Origin: Watersipora subatra
Taxonomy: Eukaryota; Bryozoa; Gymnolaemata; Cheilostomatida; Watersiporidae
Direction of reading: 5' to 3'
NCBI RefSeq assembly: GCF_963576615.1
Contig: NC_088711.1
Coordinates: 3,720,001 to 3,784,000 of the forward strand
DNA length: 64,000 nucleotides
Shown here one piece after another: positions 1 to 64,000 of this stretch (positions are counted from its first letter, which is position 1; every line of letters begins with the position of its first letter). The notes under the pieces are model-generated. The model did not search any database, was not told where the DNA came from, and saw only the letters and a list, made by a program, of their open reading frames with translations. The position numbers and the translations under genes were made by a program.

Positions 1-1375
1 AGAGGTTACAACTGTTTTATCACACCAATGATTTTTGGCTCATTAAAATCATATACATGTATATGTATTTTAGTATGAATAATAAATCTTTATAATTTAC
101 AAATGTCGTTCAAACAGTCAATATCTAGTGATTACAGTACAACAGAAAGCTAAAAGCAGATTACAACATTGTACAGACATTAGTTTAGGCTCTAATGGAT
201 TGACCAAGTACACCACAGATTAAAAACATTTCATCACATTAACGAAAAGATATCGAAACGATGTTACCAGGTAACCGCTTAAGATAACCAAAAGTTAATC
301 AATTGCAAAAGTCTGTGCTCACAAAAACCTCCAAATAATCTATTGCAATAGAATAAAACCTTCAAAAAAGCTATCCTCGTCAAACATCACGAAACAATAC
401 ATTTGAATGAAATGGATAAAACTATTCCCTGTTATCAGTAAGAAGGGGAGCTGTACAAAGATAGTCACATGGACGTTCCCTTGCTTACATTGCTTATTCA
501 TTCAACAAATTAACAGAGTTACAAAATTGAGTGTCACACGAGATGAGATTAGCAATGGGGTGTATGAAATAAAATATTTATGTGTATGACTACTAATACA
601 GCAGGAACAAATACATCCATCGACGTCAACTTCAAATAATAGCAATAGCTCGAGCAAATTCTCGCTGGTCACCAGTACTATTAGCTTAAGAGCCTCCTAT
701 CTGCAATAATATTCATAAAAGAATTATTAATATTAAACATTTCTTTATTCTCTAGGTTTAAAACCTGAACTACCTTTTGTTGATAAAACTGATAGGAGTA
801 TTCCATGAGACCAAATTAGGAATGCCATCTGTATATGGCCCGCTATGACCGGTGCTTGATAATGACTAAGACATTAAAATGACCAATACAGTACATGCCC
901 TACAACGTAAATAATCCGGTCCAAAATGTTTACGATGTAAGGATTTCACGTTATCCCAAGCATAAAATGCATGCAAATAGGCTAATACGTTCCAAAATCC
1001 TCCTAAACGCACTCTATTGGCCCTTCTAGACAAAAATAACTAAACTTAACTCTTTAATTTAACGACAGTAAAATTGTGGTGTTATTGGTTTGTATCAACA
1101 AGTTCTCTTTGTTTCTTATTATTACACTTGGTCCAGGGTCCATGATAACCATAATTTGATTAGGATTAATTTAATTAATCTGAGTGCACACTTTTGATGT
1201 CAATTCAACTCAATTCTGTTCACATTTTTTCACCACAAAGGTCCATGCTGCAAGAAGAAAACCATTGTATATGTCTAAAATGTAGTAAAAAAAAATTTTT
1301 ACTATAACAAAAGCGGTGTCTTTTTATTCATCCGAAACCAAAATTAAAGGTAAGAATAAAATATCACTTTCAATG
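1..1375. other. AT-rich non-coding flank
   Basis: No convincing coding exon was found. On the minus strand a splice acceptor ending TTATTGCAG at about 701 is followed by ATAG. Joined to the phase-2 end of basigin-like exon 5 (AG), this would give an Arg codon and an immediate TAG at 697-699. It is the best candidate for the missing terminal exon of that gene, but the signal is too short to be sure. The rest would then be 3' UTR or intergenic. Confidence 0.35.
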
Positions 1376-1740
1376 AGACTCAAACTCGTGACACTCAGTT
1401 GAGTAGATCGAGTTATAACATCTGTACCTATCAACATAGTTATAACATCTGTACCTATCAACATAGTTATAACATCTGTACCTATCAACAGAGTTATAAC
1501 ATCTGTACCTATCAACAGAGTTATAACATCTGTACCTATCAACAGAGTTATAACATCTGTACCTATCAACAGAGTTATAACATCTGTACCTATCAACAGA
1601 GTTATAACATCTGTACCTATCAACAGAGTTATAACATCTGTACCTATCAACAGAGTTATAACATCTGTACCTATCAACAGAGTTATAACATCTGTACCTA
1701 TCAACAGAGTTATAACATCTGCACCTATCAACATCAACCA
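1376..1740 (-). repeat. 27-bp minisatellite abutting a tRNA-type SINE fragment
   Basis: About twelve near-identical head-to-tail copies of a 27-bp unit containing ATAACATCTGTACCTATCAA run from about 1410 to 1736. Because 27 is a multiple of three, both strands stay open and give long artefactual ORFs. At the left edge (1376-1400) the minus strand reads GTCACGAGTTTGAGTCTC, a B-box-like sequence. A related, non-amplified copy lies at 31050-31140 on the minus strand, so the array looks like local amplification of the A-box side of a SINE. Confidence 0.85.
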
Positions 1741-2332
1741 CGTTTGAGTTTTTCAAATAATTTAACAGCCACTTATTTTCTGTCCTTCCACTGTAGAGAG
1801 AAAATGATATTTTCAAAGCAAACTATGGAACTCTCGTCACTTAAATCCACTTTGAAAACTTGCACCAACTTGATGCTTCTATATAGATATCCTATGTAAT
1901 ACGATGCAAAAACTTAACATCAATGCTTTACGTCAAGTGGAATTTACATACAAAAAGTTTGCATTACAGGGGCATCTACTGCATAATGTTATATCTAAGC
2001 TTAAAAGTAGCTCTACCATAAACACAGCCTACCTAAGCATATCTCATCAACCAGAAAGTACAAGGACGGCTACTGTACTAATGACATCTACCCGCAATAC
2101 TTCAAACCATCACCATGTTCCTGCAGAAGGACAGCTTGAGCATTGTGAGACTACCAGCTAGAGAGCATGAAACCACTATCTAGAGACTGCTAAACTACCC
2201 CACAGACACTGGAAGCACTAAATAGGGACCAAGCGAAAATTAATCGCATCAGCGATATACTATTATTAGATATTAGGAGGTGTGAGACGAGGCTAAAATA
2301 GCTAATACATACCAAGAAGTAGGAGAGATTAC

Positions 2333-2427
2333 CTCATTAAGGCGTCCTGCTCTCGAGCCTTTTTTTCATTAATTTTCTTCTTCCTATGTTTCTCTCCAAC
2401 CGCAATACAAATGGCCAGAACCAGCAC
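2333..2427 (-). CDS. BSG: Basigin-like exon 5
   Basis: Acceptor ATGCCGCAG. It encodes the inner half of the membrane segment, VLVLAICIAVGEKHRKKK, and a basic cytoplasmic stretch ending DALM plus two bases before the donor GTAATC. At least one further exon is required; see the entry for 1-1375. Confidence 0.87.
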
Positions 2428-5400
2428 CTGCGGCATGATAGTCAGTAACAAAGAGCAATATTGCGAAGGGATATTGACACTGACAACAGAATTAAAAGCA
2501 TTAAAAACATCTGCTGTTAGTAGAATGTCAGGAAAGAGGCAACAGTAGGTACAGTTAGTTTAAAACTAGCTAAGTATAAGTGTGAAAATTGTTTACAATT
2601 CACCTGTAATACAATTCCAAGGAAGGGCCAGACTGGCGCTAGTTTATCTCTTGCGTGAAGAGTCTTTGCTATCGAAGCATTTCCCATGCTATTGTTGGCG
2701 AAGCAGCTACAAGGGAAAGAAAACTCTGTATAAAAGGAAAGGCGCGCGGATGACCTGACAGGCGATGTCGAAAACTATAAGCAGTCTTAAACTCGCACAA
2801 AACTCTAATAGCAAAAATATGACAAAGATGCTCTGGTCAAAGATACATCAGAATACGCTGTATAAAGTGTATATAATCTGATTCATAACAGAGGAAGTAG
2901 TAGTCTATGCTATGAAGATGCAGTCGTACTAGTCTGCTCAAAAATTCTAACTGTGCCAGAGCCAAGCGAATTTCTTAGTTTGTTCAAGAACTGCGCCGAA
3001 CCGCTAGTGCCTATGCAGAAACTCTGATCAAAGCCTATACCCTCTTGGGCCTAAACAGCGCAATTATCTACGAAAAAGTGAGATGAATGCCGACACAGAC
3101 ACCAAGAAAATTTCTAAACAATTTCAGCTGTTAATACATATGGAACAGAACTCACAAAAAACCTCGGAAAAAACTAAAGAAAACAATTCATAGACAAACT
3201 CACACAAAGGTCAAGTTTTGCTTACAACAGCACCTACAACATATAAAATAAAGAACTGGTACCTATACTCTCCTTTGTCTTCACTGTCTTCCAAAGACTG
3301 TATGTAGTATTCAGAAATAGTCAGAGGTCCATACGTTGCCACGGTAAAAACATCAGCATCCATGACAACACCATTCAACGACCATGTGATGTTTGGGGCA
3401 GGAAATCCATAGAACTGCATAAAAACATAAAAATGCTTAATGGGATTTCAACAATTTGACCATGCCACGGAAACATTTGAGAAAAACTGGTAAATGGATA
3501 CGGCAAGAATCACTTGTTATGTTGCAGTTATAGACTGAGAAAGATAAAAAAACTATGGCCATGGTTTCTTGAGCTCTCAAATCCTAGGAGTTGTCAAACA
3601 AATAACGCAAAATTATTTTAAATGAATGGCAGTATCAAATCTAAATGCTGCTTTATGTTACCAAACAATTCATATTAGACAGTTCTTAAAGGGTTTTGGC
3701 AGCACTTCTTATGCTAAACCTGATTGGCATAATTTTCAGCATGGATCAATGTTGGGAGCGTGCGAAGTATTGCTGAAAATCTTGGCAGTATTAGTATAAT
3801 ACTCCTATCATTATCTTGGTTTGTCTTCAGTGACCATTCTGCAATAGTGATCACTCATCTAGTTCCTATCATTCTATGAAAGATGTACACACAGGCCAAT
3901 AGTTGGGTGATTAACGTTAAAAACAGAATCAGTTACCATTCAAAAACTTGCATAATGTCTCAAAAATTGAGTCGTTTACGTTCATTATTTAGACAATTAT
4001 CTATTGCAGAAACCAATTAGAACAGACATATTTCGTTTCATTTCATCATGAAAATTGAGTAGTTTTACTTTGGAACATGTTCAACAGTGATAAATGTAAC
4101 TGTTAAAAGGATATATGTTATAAATGCTAAAAGAGAAAACAGGTGTTCATAGATATAACTGCTCATGCAAAGCTAAGATTTGCACAACTTTATTAATTCT
4201 CAAATTGTTTGAACCAGTTGAACTTAAAAATATTAAAAAATCAAATACTTAATGAAGTTGTGGCAAAATATATGGATTTTCACGACTGGCAACAAAACTA
4301 TGTGGCCAGACAATATCTAAATAAAACTGCTCGTCCTTGACTTCTTAGCTGAATTAAAATTGTTACTGTGAGCTGCGTATAACCGGTGAGATTCCAGGAA
4401 AACAATGCAAGTAGTGTAAGGTACCGTAAAACCTCTAATTGAAAGCCACCTCTATTTAAACGCCACTACGAGAGAAGGGTTGAAAAATAAAGCGTCACTC
4501 AGGCTAATTAGTTCCTTGTTTAACGGGGTCTTAATACTTCAAAGAACATGCATATGAAAAATGGTTTGCAAGTTTTGAGCCAAAGGTTACGTTTAGCGAG
4601 CAAACTTTTACGCGTTGCATTTGGGCTAAATTCAGCGCGTAAAGGTTTTTCTCTGCCAAAAAATTGTTTGTACGCTAATATCGACTAGTTCGGCAATACA
4701 GAAGAATAGTTGAGGCCAGAACATATTGTGGAAGGTATTGAACAAACAGAAGATGTTCATTCCATCGAAAGCAACAATCAGAACGCAGCTATCCGAGCAA
4801 TCGATGCAAATATTTTTGATTTAGAAACATCAATTTTTGTTTCTGCATGTAATATAAGTATGGTTTGTTTATGTCACTTGTTCATGAATAGATATTTGTA
4901 TCATTTGATAGATTATCATTATATAACTTATAAACATGCAGATTCATAGCATGTTAGTAAATATCATCCTTGCGGCCATTTTAACACAGCTTACAATGGA
5001 TCGATGCTGATAACTCCAGTTCTATTGCACATAAAAAGCTATTTTTGGCTGCAAATTGTAGCAAACATATCAATGAGCTTTTATACAACATTGTCAAATA
5101 TAGATATAAAATATAAAGATGTCTTCAAATAAAGAATGAAATGAAAATTGAAAATTCAAACAAACTGCAAAGAAGGACACAGGCTATAATATCATCGCGG
5201 GTCAATTGCAAGCAATAGATATAAACTGGTAGAGATATTTCTCTGTTTCTCCATGCATATTTATTAATAGATTTTTGACAAGCTGAGGGTAAGTTAGCAG
5301 CTTTATTGCATCCAAAAGGTTTAACATCTCTTCACCGAAAAAAGAGAAACTATAGGCAACATTCGCGTCGCCCGCAATAAGGCTGAATTTATTTTCTCAA

Positions 5401-8400
5401 AATTCTGACGAGCCATTTAAAAAATACACTGCCAGCCTCTAATAGAACACCGCCTCCAATTGACCGCTACCACAGAGAAAAGGTTGAAAAATAGAGCGCC
5501 ATGATGTTTAATTAGCGGTTTTACGGTACATCACTTAAAATACATATTTGCAGTTCCGATATACGCTTCTCATGCTTAATCGTCACATTTTGTAGCGAAT
5601 ATTCATATACAATACATTGTTTCGTGTTCAATTTGTTTCAGATACTAAACCGCAATAGTAACTACTTTAAGTATTTAAATACAGCATTGAAACAAAAATG
5701 ACATAAAAGATGTACATAAAAATGTACGTGCAATCTAACATAATAAAGCAATAAATTACAAAAGGAGGTTGTTGTTATTATTGTTATTATTCTATGCAAG
5801 AATAGAGAGAGTTCTACCATTACTTCACCAAGGAAAGACGGACTCAGCTGAGTTTGATGGCAAAGAGTGTGACACAAATATGCAGCATACTCTAACTTAC
5901 ATAATACATAATTTGATTCAACTAAACTCTTATATTTTGATTGACCATTTTTGCCTTTTTACTTTTACTTACAAAACTGTAATGTTTTGAAAAATTTTGA
6001 ACATAGTATGTTGGGTATTACTTTGTATCTAGATAATTAGAATTTATACTGTATTGTAATTGATAATTGTATCATATATTCTCGCAAATGTACATCAAAT
6101 GTCAGAAAATTTATCTGTAGAGGTGATTATAAGTGGAGGTTTGACTGTTTAATATTAAATAAATTGATAGTTTCAGTAAGGGTAAGTTTAGGTTCTATTG
6201 CAATGCAATTCCATACCGAGTCTAGCGATAAATAGATTCATACAGTTTTTGGAGGCTGCTCAGTCAAAAAGACTATAGTGTGTTCACAAACCATTCTTTG
6301 ACAGACCGACTCGTCTGCATGACTGTAGGACCTGAATATTTAATGAAATAATGTAAGAAGTGCTTGAGAATAAGTCGCTGAATACAAGACTACAAGAGTA
6401 AAGAATAGTCACATACAGAGCAAAGAATACCGAGGGAGTCTTTATCCATATATTGCTCTTTGAAAGGGACAATATCTATGGCAGCCTCTTCAGGTTTACC
6501 AATGACAGCCATGGATGCAGAGAGAGGAATTGCTTTCTCCTGGGTCCATCTGCACTCATACTCACCAGGTGAAGTAGGCTCTAGAATATATATGTTTCAG
6601 TAATTACTGGTAAGTATTTATATCTAGAGGAGAGCGTGATGAGAGGAGAGCGTGATGAGAGGAGAGCGTGATGAGAGGTAAGACCGTCTGCTTAACACTG
6701 ACAGCTGAAAGTAAAATAAAACCTAATCTTCAAACTATTCATAGACTTAGTTCCACACTTCGTGTTCAGCACTCTTCATTAGTTTACTTTAGTAATTATC
6801 TTTTCCATAATTATTTACTTCAGCAGTATATATTTATACTAATTCGTATACAAAATAAACACATATATTTTACATATGTATTTGTAAATTATGTATATTG
6901 GTAGACAGTTGGTAAGCCAGCAATTCCACAAATTTTGCCAAAATTGTGATTTACGGATCATTGAAGAGAAATCTTGATTGCCATGTGACGAGTTAACCTT
7001 CAATTTAGTTATGTTCAATTCCCAGGGGGGAGGGTTGATCATTGCATAATGATAATGAATCAGAAATGTTTTGACATCGAAGGAGTAGTACTACCCTAGG
7101 ACACTTATATTTCGCTAGTATTTAGTTTCGTGAGTACCATACAGAGTAAAATTTTGCTGCAACTTAATTTCGCGGATCTGATGAGTGCGAAAATATAGTG
7201 ATGTGAAAATAAATGCAGTAGAACAAACATAATTAGATTCCTCAGGTCCAGTTCACTAGTATAAAAAAGTTTCCAATTTGGGACTAGTTTGTATTTGTGA
7301 ACCGCGGGTAGAAATGTGTGGGCGAGATCGACAATGCAACTTGATCGCTTGCTGCTATTTGTTTTTTGGACTATCAATAAAGTCTAGGTCCTTGCCGCCA
7401 TGACTGATGTGGTATCGATATTAAATATCAAGTATTTATAGCGGCGGTGGCCATGGCTCAAGATTGTTATTGTCTTTGGTTGGTAATAAAATTCATCGCT
7501 ACAATAATTATTATTCAATTTTATGACTTTCCCTACCAGACTTTCATCCTGTTCAGTTTTCATCCATTCAGTTACAAATTCAGTGACTAAACTAATATCA
7601 TCATCTTCCTCATTTGTCTTGGCTTTTCCAAAAAACCTGTTATCTCAATTTGCTTTGCCACGCCGCTCAGTCGGCGTATTAGCTATAATGAGTTCAGCAG
7701 AAATTGCCCAATGAGCCCACCACACACAAAGGTTACCTGCATTTCTAATATGACGATTTTATTGTGGATATCAATGAATAAAGCTATTTAACTTCGCGTT
7801 TTCGCTCGTTTGTTATGATAGTTGAGTTTCGCTCATGAAATTTTCGCAAGAGGATGACTCCGCGAAAATGCGAAAGTTAGATGGCGCGAACACATAAGTG
7901 TCCTAGGGTAGTTTAATTTCATAACAATTACTAGTTTCACTTTTAAAAACCCGGGATCCATATTCTTTTTGGGGTGAGTTGGTCCACCTAACTCATTGGA
8001 ATTTGATAATAATTGGACAGACTTTGAAAAGGCTGGATTGGTCAATTGTTAAGAACAATTTTTGGTTTTCGGCAGATGAGAAACTGGCCAAACAATGACT
8101 AACTTTTGCAATTGTTTGGACAAACTGAATATAGTGTTAATATGGACAAATTTAAAAATTGATAAATAGCTTATAATTGGCAAAGCTTAAAGATGAAGCA
8201 ATTAAAAAATGTATGAAAGCTGAAAACTTGATTTAATATTCATGTTTTTATAATCATGTTTTTATATTCATGTTTTTATAATGACTTCTATAAGAGCAAT
8301 GACCTAGTGTCTCCGAACAAAACTCAAATAAAGCATTATCTTCATCCATTGAAATGCAATTGAAATTATTGCTTAGTGTTGTCTGAAAATAGATTTTGTC

Positions 8401-9560
8401 GTTGAAAAAATTAACAATTAATACAAAACACAGATCTACTGCATGATCTTTTTTTTTGTATTTTTTAACAAAAGATGAATGCTGAAGAAATAGCAGATCT
8501 TTTTGTGATTTGAAATCTTTGAACTGGTAAGTCTTGGCAAGCTAAGCTTGAAAATGGAAGCGCATATCAAAGTATTATAAAAGATTAAGTACGCATAACA
8601 AAGTTCCGTTTTAATTGATGAATTACACTTCAATAGTGGTTTTGGCATGTGAATAATTATGAAAAACTCGTTTTTCTCATTTATTCCATTTTCTATTAAA
8701 TATTATTTTATAAATATAAAAAAATGTGTTTAATCAAGAAAAATGAAGCACAAACATAGCATGCATGAAACCTATCACTTGTATAATCAGTCAAAACAAA
8801 TTTTTACATTGGAAATTGCTTGGCACAGACATCGGATGGATTTTAAAATGCAAATTAGCAAAAAAGATGCTCAATGTCATTGGAACATCAGACGCACTAT
8901 GATAGTGAATAAAGAAAACTTGAAGTACAGTAGCTGGCATTCTACAAAGTAAAACAGCTTATGGTTACATACCGGAACACCAATATACTTACGGTCACTG
9001 GCAAGAGGAAAGTTCAAAGAATAGGCGCCAGATGAATCTGTCACGGAATCTTTCAGCACTTCGGTTTCACTACCTTCCACCACCATGCCATTAACCAGCC
9101 ATTCAACTTTTTGCAAGAGCTCGTTATATACATTAGAATAAAATGTCATGTTACAATGAAAACTTCCATCGGCAGCTTCGGCAACTTTGAGGTCAGAGAC
9201 TATAGCAACGGCAGAGATGCTTGTTGTACTAGTAAGGCACCATATGTTATAAACCCGCAAGGCAGGCTCCTCTATGGTGAACATAAGTGTTTTATTGCTA
9301 GGAAACGAGCTAATATATGAAGTATTCAGCTTGGTCGATGCTTGGCCAAACTCAGGAATTATTTCAGGGTCGCAAGAGGTATCGCAGTCAGTCACATGAA
9401 CTTCAATATTCGAAAGGTCATCATCTATTTCACAACTACCACTAAATCCTTTGCTCACATCGTAAAAGCCATCCTTGAAATGAATTACCGGATCGGATGC
9501 AGCAAAAACTGATGCAGCAAAACAACAGCAGAGAAGTCCTTTAGCAAGCAGAACGGCCAT
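2333..9560 (-). CDS. BSG: Basigin/neuroplastin-family Ig-domain membrane glycoprotein (five coding exons seen, 3' end unresolved)
   Basis: Exons in order: 9560-8993, 6580-6417, 3414-3263, 2706-2604, 2427-2333. All introns are GT-AG and the frame is continuous over 360 codons plus two bases. The order is signal peptide (residues 1-20), a divergent Ig-like region (about 25-115), Ig 1 (about 118-228, with C, W and C positions), Ig 2 (about 232-312, motif GFPAPNITW and closing GEYSCFA), transmembrane segment (about 320-340) and a Lys/Arg-rich tail. The segment VWPFLGIVLQVLVLAICIAV is the family hallmark; human basigin has WPFLGIVAEVLVLV there. Three Ig domains match the long basigin isoform. Family members sit at the plasma membrane, chaperone monocarboxylate transporters and take part in adhesion. 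Several N-glycosylation sequons are present. Odd point: the conserved intramembrane Glu is Gln329. Neuroplastin or embigin assignment is possible; membership of the family is not in doubt. Confidence 0.9.
2604..2706 (-). CDS. BSG: Basigin-like exon 4
   Basis: Acceptor CCCTTGTAG. The first base completes Ser, giving GEYSCFANNSMGNASIAK, the end of Ig 2. The exon closes with WPFLGIVLQ, the outer half of the transmembrane segment. Donor CAG/GTGAAT, phase 0. Confidence 0.9.
3263..3414 (-). CDS. BSG: Basigin-like exon 3
   Basis: Acceptor TTTTTATGCAG. It encodes FYGFPAPNITWSLNG, which joins the preceding ILCS into a textbook Ig strand B-C region, and runs to the D-x-G-E-Y motif. It ends TATAG before GTACC, phase 2. 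Confidence 0.88.
4422..5528. mobile_element. Non-autonomous TIR transposon, family TACCGTAAAACC (copy 1)
   Basis: Left end TACCGTAAAACCTCTAATTG; the right end is its inverted partner (reverse complement TACCGTAAAACCGCTAATTA). The ends abut TA, as in pogo/Tigger or mariner elements. Internal blocks match the copy at 38232-38791, for example GGCTGCAAA(C/T)TGTAGCAA. The short open frame at 4710-4949 has no recognisable domain. It lies in the largest intron of the basigin-like gene (3415-6416). Confidence 0.75.
6417..6580 (-). CDS. BSG: Basigin-like exon 2
   Basis: The acceptor TATATTCTAG is followed by AG, completing the split codon as Gln. It encodes PTSPGEYECRW, the closing Cys of Ig 1, the interdomain linker, and the start of Ig 2 up to LGILCS. 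Donor GTATGT, phase 0. Confidence 0.88.
6625..6678. repeat. 16-bp tandem repeat, about 3.3 copies
   Basis: The unit AGAGGAGAGCGTGATG is repeated head to tail just upstream, in the minus-strand sense, of basigin-like exon 2, within the intron. Confidence 0.85.
7091..7911. mobile_element. Inverted-repeat element with 18-bp perfect TIRs
   Basis: The ends are CTACCCTAGGACACTTAT and its exact reverse complement, 821 bp apart, followed inward by TTCGC-rich sequence in inverted orientation. No transposase reading frame is seen. I could not read a clear target-site duplication, so the superfamily is left open. It lies in the intron between basigin-like exons 1 and 2. Confidence 0.75.
8993..9560 (-). 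CDS. BSG: Basigin-like exon 1
   Basis: ATG at 9560 opens a hydrophobic signal peptide (residues 1-20, MAVLLAKGLLCCCFAASVFA). Residues 21-189 cover the first Ig-like region and most of Ig 1, including CNMT, VEWLVNG and the sequons NTS, NKT and NMT. The exon ends at GACC before the donor GTAAGT, leaving one base of a split codon. Confidence 0.9.
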
Positions 9561-10086
9561 CTTTGTATTCTGTAAATAATAGTAGTTTGTTAGAACCAGC
9601 TTACCAGATGAAAGATAAATATTAACTAATGTTTTTAGGTTGCAGCAAATTGAAATTTTTATATTAATTTTAAAATACTAAACTAATATCAATAGCTCTG
9701 GTTACACTTTACAGCGCATGATTTTGAATACAAAATGGAAATCGCAAATAGAGTCTTCACACAGTGTTGATTCAATGCATTGATTGGTCGTTCATGAGAC
9801 CATCATACTTTAAATGGAGTCGCAGTTTCATTTCTCGAAGGATGCAACAAAAACCGCTAGATGATTATCAGCTGATATGTTCTTGTGTCCTTTGCCAGAC
9901 CAAAATGATCAACTGACATATTTGGTGAGTAGTCAGAAAAGTTCTCATCAATGCATGGAACCTCACCTGTAGCGACATGCAAAATTTGAAAGGTTTGTTC
10001 TAATTTCAGGTCTTTGATAAAAAAATTTCAAAATTAAAAATTTTCTGGCAACTGCTCCAGTTGGTCACTGAACTTGTTTGCAAATC
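9561..10086. other. Upstream region of the basigin-like gene
   Basis: This holds the 5' UTR and presumably the promoter of the minus-strand gene starting at 9560. No TATA box could be placed confidently and no coding exon was recognised. Confidence 0.4.
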
Positions 10087-10970
10087 TTAAAGGTTGACTT
10101 GCAATAAAATTCACATTACAGTTATTTGGTATCAAAAGATTCACCATGTCTTACTCTGTTGTGTTGTAGGTGCCAAATATGTGGAAATGTGATTACAAGC
10201 TCTTAAAAACTCAAAAATGAAAAGCCGCCGTAGATTGGAATCGCTTTATTTCGATGACGTAGCCATGAAATTTGGTTATTGTCTTGTTACGTGATGTTCT
10301 CACGTGAATTGAGAGGCATAAAAAGCTCAATATAAAACTTATTGTAGCACTAGTTTATGAGAAACATTGCGGGTTTTACCGAAGACCCGGTATCAAATAT
10401 AGATGCTCGCTACTTTACAGTTTTGTTTCGGTTTGGTCTAATCGACAACTCATAATCTAATCATGTGACCCAAAACTTCGAAAATAATTTTTGCAGCACT
10501 TTTCGATTATCACAAGTGACCAACAGGCTTGTCATGATTATCAGACAATGATATGTACTTCTTCAAGCTAAGGCTAAAAAATTAAACAAATTTTTACGGT
10601 AAGTTATAAGATATCACTGCTAAAAGTGACAGCATTACGATGACGATAAAACAGACGCGTAAGAACAACAGACATAGTTTTATTGAATGCGTGAAGTATA
10701 TTTGTGAAAATATTTCGACGAATAAGGTTGCATGAAAGTGTAAACAGAAACCATCTTTCACAACTACATCACATTTGAGCCGTTTTGAAAAGGGAATCCA
10801 AACTACGGCGGTCTAGTGTGGCTGCGATTTTCTGTTCGTTTTTTAGCTTTTAAGAGCTTGTAATCACTTTTCCACATATTTTGCACCTACAACCCAACAG
10901 AGTAAGACATGGTGAATCTTTTCATATCAAATAACTGTAACGTGAATTTTGTTGCAAGTCAACCTTCAAG
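10087..10970 (+). mobile_element. Long-TIR element (copy 1)
   Basis: Terminal inverted repeats of about 120 bp run from TTGACTTGCAATAAAATTC inward through CACCATGTCTTACTCTGTTG and GATTACAAGCTCTTAAAA, and reappear inverted at 10848-10970. A second copy lies at 51606-52489 with its interior in the opposite orientation. There is no coding capacity. It resembles a fold-back or MITE-type element. Confidence 0.8.
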
Positions 10971-11139
10971 GCCCGCGACTAGCTTACAAAACAAATTAGT
11001 TAAGTGCAAGTTACAAATATTGTCTGCATTATTTGTTGTATTAAAACGTTAAATGTTTGTAGCGAATCTATTGTATAAAGATGACAAAATCTGAACTTTA
11101 GTCTACCTTCACTACATTTTTACCAGTTTATCAATATAT

Positions 11140-11515
11140 ATAAATCTCAGTCCAGTTATGGCAATAAGGTTTTTGCAATAAAATCCACTTAGCAGAGGAT
11201 TTGATCTCAGAACCTCAAGATTTGAAAGCATCAACTTTATCCATTATACTACAGCCTTCAACTGAAGCATAGCCATTGATAATGGTGAAAATATCCATCA
11301 CATCAGTTAAAATACTCATACCGATGTTGTATCACGTAACGATTCGCAGCTGGCCTCACTAGGTGAATGCCCAGCATTGCAGGGGTAATGAAAACCGCTT
11401 CTAAACAGTCGCAGGAAATGTAGAACAAAGGTAATATGGTAGGTAAGATAATGTTGGTAATGTACTGTTTATAATCTGTTTTTTATTACCCGTGCAACGC
11501 AGGACATTCAGCTAG
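11140..11515 (-). mobile_element. tRNA-derived SINE, reverse orientation
   Basis: The minus strand reads GTAGTATAATGGATAAAGTT, then GAGGTTCTGAGATCAAATCC, which resemble pol III A and B boxes. The block GCGTTGCACGGGTAATAAAAA lies at about 11485-11505 on the minus strand. Related heads are at 32165-32275 and 35355-35445, and related GTTGCACG blocks at 31705 and 33665. Confidence 0.6.
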
Positions 11516-12338
11516 TTTGGTATATTCTGGTGATCAGTCTTTATTTTGATACAAAGATCTCAAAAGCAATATTTTAATTGACAACCCCATAGGAAAATGT
11601 GCAATAGAGCCCAAATTTAGTGCACCTTTGAAATCTAAACCAATGAGACAGGCTACAAAACAGAAAAAACTGGTTGTCTGGGAAAATATGTTCTAGGTTA
11701 AATGATGACTCATTCAGGAATGAATATCTGCGATTTTGTTTACTATCAGGCATATCGAAAAACTACGGACTGTTGGAAAAGGCTAGGTTCACACACCTTT
11801 CAGGTATAGCAAATATCTAGTGGATGAGCAGCTTAGATGACCGACATATCTGAATGATAGAATGAGGTTAAGGACAACTTACCCTAAAGCCCCTTTCCCC
11901 AAGCACGCTTAATAGGATAATACATAAGATCTATTTTTAAGACACTTCGGAAACAAGTGTAACACATATATCTAACATATATAATTTTTCTGTCATGTAA
12001 CATCTTCAACAAGAAATATGATCAGCAGCCCTAAAAAGTACACATAAGATAAGAAATGAACAATGGTGTTACTTTCTTAAAATTTAATCATACACTTTAC
12101 TACATAGGATTGATGAGTTTTTCAAGATAAAACATGGTCTGGTAACTGTTGCAGCATACCTGTTAACCAATAATAATATCAACTCCCAAAAAGGAACTGT
12201 ATGAGAAACAGCAAAACGAATGTCAAACTCAGTCCAACTGTCATAAAGAACAAATGAACTACATAAGAATCCAGGAATACTATAAAACAGTGCTGAAATA
12301 CCAATAACTGAATCAAAACCAATGATCCTGATGCCGGC

Positions 12339-12393
12339 CATAGACCTATTAACTATACTATATTAAGTATAGTAGTATAGTTAATAATTCTAT
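12339..12393. repeat. Imperfect palindrome related to the one at 24455
   Basis: The left arm CATAGACCTATTAACTATAC and its inverted right arm differ by about three bases and are separated by a short AT-rich loop. The same arm sequence makes a perfect palindrome at 24455-24497. Confidence 0.85.
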
Positions 12394-13099
12394 GATGCTG
12401 GCTAAACCAAGGATGGGAATAGATGGCAAGGACAAGATAATAGAAAGATTCAATGTGTACAGATAAAATAATTGTCCTGTGAGTTGTCCGCAAATCTGAA
12501 GAGCAATACTCTAATTGGTAGCATGGTTATGTCACGAGTATTAGTGGTTCAGCCAAAGATTGCGTAATCTTGAATTATTGCGATTGCTCGTTTGTTACAA
12601 TTGCAAAAGGTTAAATTAGTAAAAATTTAGCTAGCATGTCTTACCTAAGAATAACAATTGACTAAGATTGACAAATGAGAAACACTATATATAGCTCGTG
12701 GAATGCTTAAATGACTGATCAGAGTTAACCAATTGAACACCGTCACCACACTTCTTATCTGGATTAAAAATACGTTATAAATTTGCCAAACATTGAGATA
12801 TAGTCTTTCAACAGTACCATAGGATTTATATGTTAATATTACATTGTCTCGGCCGCATAGTACTGTAACTGTTTATCACATTTAACACACTTCAGTAAAG
12901 CTAAAGACAAACTGTGTGATAACATAAACAAGTTCACAACTTAATGCGGAGATCTCAAAAATTTTGACAACTTCATTGTCTATTGCACACATTTATGTTT
13001 GTTTGCTGCTATTACCATCCATGTAGTATATAAATGTTGTGTGAAAATCCCACCAAAACAAAATAAAAACAGAGAGTGAAGCCAGACTACAAGATCTAA

Positions 13100-13306
13100 C
13101 AACATGATCCCAAAACCTCAAACGATCCAATAATTGGAAAAGCAACAACAAGCAAATTAGAAACTCTAGGGTGGAAGGAACCCATCACAGAAAATGAGTC
13201 AATCGCCCTGCTAGACCACCAAAGAAACCTTGGAGACGAATCAGATGATTACATGTATACAGATCTGCCATCCTCTGTCAGACACGACCTAAATACCAAG
13301 AGTTAG
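13100..13306 (+). other. Open fragment of unknown origin, possibly retroelement-derived
   Basis: About 68 codons are open between TAA (13097) and TAG (13304). There is no start codon near the left end. The composition is protein-like (LETLGWKEPITENESIALLD). No clear acceptor or donor pair frames it as an exon. It could be a decayed gag-like or other mobile-element fragment, or chance. Confidence 0.25.
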
Positions 13307-15709
13307 TCACGAGCTCCATCTTACATGTCTACATCACATATACCAGCCGGAGACTTACACAAAAAGATATCTCCACACAACTGACTTGAAGCATTGAACC
13401 TTAACACTCAACCTTCCCCCCACAGACTAGCCTTCCCACATGCTAGATTGATATAAGAGAACAGCTTCAATGACTTCAATCAGCTCCTCTCCCGAGCATC
13501 AGCTGAGGCTCTCTTTTCCCCCGCCCCTACAGAGGCTCTCCTTTCTGTTGCCTGTGGAGCTATCATCCCACCGCCTGGGGAGGCTCTCTTTTTTTGACTG
13601 CGGAGCCTCTACCTCCATCACTAGCTGACCATCTATATCTAAGGACTGTCATACTCTCGTTTGACTGTCGAGACTCACAGCCAGACAGGACCGTGGAGAA
13701 GAACATAGATGATCATTCGAGTAATGTTGTAACTTTTATTCGCTATTTCAACCTTCTTTCATTAATATTATTGTTTTAGAAGTCTGTTAGTTGTGTATTT
13801 TACTTCTTTGATTTTTAGAATAAAAAAGCATATTTTACTGGTAAATATTAGTACGGCTTATAATAGCTTAACATCTTCACTAGTAGGCCTACCTGAACCA
13901 GTAGTAACCAAATTAGTTGACACAAGTTAGGCAAAAGTGCAAAAACTAAACATAGTCAAAATAGAATATGACATAACAAATTCAACACTGATGCTGTGTG
14001 TAGATTCAGATTGATTATGTATAATATAACTTCTCCCTAAACACACATAACACAAGACTCAGCTGACATGCATGAAACCAATTATCGCAAGCAGTAATAA
14101 TGTTTAATAGCATCCGTCAAGTAGGGATAAGTCATTGTAACCACGTTACAAATACGTTTGGTGTTTTGAGTAGTGACAGAGATGACAAAATGAGTAGCTG
14201 TTTTGATGTTTTGAAAGTCAGTAGCGTTATTTTGGGCATAAAACCCAAAGACATGTAATCTAAAGACTTTCCCTGTTTCACAAACAATCAGGTTACAAGT
14301 ACCAAATAATAAATTCAACGACTGGTCACATTACTTAAATTGCTTAAATTTTTCCGAAAGCATTCCATCGCTTCACCTTGTAGATTTATTCACGTTAAAC
14401 CACCAGAGAAGCGCCATCGATAAATGCCAGTATAACCAATTTTAGGTCAGGTTTCCAAAAGCTAGATTCATATTTAGCATATATTTAGACAAATACAAAC
14501 AATCTCAACCTGTCTTGTGTAAAAGTGTAATGCATTGCTGCTCTGTGTGACTGGTTTTTGTTTTATTGTTTTTTAGCTCTGATAGTCTGATAACTGCTTG
14601 CACAAATATCAAATCAGTTATGGTGCAATTACTAAAGTTTTGACTAAAACGCTCAGAACAAAACTAGCAGAGCATCTATGTATACATAATAATATAAGAA
14701 CTAATATAAGAGTATTACCAGATTGTGCTAAATTCAAGTGAGAACTCAAAAATATTTTCGGCAGCAACCTGCGCTGCCGTTTGTCGGTATGAAGAAATAT
14801 TTCTATTTATCACAAACTCCGGGTGACCTACAAGCTGTGACTATTTGAAGAGATCATTGCTGTAATGTATTTCCTGGCGAAGCATGAAGTTGCATATAAA
14901 TAACTCTATGAGTTTTAATGTATTAACCTGTAAACCAACGACCTTACTATGTATTCAACTAAAATTAAGAAACAAAAATCATCTTTATAGAGCAAAGTCT
15001 AAAAAAGTTTACCACGTGGTATATGCAGATCTTCAAACCGTTTATAGTTATTAAATTTAATCTTGACATTTCTTGAATTTAAATATGCCACATATGTCCA
15101 AAACAAGCATAACTCCGATTCTAGACAACATATGTGTAATATGTTAACGTTAATAACAACTTGATTGATACATTTCCGGCCAAATGCCGTGTTATTGTAG
15201 AATATTGATTCGCTTAATTTATAACAAAACTTGTACGTGTTTCGCATGGAAAGCCCTGTGTACTGAAGCTCTCGTGGTAAAAGAGTGAAAATTACAAAAA
15301 TAGTGAACACACTTAAATAGTGTATACACGTCAATGTAAGATACATCTAATATAAAATAGGTGCCTGTTTTGACTAGCCATCAGCAAATAGGTTCTTAAT
15401 ACAAGTTGGCTTGTCTTAAATGAGTATAACTTTCGTACACAACAATAATTGCTGCAAATACTAAAAGCGTTTATGAGATTTAAAAAAATGACTCGATTCA
15501 TTTCAATTCTCACCAAAAAGTTAGCAATTCAATTCCCAATTATTTTGCATCATATGCCATATAAGAATCTATTCTATTCACAAGTCATTGCAAAAACATC
15601 CTGATTCAATTCCCAATTTAGCTATTGTAACTTCAATGGCTCGATTCAATTCTCCCAAATAAACAAAATCAATTCTTTATTAACTTACAAAAATGGACCA
15701 ATGACAATA

Positions 15710-16997
15710 CAGTCATACTTCGACTTACGAGCTTAATGCCTTCCGAAACTGAGCTCGTATGTTAATTTACTCGCATGTTGGTGCAATTTATTTATATATA
15801 GAACACTTAAATATATATTGATTGGTTTCTATACTCTAAAAAATGCAAATAAAACACTCATAACAAGATATTGTAACAGAAAAAACATGTTGGTTATTGC
15901 CTTAACTTACCGCATGCTTTCAAAAAGCAACAAATAAAAAATAATGCAAGGAAATGTGATTAATTAAAATGTAAAATTAAATACATACAGTAGCAGCTAA
16001 CGCTAGCATTTGCCAGGGAGGGAGATATAAGTGTTATCCTTCATTACAGCAGTTGAATTTGATAAATTTGGATTTTATCAAAGTCTTAAAAAACCAACTT
16101 AAAAGCAAACCTAAAAGCAAACTTTCATTTTTAACTTAACGTAATTAAAATTTCTTCGGCGTTCATAGTTGAAAGTTTCTCGCTAGTTAGCTAATTTTTC
16201 CTTTGTTTCGCTTTCACGACTAGCCGGCCGTTTTAAGATAAACCTATCTAAGGACGTTTACCTTTGTCGCCCTTTCGATGTGTTGCTATTAGGACGAACA
16301 CTGGTCTCGTCACAAAAGGTTAATGCACGACCACTAGCCAACTTGTCCGAAAGTCTATTTTTATAGATAGCACCGGCCTTTTCACATAGGCCTTTTTGCC
16401 TTTTAACCACCGGTCTTTTCGCCTTTATTGAAAAATCGTTTCAGTTACGCTGTCACCGGCCAATTGTTTATCTTTTATCCAATGCCTGAGCAGTCTCTCC
16501 ATCAGCGGTCGTGAAGATCGCTGCGTCGTTTAGAAACTATGGTTAGTCCTTTTGCAAACTAAATGCCCTGAATATAACCCTTCAGTTGGATAATTGTGGA
16601 TGTATTTCTGTCATATTGCTGAGCTAGCTCAATCACGCATACACATTTCGCATATCTTACAATAATTTTCTGTTTAATATCAATTGTTAGCATTTGCTTT
16701 TCTTTCCATTAACTTTCATTTTACTGGCAAACTTTCGGTCTACGCACCGTACTTTTAATTCACATAATTCTGCACTGAAAATTGCTCACAAAAAACACGG
16801 TACAAAAGTATAACCTGAGTAATTAAAAAATACAGAGTGATGCTGTTCTCATAAAACACCTCCGGCATACTTCGCAACTGACTCACGTGCTCGTATCTCA
16901 AACATTGCTCGTATGTTAGTGCTAAAACGTGCTTAAAAGCTGGCTCGTATCTCAAGTTTCTCGTACGTTAGAGCACTCGTAAGTTGAAGTATTACTG
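15710..16997 (-). mobile_element. Tigger/pogo-like DNA transposon with decayed transposase
   Basis: The ends are CAGTCATACTTCGACTTACG and the inverse of CAGTAATACTTCAACTTACG, flanked by TA on both sides. CAGT starts with TA duplication are typical of the pogo/Tigger branch of Tc1/mariner. The minus strand inside shows remnants of the N-terminal DNA-binding half of the transposase (separate entry). Confidence 0.85.
16330..16720 (-). pseudogene. Decayed Tigger-type transposase, N-terminal DNA-binding part
   Basis: In broken frames the minus strand reads IDIKQKIIVRYAK, VIELAQQYDRNTSTII (helix-turn-helix of the CENP-B N type) and then LMERLLRHWIKDKQLAGDSV (matching the Leu-Trp core of the CENP-B/Tc5 second helix-turn-helix). 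Stops and frameshifts separate the blocks, and no DDE catalytic part was seen. It is a dead copy; the assignment rests on motif order and the surrounding TIRs. Confidence 0.65.
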
Positions 16998-17494
16998 TAT
17001 ATCAAAATAATAATAACCCACAATCGCTAATTTAGCCACATGCATTAGCTCAGTCTATTGATTGTTTGTTTAGCAAACATCAACTACCGGTATTTCACTA
17101 AGGATTTCATTGCTGTTTCAGGTGAAATTAAGTCATGTTTGTTAGGTATCAATCAGGACCGATGTCACGTAACTAAATTAGTAATTAACTATATTCTATC
17201 TCATACATTGTTATATGCATGTATTATTCTTACATTACATTTTACTTGCTAATAGTTTCGGCTTCAGCCAATTATGTTAATTGTTACAATCATCATTATA
17301 ATCAACTTCCTGTTTCTGTTCAACTCGATATACAGCCAATACATGTAGATTTAAACACCGAATATTATCTCGCAGAACCTGCATATTTTATTGACATCTA
17401 ACTATAAGAAATTACAGATGGCAACACCAAAGTATAACTCAACAATGTTCTATTCAACATGGTTAATACACATATACACACATATACGCACAAT

Positions 17495-17898
17495 ACGCAC
17501 ATACAAAACAACATGCTGTTTTTGTTTTGTATGTGCGTGGCGAAAATCCTTGCGTGCGTGACCCGGCAAGCCCATGCTATTCATCGTATAGCAGTATAAA
17601 TCAAATTTGACCAAACCTTTAGAAAAGTCGTTGACAAAAATATTTTGCCGATGGTGGTAATAACAACGCTTATGAATTACGAAAGGATGAGGTTTATCTC
17701 TATGGCTTTGAATAAAGTGATTTTCTAAAGCGATAACAACCGTTTCGGTAGCCGTTGGGCAAAAAAACAGTTCGAATTAACAGTGTTGAGTTCGAGTTAT
17801 CTATAGCAATTTATCATTACGTGGGAACAGACCAAAGAAACCGTTCGAATTAACCATGTGTTTGAGCTATCCGTGGACGAGTTATCCATGTTTGACTG
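17495..17898. mobile_element. 5'-truncated copy of the CAGTCAAACATGG element
   Basis: Nearly identical to 28600-29004, starting at the central hairpin (TACAAAACAACATGCTG) and ending TCCATGTTTGACTG before TA. The left half present in the full copy at 27859 is missing. Confidence 0.85.
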
Positions 17899-17900
17899 TA

Positions 17901-18956
17901 ATTATGTCAATTTAGTTTGTACAAATTGAGTAATTTGTACTCAAGCATCTCCCCTATATTTGCTAGCATCTGATAACCTGTGTTTTGTCATTGCCAATGA
18001 CTTGTCTTGGTCAGTTGTTTCCACATCTACAAGCAAAGATTCCTAAGGCTGTCTTTCAGGACTGACACGGTCATCACTTTCACCCATACTCAGACACACC
18101 CATGGGCTGTGTTTGATCAAAATTGCACAGTACCATCGGAGTTGTCTTCCATTGTTTAACTTCAGCATTGCTTAACAGGGTCATCCACTTGAGACAAGCC
18201 CCTCACATGCGCAACATCCAAACTAGTGTTGTTCACACTTTAGGCTATAACATCATCCTCAGATATGCTACAACATGTACTCAAGGCTGAAACAGCTCAC
18301 GTAGTAGACTTTACCACTGAAGCAACAGTTCTGGAGGCCTCCTTATAAATTAACATGAAGATTAACATGAAACTTGTAAATATAAATATTCTTCAAGAAG
18401 AGTCACTGGAATTGTAAATCAACAGCAATAAACAATTGGTGTTAGCTAGAACTAATTTGGTTTCAGCGTGACAATCAAAAATTATGTGTAAAAATTGGTT
18501 ACATTCATCTTCAACTATATAGCCACCCTCCTACAATTATTGCTGCTGCATGAATCGCTCAAGATATGACACATAGACTCGGGCTAATGATGGTTTTACA
18601 TGAGGATTTTTTTGAGCTTGAGGATCAGTCGGTGCATGCCAATACAAAATCTCATAGTGCTACCTCAATCGTATTGAGAAAAGAAAACTGGTTCACACTG
18701 GCTTTTTAGCTTTTAAAGCGGTTTTTGCCAACTGGATACCATTTGCATTAATACTCATGGCTAAAAAAATAGCCTAATTATATAGTTAAAATAAATTTGC
18801 CATGTTTTGCAATAAAAAGCAATGCCTAGTCTTCACATTAAAAATAGTTCTATGATATTCATATAGCCTATTTAAAGTGTAGAGGTGACCCAGTCCATGT
18901 AAGGTTTTCCTAGTTAGTAGCGCAGCAAAGTATTTGCTTGTTGGCATGCTCTTGAG
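17901..18956. other. Intergenic, nothing recognised
   Basis: AT-rich sequence with no exon, repeat or RNA gene that I can support. Confidence 0.5.
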
Positions 18957-18960
18957 TATT

Positions 18961-19682
18961 CTATGGCGCCTTACAGTGCCTCGCCTTGCGCGTTCACAAC
19001 TCGAGTTGTACAACTCGAGTTGCACAACTCGAGTTGTGAACACGCAATGCGACTTTTCAAAAGTAAGGTGCAATATATCGGTATTACGGTAGCATAACCG
19101 TAGATCTAGTTATATTTACAATGGTACATCAATAGGCACCCGTTAGCTAATAGAAATTAAACTGTATGTACTGTAAAACTAGAGCTAATAGCGAATTATT
19201 AGAATTATACTGTGCCGAGTTTGCAACTCGAGTTGTACAACTCGAGTTATATTTACAAACTCGAGTTGTACAACTCGAGTTGCACAACTTGAGTTGTACA
19301 ACTCGAGTTGCAAACTCGGCACAATATAATGCTAATAATTCGCTATCAGCTTTAGTTTTACAGTACATACATATAATATATATAATATATATATATATTA
19401 TATATATATTATATATATTATATATAATATATATATATTATATATATAATATATATATATTATATATATAATATATATATACATATAATATATATATAAT
19501 ATATAATAGTTTAAGTTCTATTAGCTAACGGGTGCCTATTGATATACCATTGTTAATATAACCAGATCTACGATTATTCTGCCGTAATACCAATATATTG
19601 CACCTTACTTTTGAAAAGTCGTGTTGCGCGTTCACAACTCGAGTTGCGAACACGCAACGCGAGGCACTGTAAGGCGCCATAG
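18961..19682. mobile_element. Nested fold-back element with AACTCGAGTT clusters
   Basis: The ends CTATGGCGCCTTACAGTGCC and the inverse are flanked by TATT on both sides (18957-18960 and 19683-19686), a 4-bp target duplication. Outer arms (about 18961-19160 and 19512-19682) pair over roughly 170-200 bp. Inside lies a second inverted repeat (about 19163-19370) and a pure AT tract. Nine copies of the self-complementary 10-mer AACTCGAGTT, plus one variant, sit in the arms and the inner repeat. There is no coding capacity; the short ORFs are by-products of the repeats. Confidence 0.8.
19372..19508. repeat. AT-dinucleotide tract
   Basis: Almost pure (TA)n with occasional phase breaks, in the centre of the fold-back element. 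Confidence 0.95.
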
Positions 19683-19686
19683 TATT

Positions 19687-21310
19687 CCTTGTGTAAAAAT
19701 CAGCTTTGTACAAGTTGGCTATACCAAGGCAGTGCATTTCAGGTTATTATGCCTGTAACCATGTAAATGTTTTTATTGATTGCAATATTGCCTTAATTCT
19801 TTTCAATTCAAACATAGATGTTGCTGGAGATCAGACATAAAGGGAACATCACGACTCTACACAATTTTGTTTAGAGTTGTGAGTTATAACGCTATTTCAG
19901 GCAAATGTCTTGATGCTTTACCATAATGAAGTAAATGTAAGTGAACACATGTATCCAGTAATCGTAATCAGATGGTGGCTTTGAAAACAGCTGAGGGGTG
20001 GGACTCACTAGGCCCTAACCAGTCTTTTTTTTCCCACAACAGCACTCAGTTGTAGGCTCTACTTTTTTTTATTTTGTGGGTGCTGCTATTTTTATCTTGT
20101 GGGTGATGAGATGTTCATCCAGTCAGCGTTTAGTGTTGCAGCCTTCGCCATGCTTGTGGCATTTCAAGTGTGCATGTGTACACATGCGCTTAAGAAAGGC
20201 ACCCAAGATGGTAATTGACAGTGAGCAGAGGTTGTCCCCAATTTGAATTTGCAGAAAAGTCCTGTTATCGAGGCCTAGTAAGACTAATCCAACCTACAGT
20301 CGAATAATTAGACTAATCAGATGTGCATACAACAGCAGCTACATGTTCGCCTGGTTATCTGTAACCTACAGTAGAATAATTAGACATATCAGATGTGCAT
20401 ACAACAGCAGCTGTGTGTTCGCCTGGTTATCCGTAACACAAGCGTGTTCACACATGTTGGTCGGTGATTAGTGATTGTACATTTTGTGTCCTAAACTGAT
20501 ACCAGGTTGTTTAGCGAGCTCTACCATTCTTGAGTGGGTTAAACTGCACTGTACCCCTTCATAGTGAGTAAAATATTATGCGAAACTCTGTCTAAATTTT
20601 TTCCAGAGCTTCGGGAAAAATCTGTTTCAATTATTTTCGATTAGTCAAGCCCATCTGCCATGACTATCACCCCGTCAAGTAATTTTTTTTCCTACTAGAT
20701 CTCTCTTTTTCTATAGCTCAACAGGCATATAATCCATTCATTGTGACGCTTTATAGCTCAAATGCTACGTTCAGTATTCAGTTTGTTAGTTTGATCCCAT
20801 GTTAATTGGCAGTAAATTAAATAATGCTATATAACCTATGCAAAGTCATACTCACATCCAAACTCAAATAAAAGTTACCTTAAATACAATGAGATCCTAT
20901 AGTGCAAAATCAACAACAAATTAATTAACAATAAATACTGCAGGTAATTGTATACCGTATGCATGTAGCATTAAACAAATGCATTATGTGACACTATGTA
21001 AAAAGCTAAATGTAAAAACCAAATTATATGTACACAATTGAAATAATAAAGTAATAGAAAGAGTTGTCCTTTACCATTTTATCTTTACATTAAAGATGGA
21101 AAAATAGAGGTGGAGCTTTGCTAATACAAGCATTGCTTAGGTAAAGATGTGATAGAGGTCAAGATATTGTTTAAATAAACCCATATGAAATTTAAATTAA
21201 GAAAATTAGATATACTTTTTTGCATTTCTGTTTGAAATTTTTAAAATATGTTTATAATGTGAAAAGGAAAGTTCTCGTTCAAATTATTGTCATACTAAAT
21301 GCGAATACCA
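19687..21310. other. Intergenic with one 72-bp duplication
   Basis: No gene recognised. The only structure noted is the direct duplication at 20293-20436. Confidence 0.5.
20293..20436. repeat. 72-bp direct duplication
   Basis: Two adjacent copies, each starting CCTACAGT and containing CAGATGTGCATACAACAGCA, with about 90% or better identity. Confidence 0.9.
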
Positions 21311-21900
21311 TAAATACCCACGTATAAGACACTTTTTTTCTTAAGAAGTTGACCCAAAAGCCCAGGTGCATTTTATCCATGAATACTTTTATTACAAAAA
21401 TTATGCATTTATCATAGTATCGAATTTCAAACTTACAATATTTATCCTTTGTGGTCACCATTGGCCGATCGTAGGCATGTCGACTTTCTTCATGTTGTCG
21501 TCCTTGGTGAAAGTATGCTCACCATTAATCATCCATTTGGTTCAATTCTGCTTCAATGCTGCTTTGATTAGCTTATTCACAACGACATCCATTGGTTGCA
21601 GAATACTGGTCATGCTACCAGGGATGCATACGAGGTCTGTATTGTGTCGCTTCAATTTTGATTTAACATTGTTGGTTGTACGGCATCGGAAAGCGTCTAA
21701 CATCAGCACTGATCGCTGTCACCAATCATTCGACATGATGATTTCATGGAAATTTATATGAAACACCCCATTTCTATAAAAATTAATAGAAATCTAGGGC
21801 TAAAATTAGGATGCGTCCAGTTACAAAGTTTTTCCATGGTTTTTGGGGTCAAATATCCACTGCGTCCTATACATGGTATCATCCTATACGAGGGTATTTA
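21311..21900 (-). mobile_element. pogo-like transposon remnant
   Basis: The ends AATACCCACGTATAAGA and the inverse of AATACCCTCGTATAGGA are flanked by TA. A piece of DDE transposase lies inside on the minus strand. Total length is about 590 bp, so it is an internal-deletion derivative. Confidence 0.75.
21455..21706 (-). pseudogene. pogo/DDE_1 transposase fragment
   Basis: The minus-strand frame reads LMLDAFRCR, then LKRHNTDLVCIPGSMTSILQ, PMDVVVNKLIK, an in-frame TGA after KQN, then MINGEHTFTKDDNMKK. The order L-D-x-F, N-T-D-L-x-x-I-P-G-x-M-T-S-x-L-Q-P-x-D is that of the C-terminal part of pogo/Tigger/jerky-type DDE endonucleases, including the second and third acidic regions. The in-frame stop and missing N-terminal half mark it as dead. 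The plus-strand open frame over the same bases is its antisense shadow. Confidence 0.85.
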
Positions 21901-23213
21901 CGCTAATCATTTTGGTGTCGAAACATCTTTCAAGATTGCTCTTTAGAGCTTATTACTAAAATGCAATTTTGTTTGCCACTTTTCATAAGACTTATTGCAT
22001 TGCTTTCTTACCAAAACACTCGCCATTAAATAACATTCTCCTGCCAATTGGTTTTACTAGAGCCACATCTTCCATGTACTATATTGCTTACAATAGGCGA
22101 TGCTAAAATTATATTTTGTTTTTATAACTTTTTTGTAGTTGTAAAATAGCCATACTGTAATTGAGTTAAAAAGGTTGCTGACTTGCTCGTGACTACTTCT
22201 GCTATTTGCTATCAGTGTCAACATATTTATGATAGTTCCTTGCTGATTGTTTAATACTAGTACAGCCAGAGGCTTAAAACTTGATGGGTGATAAATTAAC
22301 TAGATTAGTTTGGAATGTGCTAGAATACATAAATAAAATATGTAGGTTTCGTTAAACTTTAGTTTCCAACTGTAGGTACACATGCTTAAACACTCAGTCA
22401 TGTATCAGTCTAACCTGACAAGAAATACTCATCTCACACACGCCTAGTATAGCATTCTGCTAGACAAAATTGAATGTGGAGTGTAATATTAAATACTTGT
22501 AATAAAAAAACATTTAATAGACAACATTGTTCTTCAGTGTGGCAGATATATCTATACGGAATAAACAAAATTCCTACTGCTTCTAATGGTGCTTTATTGG
22601 TCCCACTATTTTTAGTAATTCAAATGTGGGCTGTGTGTGGACACAAAGGTGCACATACAAGGCTACTTCGGATGATTGTCTTCTATTTTTCCTTACTGGT
22701 AAAAGCTGTAACAACATACAATGTACTTATTGTTTCTGATGACTTTTTAAAACACGAAGGGGCACTCATCAATCATAGAATTACCTTATGGCAGATGAGT
22801 GATAAAAAGGCATTGTGAACAAACACCAATATATTACCATTGTAAGCATATGCCAAGCAACCAAAATTGATCTTTTTCTACTTTGAGGTAGCAGGCTGCA
22901 TCCAATGACAAAAGATGTAAGGCAATCACGCTTCTGTCTGTCAGCGTAGGTAACACAACAGCTGCTCTTGTTCATGGGCGAACACTACTATATTTAACAA
23001 ATCATTTATTTCAAAGAACAAAGTCTATATGTTTCTTATCTTATAGCTATCTGTCTCTTTTCAGATTTGAATTTGAAATTTTGTAATTTCAACATTGTTG
23101 CAGGAGAGAAGCTGAATATGACCTGTCTGAAGCAATATATCATGTCAATGATGTAATATGCAGCTTTCCCTATCTCGATAAGGCATGAAAGTCGCTAGAT
23201 AACAAGCCTCCAG
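21901..23213. other. Intergenic or 5' part of the unknown plus-strand gene
   Basis: A 114-codon open frame at 22474-22818 has no family resemblance and a low-complexity AT-driven composition. At 23103-23152 an acceptor (GTTGCAG) precedes a short stretch with an ATG at 23118; a donor at 23153 would leave two bases matching the phase of the exon at 23214. That would make it a possible first coding exon of the next gene, but the implied intron is only about 60 bp. Confidence 0.3.
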
Positions 23214-23354
23214 AAAGCTTTCTGTATTTAAAAGATCAGCCAATCAAGCTGCAATAAAGGTTCCAATTCGGAAAAGGAGTAGTGCCAAAGCTGTGAAGTT
23301 TAATGCTGAGAGTTCAGACTCAACATTTGAATACGCTGCTCGTCTCATAAAGGG
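23214..23354 (+). CDS. Unknown gene, first supported exon
   Basis: The acceptor AACAAGCCTCCAG is followed by a frame reading IKVPIRKRSSAKAVKFNAE and ending at AARLIK plus two bases before the donor GTAAGT. It holds the first K-V-K-F motif (about 23287-23301). Its phase fits the next exon exactly. Confidence 0.6.
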
Positions 23355-26300
23355 GTAAGTCATACGATTTGTGTTTGAAATTGTTTTTATATGAGGGAAG
23401 TGATCAACTCGCTTTGATTTGGTTATATTCTAGCCCGTAACTTTCATACATTGACAGCTGGTCTAAAAACTTACAGCTAGCTCACAGAGGACATATACTT
23501 GATGACTTGTCATGAAGAGCTGTCGGTCACCATTTTTTAAATCTCTCATTTTGTCTTGCACAATATAGTCTGTATTGACTAGAAAGTGAGGTTAGACTTG
23601 ACTCAACTATATTATGTTCAAGTCTGTAGAGTTCTTTCACTTTATCTGCAATTGAAATGATCAGAAAGCTTTCTAAGCATCCTCTCATCAGTTAATCAAT
23701 GATTGTCGATGAAGTTTAGGCAGAGTTATTCATATATGGTATGCACTATGAAACAATGAGGTAGCAATTCTATTGCTACAGAAGAGTACAAAAACAGAAG
23801 GGGTGCAAAAAACCTTAGCTGGATACAGAAACTGGAGGGGATGTACAGAAGCAGGAAGTAATACATAAACAGAAGGTAGTGCACAAATCTTAATGTTAGA
23901 GGGACTTTAGTTTGTACAGGTACCTTAGAGGGTTGTACAGAAACTTGGCAGCCGTACATAGACAGGAGGGGATACAAAAATTGGAGTAGAGTACAAAAGC
24001 AGGAGGGGGTACAGAAGCAGAAGGGGGTACAGATGCAGAAGGGGGTACAGGAAAATATGACTAGTTAGAGGCTGCTGTGTAAAAGTTCCTTCGTCTAGAT
24101 CTGTTCAAACGTTTGATAAAAGGTATGAACCAGGAGGAAAAATACTTTGTGTAGTGTGGGTACTTTTAAACAGTATATCAAAATTGCTGTCAGACAACAT
24201 CCTGCTGTCTTAATTTACACGTAGTAGGTATGCATATGTCATTCAGATTTTGAATTTTGATTTTGAACATGGTTGTACTCAATAACTTTATTGTAGTATT
24301 TATTGACAGCGGGTGTGGAGATGCCTCAATGACTCATCATTGAATCTAAGATCGTCATCAATATTTGATGTATGTACATGTAAGCGCCAATAACTGACCA
24401 TTTGTCGGATGATGAACATGTATGTAAGGGATAACTCCAAGTTCATGTATACACATCATAGACCTATTAACTATACTATAGTTAATAGGTCTATGATACA
24501 CATAGACATGAAAAATTACTTGTTTCTTCTCCCAGTCAATGACAAATATTTTTTCACAAATAGCAATTTCTTATAGCAATTCCAAAACCATCCATATTCG
24601 GCCAACATTAAGTACAATGAAAACGTTATTTTAATTTACATTTACAATTAATATTGTATTAGTTGCATGTAATTTACGTGTAACTAATATTCTATTACAC
24701 TGTTGAGTATTTTAGCCTGTTTTACTCAAACTTTGTCAGTAAATAACTATTCCAGAAAATCCGCTAGAGCTTTTTCATAAATCAAAAATTGCAACCTGAT
24801 TGAATGCGAACATCGGGTGCCTTTATTATGCTATGTTACCTTCTCTCTGTCCTCTTAACACAGTTCGTCACCTCATACATCTACAATAACCCAAGCATTA
24901 AAACACCTCAATGGATATTATAATGACACTTTGTCTCGTCCGTAGCAGCTCCCAGATTTAGTGTAACAGCAAATCGAGATGAAGTAATGTGCCAAATAAT
25001 GGTCTCTTCATGCACACAAAGTTCTTCAATTTCGATCCATCAAAAGAACCGTTTTATCTGGTGTATCTGTGAGACTTTGTATGGAATTGTGTTGCCATAG
25101 TATTTTGACGAACTCTTGTCAACCAAAGGCACAAAATTGAAATATTGTCTGGAAAGTATTCGAATTCTTTACATTTTACCTTCAGAAAAATAAGGTGAGT
25201 TTTACAAAAACTTCAGAAAACGGAATTCACAATCTCGCAGATTTGTGCAGAAGTTAAACTCATGTAGAAGATATCTTCATAATTTGTATCTGTTTATTGT
25301 ATATTATGGATGTATTTGAATTTCTTCCGTTTGTCCCGAGCACTTGCGTGTGAAGTAAAGTGGTGCAAATAAAATTAATAAATCAATAAAAATACTTGTG
25401 TGAAATTTAATATGCAATTAAAATTTGGTGGGAGGGAAAATATTTCCGAGTAAAATCTACCAACACCACAATCCAGTATAAATTCACCATAAAGATATTA
25501 AAGCATATTATGTAATAAACAAGTTTGTGGTTAATTTGTGCCTTGGCTGTTTGTCTGTCATTGTTGTCATTCATTGTGAGTGTTTGGATGGGATCAGTCT
25601 GTTAGGAGGGACCCATTGTTTGCAGCCCTCGACTGTTGCATTCTATTATCCGGGCGTAGATTCACACTGCCTTCGGGTTTAGTAGAACGCGGATGCGTGA
25701 AGAATTGCGTGATGGCTAAAATCATGTCAGATCGTCATAAAATTGCTCATAATGCCTTACCAGATGCATTTTAAGTAACATATCAACAAACCAAAGATTT
25801 TCTTTTCAAGTTTAAGTTATTTTCAGGCTAACCTGTACCTTCTTAGCCTTCTTGAAACTAACCTGAGCTTCTACCTGTATTAGCTCGGCTTGACAAAGTC
25901 GAGCGAGTATTCATAGCTATTAGTTTTGTACAAAATTGTGTCCAAGTTTCAGAAATGTAATCAGTAAGTGAATAAACAGATAAACGGATAGAATGCACTT
26001 ATAGTTGTAGGTAACATTACATCCTGTTGTTCAGGGTTATAAACCATGATTCTAATTTTTACAGGCCAGACAATAAAAAGCAAAGGCATCGTTGTCAACA
26101 ATCCAGACACAGTTATCCAGGTTTGGGTTCATCTAACAGCAAATGTGACTCGCGTGTCAATGATCTGCCCGGAGAGTGTATGTCTGCAGCTATTGTTCAA
26201 CCCAAAGTCCATCTTCAAGCAGCCAAGTGTCTTTCTAACCTATCGATGGATAATCGTTGCATAATCGCTGCACCGCAGCCTTCTTTTAACACTACTGTTG

Positions 26301-29300
26301 ACTGTAAAGAACGAATTAAATCCAAAAATGCCGAGTTGTTGACCTGTGATAGCTCGTCAATACTCAACTCATTTGAATCAAATTTTAATGTATCATCTAA
26401 AACTGACATTGCTAGTTTTATGCAGGAGGCTGATGCACCTACAAAAGTTTACAAAAGTACCATGGAAGCTTTTAAATTGGAATCTCAAGTTTCCTGTGTG
26501 ATTGCTCCGGAGTTGTCCACCCCAGTTATCTCATTGTTAAACGTAGAAAACGATTCTCTGTCAAGGATAGATGGTCAGGCAGAAAAGGAGAATAAAATGA
26601 TCTATGCTAAACATAGTTCTACCCAAAGTGAATCACCTGATAACAAAAAGCTTGTGCGCAGAGGATTTAGAGAAAAATTAAAACATGCTCTAGCCTGTGG
26701 CCCAAAAAGAAAAAAGGCTAAATACAGTTTGATAGATTATGCTCATGGTACTCAGTCGGGCATATGTGGTTCAAAGAACAAAATAACTAAGCTAAAGCAT
26801 TCCAAAAGAAAACACAAAGTGAAGTTTTGGTCTGACTACGATTGCTTTTTCTACCTGCATCACACCGCGGCTTTGCCAGCAACCCATCATTTAAGCTTTG
26901 CAAACAGGAAATGCCCTGAACAGTATGGTGTACGGATGCCTCTTACTTTGCTTTCTCCCAATAAAAACAGCCTCGATCAATTTAGTGACATTCGCGCCAA
27001 GACTAACCGCAATAACGAGCTGAATCCAAGTATGATGTCTGCTCAGCTAGATGAGCTTACTCCAGCTGAGCAAGATGATGCAATACATTCTGAGCAGCTC
27101 TCACCTTCCATCCCGCACTGTTCAAATATATTCACTGTAAACTCGGTCAAAGATGCCTGGAAAATGCAGAGTGAGCAAGAAATATGTTCAAAGCGGAAAA
27201 AGAAAAAGCAGCTGAAACGGGATTTTTGCAGGACAGTGCTGAAATGCCACCAGTCTTCTGAAAGAGCATCCAAAGAATCTGTCGAAGCAACCAAGACCTC
27301 TAGTTCTAATAGCCTGTTAGAAGTGGACATGGTAACCCCAATTATCCCTCAAGATGTGTCCAGAAAAACCGTGGAAGTCGCAGAAATTCAGAGATTTAAA
27401 GAGTCTACAGGTAAACATCTTATTATTGACTTTATATGATATCTCCTCTGATCATGCATATGGCTTGCTGGCTGCAAGCAGTATTATTTCAAACGCGCAT
27501 TATCAGCCGTTCTAAGGACCAGAATGGCCTGTTGGAGACCTTGTACTGGCTTTACAAGATATGCTCATTGCTAAAGAAAATATTACAAGGTGCCAGTCTC
27601 TTTATCTCCAGCTAGTCGAGTGAATGGCATTGTGAATCCGAAATCTGGTTCACCTATAATAGGCTGCAAGTACCAGCTACAGGCTTATGGGCTATTGTGA
27701 TAAACCAAAATGCACATTTTAGAAAGGTTTCATGTGCCTCCTCCATGCACTGGTGAAGTTTGTCACCTGTGTCTCACAGTCGATATGTGAGCTATATATA
27801 ACATATATAGCTAACATGTATATTATAAATACATACATAGAATAGAAAATTTAATATACAGTCAAACATGGATAACTCGAACTTCACAGGACCGAGCAAA
27901 AGTGTTCGAATTATCAGAGCATTCAAGTTATCAGAGCACTGTCACAAGTCCATGTATTTACTTATTTATTAGTAGATACATGTACATATGCAAACTATAA
28001 TATAAATCAAAAGCACAAATGGGTTGTTTCAAATTAAATGCTTCTAATGTAAAGTTTAAAACGTTTTTATCAAAAAGTATAGAGATTTTTCTATCACTTG
28101 AGATTGGTTTGTTGTTTGAGGTGATGTTATTGCCAGGACGTTTTTTTAGATTGACATTGGCAAAACTTGATCGTTGTTGAAATGCTCAAAAGAAAAGACA
28201 TTTTTTTCTTTTGAGCGTTTTACCCACGATCAATTTTGCCGATTTTTCTTGAAGTTTATGCAACTTCAAGAAAAAGTTACCAAAGAAAAATCCCTTACTT
28301 TACCTGGGATTCGTTAAGAGCAACACTCCGAGGCAGTTCAATTAAAAGTTTTACGAGGTTTAACGGTACATTGTATATCACTCACGCTTTTTGAATGGAT
28401 ACTTATTGAATGTACACACGTATTCTGTGTTTAGGTCAAACGATGAATAGTTTTTTTAGCTAAGACAACGTATACGTTTATTAAAAACAATTTTAAGACG
28501 TTTTAAACATTCAACATTCCGACGTTGATTCAACACGGAATCAACGTCGGAAAACTATTCGTCACGGGCTAGCCGAGTCACGCACTCAAGGATTTTCGCC
28601 ACGCACATACAAAACAACATGCTGTTTTTGTTTTGTATGTGCGTGGCGAAAATCCTTGCGCCCGTGACCCGGCAAGCCCGTGCTATTAATCGTATAGCAG
28701 TATAAATCAAATTTGACCAAACCTTTAGAAAAGTCGTTGACAAAATTATTTTGCCGATGGTGGTAATAACTACGCTTATGAATTACGAAAAGATGAGGTT
28801 TACCTCTATGGCTTTGAATAAAGTGATTTTCTAAAGCGATAACAACCGTTTCGGTAGCCGTTGGGCAAAAAAACAGTTCGAATTAACAGTGTTGAGTTCG
28901 AGTTATCTATAGCAATTTATCATTACCTGGGAACGGACCAAAGAAACCGTTCGAATTAACCATGTTTTCGAGCTATCCGTGGCCGAGTTATCCATGTTTG
29001 ACTGTATATATAATGCTGAAAAAAATAATTATCGAAAAGAAAATCAAGTAAAACTAATAAAAGGTGTTCAACTTAAAATATGGAGCTAAATCTATAAACA
29101 TTTTGAAGAATACCTGTAATTTATACATAGCTTTTAGCTACTGTGAGTCTCAAGGATGCAGACTAGTTCTCATCAGGCTGTACTCCAAAAGAATCATACA
29201 AGGTGTTGGCTGGTTAGTCGTTTCTCTTATGTGATTAGTCTATTTCGCTGTTATCTGACTGTCTCTTTCTTGTAATGACTCAGTCATAACTTCTACAATG

Positions 29301-32300
29301 CCAACAGGTAGACGTAATTTCATTTCTTTTTATTAAAAGTGAATAATAATTCGGATCTGTCCAAAATGTAATATTTTTCTAAAAAGCATAAATGACGTCT
29401 TCTGCTCAGAATGTGTTATATGGTTTTGCATGTTTTAGTATTTCCCAAGTTAGTTTGCATTCGTCCTGGTCTTCTAGGCACAAATGCCCTAGAAGACATT
29501 TCTAGAAATTCTAGGCCAATTTCCTTTACTCAGTTTTATTTCATTTATTGCTATCGCTAATACTTGGTTGTTTCGTGATTTATAAGTCTCATCCTAAAGC
29601 TGGTTTTACATACTCCTAACTTTCTGTCTGTTGGTTGTCAAGTCTTGTCACTTTTGCTTTATATATTACATCCTTTTTAAGGCAATTTTGGTCAAGTGGG
29701 CATTCTTATCTGTAGTTGCAAGCTCTATTTACTATTATTAAACTTTGGTGATTGCGCCACGCAGAACTTTCTTGTTGAGGTTTTAAATTTGTTTTTGCTG
29801 TTAGGAACTGTGGAACAACCGATTTTGACCGCGTTTTGTTAAATAATCTGTGGAGTATCATTTTGCTGATGCATTTATTTGACAGTGCGTGGATTTTTTT
29901 TTCCGTGTTTGTGCTAGCATTAAAAGTTGAATTGTACCAAATTATATTGCGATATTGCGATGAGATAGGTATGATAGGTTAGATTCAAAGCTAAGTTTGT
30001 AATTATATCCACTGTCATTTAATGCTTTCCTGAGCGGGCGCTTGCTCATCAAATTCTGCTATCCTTCGTGATAAATTGCTCAATCATCTGTTTGTTTCGA
30101 GACAGGTTTTTGTGATGCGTATTGAATGGTTGCTCATTTTGTGGGTGTACATAATGGTGTTGTTGGACTTCGGGTAAGGGGTATACGAACTGTTGAGTCG
30201 ATTGTTACGTCTAAGAGGCGGGTTATCTTCACAGGTTGGCTTTGATTGTTATCCGCCAGTTATTTTTTTCAAGTATAGTGCAGATTTTATTGTTTGTTTT
30301 TTGGTGAGTTGTTGCAGATGGTATAATCTTTCATTGCTTCTTAGTGTTTCTGGTAGTATAGATAGTAGGTATGTAGGTCCCTACTAGTTCATAGGTCTCT
30401 GCTCCGTCGAAGCTGCGCGTGGTCATGTCAAATTTGTTATGCATGTCTTTTTTGTTCATATCCCATTCATGTGTCTAGTATGCCTTTTTGGTGTGCATCA
30501 TAATTTCCTGGTCTTCCGATAGATGTGTGTTGTCGTGCATATTTTAGAGTACAGTAGACGCTTCTATAACGTAAATAATCCGTTCCAGGAACGTTTACGT
30601 TATAGGAAATTTACATTATAAGAACCGTGAAATACCTGTATGTAAATTGCCTAATCCATTCCAAGATTTTTTCAAACTTACTCATTTGGTTATGCAAAAA
30701 GGAAAAACTTAAATCTTATTTGCAGGCTGAATCATAACTGCAGAATTGTTGGTTTGCAGCGACAACTTGTCTCCTTTTCTCATCATTTTCACTCGTTTTA
30801 TGGTTCATGATTGCAGTAAATTTACAATAAGTTGATAGGGAGCGCACATTTTTGTCATTCATTTACAACGGTTTGTTTATTTTTCTAAACAGCAAAGTAT
30901 ATTCTGCAAAGTAAAGCTAATAACAAATATTTTGTACGTCTACAATAAGGCAAACCAACAAAATCTTTTTACTATAAAAAGATTTTGTTTTTTGTAAAAA
31001 AAAGATAGTAAAAAAGACTCTTTTTACTATCCAGGTGTCAAGGTAGGATAAAGATAATTTTCTACTTCTACGACACTCCAACTCGTGAAATCAAGACTGG
31101 TAGACCGACGCTGTAACACCTGCACCAATCGATCGCCTTTTTATTTATGAACAATTGCGCAGCTATCCTACTCATCTTTTTGTCGACAAAATTAACAATC
31201 TATTACGATGAACTAGAATGTCACGAAAGTTATATAATAGATATAATGCTAAACATACGGTGTTTTTCTCTGCAAGTGTGGCGAAATAAACTTAACATTC
31301 AAATCGATTGGCACTTTAAGTTCTATGGAATTTTTTACGTAGTAATAAGCAAAAACTTCACAAAAATTTTTTATTTTACGTTATGTGGAATTTACATTAT
31401 AAGAGGTATAGGTTGTAGGAGCGTCTACTGTACTTTCAAGCAGTTATGGTGTTGTGGTGGGTAGAATTGTGGATGGGTAGAATTCGCATACATCAAATGT
31501 GATGATCCAATGTTTTGTTTGAATTTAGATTTTATTAAACCAACTGTTGACTTCAAGTGTGTGTTGAGTAGTCTTAGTTTTGTTGCGTACAGTAATTTGG
31601 TTTAGAAGGCTATTTGTGTACTTTTCCAATTTTTGATTTCAAAGGGTTGATGAATCGTTATGTAGGGTTGTAAGAGAAGTTGGGTTGGTAGTCTTTCATA
31701 GTTACTAGGTGAATACTCGGTGTTAATAAAAAGGTTTTTGCACAGAAAATCCATTTTATTTAATATGCAACTTTTACCATTCTAACTTGTAAATGAAGGT
31801 GTTTGTATATATTGAAAGTTTGCGGCATAGCTAAAACAGATTGTTGAAAATCATTTCTTATGCTACACATTTGTTCAAGATTTAAAAAAGTTTGTAAGCA
31901 TTGGCAGGTAATGTAGTTGCTATTGGCTAAGTTTATTTAACCAATGAATTTGAGTAATTCAAGTCTAAATCTTTACTATAATAACAGCCGTGTTCGTCCA
32001 TTTGATGTCAACTTGCGCTTGTAAGTGCTTATAATCGTTATGTTAGGCGCCATGATCTCTCTTGCGATCATGATCCCCAAGTGTGTTAGTAGTAACCTAT
32101 AGTACTTGTTGCAAACGTGCATATTTTAATCGCTGTAATAATTATGTGCACAATTATTCATTAGTATGGCCAGTTAGATGCGTAATGTAATGAATAGCAC
32201 AGCACGCCTGTCTGCAAAACTGGTGGTTCTAAGTTCAATTCCAATGCGAAATAGATTTTCTGTTTTTAAACAAACCCAGATTTATATATAGATCAAGGCT

Positions 32301-35300
32301 GTTCATGAGCAGTTTGTTCAAGTCTGCCATCTAGTTTTTGGTCTGGAAGCTATTGTTTGGTCAGTTGATGTGATTTCGATATCTGCTTTTTTGTAGTTTT
32401 CATGTTAGTGTGTAGTACTGCGGTTTGGTAGACATCTGGTTTTAGTTTGTAGTAATTAGAAGATTTTTCAGCTTTTGACTGATACGTTGTTGTCTTTACT
32501 GATTGTCCAAGTCTATTTTTAAGTTTTTTTGAAAAGCATTGGTTCAAATTTTAAAGTCGGAAATAACTTAATCGTTTCAGTCTCGAAAGAAGACAATGAC
32601 ATCAACTACAAACTAATTTGGGTAAATATTAAAGCATGCAAAGCCATATAATAACAACTTGAGCAGAAGATGAAATTTATGCTTATTAGAAAGATTACAC
32701 TGTAGACAGACCAGAATTACCCACTCTAAATGACAGAAATGAATTACATCTACCTTTCTACAGCGTAGGAGTCATTTAGTGAAACACCTATCAGAAAAAG
32801 GCAAAACAGACTAATCCTGTAAAAGAGAGGGGAACACTAACCAGTCAACATCAAATATTATTCTTTTGTACTACACACTGATCAAGGATCAAAGGAAAGA
32901 CTGCATATACCAAGAAACTGACACTAGCTAAAAGCTACAGTGGCTGCAAACTATTCGAACTATATTTATATAAATGGTTTGAAAAATATATCAACTCATC
33001 ATCTTCTGTTGAAATTAGTTATTTCATAATGACCGTTACATTCCGCAGCAGCTTGGCCATACCGCAAGTCACAGTGCTCCATTTTACAATGCTTTTTTGT
33101 ACAAGATTGTCGCCAGGGTCTTTTGGGCGATATGTAGCCAGGCTATAGACATTGCAGGTCGATGATATTTCCCCCATTTGTTTTCTATGGTAGTACATCG
33201 AGTTCCATTAAGTAGCTTTTTCTTTGCCATTAGACTTATTACAATTCCGTTTAATGCATTTCCATTCCGTGATCATACATCAGCCAACTTGCATGATAGC
33301 GCGTGTCTCCATAGGGACAAAATTTGTGCCAAGAGTGGTCAACATTCAGTCAAAGATTTACTAGCAATCATTGGCATAGCCGTTTGACTGTCAATGACAC
33401 ATCAGATGTATATATCTATATATAATTTTTTGATGTACCAGCCTAGTTATCGACAGATGTACTCGCCATCTTTGATATATGACTGCCTCGTAAAAATATG
33501 TTTGTTGCAGTGGTGGAGGACAATTCCCTTTCATTCCAAACGAAGTCGTCTGCTAAATTATTTTTTAGAAAGTGGAGACTAATGCTCGATTAAGGCTTGA
33601 CTAGACAGCAGTATGCAATTGGGTACACATCATCATTACCTTCAAAAATACATAAAACATTATTAGCTAAATGCCCAGTGTTGCACGAGTAATATAAAAT
33701 GTTTTTGCACAATAAATGTATTTTTAATCAACGTGTACAGCATTTACAGTTTCAACTTTCAAATGAAGGCGTTTTACCTGTTTTTGTGTACTGTGTTTAT
33801 TTCTGTGTAATTCATACTGTATCGGTTGCAGTGCCTACTACAGATCTATCCAGATTGCAATTGTCTGCTGGCCATGTGCGTTTAAGCATTTCTCTTCAAG
33901 TATGGGCAATCATTTTTCTTCTATATTCTTTCCTGGTATAGCTTCACACATAACGCTAGCTGCAGTGTTAACCGTAAAGCCATGAAAGATTTGCATGTGT
34001 AAAGGTCCAAACACACTAGGCGATTTTATCGCGAGCGTCATGAAGAGGGTGGAGATATCGCTGGCGTGTGCATAAACAGACTTGAGCGGTTCACTAGCAA
34101 ACGATATAATGGGCACGCCCACAACTGCCAATAAAATTCCGTATCATTAGTTTCTTCGGAGTTGTTAATAAATTTAGGTTAGTCAAAATGGCGCCGTCTA
34201 GGCGACAACGTAAACTTACGCATTTGTTATTAAACCTATCTCACTTTCACGGATTGTACACTGCCTACACTAAAAGAAGACATAAGAAAAAATGATTATT
34301 GAATTTTTAACTAATATTTCTTACCGTTTTATACATCTTTTATTTTGTGGTTGTTTCTTATACTTAATATATTAAATATTTACCGTTCTCAAGATGGTCA
34401 ACCTGCGCAATGATTGACTCCAAATGTTGGTTTTCAACTTGGATTTTTTGTAATTTTTGTTTGTTATGGTGCACAGGACTGGGAGTGCTATTATTAAATT
34501 TATGAACAATTCAGTGTTCGTTCTGAAAATGTTTCAATCGTAACAAAATAGCCAATTGTCGCTGCTGTACGTTGGTGAACATTGATAAGAAATAATTACC
34601 CGCCATAAAATTGCATTCTGGTAAAAACCAACCAATCGAAATGCATCTCGCCAGCGATAAAGTTGTGTAGAGAAAGTCTAGCGTTATCGCTCTGCATGAG
34701 CACGCTGAGTGAATTCTAGCGCAGATTGGCGCCATGCAGCGCGATATCGCTCTAAATATCGCCTAGTGTGTTTTCACCTTAATAAGTATGGGTCCGATTT
34801 ATTCCATAGTGTAGCCAGTTGGACAGTGTTGTGCAGGGATGGACAAATAATTTCGGTCATCATCCTCTATAGCCAAATCTGACAAATTAAGGATCCACAA
34901 CGAGCTAAAGATGTGCATTTTTCTTTTTTACCAAATATACACGCAGTTATTTGTGTACATTTTAAAACAAAGCGTCAAATACGATTTTAAGAAACTTTGT
35001 AACATAATTTGAATAAAAATCACTGAATGAATGTGGTGTACTAAATATGTCTGATATCAGTGAGAAAAATGAAGAGCGGGCTTTGACTTCACAATACTAT
35101 CGAAACGCTGTTTCTTGTTACTTACAGCGACTTTTAAAGTTTATGAAGAGGAGTATTTGTGAGTTGTATACTATGATTGTTTTTCACAAAATTCATTGCT
35201 GAAAGCAAAGAATTTACAAAAATTCTAAGAAAAGCTTACAAAAATCTTTTGTAAACCAAATTTTAAAAAATACTTCCATAGTATTTTTTGACTGCCAGCT

Positions 35301-38300
35301 TGGAAGATCCACAAAAACAACTACAGAGATCCGGATCAAGATCCGGCATTTGGTCATAGCTGGTGTAGTGTATTGGATAAATGCATGTCTGAAGAACTGG
35401 AGGTTCTGAGTTCAAATCCAGCGCACAGCAGATTTTTCATTCTCAATAATTACTTTAATACTCTTTACTTTACTCTCTACTTAATTTACTCAATAATAAC
35501 TGGGCACGCCAACAGGCATACAAACATTGGGATTTATATTTTAGAAATTACTGATGAGACCCAAAAATGTGGTAGAAGTTTCCGTGACAGCCGTCGATCA
35601 GCGCGACACCAAACAATTTCTAGCCATGCCAAAGAACACATTCGTCGCTATCTCACAAAAATGTCTTACAAAGGAGGAGATAAGCCTAAAGGTATTGGTA
35701 AGCCCAAGTGTCAGAATGACTGTCAGCTCACAAAACAGGCATGTGGCATCGATGTGAATTATATAGGTAAGTATGTTCCGTCCCTTAGCACTGGGCTAAT
35801 GGCAAGAAAAAGGGCTGACATTTTGATTCGCCTGAAGCATTATTTTCAAATGTTTTAAAATTTTGTGGTGCTAAAAAATGTGCTGATAGGAGTGAGTTTA
35901 GAGGTAATAGAGAGCTGTTAACCTTAGGAGCCCCTACAGGTTCTGATGTGAGGAGCTCAGCTGATTCAGATGCAGTTACACTACAAACATCAGCTATGAA
36001 GCCCTGCAGCATTACCATTGCCCCCAATGATGTCACACCAAGTGACGAATATTCATCTACCACTGGTTAGTTGTAAAAATATTGACTAGGAAACTGACAT
36101 TACACCGTTCAATGGCTGCATCTCATTGCAATTTCCATATTTTAATCAATTTATATATTGTTAGGAGTTATTCTGTCATGCAGTTAAAATGAGATAGATG
36201 AAGCAGGTGTAGTAAACCAGTATTAGTAGGAATTATTTTTAAACATGCAACACTGATATTTTCTTAAGATTGAAGCCGCTAGGAAATTTGGTTAACCGTT
36301 TTATCAAGATCTGTCATAAATTTTAACTGTGGCTGTGTGTGTGTGTATCTGCGGACTTGTCTGCTCAATGCCATTTTACTAGGTGATCGCGATTGTTGCA
36401 CAGGTGATGCTGCCTTCAGAGTGCAAAGTTCACTGAAGGATTTTCGTGAATGCAGTGCAGATGAGAACTATTCCTATTCCCAGCCCTCAAATCCATCTGT
36501 GTTCAGGCAAAACCAACTGAAGGTTACTAATAAAAATATTTCTAAAATGCGTCTTGCGGATATCTTTTCAAAAATTCGTAGAGCAAGGTTTGGCCCTTGT
36601 GATGAAAAAATCACAAAAAGTAAAGCGACGCTACATGAACCAATTGTTGCCAAAGCATTGAAGGATACTTTATATGCAGCAACAATCATTTCACCTATCA
36701 GAAAATGTTTTGCAACTAGCGCTCGGGAAGAAATACAACTACCAATCGCAGTTGCATCAACTGATCAGTTTATGTATAAATTGATCAATGAGCAGAAAGA
36801 GTTCACCAAACTTGACCAATCTGAGAGAAATGCTATGGGCCGTACATTGGAAGAGCTCAGTGATTTTCTGCTATCTGACATATCTGGTGAGAAGGACTGT
36901 CAAGTACATAATGGTGTGACTGAGCCTCCACCAGATAGCATCCCACTAGGATCTTCCAATAAGGTGAGTTCTGCATTCAACCCAACCACACTAGCTGTTG
37001 CAGAATGAACTCGTGTTGACAGTAAAACAAGACGTGATTAGTGATTAGTTTATTTCTAGTCTTTTCTCTCAGTAAAAGTGATTAGACATCTTTAATCAGG
37101 TTTATACGAGAGCAAAGTATTTTATATTCACTATAGCTTCTGTATGCTCATTTGAAAAGGGTAGCAGGTCTGAAGCAAACTGTACATTTTAAAGTTTTCA
37201 TTTCATTCACTTTGTGAATAAAGTTTTTCTCCAAAAGAAAAATATTTGATTCACATAGTAAATTCGCCAAGCCAACTTGTTAATGTTATACCCGTATATA
37301 GTGCCATTGTTGCGTGAAGCACTTAGTGCATGCTACTGAGTGTACCATGTGAGAAGCAAAGTTGTCTAGATCGCTGTTGGCATTCACTGCACTGGCTAGT
37401 CCTATGTATAAAAGAACGGTGGTGTGTGCCTTTACCCGTTTGCAGTTTTGTCAATGCCCTCATGTCTTATTTCATTCACAATCACAATTGACTGATGTAA
37501 TTGTTTGTCATCAAATGATATAGTACAAATAATTATATGTTATTGTGATAAAAAAAACAAGTCGAGGCATGTCAAACTGTAAATTCGAGTCTTGAAAATA
37601 AGAATAGTTGTCTGTTGGCCATTCACACAGTTTGCATAACTTTAATAGGGCTCAGCAATGTAAAATTTTTCTGCATAGTGTCTCAGCTAGAGATCTGTTT
37701 GTTGGCACGCCTCAAGCATTTATCTGACATTGTTATTGTTACTCCATATCACCCAAAATGTATTTTGGTGGGTAGGCACACTAGGTCAAAAAAACTGAAT
37801 TACACAACCAAGAACAGAATATGCTTTGCTGCTAAAAGCTGACCTCTTACATAATCGTATATAATTAATTGGCATTCTGACAATTGGCTTATTGCATAAT
37901 CAGACAAACACTAACACAAAGGCTACCCATGTTCTCTAACACAAGTATTAGCCGTTAGTGTCATTTCTGCCTTCTTTTCTTCATCTTGGTGACTTTTGTG
38001 CTAATCTTGCTGCCCAAGTCAGCTTTTCTAATTCAGAGCAGATCTCACTATCTCCTTCTTGTTCTATTTTCATCATATTCTCTGTGTATTTCAACCCTCT
38101 CAGTAGGAAAACTAATATTCTCTGTGAATGTTAGTTTTATTATTTTATTACCTCGTCGAGTACATGACAAGCTTAATTGTATTACAATGTTGCAAATTTA
38201 TTAAAGGCTTACAATGTACAACTATAGAGAATACCGTAAAACCTCTAATTGAACGCCGCATCTATTTCAACGCCACCTCCAATTGACCGCCACCTTGAGA

Positions 38301-41104
38301 GAAGGGTTGAAAAATAAAGCACCGCCCTCTAATTAAATGTCAGTTTTATTACAAACGCCACAAAAAGCTAGTTTTGGCTGCAAACTGTAGCAAGCATATC
38401 AATGAGTGCAATGAGCTTTCATTCAACATTGTTAAATCTCGATATAAAATAAAAATATGCCTTCAAATCTCAAATGAAAAAGCTCTAACAAGCTCTGAGA
38501 AAGCTCTAACAAATTGCAAAGCAAGGCACAGGCTATAATATCATCGCAGATTAAAGTTCTTTGACAAGTTAGAGGTAAGTTAGCAGATATCCCAAAATGT
38601 TAGCATTGCTCTGCCCTTGAAAGAAGACAAAATAAAGATGACATTCGGTTCACTTGAAAAAGGGCTCAATTTATCTTCCCAAAATTTTGACGAGCCATTT
38701 GAAAAATACAACGCCACCTCCAATTGACCGCCACTAGGGAGGAAGGGTTGAAAAATACTATGCCGAGGCGGTCAATCAGAGGTTTTACAGTTATTTTTAG
38801 GGTGAAACTCCTGTCTGAGCAGAGTATTGTAAATTGGCTCTTGTTCACATCCCTTAGCGATATCTTCATTCACTGGTATTTTGGTGAATCAGTCACTCAT
38901 TGCACATGCAACACTTTGGTGTTGGCTGCTTTCTCATTGCATGGTTGTTGGTCATGGTATTTCAGGTTGAACAAACTAACAGTTTGACTGTATCTGAAAG
39001 GTGTGAGCCTACTACTCGTAAAGCCAGTCATATTGTCAGCAGTCTCAAAAGAGTGAGGTATGTAGATCTTCAAATACAGCCTTGACCCAAGCGCTGCTAC
39101 TCCAATGGTCACCATTAGATTAGCAATGTAGTCTAGCGTGTGTATACCCACCCATAAGTGTTTCCGAGGCCGTTGGGGAGAACTTAGAATGGAATCTACT
39201 AAGGTTTGCAAGAAAATTGAGCTCTACGATACCCATTCCTTGAATCGTTATGCATCGTTAGGGTTTGGTCTCTAATTGTAAATCTGGCCATGAATGGACA
39301 ACTCCGTACTTTTTCTCTTCATTACAAGAGTAATTTAAACCTTTGACTGTCGCATTATTTGTTGCCAAGTGCTACGATACCGCTTCTTTTTTTCACCCGA
39401 AAATTGGACATTTTGTTTTGGATTTTGCTATGTTATTACATGGTCTATCTAGCCCATGTTAACAATAAATCATTATGACTCTTTCAACAATAGATTATGA
39501 GCAATAGTACCTGTCTTGGGTGAACTTATAGCAAACCAGTTGAAGCTGAATACAAAAGCATTTGTTTTTTAAATAGAAATACAAGTGTTTAGGCTCTAGT
39601 TCATAATTCATAAACGCTAGCTATTTTATTTTGCTGCTAGAAGCGTTAAGATAATGTGAAATCAGTTTGGACAAGCTAAAATAAATTAATGCCGAGTTAT
39701 ATAACTTAATATGAATATAAAACAAACCGGAAATGTAGCTTGAAAAAATGTAAGACTGCATAACAAATGTGTCTCATTGAAAATATGATTATCGATAGAA
39801 ACTGACCAAAATTTAAAAAAATTGAATGCTCCACCAATGAAAGGTTTTGAATTCAACCTCAAAGACATTATAACAACGTTGGACATAAAACACCATACAG
39901 AAATGCATGTCTTTTAATAAAAACGAATGTTTTCAATTCATTGACTTTTGCAAAACATTGTTTCGTCTGTTGATGAGAAAAGCAATTAACGCGCAAAATA
40001 GCGTTCCCATTTAATATATTCACAAATGTATAGGGGTTTATGCTTTGTTGGAACTTGGGCTAAGAAGGCTGTCACAAAGTTTTAAAAGTGTTGATAAATT
40101 TTAAAAAGCATTTGCAACATCACAATTGAATGGGTGCTATTTTGGCGTTATCCATTTCTTTTAGCACTATTAATTAAATACTTGTCATAACTGTCTAAAA
40201 CTGTTTCAAAAGCATCTAATTATATTTTTACTGTGAATTTATTAGATTTGTAAATATTTTGTAAACATACCGGTTACAAAGTATTTACCGCTTGGCTTAA
40301 TGGAAACCGGTAAATGTTACCGGCTCATTTACCGGTTTTTAAGCTTTATCGATTCTGAGCCATTGCAGATTCACAGAAAGGCAAAATTAACATTCAGGTC
40401 ATTTAAGCGTTTGTGCCGAAACGTGGAAACGGCACCCAAAGGGTTAAACAATAACCACTGTATCCTATATTAGCTTTAGGCATTTAGGAATATGATAGTT
40501 GAGGTCATTTAGGAAATATGATAGTTGAGGCTAGCAAGTTCCTATGCAGAATCTATAAAACTTTCTGAATATCAATTCTATGGTGATCAGCATTTGTTCT
40601 TGTTTGTGATTTTATTTGATAAACCAATTTAGTTTCATACTAACAACAGCCTAGGAGATACCCTAAAACGGAGTTACAATGCTTTTTTAGTTGGTAGCTT
40701 TTTCAGATGCAAGGTATAAAGTGGGTTTGTATCATATAATATTGTTGTGTTCTTGTAACATGCCAGTGATGCAAACCATTTTAAATCTAAGTCTCTCAAT
40801 TATAATGCAAAGTTTTTGAGCACTATCAGATAACATGCCTGTGTATTATCTCATACTCGCTTCCCTTGCTCTGCCATTTCCTTCCAATTATTTTTGCAGT
40901 TTGGTGAACAGGGCAGAAATGGAACTTTGTCTTCTTAGCAACCACAGTTGCACAGGCTATTTACGACGACACAGAGTCAAGGCTCCTCATCACGAAGACA
41001 ACCGATTTCAAAATATGAGTCAGTTGACGCGCTGCAAGAATGACAAGTTTAGCAAAAGGGCAAAGGAGGAGGCAACCAACTGCAACACAAAACGTCAATC
41101 TTAG
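23214..41104 (+). CDS. Unrecognised multi-exon gene for a basic, Ser/Lys-rich protein (N-terminus uncertain)
   Basis: Exons: 23214-23354, 26065-27410, 35545-35766, 35928-36065, 36383-36963, 38966-39057, 40900-41104 (stop TAG 41102-41104). Each junction has GT and AG and the phases fit in sequence (2,1,1,1,0,2), giving 907 codons. That is strong internal evidence for one gene. I do not recognise the product. No catalytic domain, membrane segment or signal peptide is visible. It is rich in Lys, Arg, Ser, Asn and scattered Cys, with basic clusters (CGPKRKKAKYS, KHSKRKHKVKF, RKKKKQLKRDF) that look like nuclear-localisation signals. Two K-V-K-F motifs fit the RVxF docking consensus for protein phosphatase 1. 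A chromatin, centromere or cell-cycle scaffold is a guess from composition only. It is convergent with the properdin-like gene. The true start may lie near 23118 or further upstream. Confidence 0.68.
23750..24055. repeat. Degenerate GTACAGAA(A/G)CAG(A/G)AGGGG minisatellite
   Basis: About a dozen imperfect 17-20 bp units around GTACAGAAGCAGGAGGGG. Copies at the right end (about 23990-24050) are the most uniform. Located in the first intron of the unknown plus-strand gene. Confidence 0.75.
24455..24497. repeat. Perfect 43-bp palindrome
   Basis: Arms of 21 bases (ATCATAGACCTATTAACTAT plus A) are exactly self-complementary around a single central base. It is related to the imperfect palindrome at 12339-12393. 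Confidence 0.95.
26065..27410 (+). CDS. Unknown gene, large exon
   Basis: The acceptor TTTTTACAG opens 1,346 bases without a stop, which is exceptional in this AT-rich sequence and is the strongest coding signal of the gene. It encodes about 448 residues with low hydrophobicity, Ser- and Lys-rich stretches and the basic clusters around 26640-26830 and 27190-27230. The phrase KHKVKFWSDYDCFFYLHHTA is the only aromatic-rich, possibly folded segment. Donor ACAG/GTAAAC, phase 1. Confidence 0.85.
27859..29004. mobile_element. Full-length non-autonomous pogo/Tigger-like element (CAGTCAAACATGG family)
   Basis: Left end CAGTCAAACATGGATAACTC; the right end is its inverse, both bordered by TA; 1,146 bp. 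It contains several strong hairpins: 28517-28550 (TCCGACGTTGATTC arms), 28588-28650 (GCCACGCACATACAAAACA arms) and a CTTGAAG pair near 28247-28275. No reading frame of note. A truncated sister copy is at 17495-17898. Confidence 0.85.
30552..31430. mobile_element. Non-autonomous TA-flanked TIR element (CAGTAGACGC family)
   Basis: The ends CAGTAGACGCTTCTATAAC and the inverse of CAGTAGACGCTCCTACAAC are flanked by TA, 879 bp apart. Inside, sub-terminal copies of TTTACATTATAAGA occur at both ends. A SINE-like fragment (31050-31140) sits within it. The family fits the pogo/Tigger style of ends. Confidence 0.8.
31050..31140 (-). mobile_element. tRNA-type SINE fragment
   Basis: The minus strand reads TTGGTGCAGGTGTTACAGCG and then TTTCACGAGTTGGAGTGTCG, the same arrangement as at 1376-1430 but without tandem amplification. 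Confidence 0.5.
31705..31800 (+). repeat. Dispersed repeat, GTGTTAATAAAAAGG block
   Basis: Starts ACTAGGTGAATACTCGGTG and continues TTTTTGCACAGAAAATCCAT. It parallels 33665-33770 (TAAATGCCCAGTGTTGCACG and so on) and 11340-11515. Confidence 0.55.
32165..32275 (+). mobile_element. tRNA-derived SINE fragment
   Basis: GTAATGTAATGAATAGCACA resembles an A-box region, and GGTTCTAAGTTCAATTCC a B box, followed by a T-rich tail. Similar to 35355-35445. Confidence 0.55.
33665..33770 (+). repeat. Dispersed repeat, second copy of the 31705 family
   Basis: Shares TAAATGCCCAGTGTTGCACG, TTTTTGCACAATAAATG and TTTCAAATGAAGGCGTTT with the related block at 31705-31800. Confidence 0.55.
34003..34779. mobile_element. 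PIF/Harbinger-like non-autonomous element
   Basis: TIRs AGGTCCAAACACACTAGGCG and the inverse of AGGTGAAAACACACTAGGCG (about 22 bp, two mismatches), flanked by TAA on both sides, the 3-bp TWA duplication typical of PIF/Harbinger. It is 777 bp with GATATCGC-rich sub-terminal repeats and no transposase. Confidence 0.75.
35355..35445 (+). mobile_element. tRNA-derived SINE fragment upstream of exon 3
   Basis: GGTGTAGTGTATTGGATAAA (A-box region) and GGTTCTGAGTTCAAATCCAG (B box), then a T-rich segment. It ends about 100 bp before exon 3 of the unknown gene. Confidence 0.65.
35545..35766 (+). CDS. Unknown gene, exon 3
   Basis: Acceptor TTATATTTTAG. It encodes CGRSFRDSRRSARHQT and HIRRYLTKMSYKGGDK, an Arg/Lys- and Cys-rich segment. 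Donor GTAAGT, phase 1. Confidence 0.75.
35928..36065 (+). CDS. Unknown gene, exon 4
   Basis: The acceptor TTAACCTTAG is weak in pyrimidines. The frame reads APTGSDVRSSADSDAV to DEYSSTT, Ser/Thr-rich. The donor GTTAGT is non-optimal. The phase fits both neighbours. Confidence 0.6.
36383..36963 (+). CDS. Unknown gene, exon 5
   Basis: The acceptor ATTTTACTAG opens 193 codons including MRLADIFSKIRRARFGPCDE and LEELSDFLLSDISGE. The donor AAG/GTGAGT is strong, phase 0. Reading through the donor would reach a TGA at 37006-37008, so a shorter isoform is possible. Confidence 0.8.
38232..38791. mobile_element. Non-autonomous TIR transposon, family TACCGTAAAACC (copy 2)
   Basis: The left end TACCGTAAAACCTCTAATTG and inverted right end (CTGTAAAACCTCTGATTG when reverse-complemented) mark a shorter copy of the element at 4422-5528. 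CCACCTCCAATTGACCGCCA recurs at both ends. Confidence 0.8.
38966..39057 (+). CDS. Unknown gene, exon 6
   Basis: The acceptor GGTATTTCAG starts VEQTNSLTVSERCEPTTR and runs to SSLKRVR, with donor GTATGT. Phase 0 in and phase 2 out match its neighbours. Confidence 0.65.
40900..41104 (+). CDS. Unknown gene, terminal exon
   Basis: Acceptor ATTATTTTTGCAG. It encodes a basic, Cys/His-containing tail (LRRHRVKAPHHEDNRF, KFSKRAKEEATNCNTKRQS) and ends with TAG. Confidence 0.7.
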
Positions 41105-41217
41105 ATTTCAGATCGGCTGGGTGATTGGTGAGAGAGTTCCTATTGATGAAATAAGTGTATCGGGAACAGTGCCTCAAGCATTTTATGCTAGATGTCTGTT
41201 TCACATTCACTTGTAAA

Positions 41218-41223
41218 TTAAAT
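41218..41223 (+). terminator. Possible poly(A) signal ATTAAA for the unknown gene
   Basis: ATTAAA lies 114 bases past the stop codon. It is the nearest canonical variant signal, but its use is not shown. Confidence 0.35.
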
Positions 41224-41289
41224 GTTCAGTATGTACATATTTCTATCTGCCTATTGGCTACAACCTCATACCCATAAGCAAATACACCC

Positions 41290-41385
41290 AAGTGTATAGT
41301 CCCAGGGTGAAGAGACGTTCCAAGTGTATAGTCCCAGGATGAGGAGACGTATCAAGTGTATAGCCCCGGAGTGAGGGGATGTATG
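41290..41385. repeat. Approximately 33-bp tandem repeat, three copies
   Basis: The units begin CAAGTGTATAGTCCCAGG(G/A)TGA and end GAGACGT, with divergence in the third copy. Confidence 0.85.
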
Positions 41386-41607
41386 GCAACTATAAAATAA
41401 GTTTCATGCTAAACTTCAAGTCTACTTACTATTGTTTTCATTAGTGTGTCACATCTCTTTAGTTCTCCCACCTATGACGCTCGTTTTAGGATCAAATCAC
41501 GTGACAGTTCATATCTTGTAACAGTTTAGATCTCATGTTTTAGACTATGCTAGTTAGTACTCCTGTGCTATTTATTTTGTAATGCTACTCATTTTATAGC
41601 AAAATAT

Positions 41608-41613
41608 TTTATT
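41608..41613 (-). terminator. CFP: Probable poly(A) signal of the properdin-like gene
   Basis: The minus strand reads AATAAA about 110 bases past the stop codon at 41725-41727, a suitable distance for a short 3' UTR. Confidence 0.6.
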
Positions 41614-41724
41614 CATACATCAAAGTTGTATATCTCTAACCTTTCAAAGCAAAGCATGCTAACCTTTCAGTACAAAGCATGCTAAACTCATGCACACGGC
41701 GTAACTTCGCTAAGTTGCGGCCCT

Positions 41725-41855
41725 TCAGCAGTCGTCATCGTCTTCAAAATATCCAGATCCTTCTAGGCGATCCAGCAAGGACACGAACTTGCAGCCGGTC
41801 CGCAATGACCTCTTCTCACCAATAACCAGGCAATTGCTAAGTTGATAATCTTCCC
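41725..41855 (-). CDS. CFP: Properdin-like exon 9: TSR6, second half, and acidic tail
   Basis: The acceptor CTTGTAG is followed by EDYQLSNCLVIGEKRSLRTG and GYFEDDDDC, then TGA at 41727-41725. The last residue is Cys, so an extra disulphide or multimer contact is possible. Confidence 0.8.
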
Positions 41856-44800
41856 CTACAAGAATAAGCAACTTGTGTAACTGTTGAGTGAGATTCAAGG
41901 ATTAAATGAAATCATGAGGTGTGTTTTATGTAAACAAGAAGTGCAATTATAACTTACCAACGCATGTATTGCCGCCATACATGGGCATTGGACAAAGGCA
42001 TTGCCGTACTCTGGTTCTGAAATTTATATTATTGGTGGCTAGTCTGCACTCACTGTATGGTTCCCAGTTGCACCATTGTCCATTTACTAAAACAAACGTG
42101 TTGGTCATAATCTACTGCGCCTCATTGGGATGATCCGCTAGTCAAGTCGCACTGTCTACATAAGTGAATCCACTGTCACAAACTGTGTAGTGCAGTTTGT
42201 GTATCTTAATTGCTAGAAACTAAAAATGCCACCTATTCTGTGACATGGTTTGAAATGTCAGCAGAGGAAACAAACCAAGCTCTACATTTAATTGAACAGA
42301 AGCAGTCACACCTGGCATTGCTCAAGTGAAAAATACAGCTAAAAAAAAATTTTTTTACAAGTAACAAATAGAATTGAACAAAGTCGATCGTTTACACTTC
42401 GTTGCTATTGATACATCAACTACGCAGGATAGAACTTCCTTGTTTTACATATTTATGTATTCAACTAATTTAAGTATTAACCAAAATATTTGAGAATACC
42501 ATTCAGGATTGATAGAGAATCTATACAACTCTGAATAGTCAGAGCTATTTTAGGAAGTTGAATTAGGAGGATGTTAAATTCATGAATAATCCAGAATCTT
42601 TTGTCTGTCAAATTGGGTATTGAGCAATCGTTGGTAAAAATAAAAAATTCAACAATGTAAGTAAAATTAGTTATCGAACAATTGTGGAAAAATTTGAAAG
42701 TAAAATTGAAGAATGGTCAAAACTTTGATATTTTCTAATAACAGGCTTTTCTTTGACACTTTAGACTGATTAAATAATTGAATCTCACATTTCATAGTTT
42801 TTGCGTTTTTGAAATGAGAGTTTTTCAAAGAGTTTTGGCAAAATTCTGTTAGTCTTGAAAAAAACTGGCACTTGTTTTAAAATTCAAGTGTGAGCTTCTG
42901 TTTCTACATATTTTAATGCAATTAATTTGCCATTGTTTCTTAAAAAATCGGCTATTAGGTTGTAGTTTTATCTAAGGTTTGTACACGAGCAGAGATTTGA
43001 ACATTAGGTACAGGTAGAGATATTGTATGACTTAGATAATCAAGTCCTTTGGTACGGTCCCAGCTTTCATCCCAGGCCTCTCTTATCCTGAATGTTTTTG
43101 GCAGTATGGTAAAAACTAAACCATATGTTTTGACTTTCATTTGCTTCAACAAAGTAAAAAAAGCTGTAGTGTAATCGTACAATCCCTTTATTGTTCTGCT
43201 ATCATATATATCAAGGGCTCTGTATATGAGGCTAGTTTTTGTGACATACGTGATTTTTTGCTCCGATAGTTACATTAAAGATCTAAATTTTTCATGATGA
43301 CATCTGTCAGTCAAGATGTCAGTCAAGATGATAAAGAAGAATCAAACGCTTTGAATTTCAGGCCAATATTCTTAGTTGAGCAACACATATATTAAGGCAA
43401 AAGCAGATCGAACTATGAAAAGAACACAAATTCTCAGAATCTACAGTTTACATGGATCGCTGATTGATAGTTCAGGTGACAGGAACAAGACCTAGAAAAT
43501 CAATGAATTATGTTGTCTATGTGATGAATGTTATCTATTATGAAAGACCTATAGATATGTTGTATAGACGAAAAAATGCAAATCTAAAAATTTAATCACG
43601 GATATATTGGCATTTGAATTTATCAGCCTTCTTTTCTGCTAAAGCTTGATATATCCAAGTTATACTGAAGTTTGTTATTCAGAGCAGTCAATTGTAATCA
43701 TTTTGTATCTAAGAATCAGCTGCAGAAAATTGAAAAGTAGGGTTTATAATGTCATCATGTTCATATGAGAATATGTACCAGGAAAATGGTACCATAGTGC
43801 TTTATAATCGAATTTTATGCCAAGTAATTTGGGGACAAAGATAATGCTAAACGTGAGAACAAAATAAGGTTGAACTAATCAAGAAATGCAGCTTTGCTGG
43901 GAGCCCCCATACCTGAGCAGTTGTTGTTGTGGTAGCAGGTCTGTGTGTCAGTTGTTGTTCCACTGCACAACTTCCCTCGGAAGCGAGGCTGTGGATTCGA
44001 GCATGTTCTCGTTCTTGTCTGTATTCCCGTCTCATTTGAGCATGGTCGAGCCAGGCACATGCCCCAGTCGGTCCAACTAGTCCATTCTCCATTTACTGAA
44101 ATGTACACGCATTGAAAACTGGTGCTTGAATTATTAGGACACGTCATAATTAGTCACATTAGGCCTGTAGCAATCTTCTGTACATTCGAAAGGTGAAAAG
44201 ACACTTCATAGAATACTGAGTGGTAGGATAGTGTTGAGTGGTAACAATAAGGATGCTGCAGGAAATAGAATCAGACCTGGGCAGGGGTTATGACTGTAAC
44301 AGGGTTGGCTTTCAGTGGAGTTCCCAAGACATTCCTTGCCACCATTACGAGGAGATGGAGCCACACAGAGACGAGTTCGCTTTGTCAAGCCTTTCCCGCA
44401 AGTTATTGAGCAAGAGGAGAATGTGCTCCAGAGTGACCACTGACCATCAACTTGAAAGAAAATTCATGAAATAAAATAAAATGGCTTGTCAGTATAAGAT
44501 AAAAGCAAAATGGAGAAATCAAGCCATAGTCATCATATAGATTTATTGCTTTGGTGGCAAGTGACAGCAACATAAAGAAAGGCCTAACTCTCACTTGGAC
44601 ATTTACGGTTGGTGTCACATTGAGACACATCTTTGCTACTTCCGATACAAAAATTTCCTCCATGTTTTGGTTCCGGTTCAGTGCAGGTTCTGTGTCGCAT
44701 TGCTTTGCCTCTTCCACAAGTAACATCACACACTCCATAATCACCCCAATTCGACCATCCGCCATCCACTAAATCACAGGCATAAAATTGTTTGGCAATT

Positions 44801-47800
44801 GTGCTATATGGCACAGCCAAATAGCACGAGAAGTAAAAGTTTAAAGAATGGTTCTTGGCAAGGAAGTTTTTTCTTTCAATAGTATCATATCTAGGAATAG
44901 CAATATACAGCTGCTATTCTAATAACGCCTGCTTCAAAGCCATGAGCCGGTAGTCTCCCGGTTCTTATGTATGGATAGCATGCGGTTTTAACATTTGATC
45001 TTGGCAAGCGATTTGTTGAATCTTTACCAACAGCTTTTGGAAAGAAGGCACTGCTATCCGCACTACTGTAGGTTATCTTCTCGCGTGCTGAGCTTTTATT
45101 CACTGTACAGCTACGACCCTGTTCATTTGGAGGTTGTACAAATAACAAAAATCCTAAAAGTGCAGAGCTTCATTTACGTTATAGCCATTTCATTTTATAT
45201 AGAAATTTTAGTCCACATAAGCTATCTAAATATTTTGTTTAATTTGTCTATAGCCAGAAACGAAACTATGTATTTATAGAATGTAGGTTTATGTTGGTAA
45301 TAGATATAGTATTTAGGAGAATGGTATGTGAAAATGAAATAATTTTAAAAAACACACGCATAAATCTAGTAGCTAAATATTGGTATACTTTATTTTAAAT
45401 TATCCAGATAATAAAATTGAATACAAATGCTAGCCAGCATTGCACAGGAACAGCCAAAAGTTTGATTAGAGCTCTTTTTTTAGACCTGTTTAGCAATTTC
45501 TGTGCTTAAGACAAAGCACAAACTCACCTGGACAGCCATGTGAATTGCAAACTTTTATTTCTGTGCGGTCTGCACCACAGTCTCTGCCATTGCTTTCAGG
45601 TACAGGATTATTGCATAGTCGCATTCTTTGTCGTTGACCACCACCGCATGGCTCTGTGCACCCACTCCAAGAATTCCATGGCCCCCAGCCACCATCAACT
45701 GCGATATGAGTACATTAAAAATCGTATGATAAAATTGTGAAATTAAATAGCAAATAAGGGAGTGGTAAATCCTAGTAATCAATTATAAGTGTTTTTGTGA
45801 AGTTCTAATTTGTACGTCGTGCTAGCAGTCTACGAGTTATATTACTCATAATCTACCAAATTAACAGGAAATAAGCAGCCTGGTAGGAGGTAGACACTGG
45901 GTGGGAGGTAGACACTGGGTAGGAGGTAGACACTGGGTAGGAGGTAGATACTGGGTAGGAGGTAGATACTGGGTAGGAGGTAGACACTGGGTAGGTAGAC
46001 ACTGGGTACTAGGTAGACACTGGGTAGGAGGTAGACACTGAGTAGGAGGTAGATACTGGGTAGGAGGTAGACACTGGGTAGGATGTAGACACTGGGTAGG
46101 AGGTAGATACTGGGTAAAAGGTAGATACTGGGTAGGAGGTAAACACTGGGTAGGAGGTAGACACTGGGTAGGAGGTAGACACTGAGTAGGAGGTAGACAC
46201 TGGGTATGAGGTAGACACTGGGTAGGAGGTAAACACTGGGTAGGAGGTAGACACTGGGTAGGAGGTAGACACTGGGTAGGAGGTAGACACTGAGTAGGAG
46301 GTAGACACTGGGTAGAAGGTAGACACTGGGTAGGAGGTAGATGTTTGTATATATATATATAAATCTTATGTCATTAACTATGTTCCTCTTAATAGAAAGA
46401 CAAGTTATTGAAGAATTTATATCAAATTAAACTTGTACCCAAGTTAGGTACCCAAACAAAGAGGCATTTTATATTTGCAAAGACTTGATTTTTGTAAGCA
46501 TGATCAGTGTGACAGCGCTGACATAAACTAGACTGAATGGGCAGACCATGATCCCTGCTTAAAATCTAGCTAAAACAGTTTAATGTATCAAGATCCAGGA
46601 TCAATCAGCATCATCAAAAAGCAAAGAACATTGATAAGGTGTCACAAATGAGGTAAGACAATCCTAGAAGTTAATAGTCCTGTTCAGTTATATGAAGTAG
46701 TGATTGATAATCAAAAAAGAAATTCGTCTTTAAAAATATTTACAGAAGATGCCAAGACAGGTTATTGCACTGTTGAAAATGTTGACAATGCTGAAATGGC
46801 ATCTGGTAAGCATACAAATTGAAAGTTTATCCGAGGAGCTAGTTGCACTGTACCGACAGAACTCCAGGACTAAGGTATTGAAAACACCATTCTAGATAAC
46901 AACTCGGAATAGTATAAGAAATTTGCACTGTTTGGATTGTGATAAGATTCCACTAGCAAATGGGCTGAAAGTCGGTATTGGTAGGAAAGACAAATCTCAA
47001 TTAAAGTACATATTTCTGAAATTGCTTGGAGTTATTTTCTCCTTGTAGATTACCCTTGGACATAATCAATGTTGTGATAATATTAAGGCATCCTATAGTG
47101 CAGGTTCAACAACAGAAAGCTGTAGCGCGCCCCCCCCTATGCATTTATAGAAGAGCAAGTCTAGTGCATTTCTGCCAATAAAAAAAACTTGGTACTGTAG
47201 TTAAAATTTTACTGGTGGATTGAGTCAAAAAAAACCATTCAGAGTTAGCTGTAATTTATATAAAAAAGTTATTGCTATGTTGAACATCTAAATTATAATT
47301 GATGTTATCTTACTTGGACATTCAATAATATCCCAGCACTGCTCCTGCTCTGTGCGGTCTCCGTTGCAATCAACAGCTATGCTTCCTTGGCATAGCCGCT
47401 CTCTCCGTTTAGTACCCACAGCACAAGTTGCGCTGCATGCTGACCATTCATCCCAGCTTGACCAACCGGTGCTATTTACTGCCAAGATAGGTTTTATGTA
47501 GTTCGTTGGGCATGGTATGCATTTCCACTTGCGTTTCCGTCGTCCAATGCTCACCTGCAACCAATTACTGGGTTTTGATGCTTTGAATGAGTTCGAAGTT
47601 TCTTCAACTCCGAATCATAGGAACGGTAAAATCCGAACGGATTCGACTCTATTCCACTTCGCTAAAGTTGTGCAAAGGCATCCGCAGTGAAACTACGATT
47701 TGAGCTCACAGAAATGCTCATTGCTGATGGATTCAAACCAATAATAACCAGTTAAGCTCTCCCCAGTGGAGGTAAAAAAATTCAGCGCATTTCATCACAC

Positions 47801-50419
47801 TACTACGCGGGTATAGTCTAACAACTCTTACTACTATTGCCAACAATAGGTAGGTTGCTCACATGACAATGATGATATAATTACCTTTTTTAAAATTATT
47901 TTACCTTATTCATTAACTGAACCTACCGGTTGCACAGATTCCCACTGCACTGGTGTCGACCTCTTCCTAGACTTCACTCTTCTAGCATAGAAAATGTTTT
48001 TTACTAAACGCGATTGTCGTTCATGCGACCTTTGAAATAATAGCTGTACAGCAAATAGTAAATTATGTTGCTATTTTGCAATGTGAAGGGATATTAATAT
48101 TATCAATAATAAAGAAAATTCTGATCAATTATCTTGGCTGAGTTAGTGCAACAACTGTACGGAGCATGAATTGAAAAGTGACCGGGACCTGAAAGCCAGT
48201 CTAACAAACTCTGTTTTGAGAAGTACATCACTAGGCTTGGAAAAATGGATATAGTGCAACTCCAAATCGTTGAAACGGTAAAGTGCGAATTCGTTGGCAG
48301 AGGTCAACTCCAAATCCATTCGAAGCATGGAAACCCAGCGAGTGTTCAGAGTTGAATTTTGAATGATAGCTAGCAATTAATGTTATACTGAGAGCTACCC
48401 TGAGCTTATACTCAAATTAGCTGAAATCTTTGTTCTCAAGCCTCACAATATTTTTTAATGTATGGAACTTTTTATGGAAGATGGTGCGTGAAGCGCAACA
48501 CAAATATAGATATCGAAGAACCTAGAGACTTGTCTTAAATCATCAAATATATTTAGTGCATCATAAATTACATCCCGAGACATTTGGCTAATAAGTCGAA
48601 TAAACAAGCTTAGTTAATATTGCCAGAGGCACGGTTAGACCCGCTTCATAGCGTTCTCAACTTCTCTAGAAAAGACAGCATGCTGTGCAGTGGATCACAG
48701 TACTCTCTATTTTAAAACGGTCGACCTCTGGTTCAGTTAGCCGGAGCAAATTAATGAGCAGCTTTCAGAGAAGCCGTATAAAATACAAGAGCTGGCTAAT
48801 TGATTTGCTCTCATAGGATAACAGGTGAAGGACATGAATAAGGAATGATTAGCAGTTTATTAATGAATAATATATAAGAGAGAATATCTTAGCTTAATCT
48901 TAGCCTAGTCTGATATAAGTAACAAACACTCACCTGTATGAACCGACAGAAATTATAATTTTGCTGTAATGTTGTATGCCATTCTATTCATTATTCTCCA
49001 AGTATACACAATCACCACACACCCACCACACAACCACTTACTAAAAAGGCATATAGTTCAACTGTGAAGAAATGAAAAACTTCTAAGAAATATCAAAGCA
49101 TAAAATAAGTACTTCCTTTTGATACGCCAATTATATAATATATAGTTATATAATACACCTGTATATATAACTTCAATGCATCATTCAAGCCAGCAGAGCA
49201 TCAGAGGTAAGAAAAGATAACCCTGTATAAGAATATATGAGTGTGTGGTGTACAATGCTTAGATGAGAGCTATTATGAACTATTTAAATAATTTGAAGTT
49301 GTCTGTCAATATTTGATGCATATACAAGTAAGTCGGGGCTTTCCATGTTATTTAGAGTGTGGCTAATACGACACAGCAAAGTGACCTTAAGTCAGTGAAA
49401 GCTAACACTAGTTATTGATTGCATGATTTGACTAACAACATGCACTAGAAAACAATAACGTTGTGCCCTGTGATTCATTTGTGATTCATAAATTGGTGTG
49501 TTTATGTTACCCGAAGCAGTTTCCTGCTGGATATTTTTCGTTTCAATTGTTAATTTGTAGATGCTCTCTTCATAAAAATTTGGTTTATCGTGCAATTCAA
49601 CCATAAAATATGTAAGTAAAATAAAATACGAACTCGTTCACAAGAGATTAAAAAACTAGCGCAATGGCAATGGGCTAGACTGAGTGCCTAGCCCGAGTTG
49701 GAATGAAAGTGCGATAGATTAACGATAAGTGTGTATTCTTTCCTGTAGATGAATGCTCAAGGTTGAGCTAAAATCAGTGTTACAGATTTTACTATGCCAC
49801 CTGTGCTCCATCTTAGAATCTGCATCTTAAGATGAATATACGTTTATATGATCTACTTACCAATTCTCGGGCGAACCCCTGGCCATCCTTGCTCTCACAA
49901 CATGCTCTAGATGTCGGAAATATGTGCTTGTCAATTAGGCCTCGACAAGTTTTGCCGCCAGGCGCATCTTTGTCAGCTTCATGTATCTTCCGAAAGCAAA
50001 ACTCTGCATCTGAACAGTGATATTAAATTATTGTGGCACTCGCAAACACGATGCGGCCAATGATACGATCAGCGGTGTGGACTCTTAGTTCAGCAAGTTT
50101 ATTGAAAACAAAAATGACGACAACACTTCCAAGGTCAAATTGATAACAAAGCTTTAATAAATTCTGCGGTTGACTACAACTCTGTCCGCTGTCTATGATG
50201 TCTCGTAATCACCAAAAGCTAACAAAAAAATTAAGCTTTTGTTCAATCTAAACATCGGCAGAAAAAGAGAACAGAATTGAACGTGTCCAACCATCCCTAA
50301 GCTGAACATAACAATAATAACGTGTAGTTATATGTGAACTTACCGCATAGAGTTAAGAATCCCAGAGTGATTAACCAGAAAGACGGGAGCCATGAAGATG
50401 TAGCCGGATAAGGGCTCAT
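41725..50419 (-). CDS. CFP: Properdin-like secreted protein (TB module plus six thrombospondin type 1 repeats), complete
   Basis: Nine exons: 50419-50344, 50009-49861, 47554-47314, 45698-45528, 44768-44595, 44450-44277, 44095-43913, 42086-41958, 41855-41725. All are GT-AG, mostly phase 1, total 475 residues plus stop; human properdin is 469. The order is signal peptide (1-25), a six-Cys module at residues 30-90 spaced C..C..CC..CxxC as in properdin's N-terminal TB domain, six TSRs each beginning W-x-x-W, and a C-terminal tail ending EDDDDC, like properdin's acidic end. Properdin binds and stabilises the alternative-pathway C3 convertase; that function is established only in vertebrates. W-x-x-W motifs suggest C-mannosylation. 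Other TSR proteins have different N-terminal modules or TSR counts, so properdin-like is the best fit, but orthology and complement function are inferences. No C3 or factor B gene lies in the window. Confidence 0.83.
41958..42086 (-). CDS. CFP: Properdin-like exon 8: TSR6, first half
   Basis: WCNWEPYSECRLATNN, then RVRQCLCPMPMYGGNTCVG. TSR6 is atypical, with an extra Cys next to W-x-x-W, and is split by an intron, unlike TSR2-5. Donor GTAAGT, phase 1. Confidence 0.82.
43913..44095 (-). CDS. CFP: Properdin-like exon 7: TSR5
   Basis: WTSWTDWGMCLARPC, then RTRTCSNPQP, GKLCSG, NNNCS. The insertion after the first Cys (LARPCSNETGIQ) parallels the longer N-terminal loop of human TSR5. Symmetric phase 1-1 exon. 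Confidence 0.9.
44277..44450 (-). CDS. CFP: Properdin-like exon 6: TSR4
   Basis: One complete TSR: QWSLWSTFSSCSITCGKG, RTRLCVAPSP, GGKECLG, NPCP, with an NST sequon. Symmetric phase 1-1 exon. Confidence 0.92.
44595..44768 (-). CDS. CFP: Properdin-like exon 5: TSR3
   Basis: One complete TSR: GWSNWGDYGVCDVTCGRGK, RHRTCTEPEP, GGNFCIG, KCP. Symmetric phase 1-1 exon. Confidence 0.92.
45528..45698 (-). CDS. CFP: Properdin-like exon 4: TSR2
   Basis: One complete TSR: GWGPWNSWSGCTEPCGGGQ, RMRLCNNPVP, GRDCG, VCNSHGCP. Both splice sites are canonical and the exon is symmetric (phase 1-1). Confidence 0.92.
45882..46341. repeat. 18-bp minisatellite, about 25 copies
   Basis: The unit TAGGAGGTAGACACTGGG is repeated with single-base variants (TAGATACTGGG, GTAAACACTGGG). 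It lies in intron 3 of the properdin-like gene. Because 18 is divisible by three, the minus strand shows a false S-T-S-Y-P-V reading frame. Confidence 0.97.
47314..47554 (-). CDS. CFP: Properdin-like exon 3: end of TB module and TSR1
   Basis: The acceptor TTGGTTGCAG opens VSIGRRKRKWKCIPCPT; its CxxC (C87, C90) completes the six-Cys module, as CQPC does in properdin. TSR1 follows (residues about 105-155): GWSSWDEWSACSATC, RRERLC and a closing Cys pair. Donor CCAA/GTAAGA, phase 1. Confidence 0.85.
49861..50009 (-). CDS. CFP: Properdin-like exon 2: TB-like module, first part
   Basis: The acceptor CACTGTTCAG starts DAEFCFRKIHEADKD, with C30, C47 (KTCRGL) and the paired C62-C63. Human properdin has LCF, KCKGL and DCC at the equivalent points. 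Donor TTG/GTAAGT, phase 0. Confidence 0.82.
50344..50419 (-). CDS. CFP: Properdin-like exon 1: signal peptide
   Basis: ATG at 50419. A hydrophobic run WLPSFWLITLGFLTLC (residues 10-25) follows a short polar start. Donor GTAAGT, phase 1. Cleavage is expected close to residue 25. Confidence 0.75.
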
Positions 50420-51605
50420 GTTGACATACAGTTAGAGGACTGGATATACCGAGCATAAGACATAGTATAGCGCTCAATGATTATAGACTCGCAAGTGTTC
50501 ATCGCAGCGTGTAGAAGCCAACTAGGTGACAATCGCCCGCAGCTTTATTGACTCGCTAAGTCTTTTGTGTAAAGATGATTCTAACAATACCCGAGTGATG
50601 TGTATTCCAATGCCAGAGTGATATGCCTTCCGATGCACAATGATGCTCATGACAAAGAAAAGATTAAATACAGCACCTTATGGTTTAGCAGAACAATTAC
50701 TGTTTAATTAAATGACTTGTTTGGATGTAGTTAGAACATTCACGTGGCGCAATGGAGACGAACAGATAAACCATTTTGTACAAAAGCAAAGGATGAATGA
50801 TCTAAACAGACAGAGTTTATTACATATGCTTATAAATATATTACAAAACTATATCAGTTATTCATAGTCATTATCAATAGCAGTTGCTCAAAAATACAAA
50901 CACCCCAATATTATCGACCATGACTAGGTAGTTGCGCCTTGGCGATCTCTACTCTTAGCTCTCAACTGACTCTAGATATCTCAAAGCTTTACTAAGATAA
51001 GTCAGATCATAACAGTGTTTGGAATGAATCCTAAAAACAACTGGTCAAAGTGCGTCATTCAAATATTTTGTGGAGTGTATGAACACTCAAAATATCATAA
51101 GAAGACAACCCAGCTAGCACCTAACTGGTAGATTAATTGTAAGAAGTTCAGAACAAAAATACTGATTGAAACATGGTCAATCATGTGATCATTAGGAAAT
51201 TTGTGTAGACGAGTTATTTCCATTTTTGGCTAATTATATACATAGCCTCAGTATTCAGTTCAGGTCCAAATAGAGGATTCATCTGTGCCAAAATAGCGCA
51301 TAGCCAACTGCAAAACAGAAATGGTATAACCAATAGAGACATTGTCAAGTCTACAAAGAGAGGATAACTTCCATACATCAAGTAGACTGCAAAGAGGTCT
51401 AGTTAATGAAACATTGATAACAAACTTCATGGTAGAACTTACAAGATGTAGAAGCAGACGGCTGTTGTCACCAACATTACTTGAATAATACTGAAAAAAA
51501 ATAATATACAGATTATATTTATACGGCAACATTGAACCTGTCATAGACTCACAGTACTTTTTTATTGGCTACAGGCAGCAATTAACATTTAAACAGTTTA
51601 AACCT
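50420..51605. other. Upstream region of the properdin-like gene
   Basis: 5' UTR and probable promoter of the minus-strand gene. No TATA box or other element can be placed firmly, and no other gene is seen. Confidence 0.4.
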
Positions 51606-52489
51606 CAAAGCTTTACTTGCAACAAAATTCACATTACAGTTATTTGATATCAAAAGATTCACCATGTCTTACTCTGTTGTGTTGTAGGTGCAAAATATGT
51701 GGGAATGTGATTACAAGCACTTGAAAGCTAAAAAACGAACAGTTAATCGCAGCCAAACGAGACCGCCGTAGTTTGGATTCTCTTTCCAGAACGGCCCAAA
51801 TGTGACGTAGTTGTGGTAGAAGGTTTCTGTTTACACTTTCATGCAACCTTATTCGTCAAAATATTTTCACAAATATACTTCACGCATTCGATAAAACCAT
51901 GTATATTATTCTTGCGCGTCTGTTTTATCACCATTGTAATGCTGTCACTTTCAGCACTGATATCTTATAACTTACCGTAAAAATTCATTTAATTTTTTAA
52001 CCTTACCTCGAAGGAGTACATATCATTGTCTGATAATCATGACGAGCCTGTTGGTCACCTGTGATCGAAAATTGCTGCAAAAATTATTTGCGAAGTATTG
52101 GATCACATGATCAGATTATGACGAGACGATTTGATCAAGCCGAAACAAAACTGTAAAGTAGCGAACATCTATATTTGATAAGGGGTCTTCGGTAAAACCC
52201 GAAGTGTTTGTCATAAACTAGGGCTACGATAAGTTTTATATTGAGCTTTTTATTGGCCCTTCAATTCACGTGATAACATCACGTGACAAGACACTAACCA
52301 AACTGTAATGACTACGTCAGATAAATAAACAGATACCAATCTATGGTGGCTTTTCGCTTTTGAGCTTTTAAGAGCTTGTAATCACATTTCCACATATTTG
52401 GCACTTACAACACAACAGAGTAAGACATGGTGAATCTTATGATACCAAATAGCTGTAATGTGAATTTTGTTGCAAGTCAACTTTCAAGG
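51606..52489 (-). mobile_element. Long-TIR element (copy 2)
   Basis: Same about-120-bp TIRs as 10087-10970 (CACCATGTCTTACTCTGTTG near the left end, its inverse near the right). The interior matches copy 1 only in reverse complement. Confidence 0.8.
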
Positions 52490-55477
52490 TAAACCTAAAA
52501 CTCGGTTTAAACCTTGTAGGTTTCACTATCACGAAATGCCACATCTACAAGTCAGGAAAAAAACTTGGCTCAGGTTTGCTGTTTTCTCAGTCACCAGTTA
52601 GAATGTGTAGATTTAAGACATGCCCTAGAATTATCTCCAGATGAGGTATATTAGCAGAAATAAATTTTAATAGAATGAGCCTGAAAAGGGCTGAAGGGGG
52701 CGTGAGAATTAGGACACTTGCCAGTCTCCCTCGGATGAGGGTAAACAGTTGGTTAAACCTAAGGTATTAAGATGAAGAGGCCAAAGTAAAAGATGGAAGT
52801 GAGATCGAGGGGGAGACAATAGAGAAGTAAAAGAGCAATGAATCAAAGATTATGAGAAAGAAGTGCTTGTGTGTCATTCTCTTGCCTACAACAGTTGGAG
52901 AGAGTTGGAAAACGTCAAAGTGTTTTAAGTGGCATTGCAGTTTTCTAGTGCCATGAAACCTGACCACACAAGTTGACAGACATTGTCGGTGCAGGCACTG
53001 ATGTTGCTTGTAATTTCTCAGTCAAATGTAAACTGTTTTGCATGCGGAGAAAGTGTATGTCACTATGTCACGTGGGAAAAAAGCAAGGCACTCACTGTAC
53101 TCATAACCAGGGCCGAGTACCACCTACATAGCCTGAGAGGATGTCCAATATGGCAGAGGTAGGCGATGGTCATCACCAAAGGAAAGTAGTGACTAGTAGG
53201 TGAGATAGAGAGGTCAGCAGGGTAGAGAGTGCAAACCAGCAAAGATGTACCCACTAGCAAGCATAGAGGAACTGTCTACGTCGATAAATATACAAAAAAA
53301 TGGAACCTAATGGCCACGAGAACAGGGATGCAGGATGCGTTAGAGAATCCCATTATTAGAGAATAAGGATGCAGGATGCGTTAGAAAATCTCCGATCCCT
53401 CCATTATTGGAGCCCTGCTAATTAGTGTTAGGTAGCCTAGTTATGTGTCAAATGTTGGGTAATTATAATATCAATTTAAATAATTCAAGGCCGTGGAATT
53501 ATGAGCATATTTTGGGACAGTGGGTAGTATGACTTTCTATTATATATAAGGGCGTGGCTAGTACGAATTTTTATTATATATAAGACAGTGGGTAGTATGA
53601 CTTTTTATTATATATAAGACAGTGGGTAACACAACTTTTTATTATAAGACAGTGGGTAGTACAACTTTTGCCAAGTTTTTTTCAGACAAAACACAGAAGC
53701 GGGCTAGAAGTCAGTAAAGTCGTAGCCAGCAAGACATTTCCTTACCACATATAAATATGGACGCTTTCCCTCTACCAAGGAAGTCAGCGACAGCCTGTGC
53801 TCACAAGCAAAAGGCTCTACATACCGATCTAGTGAAATATTCAAAACCGGTAAAATATTGAAAACTGGTAAAACATCCAAACTCGCCAGTGTACATCAAT
53901 ACGATGTCAGGATGCCATCGATAGCTGAAAAATCCCATATATACTACATATGTATACTTTTTATACTGAAACACACGTGGTGTGACAATATATACATGTG
54001 TAGATTGTATAAAAACAACAAAATGTGATTACTTACGATCTACAGACACGTACATATTATTATAAAACCACTTGCAGATAACTCGTCAAAAATTCACCAG
54101 GATCGCACCACCAAGACATTACTTAGAATTCTCTTTGCAGCTAATTGCGTAAGTTTCATTGATATATTATATAGAATAATGTTTTGCTTCAGTATCCTAC
54201 TATTCTAGCTATTTAACTACTTCGAAAGATTTTGTCCTTCTGTACAAAATTTATTGCAAACTCTAGCGTTCCCAAAACTGATGAAAGTTTTTCTTGAAAA
54301 TTTTCTTTGATGGCAACAGGTTTGTGCTCACACGAGGTCATTGCAAACCAAATACCCCTTTCGACCTTAAACAGCGGTCTGGTAATTTTCCTATCATATC
54401 CTATATTCAAGCAATCACCCCCAGGTTACACTATAAGTTATATAAAATTATTCAATAAGTTTGAGTAATCCTAAATAGTGCTTTCACCATATATTAAATA
54501 TTCATCCTGAAAGATAGGCAAACTGCAATGTAGTTAGAAGCTTACATATCGAGAGAAAACTACCTCAACGCTTAAACAACAAATTCTTAAAAATTCAGCT
54601 GTTTGCAACAGCAAGAGCTAAAAATCAGCTTGTCTAGGAGCATGATTTGTCCTCGTAGTTGCTCATTTTACAGTCTGCTCACTTGCAGGGCTACCGTGCG
54701 TTCCGTCCCATGATCTCCATCAAACCTTGGCGGCTAGTAATAACCCAACTAGGACACTAGATGCTGGATTACAGCGCTGACCAGTCAGTTTTTTAACGGA
54801 TAAAATCATGCTCTGCCAAAAAGTGTCATAAGTGCCTTAACCGCTTATAGAACAAGTACAGTCCTTTGTTACCTCATAGTGTTAGGCGAGTCGCGAACCT
54901 TTATTCGCAGCACTAACATGCCGCCATGGTAGTGCACAATACAAAAAACTGTACTTGGTGTTATTTTGTTTGTATGCAAACGCAATTAACTCATTGTATT
55001 TATTGATGTAAAGTGCGCCACTTCGTATACAGTTTTATCCAAAAAAGTATGATGTAAGGGTTTGCTGACCAAACAGGCAGAAGAGCAGCCTATGCCCTCA
55101 TTTAGTCTAGTCATACATTGAGTATTGTAAACACATTTCTGCACCTCTTTTTTCAACAATACATTAGGCTTCTTGTTCATTTACTCACCAGCTACTGAAA
55201 TAGTCAAAGTAACCAAAGGTTGTCAAGCTTTGCTAGCTGTTCGTTGTGATGATCACCAAAGCTTTAGTAACCCTAGTGTTTTACGCAGCCTAATTCTGGC
55301 CTTAACAGATAATCAGAAGTTCAGCTATGACTGTGATGGCAACAGTAGTAGCCAGACCACAAACACTCAAGCATAGCAAATACATTTTTGCTATAACAGC
55401 AAATATCTCCCGTGCTAATAATAGCAAACCACTGCAATAAGTTAAGCAGAAGACAGGCTTTATCTAATATGCCAAGC
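52490..55477. other. Intergenic, minor repeats only
   Basis: Apart from the 34-bp tandem repeat at 53516-53670 and a small duplication of GGATGCAGGATGCGTTAGA near 53330-53385, no gene or element is recognised. Confidence 0.5.
53516..53670. repeat. 34-bp tandem repeat, about 4.5 copies
   Basis: Units like GACAGTGGGTAGTATGACTT followed by TTTATTATATATAA, with deletions in the last copy. Confidence 0.85.
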
Positions 55478-55718
55478 TCGAAGTCGTATCTAAATCTAAC
55501 ATGAACCTATTTGTTTTGAACTGAATGTTAGCCTTGTAAACTCTTATGAGTGAACGCTTGTAGAAACCAAATTGAGGCTAGTATTGTATCGGCATAATGC
55601 GCTTTAATTGCAATACTTCCGAGTTTAATTGCAATACTTTCAATACTGTGCTGACTAGCAGTCACAATTACTCTCTAAAACAAAACAAAGTCCTTGCTTC
55701 ACCGATTCAAAACTACTA
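55478..55718 (+). repeat. Dispersed repeat, copy 1
   Basis: Shares about 200 bp at high identity with 58765-59012, including TAAACTCTTATGAGTGAACG and CTGTGCTGACTAGCAGTCAC. No coding capacity or clear terminal repeats. Confidence 0.8.
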
Positions 55719-57101
55719 TAGAGACGGGCTTTGTACACAAATGTAAAGGCAGCTATAATTTTCTTGTTTAGACTACTTGTATTTTGTCTACTGCTACAGA
55801 TGCTGATTAATACCACACCTGTGATCAACTCTAGCTGACCGATAGCATTAAATCGCTATTAAAACGCAACCAATAAAGTATTTTTAAGGCTAGAAGATAA
55901 CCTAATGACAAGGTTATGGAGTAAAGTGGTAGCTTATTTTTGAACAATTCTTACCCGCGATTTGGTCCTTTTGGCACTAAAAACGGCGCAACTATTCCTA
56001 CTATGCCACACAAAATTGACATTACGGCTAACGGAATAGTAATGTCAGCTTCAGCATGCAACCTGCTATCAACCATGGTGTACAGTTACCAACAATGCAG
56101 CGAAGATACACAAAATTATCGATACTCGCAGCAAAACGATGTCACTAAATTTGCACGTTTCCTGTCACATGATAAAGTCTATCGGCAAACCAAACCGTCA
56201 AAGACGGTTTGGTCAAAGATTTAATAATTATTTTATTTCAAAATATACATAACAAATTTAAAATTGTTATTTAATTGTTTATCTATTTTTAAAATCAACT
56301 AATAAAATATGAAAATATGGTCAAATGAATTTGGGATGAAAAAATTAAAAAATTCATTGATTAAATATTTACAAATAATTATTTTATTATATTGTTTTTT
56401 GTACATGCATTTTGCAAAAGTCAGTTTCGTTTGAGTTTACGTAGTCGAAATGTGTAATGACTGAACAAATCGACATGGTTGTCATGAAAACTAAATGATA
56501 CGAAGTTGATTTCGGTTTGGCTAATTTCAATCTAATTTCAGCTATCGTATAATTTTCTCTTTAATTACTTAATAGTAATTCTAAGATTATCAAACATTTG
56601 GTATTTAAACTAATATTTTGTTCTACTCTAGTAAGCATTGCTATTGAACTTGATAACTAATTATTGTGACACAAAGTCCAAACGCCAACGTGATATTGGT
56701 TCGAACTGCTTGCTTTTGTCAAAGTTAATAAACTAAAAAATTTTTTATTTGTATACACAGTATCTTAAACTGTAGTAAATTGTTTCAGATAACTTTGAGT
56801 TTTAGCATTTTCTACAATGCTTGTTGCCAAGAATTTTTTATTTGTAGTTTGTTTGCTTCTGTATTAAATACCTCCTCTTTGTTGAACGAAATAATTAATA
56901 TAAATACACTAAAATGTATTTATCATAAACACATTATCTCTTTTCTATGATGTGTTATTTTAGTCCTATATAAATAGTTTCGTTGCATTATACAAACATG
57001 TATTTGAGATGTATTTTGTCAAAACGAAGTTTATTATTTAAAAAACTAGCTTTTACTAATTGTTTTATTCCTCAAACGATCTTTTAGAACAAGAAAAAAT
57101 A
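55719..57101. other. Region upstream of CFAP206
   Basis: AT-rich. It contains a short hairpin (AAACCGTC/GACGGTTT near 56190-56208). An acceptor-like CTTTTAG at 57080-57086 just before the start codon suggests a 5'-UTR intron. No other gene is seen. Confidence 0.4.
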
Positions 57102-57293
57102 ATGTCACGAGCACAAGCAGAAAGTGTGATAAAGAACATCATTCGAGAAATAGCTGCTGAATGTGCTGCTAAGGGACAGGCTGTGTCTGAGACTCTTGTG
57201 GCATTTATGGTGAAGGCAGTAGTTCTAGACCCTAATAACGAGTTCAATGTCGACAGAACTCTGACAAAGGATGACGTACAAAAGTTGATAAAG
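57102..57293 (+). CDS. CFAP206: CFAP206 exon 1
   Basis: 64 codons from the start Met to DVQKLIK. Donor AAG/GTCAGT, phase 0. Confidence 0.95.
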
Positions 57294-60200
57294 GTCAGTT
57301 TTCACTTTATTGACATGCTACTGTTTTGTAACCACAAACTGCAAAGTTAAATTTTTCATAACTGTTACATTGTGTTTATAAAATGCTACTTCTTACATCG
57401 ATAGGTCAAATGTTAATAAAGCTTGCTATTTAATTTTTAAACGCTAAACACTCCACTGGTTTTTTCAAGTGCTATTATGTGTAGGTCTCTTGCTAATAAT
57501 GAACTATTGTTGTTACAGCTTTGTGTAGAGAAGCTACTGAACACCCGGTCTCCTTCACTTGATACAATCAAGATGCAAGTATATTTTGATATGAACTATA
57601 CAAGCAGACGTAAGTATTAGTTTATTAGATTGCTAATATTACACTTCTTAATAGACTGCAGGTGCTTAAAACAGTTGTCAAACTCAGTGTAGACAATCCA
57701 TACAATTACAAATACTTATTCTAGTTAGCTTATAAAATTTAGTTTGCTCAAGTAATCTTAAGTGCATTTGATTGATGTGCATATGTATTTCTCGATTAGC
57801 ATTTTGCTATGTTTAGGTACACACTAGTAATAGATACATATAAAAAGTTTATAAAAAAATTATAAAATCTCAGAGTAGCAATGTGAGACAGAACTTTTAC
57901 TCATTTTCGTGATTGCTCAAGTTTCATCCATACAGAGATGTGAGAAACAGATGATTTCACCTTTTAGGATATATAGTTCACAGTTTCTATTGCTAATTTA
58001 GTGTACAACCTGCTTGGCTGCTTGCAAAGTCAGATGTTTGTCTATACAGTTGATCTATCGAACTATCTTTTTTATCACGTTCAGGCTTTTTTCTGAGTAA
58101 AAAAAGTTGTTTTTTATCAAGTAAAATCTGGCTCTCTTTTGTTGTCTCATTGCTTGAGTCATCGGTTGAGAACTGTGTTTCTACCAACATTGATTTTTCT
58201 ATAAAATTAAATGTACAAGAAAATAAATACTATTGATATATGAAATAAGATGATGCTATGCCCAACATAGTTAATACAGGGTCTTTGTGTAGTTGACCAT
58301 AGTATGCTTAGAATGTCTGTGCAAGATATAGTAACTAGCGCTTTCTGCTGCAGATTTATTTTGTCGATATCATAGCTTTACTTGAGCACATCCTTGTTTT
58401 TGAAATAGAAAGTCATTTAGTTTTTAGTTTTACTATCTTGGCGGTATCATCCTCCTTGTGCTAGTGATTGAGTCTACACAAATTTTTACATGTTGAGACA
58501 ACTCACCAATTACAGTACAAATATGTTTTCACCATTATGCTTCCTTCAGAAGTGACTCATGAAACTTGTTGCTACAGCATTTATGGCTGTATATAGATGG
58601 TCTGCTGCTCCCTCTAACTGCCTTGACCCCCTACCTCTTTTTCTCAAGCAAAAAAGGTATCTGCAAATGCCTAGTAAGTCGTTCCACCCTTTTAGGGCCA
58701 CCACGTTGTTTAAGAGAATAAGTTTGTATTTCAACTTCATATTTGGTGAAAACTAATCAAAGAAACCAAGCTCGAATTCATATTTAAATCTAACATGATT
58801 GAAATGGTGGAAACAAAATTTGAACTTATTTGTTTTGAACTGAATGCTAGCCTTGTAAACTCTTATGAGTGAACGCTTGTAGAAACTGAATTGAGGCTAG
58901 TATTGTATCGGCACAATGCGCTTTAATTGCAATACTTTCAACACTGTGCTGACTAGCAGTCACAACTACTACCTTAAACAAAATGAATGTCCTTGCTTCA
59001 CTGATTCATCAGCGAAAAACAAACTAGTACATGTGAACAAATGTACTAGTTTGTTTTTCTTGCGCATGAATAGAAAAACGATTAAAAGAAAAAATAACCG
59101 AGGAAGAGAAGAAAATGAACTAGTTTATGTTGATTATGGTTGTTGGTTAACAACTGAAATAGTCTACTGTAATCACAGTTTATCGAGTGTGAGCATTTCA
59201 ACTCCACACATTTATATCCCTTACATTCAGATGACTTCCTTGAGGAACATAGGAGAGTCCTAGAATCACGACTCCAGCCTGTATTGCGAGAAATCACTGA
59301 CAGTCGAGCGAGAACACGAGAAGAGCTTGAGAGTCTTTACAGAAAGATTGTGTCAGCTGTTCTTCTTCGGTCTGGATTGGGCAGTCCAACAGATATTGCA
59401 GTTGTTAGAGAAGCTACTGGTAACTAGATCAATGGTGATTTAGCTCGTTCTCAGCTAGAAATGTTATCTAAAATATTAAAATCTTGTTAGGGGATGGCCA
59501 TGTGAGGTAGTTCATCTGTTGCAGCTGACAGTTGATATATTAGCTATGCAAATCGAACATCCGCAAAAATTTTTACAGCAAACATATTAGCCATGGAAAG
59601 CAGTTCATCAGTTGCCAACAACACTAGAATGATCAGTTTTATAATATAGTTCATTGATTACTTTGTAAGGTAATAGTTGCTTTGGTCACTAAACACTCTT
59701 ACTGGGGGCAAATTCATGTTAGAAAAACTGGATATGAATACAGTTGCACATCAGTGACTTGTGTGGTTGCCTTTACTTTGAAATACTTGGGAGTTACACT
59801 GAAATAGCTCAGCACGGCAGGTAATTATCACATGTCTTTACTACAGCTGCCCTGCAGAGCGTCTTTCCCCAAACCGAGCTTGGCACATTCATGGCGATGA
59901 ACAAGCGTGACAAGGAGAGACAACTTCAAGAATTGACGATGATAGTAACAGGCATCAGACTGTTCAACAAAGAGTGTGGAAAGGGAGGCGAAGGAATTGA
60001 TGACTGTGAGTAAATGGTCTTTAACCATTGTTATTAGAAGCATCATGTGCTGAGTCTCCCATTTTGGAATATGAATCTACTGCTGTTCATCACTGGAACT
60101 TTGTCATGTTTTTATTTTGTTTAAAGGTTTTTCCGTTCAGAAAAACAAAATAAGTCATTTGTTTTTCAGCAGCCGAACTAGTAATTTTTTTTTTCAACGT

Positions 60201-63200
60201 GTTGATGACGCAATATTTCATGCTTTAGTACCAGGAATTCTAAACGAGGCAGTACCAGCTACAACCCAAAATGTTGATGCAGAGATACAATCTACTGTGA
60301 AGGACGCGTACAAATACACAGCTCTTTTAGAAAAGATATGTGAGAATGAGAGGTCGAATCCCCCACCCGCCATTTCAGTTCAGCTTCTGAAAGAGGCTCT
60401 GATAAACTCTAGACAACATGAGGCTTTCCTTCGGGTGTTGCTGGTAAGATTTAAATTATCCTGGATTCTAACAAGTAAAATTTTACAGTCAAAAAATGGT
60501 ATATAATGATCTAATTATATCTAATAGCAATTGGATTAGCAAGCATAAGAATTCTGCGTTGGCAACCTCAGGTAAGAATAGAATTTCGTCAGTTAAACCA
60601 GTGAGTGATATAACCCATATACAAGGTAACTAAATTAGTCATATTGTAAGAACAAAAATGTTCAATGTTGTGGATAAGAAACTGACAGCTACGTATATTA
60701 CAAATAGTTTTTCAAGTTGCATGTTTAAAATACAACCAAGTCTGTCAAGTCTAGGTTTAAAATATCCATCTGACTTTTGCTGTTTGCAGCCTACCTCGAT
60801 TGGCTGTTTGGAATGTTTGAATTAATATGTTATCGGTTATCATAAATGTCCGCAGCGTGTGATGATTGGTTGTCTTAATTGTATGCAGCACGATGTGATT
60901 GGCTGCGCACAGCAAGTTGAAATGCTAGAGTCCCAACTAACATCAAGGATGGAGCAACTCCTGGCCACAGTACAGTCAAAGACCGCTGTGCCCACAGCAC
61001 AGGTTTATGTAAGTCTAGAACTCTAGTTAATATCATTCAACCTCGTTTGAAGTACTCTATGAGTGTTGGCCCTTGCAGCAGTTAAGTGTTTCATATAGTG
61101 ATTGACTTTGGCTCATAATTGTTGTGCAAATGCAAAATAGCTCCTAGTTGATAAGCATTGCTCGAATCACACCTGGTACTCAAAGAGGGAAGGGAGTGGA
61201 TGATGCCGCACTAATGGAATGCAGAAATACTTCTAGGGATTTGCATGTATTCAAGTTGTAACTTCTTAGCACCAGCCTAACAAGTTGAACTGTGGTATGG
61301 CTAGTATACATTCTTTTAAATAATGCTATTTATATATCTCATTTGTAGCCTCAGTTCATACATTTAGCTCAAATATGGAGCGGCTTCCAAGATGAGATGG
61401 TACTTCTTTCAGTGCTCAGCAATATTCTTGCAAGCTTGGAGCCATTTGTAAAAGGACACCAAGAAATATTTTCTGCTGAAATGCTCGCTCCATTCATGAA
61501 TGACCTGAAAATTAAGACGGACGAAGAAAGAATTGCCGAGGTGTGCTCTCTTGTTATTTACGTAGATTTTAAATAACAATTCTAAGAGTTATGCCCTCTC
61601 CTTGCAGGAGGTGTGCAAGCTACTGCCGCATCTGCTTCTAAACTTGCACCATGGGTGGGAATATGGTTGCTTCATGATAGAAAGTATAACCCAAAGCCAT
61701 AGTTCCAAACTGCTCTAATCCTCTATACTATTACCTTATAGGGAGCCTTACAAACGAGTCGTAGGTATCATTGTATACAGCAAAATGCGCTTATAATGCA
61801 ACTGCTACTTTTAGACAAGCGGCCCCAATGATAGAGTTAGACCGAAAGAGCTTGTCAACGCAGAGTGGCTGTTTCCTGAGATGACAAAAAACTTTGATCG
61901 CCTGCCCTTACAGTATCGAGGATACTGTGGCTACAACTTGGTACGTTATGACAGGCTCCTCATACCTGCCAATCCTGGTATAGGAGTACTGCGGCACAAC
62001 AACAACTATTACGCCTTTGCTTCACGAGAAGCTGCAAGGGAGTTCACATTAAATCTTGAATTGTAAGTGTTATTAACACCAACCTAAGTAATTATGATCA
62101 CATCTGTTGTAATTACCAATGTAATTACTTTGTAAGCTTTTCACTTGCTAACTTCTATAAAAATCCAAAAAGAACTGTTACTTTTTAGCCATTACATTAA
62201 TTATGCTAAAAGTTAAATCTATCTTACCCCTCATTATTGACAGTAAGTTAAATCTATCTTACCCCTCACTATTGACAGTAAGCTATAACTATCTCACCCC
62301 TCACTATTGACAGTAAGCTATAACTATCTTACCCCTCACTATTGACAGTAAGTTATAACTATCTTACCCCTCACTATTGACAGTAAGCTATAACTATCTT
62401 ACCCCTCACTATTGACAGTAAGCCATAACTATCTTACCCCTCACTATTGACAGTAAGCTATAACTATCTTATCCCTCATTATTGACAGTAAGCTATAGCT
62501 ATCTTACCCCTCACTATTGACAGTAAGTTATAACTATCTTACCCCTCACTATTGACAGTAAGCTATAACTATCTTACCCCTCACTATTGACAGTAAGCCA
62601 TAACTATCTTACCCCTCACTATTGACAGTAAGCTATAACTATCTTACCCCTCACTATTGACAGTAAGCCATAACTATCTTACCCCTCACTATTGACAGTA
62701 AGCTATAACTATCTTACCCCTCATTATTGACAGTAAGTTATAACTATCTTACCCCTCACTATTGACAGTAAGCTATAACTATCTTACCCCTCACTATTGA
62801 CAGTAAGCCATAACTATCTTACCCCTCACTATTGACAGTAAGCTATAACTATCTTACCCCTCACTATTGACAGTAAGCTATAACTATCTTACCCCTCACT
62901 ATTGACAGTAAGTTATAACTATCTCACCCCTCACTATTGACAGTAAACTATAACTATCTTACCCCTCACTGTGCTCATTCTAGATACTCATTAAAGACAT
63001 CTTAAAGGTAGGAAGGTTGAAGGTTCAAGTAAAATTCTCCATTGTAGTCTACACAGTAGTCAAATATGTGCATAAAAATGCACATGAGTCCATACGTAAT
63101 GTATCAAAGGTTAAACATTACACCACTTTACAGTTTCATGCATAAATTCATTGCCTATTGATAGACAAAATGTAGCAAAATCTCTACAAACCTGCCAATC

Positions 63201-64000
63201 TATTGAGCGAGACCAATTTGCTATATTAGGAAATATATAGCTATTATTTGCTTCTTCGTAGCCTTTTCAGACACAAGCACAAATAAAAAGTAACTAAAAG
63301 TAGTTTTCTAATAGTTGTCAAGTACAGATTATCTCGTACCACAATCATCCTTGGCCTTAGATGTAGTTTACACTAAAACAACATTTCAGTTACATACAGA
63401 TGGGAGCTGAGGCAGCCAAGCGGAGTCCCGAGTTGATTCAGCTTCTAGAACTACACCAACAGTTTGCCAGCATCACTCCCTACTCTCAGGTACAACCTTG
63501 CTAGAAGGTTAAATACAACCCTGACTATTTATTGTACTTGGTTTAAGTAATACAGGAGTGCATAACTACAAACATTAAAAAAATTCATTGTCAGCAATAA
63601 AGGGGCTCATATTAAACAGGTATTTGTAACACCGAGTATCGAGTGTTTCGAGAATGAGAGTCGCATTACTCAAACATTTCCGACATCATCAAACAGCAGC
63701 TCATCGCTTCAACATGGATGTTAAGAAACTAATAGATGCTGCTTAAATTCAATATATATTAGTTGAGTAAAACTAAATGAAAAAACCCATTAGAGAATTT
63801 AGTGAATAATACGAACACAGGCCTTTTTATGAACACGAATGACTTTTTATTTGTAGGCAAAAGAAAAGGGCAAAATGATAGAGAAGCCTGTAACCAAATG
63901 TGACAGCACCACTCAGACAGACACACACATCCTAGAGCCTAACATTGTCAAGTCATACGAGTGGAATGAGTGGGAGCTCAGGAGAAAAGCCATCAAGTTG
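57102..64000 (+). CDS. CFAP206: CFAP206, cilia- and flagella-associated protein 206 (5' 550 codons, continues past the window)
   Basis: Ten exons: 57102-57293, 57519-57609, 59231-59419, 59847-60005, 60229-60443, 60889-61008, 61349-61540, 61815-62062, 63390-63489, 63857-64000. All are GT-AG with continuous frame, 550 codons to the right edge; human CFAP206 is 622. The protein aligns by eye along its whole length with vertebrate CFAP206, for example QAESVIKNIIREI, VYFDMNYTSR, VLLRSGLGSPTDIA, LTMIVTGIRLFN, CGKGGEGIDD, EWLFPEMT and SYEWNEWELRRKAIKL. The ATG at 57102 (AAAATAATGTC) aligns with the family start. The product is an axonemal protein; in ciliates FAP206 anchors radial spoke 2 and dynein c, and in mammals it is needed for sperm flagella. 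Its presence implies motile cilia or flagella. Intron 8 carries a minisatellite and intron 2 an antisense candidate exon. Confidence 0.97.
57519..57609 (+). CDS. CFAP206: CFAP206 exon 2
   Basis: Acceptor TTGTTACAG. LCVEKLLNTRSPSLDTIK to MNYTSR plus one base. Donor GTAAGT. Confidence 0.95.
57993..58198 (-). CDS. Candidate antisense terminal exon inside CFAP206 intron 2
   Basis: On the minus strand an acceptor (TTTTATAG) is followed by an ATG (58190) and a hydrophilic frame ending at TAG (57993), with FSTDDSSNETTKESQ and RKKPERDKKDSSIDQLYRQT. The composition is protein-like rather than AT-driven, but no upstream partner exon or family could be identified. It may be chance, a nested gene's last exon, or an old retrocopy. 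Confidence 0.25.
58765..59012 (+). repeat. Dispersed repeat, copy 2, in CFAP206 intron 2
   Basis: Second copy of the 55478-55718 repeat. It carries an extra GATTGAAATGGTGGAAACAA segment near 58798 that copy 1 lacks; copy 1 instead repeats TTAATTGCAATACTT. Confidence 0.8.
59014..59059. repeat. Perfect 19-bp-arm hairpin in CFAP206 intron 2
   Basis: GAAAAACAAACTAGTACAT and its exact inverse are separated by 8 bases, directly after the dispersed repeat copy. Confidence 0.95.
59231..59419 (+). CDS. CFAP206: CFAP206 exon 3
   Basis: Acceptor TTACATTCAG. HDFLEEHRRVLESRL to IAVVREAT. The donor GTAACT is weaker. Phase 1 in and out. Confidence 0.95.
59847..60005 (+). CDS. CFAP206: CFAP206 exon 4
   Basis: Acceptor TTTACTACAG. 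ALQSVFPQTELGTF to GGEGIDD. Donor GTGAGT. Confidence 0.96.
60229..60443 (+). CDS. CFAP206: CFAP206 exon 5
   Basis: The acceptor CATGCTTTAG is short on pyrimidines. LPGILNEAVPATTQNVD to FLRVLL. Donor GTAAGA, phase 0. Confidence 0.94.
60889..61008 (+). CDS. CFAP206: CFAP206 exon 6
   Basis: Acceptor TTGTATGCAG. HDVIGCAQQVEMLESQL to AVPTAQVY, 40 codons. Donor GTAAGT, phase 0. Confidence 0.95.
61349..61540 (+). CDS. CFAP206: CFAP206 exon 7
   Basis: Acceptor CTCATTTGTAG. PQFIHLAQIWSGFQDE to KTDEERIAE, 64 codons. Donor GTGTGC, phase 0. Confidence 0.94.
61815..62062 (+). CDS. CFAP206: CFAP206 exon 8
   Basis: Acceptor GCTACTTTTAG. TSGPNDRVRPKELVNAEWLF, then FDRLPLQYRGYCGYNL, PANPGIGVLRHNNNYYAF. Donor GTAAGT, phase 2. 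Confidence 0.95.
62210..62970. repeat. 35-bp minisatellite, about 21 copies, in CFAP206 intron 8
   Basis: The unit consists of CTTACCCCTCACTATTGACA followed by GTAAGCTATAACTAT. Nearly every unit carries GTAAG(C/T), a 5'-splice-site-like hexamer, and the reverse motif CTTAC. Copies vary mainly at GTAAGCTATA, GTAAGTTATA and GTAAGCCATA. Confidence 0.97.
63390..63489 (+). CDS. CFAP206: CFAP206 exon 9
   Basis: Acceptor AACATTTCAG. YIQMGAEAAKRSPELIQLLE to ITPYSQ. Donor GTACAA, phase 0. Confidence 0.94.
63857..64000 (+). CDS. CFAP206: CFAP206 exon 10 (cut by window end)
   Basis: Acceptor TTATTTGTAG. AKEKGKMIEKPVTKCDSTTQ, SYEWNEWELRRKAIKL; the frame is still open at the edge. About 70 further codons are expected by comparison with the human protein. 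Confidence 0.95.

Follow-up and report, generated by a model that had tools for sequence, protein, structure and literature searches.

The window, a 64-kb stretch of DNA (C4:3720001-3784000) from an assembly of 784 Mb in 239 contigs, about eleven of them large (C11 has 46 Mb, C12 123 kb), contains a multi-exon gene on its minus strand. Read from position 50419 to 41725, nine coding exons join without a frame break to give 475 codons and a stop (Table 1). Each of the eight introns has GT-AG ends, and the phases run 1,0,1,1,1,1,1,1. The predicted protein consists of a hydrophobic, signal-like N-terminus (judged by eye from the hydrophobic stretch), a six-Cys module, six TSRs and an acidic tail. 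Pfam TSP_1 recognised six stretches (164 bits), with no further domain after the N-terminal module and the TSRs; NCBIfam gave no match, and Rfam gave none in the 64-kb window or in 14 of the 20 fetched contig-end stretches. Thus, the nine-exon reading of the first-pass annotation, its product of 475 residues (close to the 469 of human properdin), its count of exactly six TSRs and the acidic C-terminus of the spliced product all held up. Two minisatellites, at 45842-46426 (within the third intron of the TSR gene) and 1324-1899, have frames open in several directions.

Table 1. Coding exons of the TSR gene (positions in the window) and the evidence for each
Exon	Content	Position	Strand	Evidence
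1	Start codon and signal-peptide-like stretch MSPYPATSSWLPSFWLITLGFLTLC	50344..50419	-	donor GCG/gtaagt
2	Cys 1-4 of the six-Cys N-terminal module (CF...CRGL...CC...)	49861..50009	-	paralog exon C1:22441391-22441548, tblastn E 1.6e-5 in 30 kb
3	Final two module Cys (CIPC) and TSR1	47314..47554	-	paralog exon 22451482-22451740, E 2e-20
4	TSR2	45528..45698	-	spliced model, genome TSR search, paralog comparison
5	TSR3	44595..44768	-	spliced model, genome TSR search, paralog comparison
6	TSR4; least canonical donor, CAG/gtctga	44277..44450	-	spliced model, genome TSR search, paralog comparison
7	TSR5; 4 residues from first Cys to second, without thumb loop	43913..44095	-	spliced model, paralog comparison
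8	First part of TSR6 (WCNW ... CLCPMPMYGGNTC), without index-finger insert	41958..42086	-	spliced model, paralog comparison
9	Rest of TSR6, acidic tail, final Cys, stop	41725..41855	-	paralog exon 22461549-22461694, tblastn E 1.4e-4 in 30 kb; shuffles 0/5000

The gene has a relative elsewhere in the genome. When the N-terminal module and TSR1 were used together as a query (150 of 180 candidates scored), the best match outside the window gene covered part of the module and TSR1 on contig C1 (E 5.4e-6). It is part of a second, diverged copy of the gene, which lies on a different chromosome (C1:22441391-22461694, plus strand) and of which eight exons were recognised in the 30 kb read; its signal exon was not found in the 1.4 kb searched upstream. 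The intron phases of these eight exons are identical to those of exons 2-9 of the window gene. The two N-terminal modules are 38% identical, and in a 6 x 6 matrix of TSR scores every row and every column peaks on the diagonal. The alignments of TSR1-5 cover 49 to 61 residues and contain 26 to 28 identities; for TSR6 with the tail, 36 of 85 residues are identical. In a tree of TSRs, the two TSR1 domains paired with support of 98/94 and the two TSR6 domains with 99/98. Moreover, the last exons share the pattern GxDYQxxNC...SGYxxDDD...C, and none of 5000 shuffles scored as high. The identical phases and the homologous exons of the paralog independently confirm the exon model, and with it the atypical TSR6 and acidic tail. 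The two genes belong to one family, of which this genome holds at least two members; their TSRs correspond one to one and their tail is conserved. A candidate third member at C2:64488107 (E 0.0019) was rejected; its translation looks like the disintegrin-like end of an ADAMTS followed by a TSR. Other weak matches touched the second half of the module, among them C5:58252911 and C6:16885577, both with internal stops, and a scan of viral contigs found no relatives.

The layout of the window protein resembles that of vertebrate properdin, with which it shares a signal-like start, a six-Cys module, six TSRs, an acidic C-terminus and a similar length. The exon plan also parallels that of human CFP, the properdin gene. 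One TSR per exon is, however, a common organisation, and the match is therefore suggestive rather than decisive. As described in the available text of PMC3632793, human CFP has ten exons: exon 1 is untranslated, exon 2 encodes the signal, exon 3 the N-terminal region and exons 4-8 TSR1-5, while the first 38 residues of TSR6 lie on exon 9 and the rest on exon 10. On that description there are nine coding exons, as here, with the signal, the N-terminal module and each of TSR1-5 on exons of their own and TSR6 on two. The plans differ in that the last two cysteines of the module lie on the TSR1 exon in the window gene. The intron in TSR6 is also placed differently, falling just past Cys4 in the window gene whereas in human CFP, counting from the 38 residues given in the same source, it lies near Tyr414, before the finger insert.

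The first-pass annotation had identified the N-terminal module with that of properdin and had staked this on its aligning with the properdin TB domain by profile. The order of the cysteines agrees: C...C...CC...CxxC is the order in the human TB domain, in which the bridges are 32-56, 43-73 and 57-75 according to the available text of PMC6713926. The profile match did not materialise. Pfam PF18487, which gives the human properdin TB domain 88 bits, gave no score on the window or the paralog module; no PDB chain was found at E<=10 with the window module alone or with a two-sequence profile of both modules; and hhalign gave human properdin a probability of 0.3% and the N-terminal domain of follistatin, a short TB fold, one of 1.1%. 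By profile, the module thus largely failed to align.

Pairwise comparisons against Cys-preserving shuffles, given below as counts with the target and then the query shuffled, gave a weak and mixed signal. In global alignments of the window module with that of properdin, 45 and 49 of 5000 shuffles did as well (28/5000 and 27/3000 in earlier runs), and in local alignment 500 of 5000. For the paralog module and properdin the global counts were 605 and 469 of 5000, hardly better than the shuffles, and by this measure the paralog module lies nearer to follistatin. With follistatin the window module scored at the level of chance (1490 and 1416 of 5000) and the paralog module slightly above it (292 and 287 of 5000). 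In the joint test of the two modules, 136 of 10000 shuffles did as well against properdin, compared with 893 of 10000 against follistatin. From the six-Cys order, with its CC and CxxC, we infer a TB-like fold of the short type found in properdin and follistatin; such a fold is plausible, and the comparisons do not demonstrate homology to properdin. Follistatin itself continues after its N-terminal domain with other domains, not TSRs.

The C-terminal parts of the protein bear on function. According to the accessible portions of PMC6713926 and PMC6736995, human properdin grips the C-terminus of C3b with a thumb loop in TSR5 and an index finger in TSR6, and these also reach Bb. Neither element is present in the window protein. 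A long first loop in TSR5, as originally proposed, was not borne out: the first and second cysteines are separated by 4 residues in the window gene (CLARPC) and in the paralog, compared with 9 in human properdin and 3 in an ordinary TSR (CSITC in window TSR4). The Cys3-Cys4 loop of TSR6 has 11 residues in both genes, as in window TSR4, versus 31 in human properdin. TSR6 is indeed atypical and split by an intron, as had been proposed, but not atypical in the manner of human properdin: the window domain is without the second motif Cys, and additional cysteines stand at WCNW, CLC and the last residue. There are eight cysteines in TSR6 of both the window gene and the paralog, with the extra ones at WCxW, CxC and the very end. 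The predicted C-terminal exon does not resemble that of human properdin, since 2420 of 5000 shuffles did as well for the window gene and 3387 of 5000 for the paralog. Vertebrate properdin and the window protein thus differ in the thumb, the finger, the C-terminal exon and the cysteine set of TSR6, and the TB profile is silent. Of the original proposal of a properdin-type gene matching the full architecture, then, the list of domains, the layout and the exon plan stand; the match in the functional parts does not.

Comparisons of the TSRs themselves pointed in more than one direction. With the whole protein as query, properdin ranked first in the PDB (168.2 bits, compared with 133.5 for thrombospondin-1). 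Pfam CFP_C (PF22195; cutoff 27 bits) gave 66 bits for the whole window protein and 54 for the paralog, both summed over six stretches; on single domains it gave 23.9 for window TSR5, 21.4 for window TSR6, 31.2 for paralog TSR5 and 13.3 for paralog TSR6. The in-register assignment to the human properdin TSRs ranked 24th of 720 permutations for the window protein and 50th of 720 for the paralog, so that the window TSRs do not correspond one to one to those of human properdin. Window TSR5 was most similar to TSR5 among the human properdin TSRs (117 versus 84.5 for the next), and paralog TSR5 to TSR2. Nevertheless, thrombospondin-1 TSRs outscored those of properdin for both TSR5 and TSR6 of the window protein. 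For window TSR5 the score was 38.6 bits against TSR3 of thrombospondin-1, compared with 28.9 against properdin TSR5, and in the PDB search with window TSR6 thrombospondin-1, UNC5B and ADAMTS13 lay above properdin, whose best stretch was TSR4 and not TSR6. Among the domains of the tree set, the closest by identity to window TSR2 and TSR4 were TSRs of thrombospondin-1 (54% and 52%). Thrombospondin-1 has other domains and lacks a TB cap. The tree itself (30 domains, 58 columns) did not place the window TSRs relative to those of properdin and thrombospondin, with 18 of its 27 inner branches open. TSRs are plentiful in this genome: of 426 candidates, the 150 that were scored all matched. TSR exons form large clusters at C4:54.6-55.95 Mb, C5:58.2-58.3 and 64.8 Mb, and C10:15.5-15.8 and 52.7-53.6 Mb, and some of their scores are identical, as in a recent tandem gene expansion.

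A genome-wide search for complement partners found 57 exon-level matches to the thioester domain (TED), in several clusters, which may be of the A2M, TEP, CD109 or C3 types. ANATO had no match in the genome, with the control likewise silent, and NTR had two, neither near a TED match; since both domains can be split by introns, these results do not show absence. On the domain matches, C3 is not established in this genome. Innexins are abundant, with 49 exon-level matches, of which six run through nearly the entire domain without a break in the frame (best, 342.7 bits). This abundance makes a protostome host likely without showing it: an ample set of single-exon innexins is typical of lophotrochozoans, but innexins also occur in cnidarians and amphioxus; to our knowledge, echinoderms and hemichordates lack them.

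Other features were observed in the window and the assembly. Exons of a CFAP206-like ciliary gene lie at 57060-62063 on the plus strand of the window, where the ORF at 61815-62063 matches Pfam FAP206 (103.8 bits); the ORFs at 57060 and 59173-61573 are presumably part of the same gene, the 57060 piece being without a FAP206 match. On the minus strand, 3214-9677 may hold a multi-exon gene for a secreted protein, with a weakly immunoglobulin-like ORF at 3214-3447 (C2-set_2 E 0.016, below the cutoff) and a signal-like start in the ORF at 8880-9677. The unplaced contig C239 (17.6 kb), considered as a candidate mitochondrial genome, proved not to be one; its ORFs at 261-4632 appear again after 11,271 bases, as they would if a tandem or circular unit had been assembled with an overlap. 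A human COX1 query had no match in the assembly.

Invertebrate proteins have been linked to properdin before. The accessible parts of the sources describe a sea-star contig similar to properdin (PMC4503460), anthozoan TSR-only proteins called properdin-like, which form one of the two largest TSR groups there (PMC5446238), and properdin-likes of a sea anemone (PMC12549020). In the available text of these three papers the name rested on sequence similarity, and a TB-like cap, a six-TSR exon plan or loop anatomy was not seen in it. As described in PMC5446238, the anthozoan proteins consist almost only of TSRs, as here, and the accessible description, which is our sole basis for comparison, does not mention a six-Cys module. 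The full-text literature that we searched, which covers few subscription journals, yielded no report of the combination of cap, TSR count and exon plan in a protostome.

How, then, should the gene be read? A true properdin orthologue would stabilise an invertebrate alternative-pathway C3 convertase. The agreement in layout, length, coding-exon plan and N-terminal cysteine order is what such a gene would show, and the TED genes would offer a setting for it, but the thumb and the finger, the very parts that hold the convertase in human properdin, are missing, the tail is unrelated to the human one, the TB profile is silent, and neither ANATO (as silent in the control) nor the two NTR matches away from TED adds to the case. 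We consider this reading improbable. The same differences in loops and tail would fit a TSR-only protein without properdin descent, one whose small Cys-rich cap and six TSR exons had been put together separately and whose resemblance in layout is convergent. The abundance of TSRs in this genome is consistent with such an origin, as are the affinities of TSR2, TSR4, TSR5 and TSR6 to thrombospondin-1 and, in the available text of PMC5446238, the standing of properdin-like TSR-only proteins and ADAMTS as the largest TSR groups in anthozoans. However, the combination of a CC/CxxC six-Cys cap with exactly six TSRs behind it and an intron within the last of them is a specific one; the PDB search with the whole protein puts properdin first; and the window module prefers properdin to follistatin in global alignment (45 versus 1490 of 5000), although the paralog module does not. 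Convergence is accordingly a possibility that we take seriously while doubting it.

The reading that we favour, and to which we would give about an even chance, is of a secreted-looking family with a TB-like cap and six TSRs, of at least two genes, possibly a distant relative of properdin, whose products are probably head-to-tail oligomeric binders of surfaces or matrix. The family would be distantly related to vertebrate properdin and have its layout in common with it. The window gene should not be filed as properdin. The product would be a secreted rod of six TSRs, with a six-Cys TB-like cap at one end and a conserved, Cys-rich acidic tail at the other. Since WxxW is present in all six TSRs of the window protein and CxxS/TC in three of the six, C-mannosylation and partial O-fucosylation would be expected. 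In the human properdin oligomer, as the available text of PMC10087229 and PMC6736995 has it, each molecule is joined to the next by contacts of its TB domain with TSR4 and of its TSR1 with TSR6. The N- and C-terminal ends of different molecules of the present protein may likewise pair head to tail, the conserved Cys-rich tail perhaps taking part. TSR rods joined in this way could bind multivalently to glycans or to surfaces, including microbial ones, and serve in pattern recognition, opsonisation or the matrix. Surface or glycan binding, or a matrix role, would fit a TSR rod and would need no C3.

A bolder proposal, which we regard as unlikely, would make the gene a protostome orthologue of properdin. 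The scaffold of a TB domain and six TSRs would then predate the protostome-deuterostome split, and the vertebrate line would have gained the two convertase-gripping loops at a later stage, with the finger arising beside the TSR6 intron. If true, this would mean that properdin began as a surface-binding scaffold and took on its role at the convertase only later. A family that has the cap, the TSR count and the exon plan but not the convertase-binding loops provides a concrete test of when properdin arose and of the order in which its parts were added.
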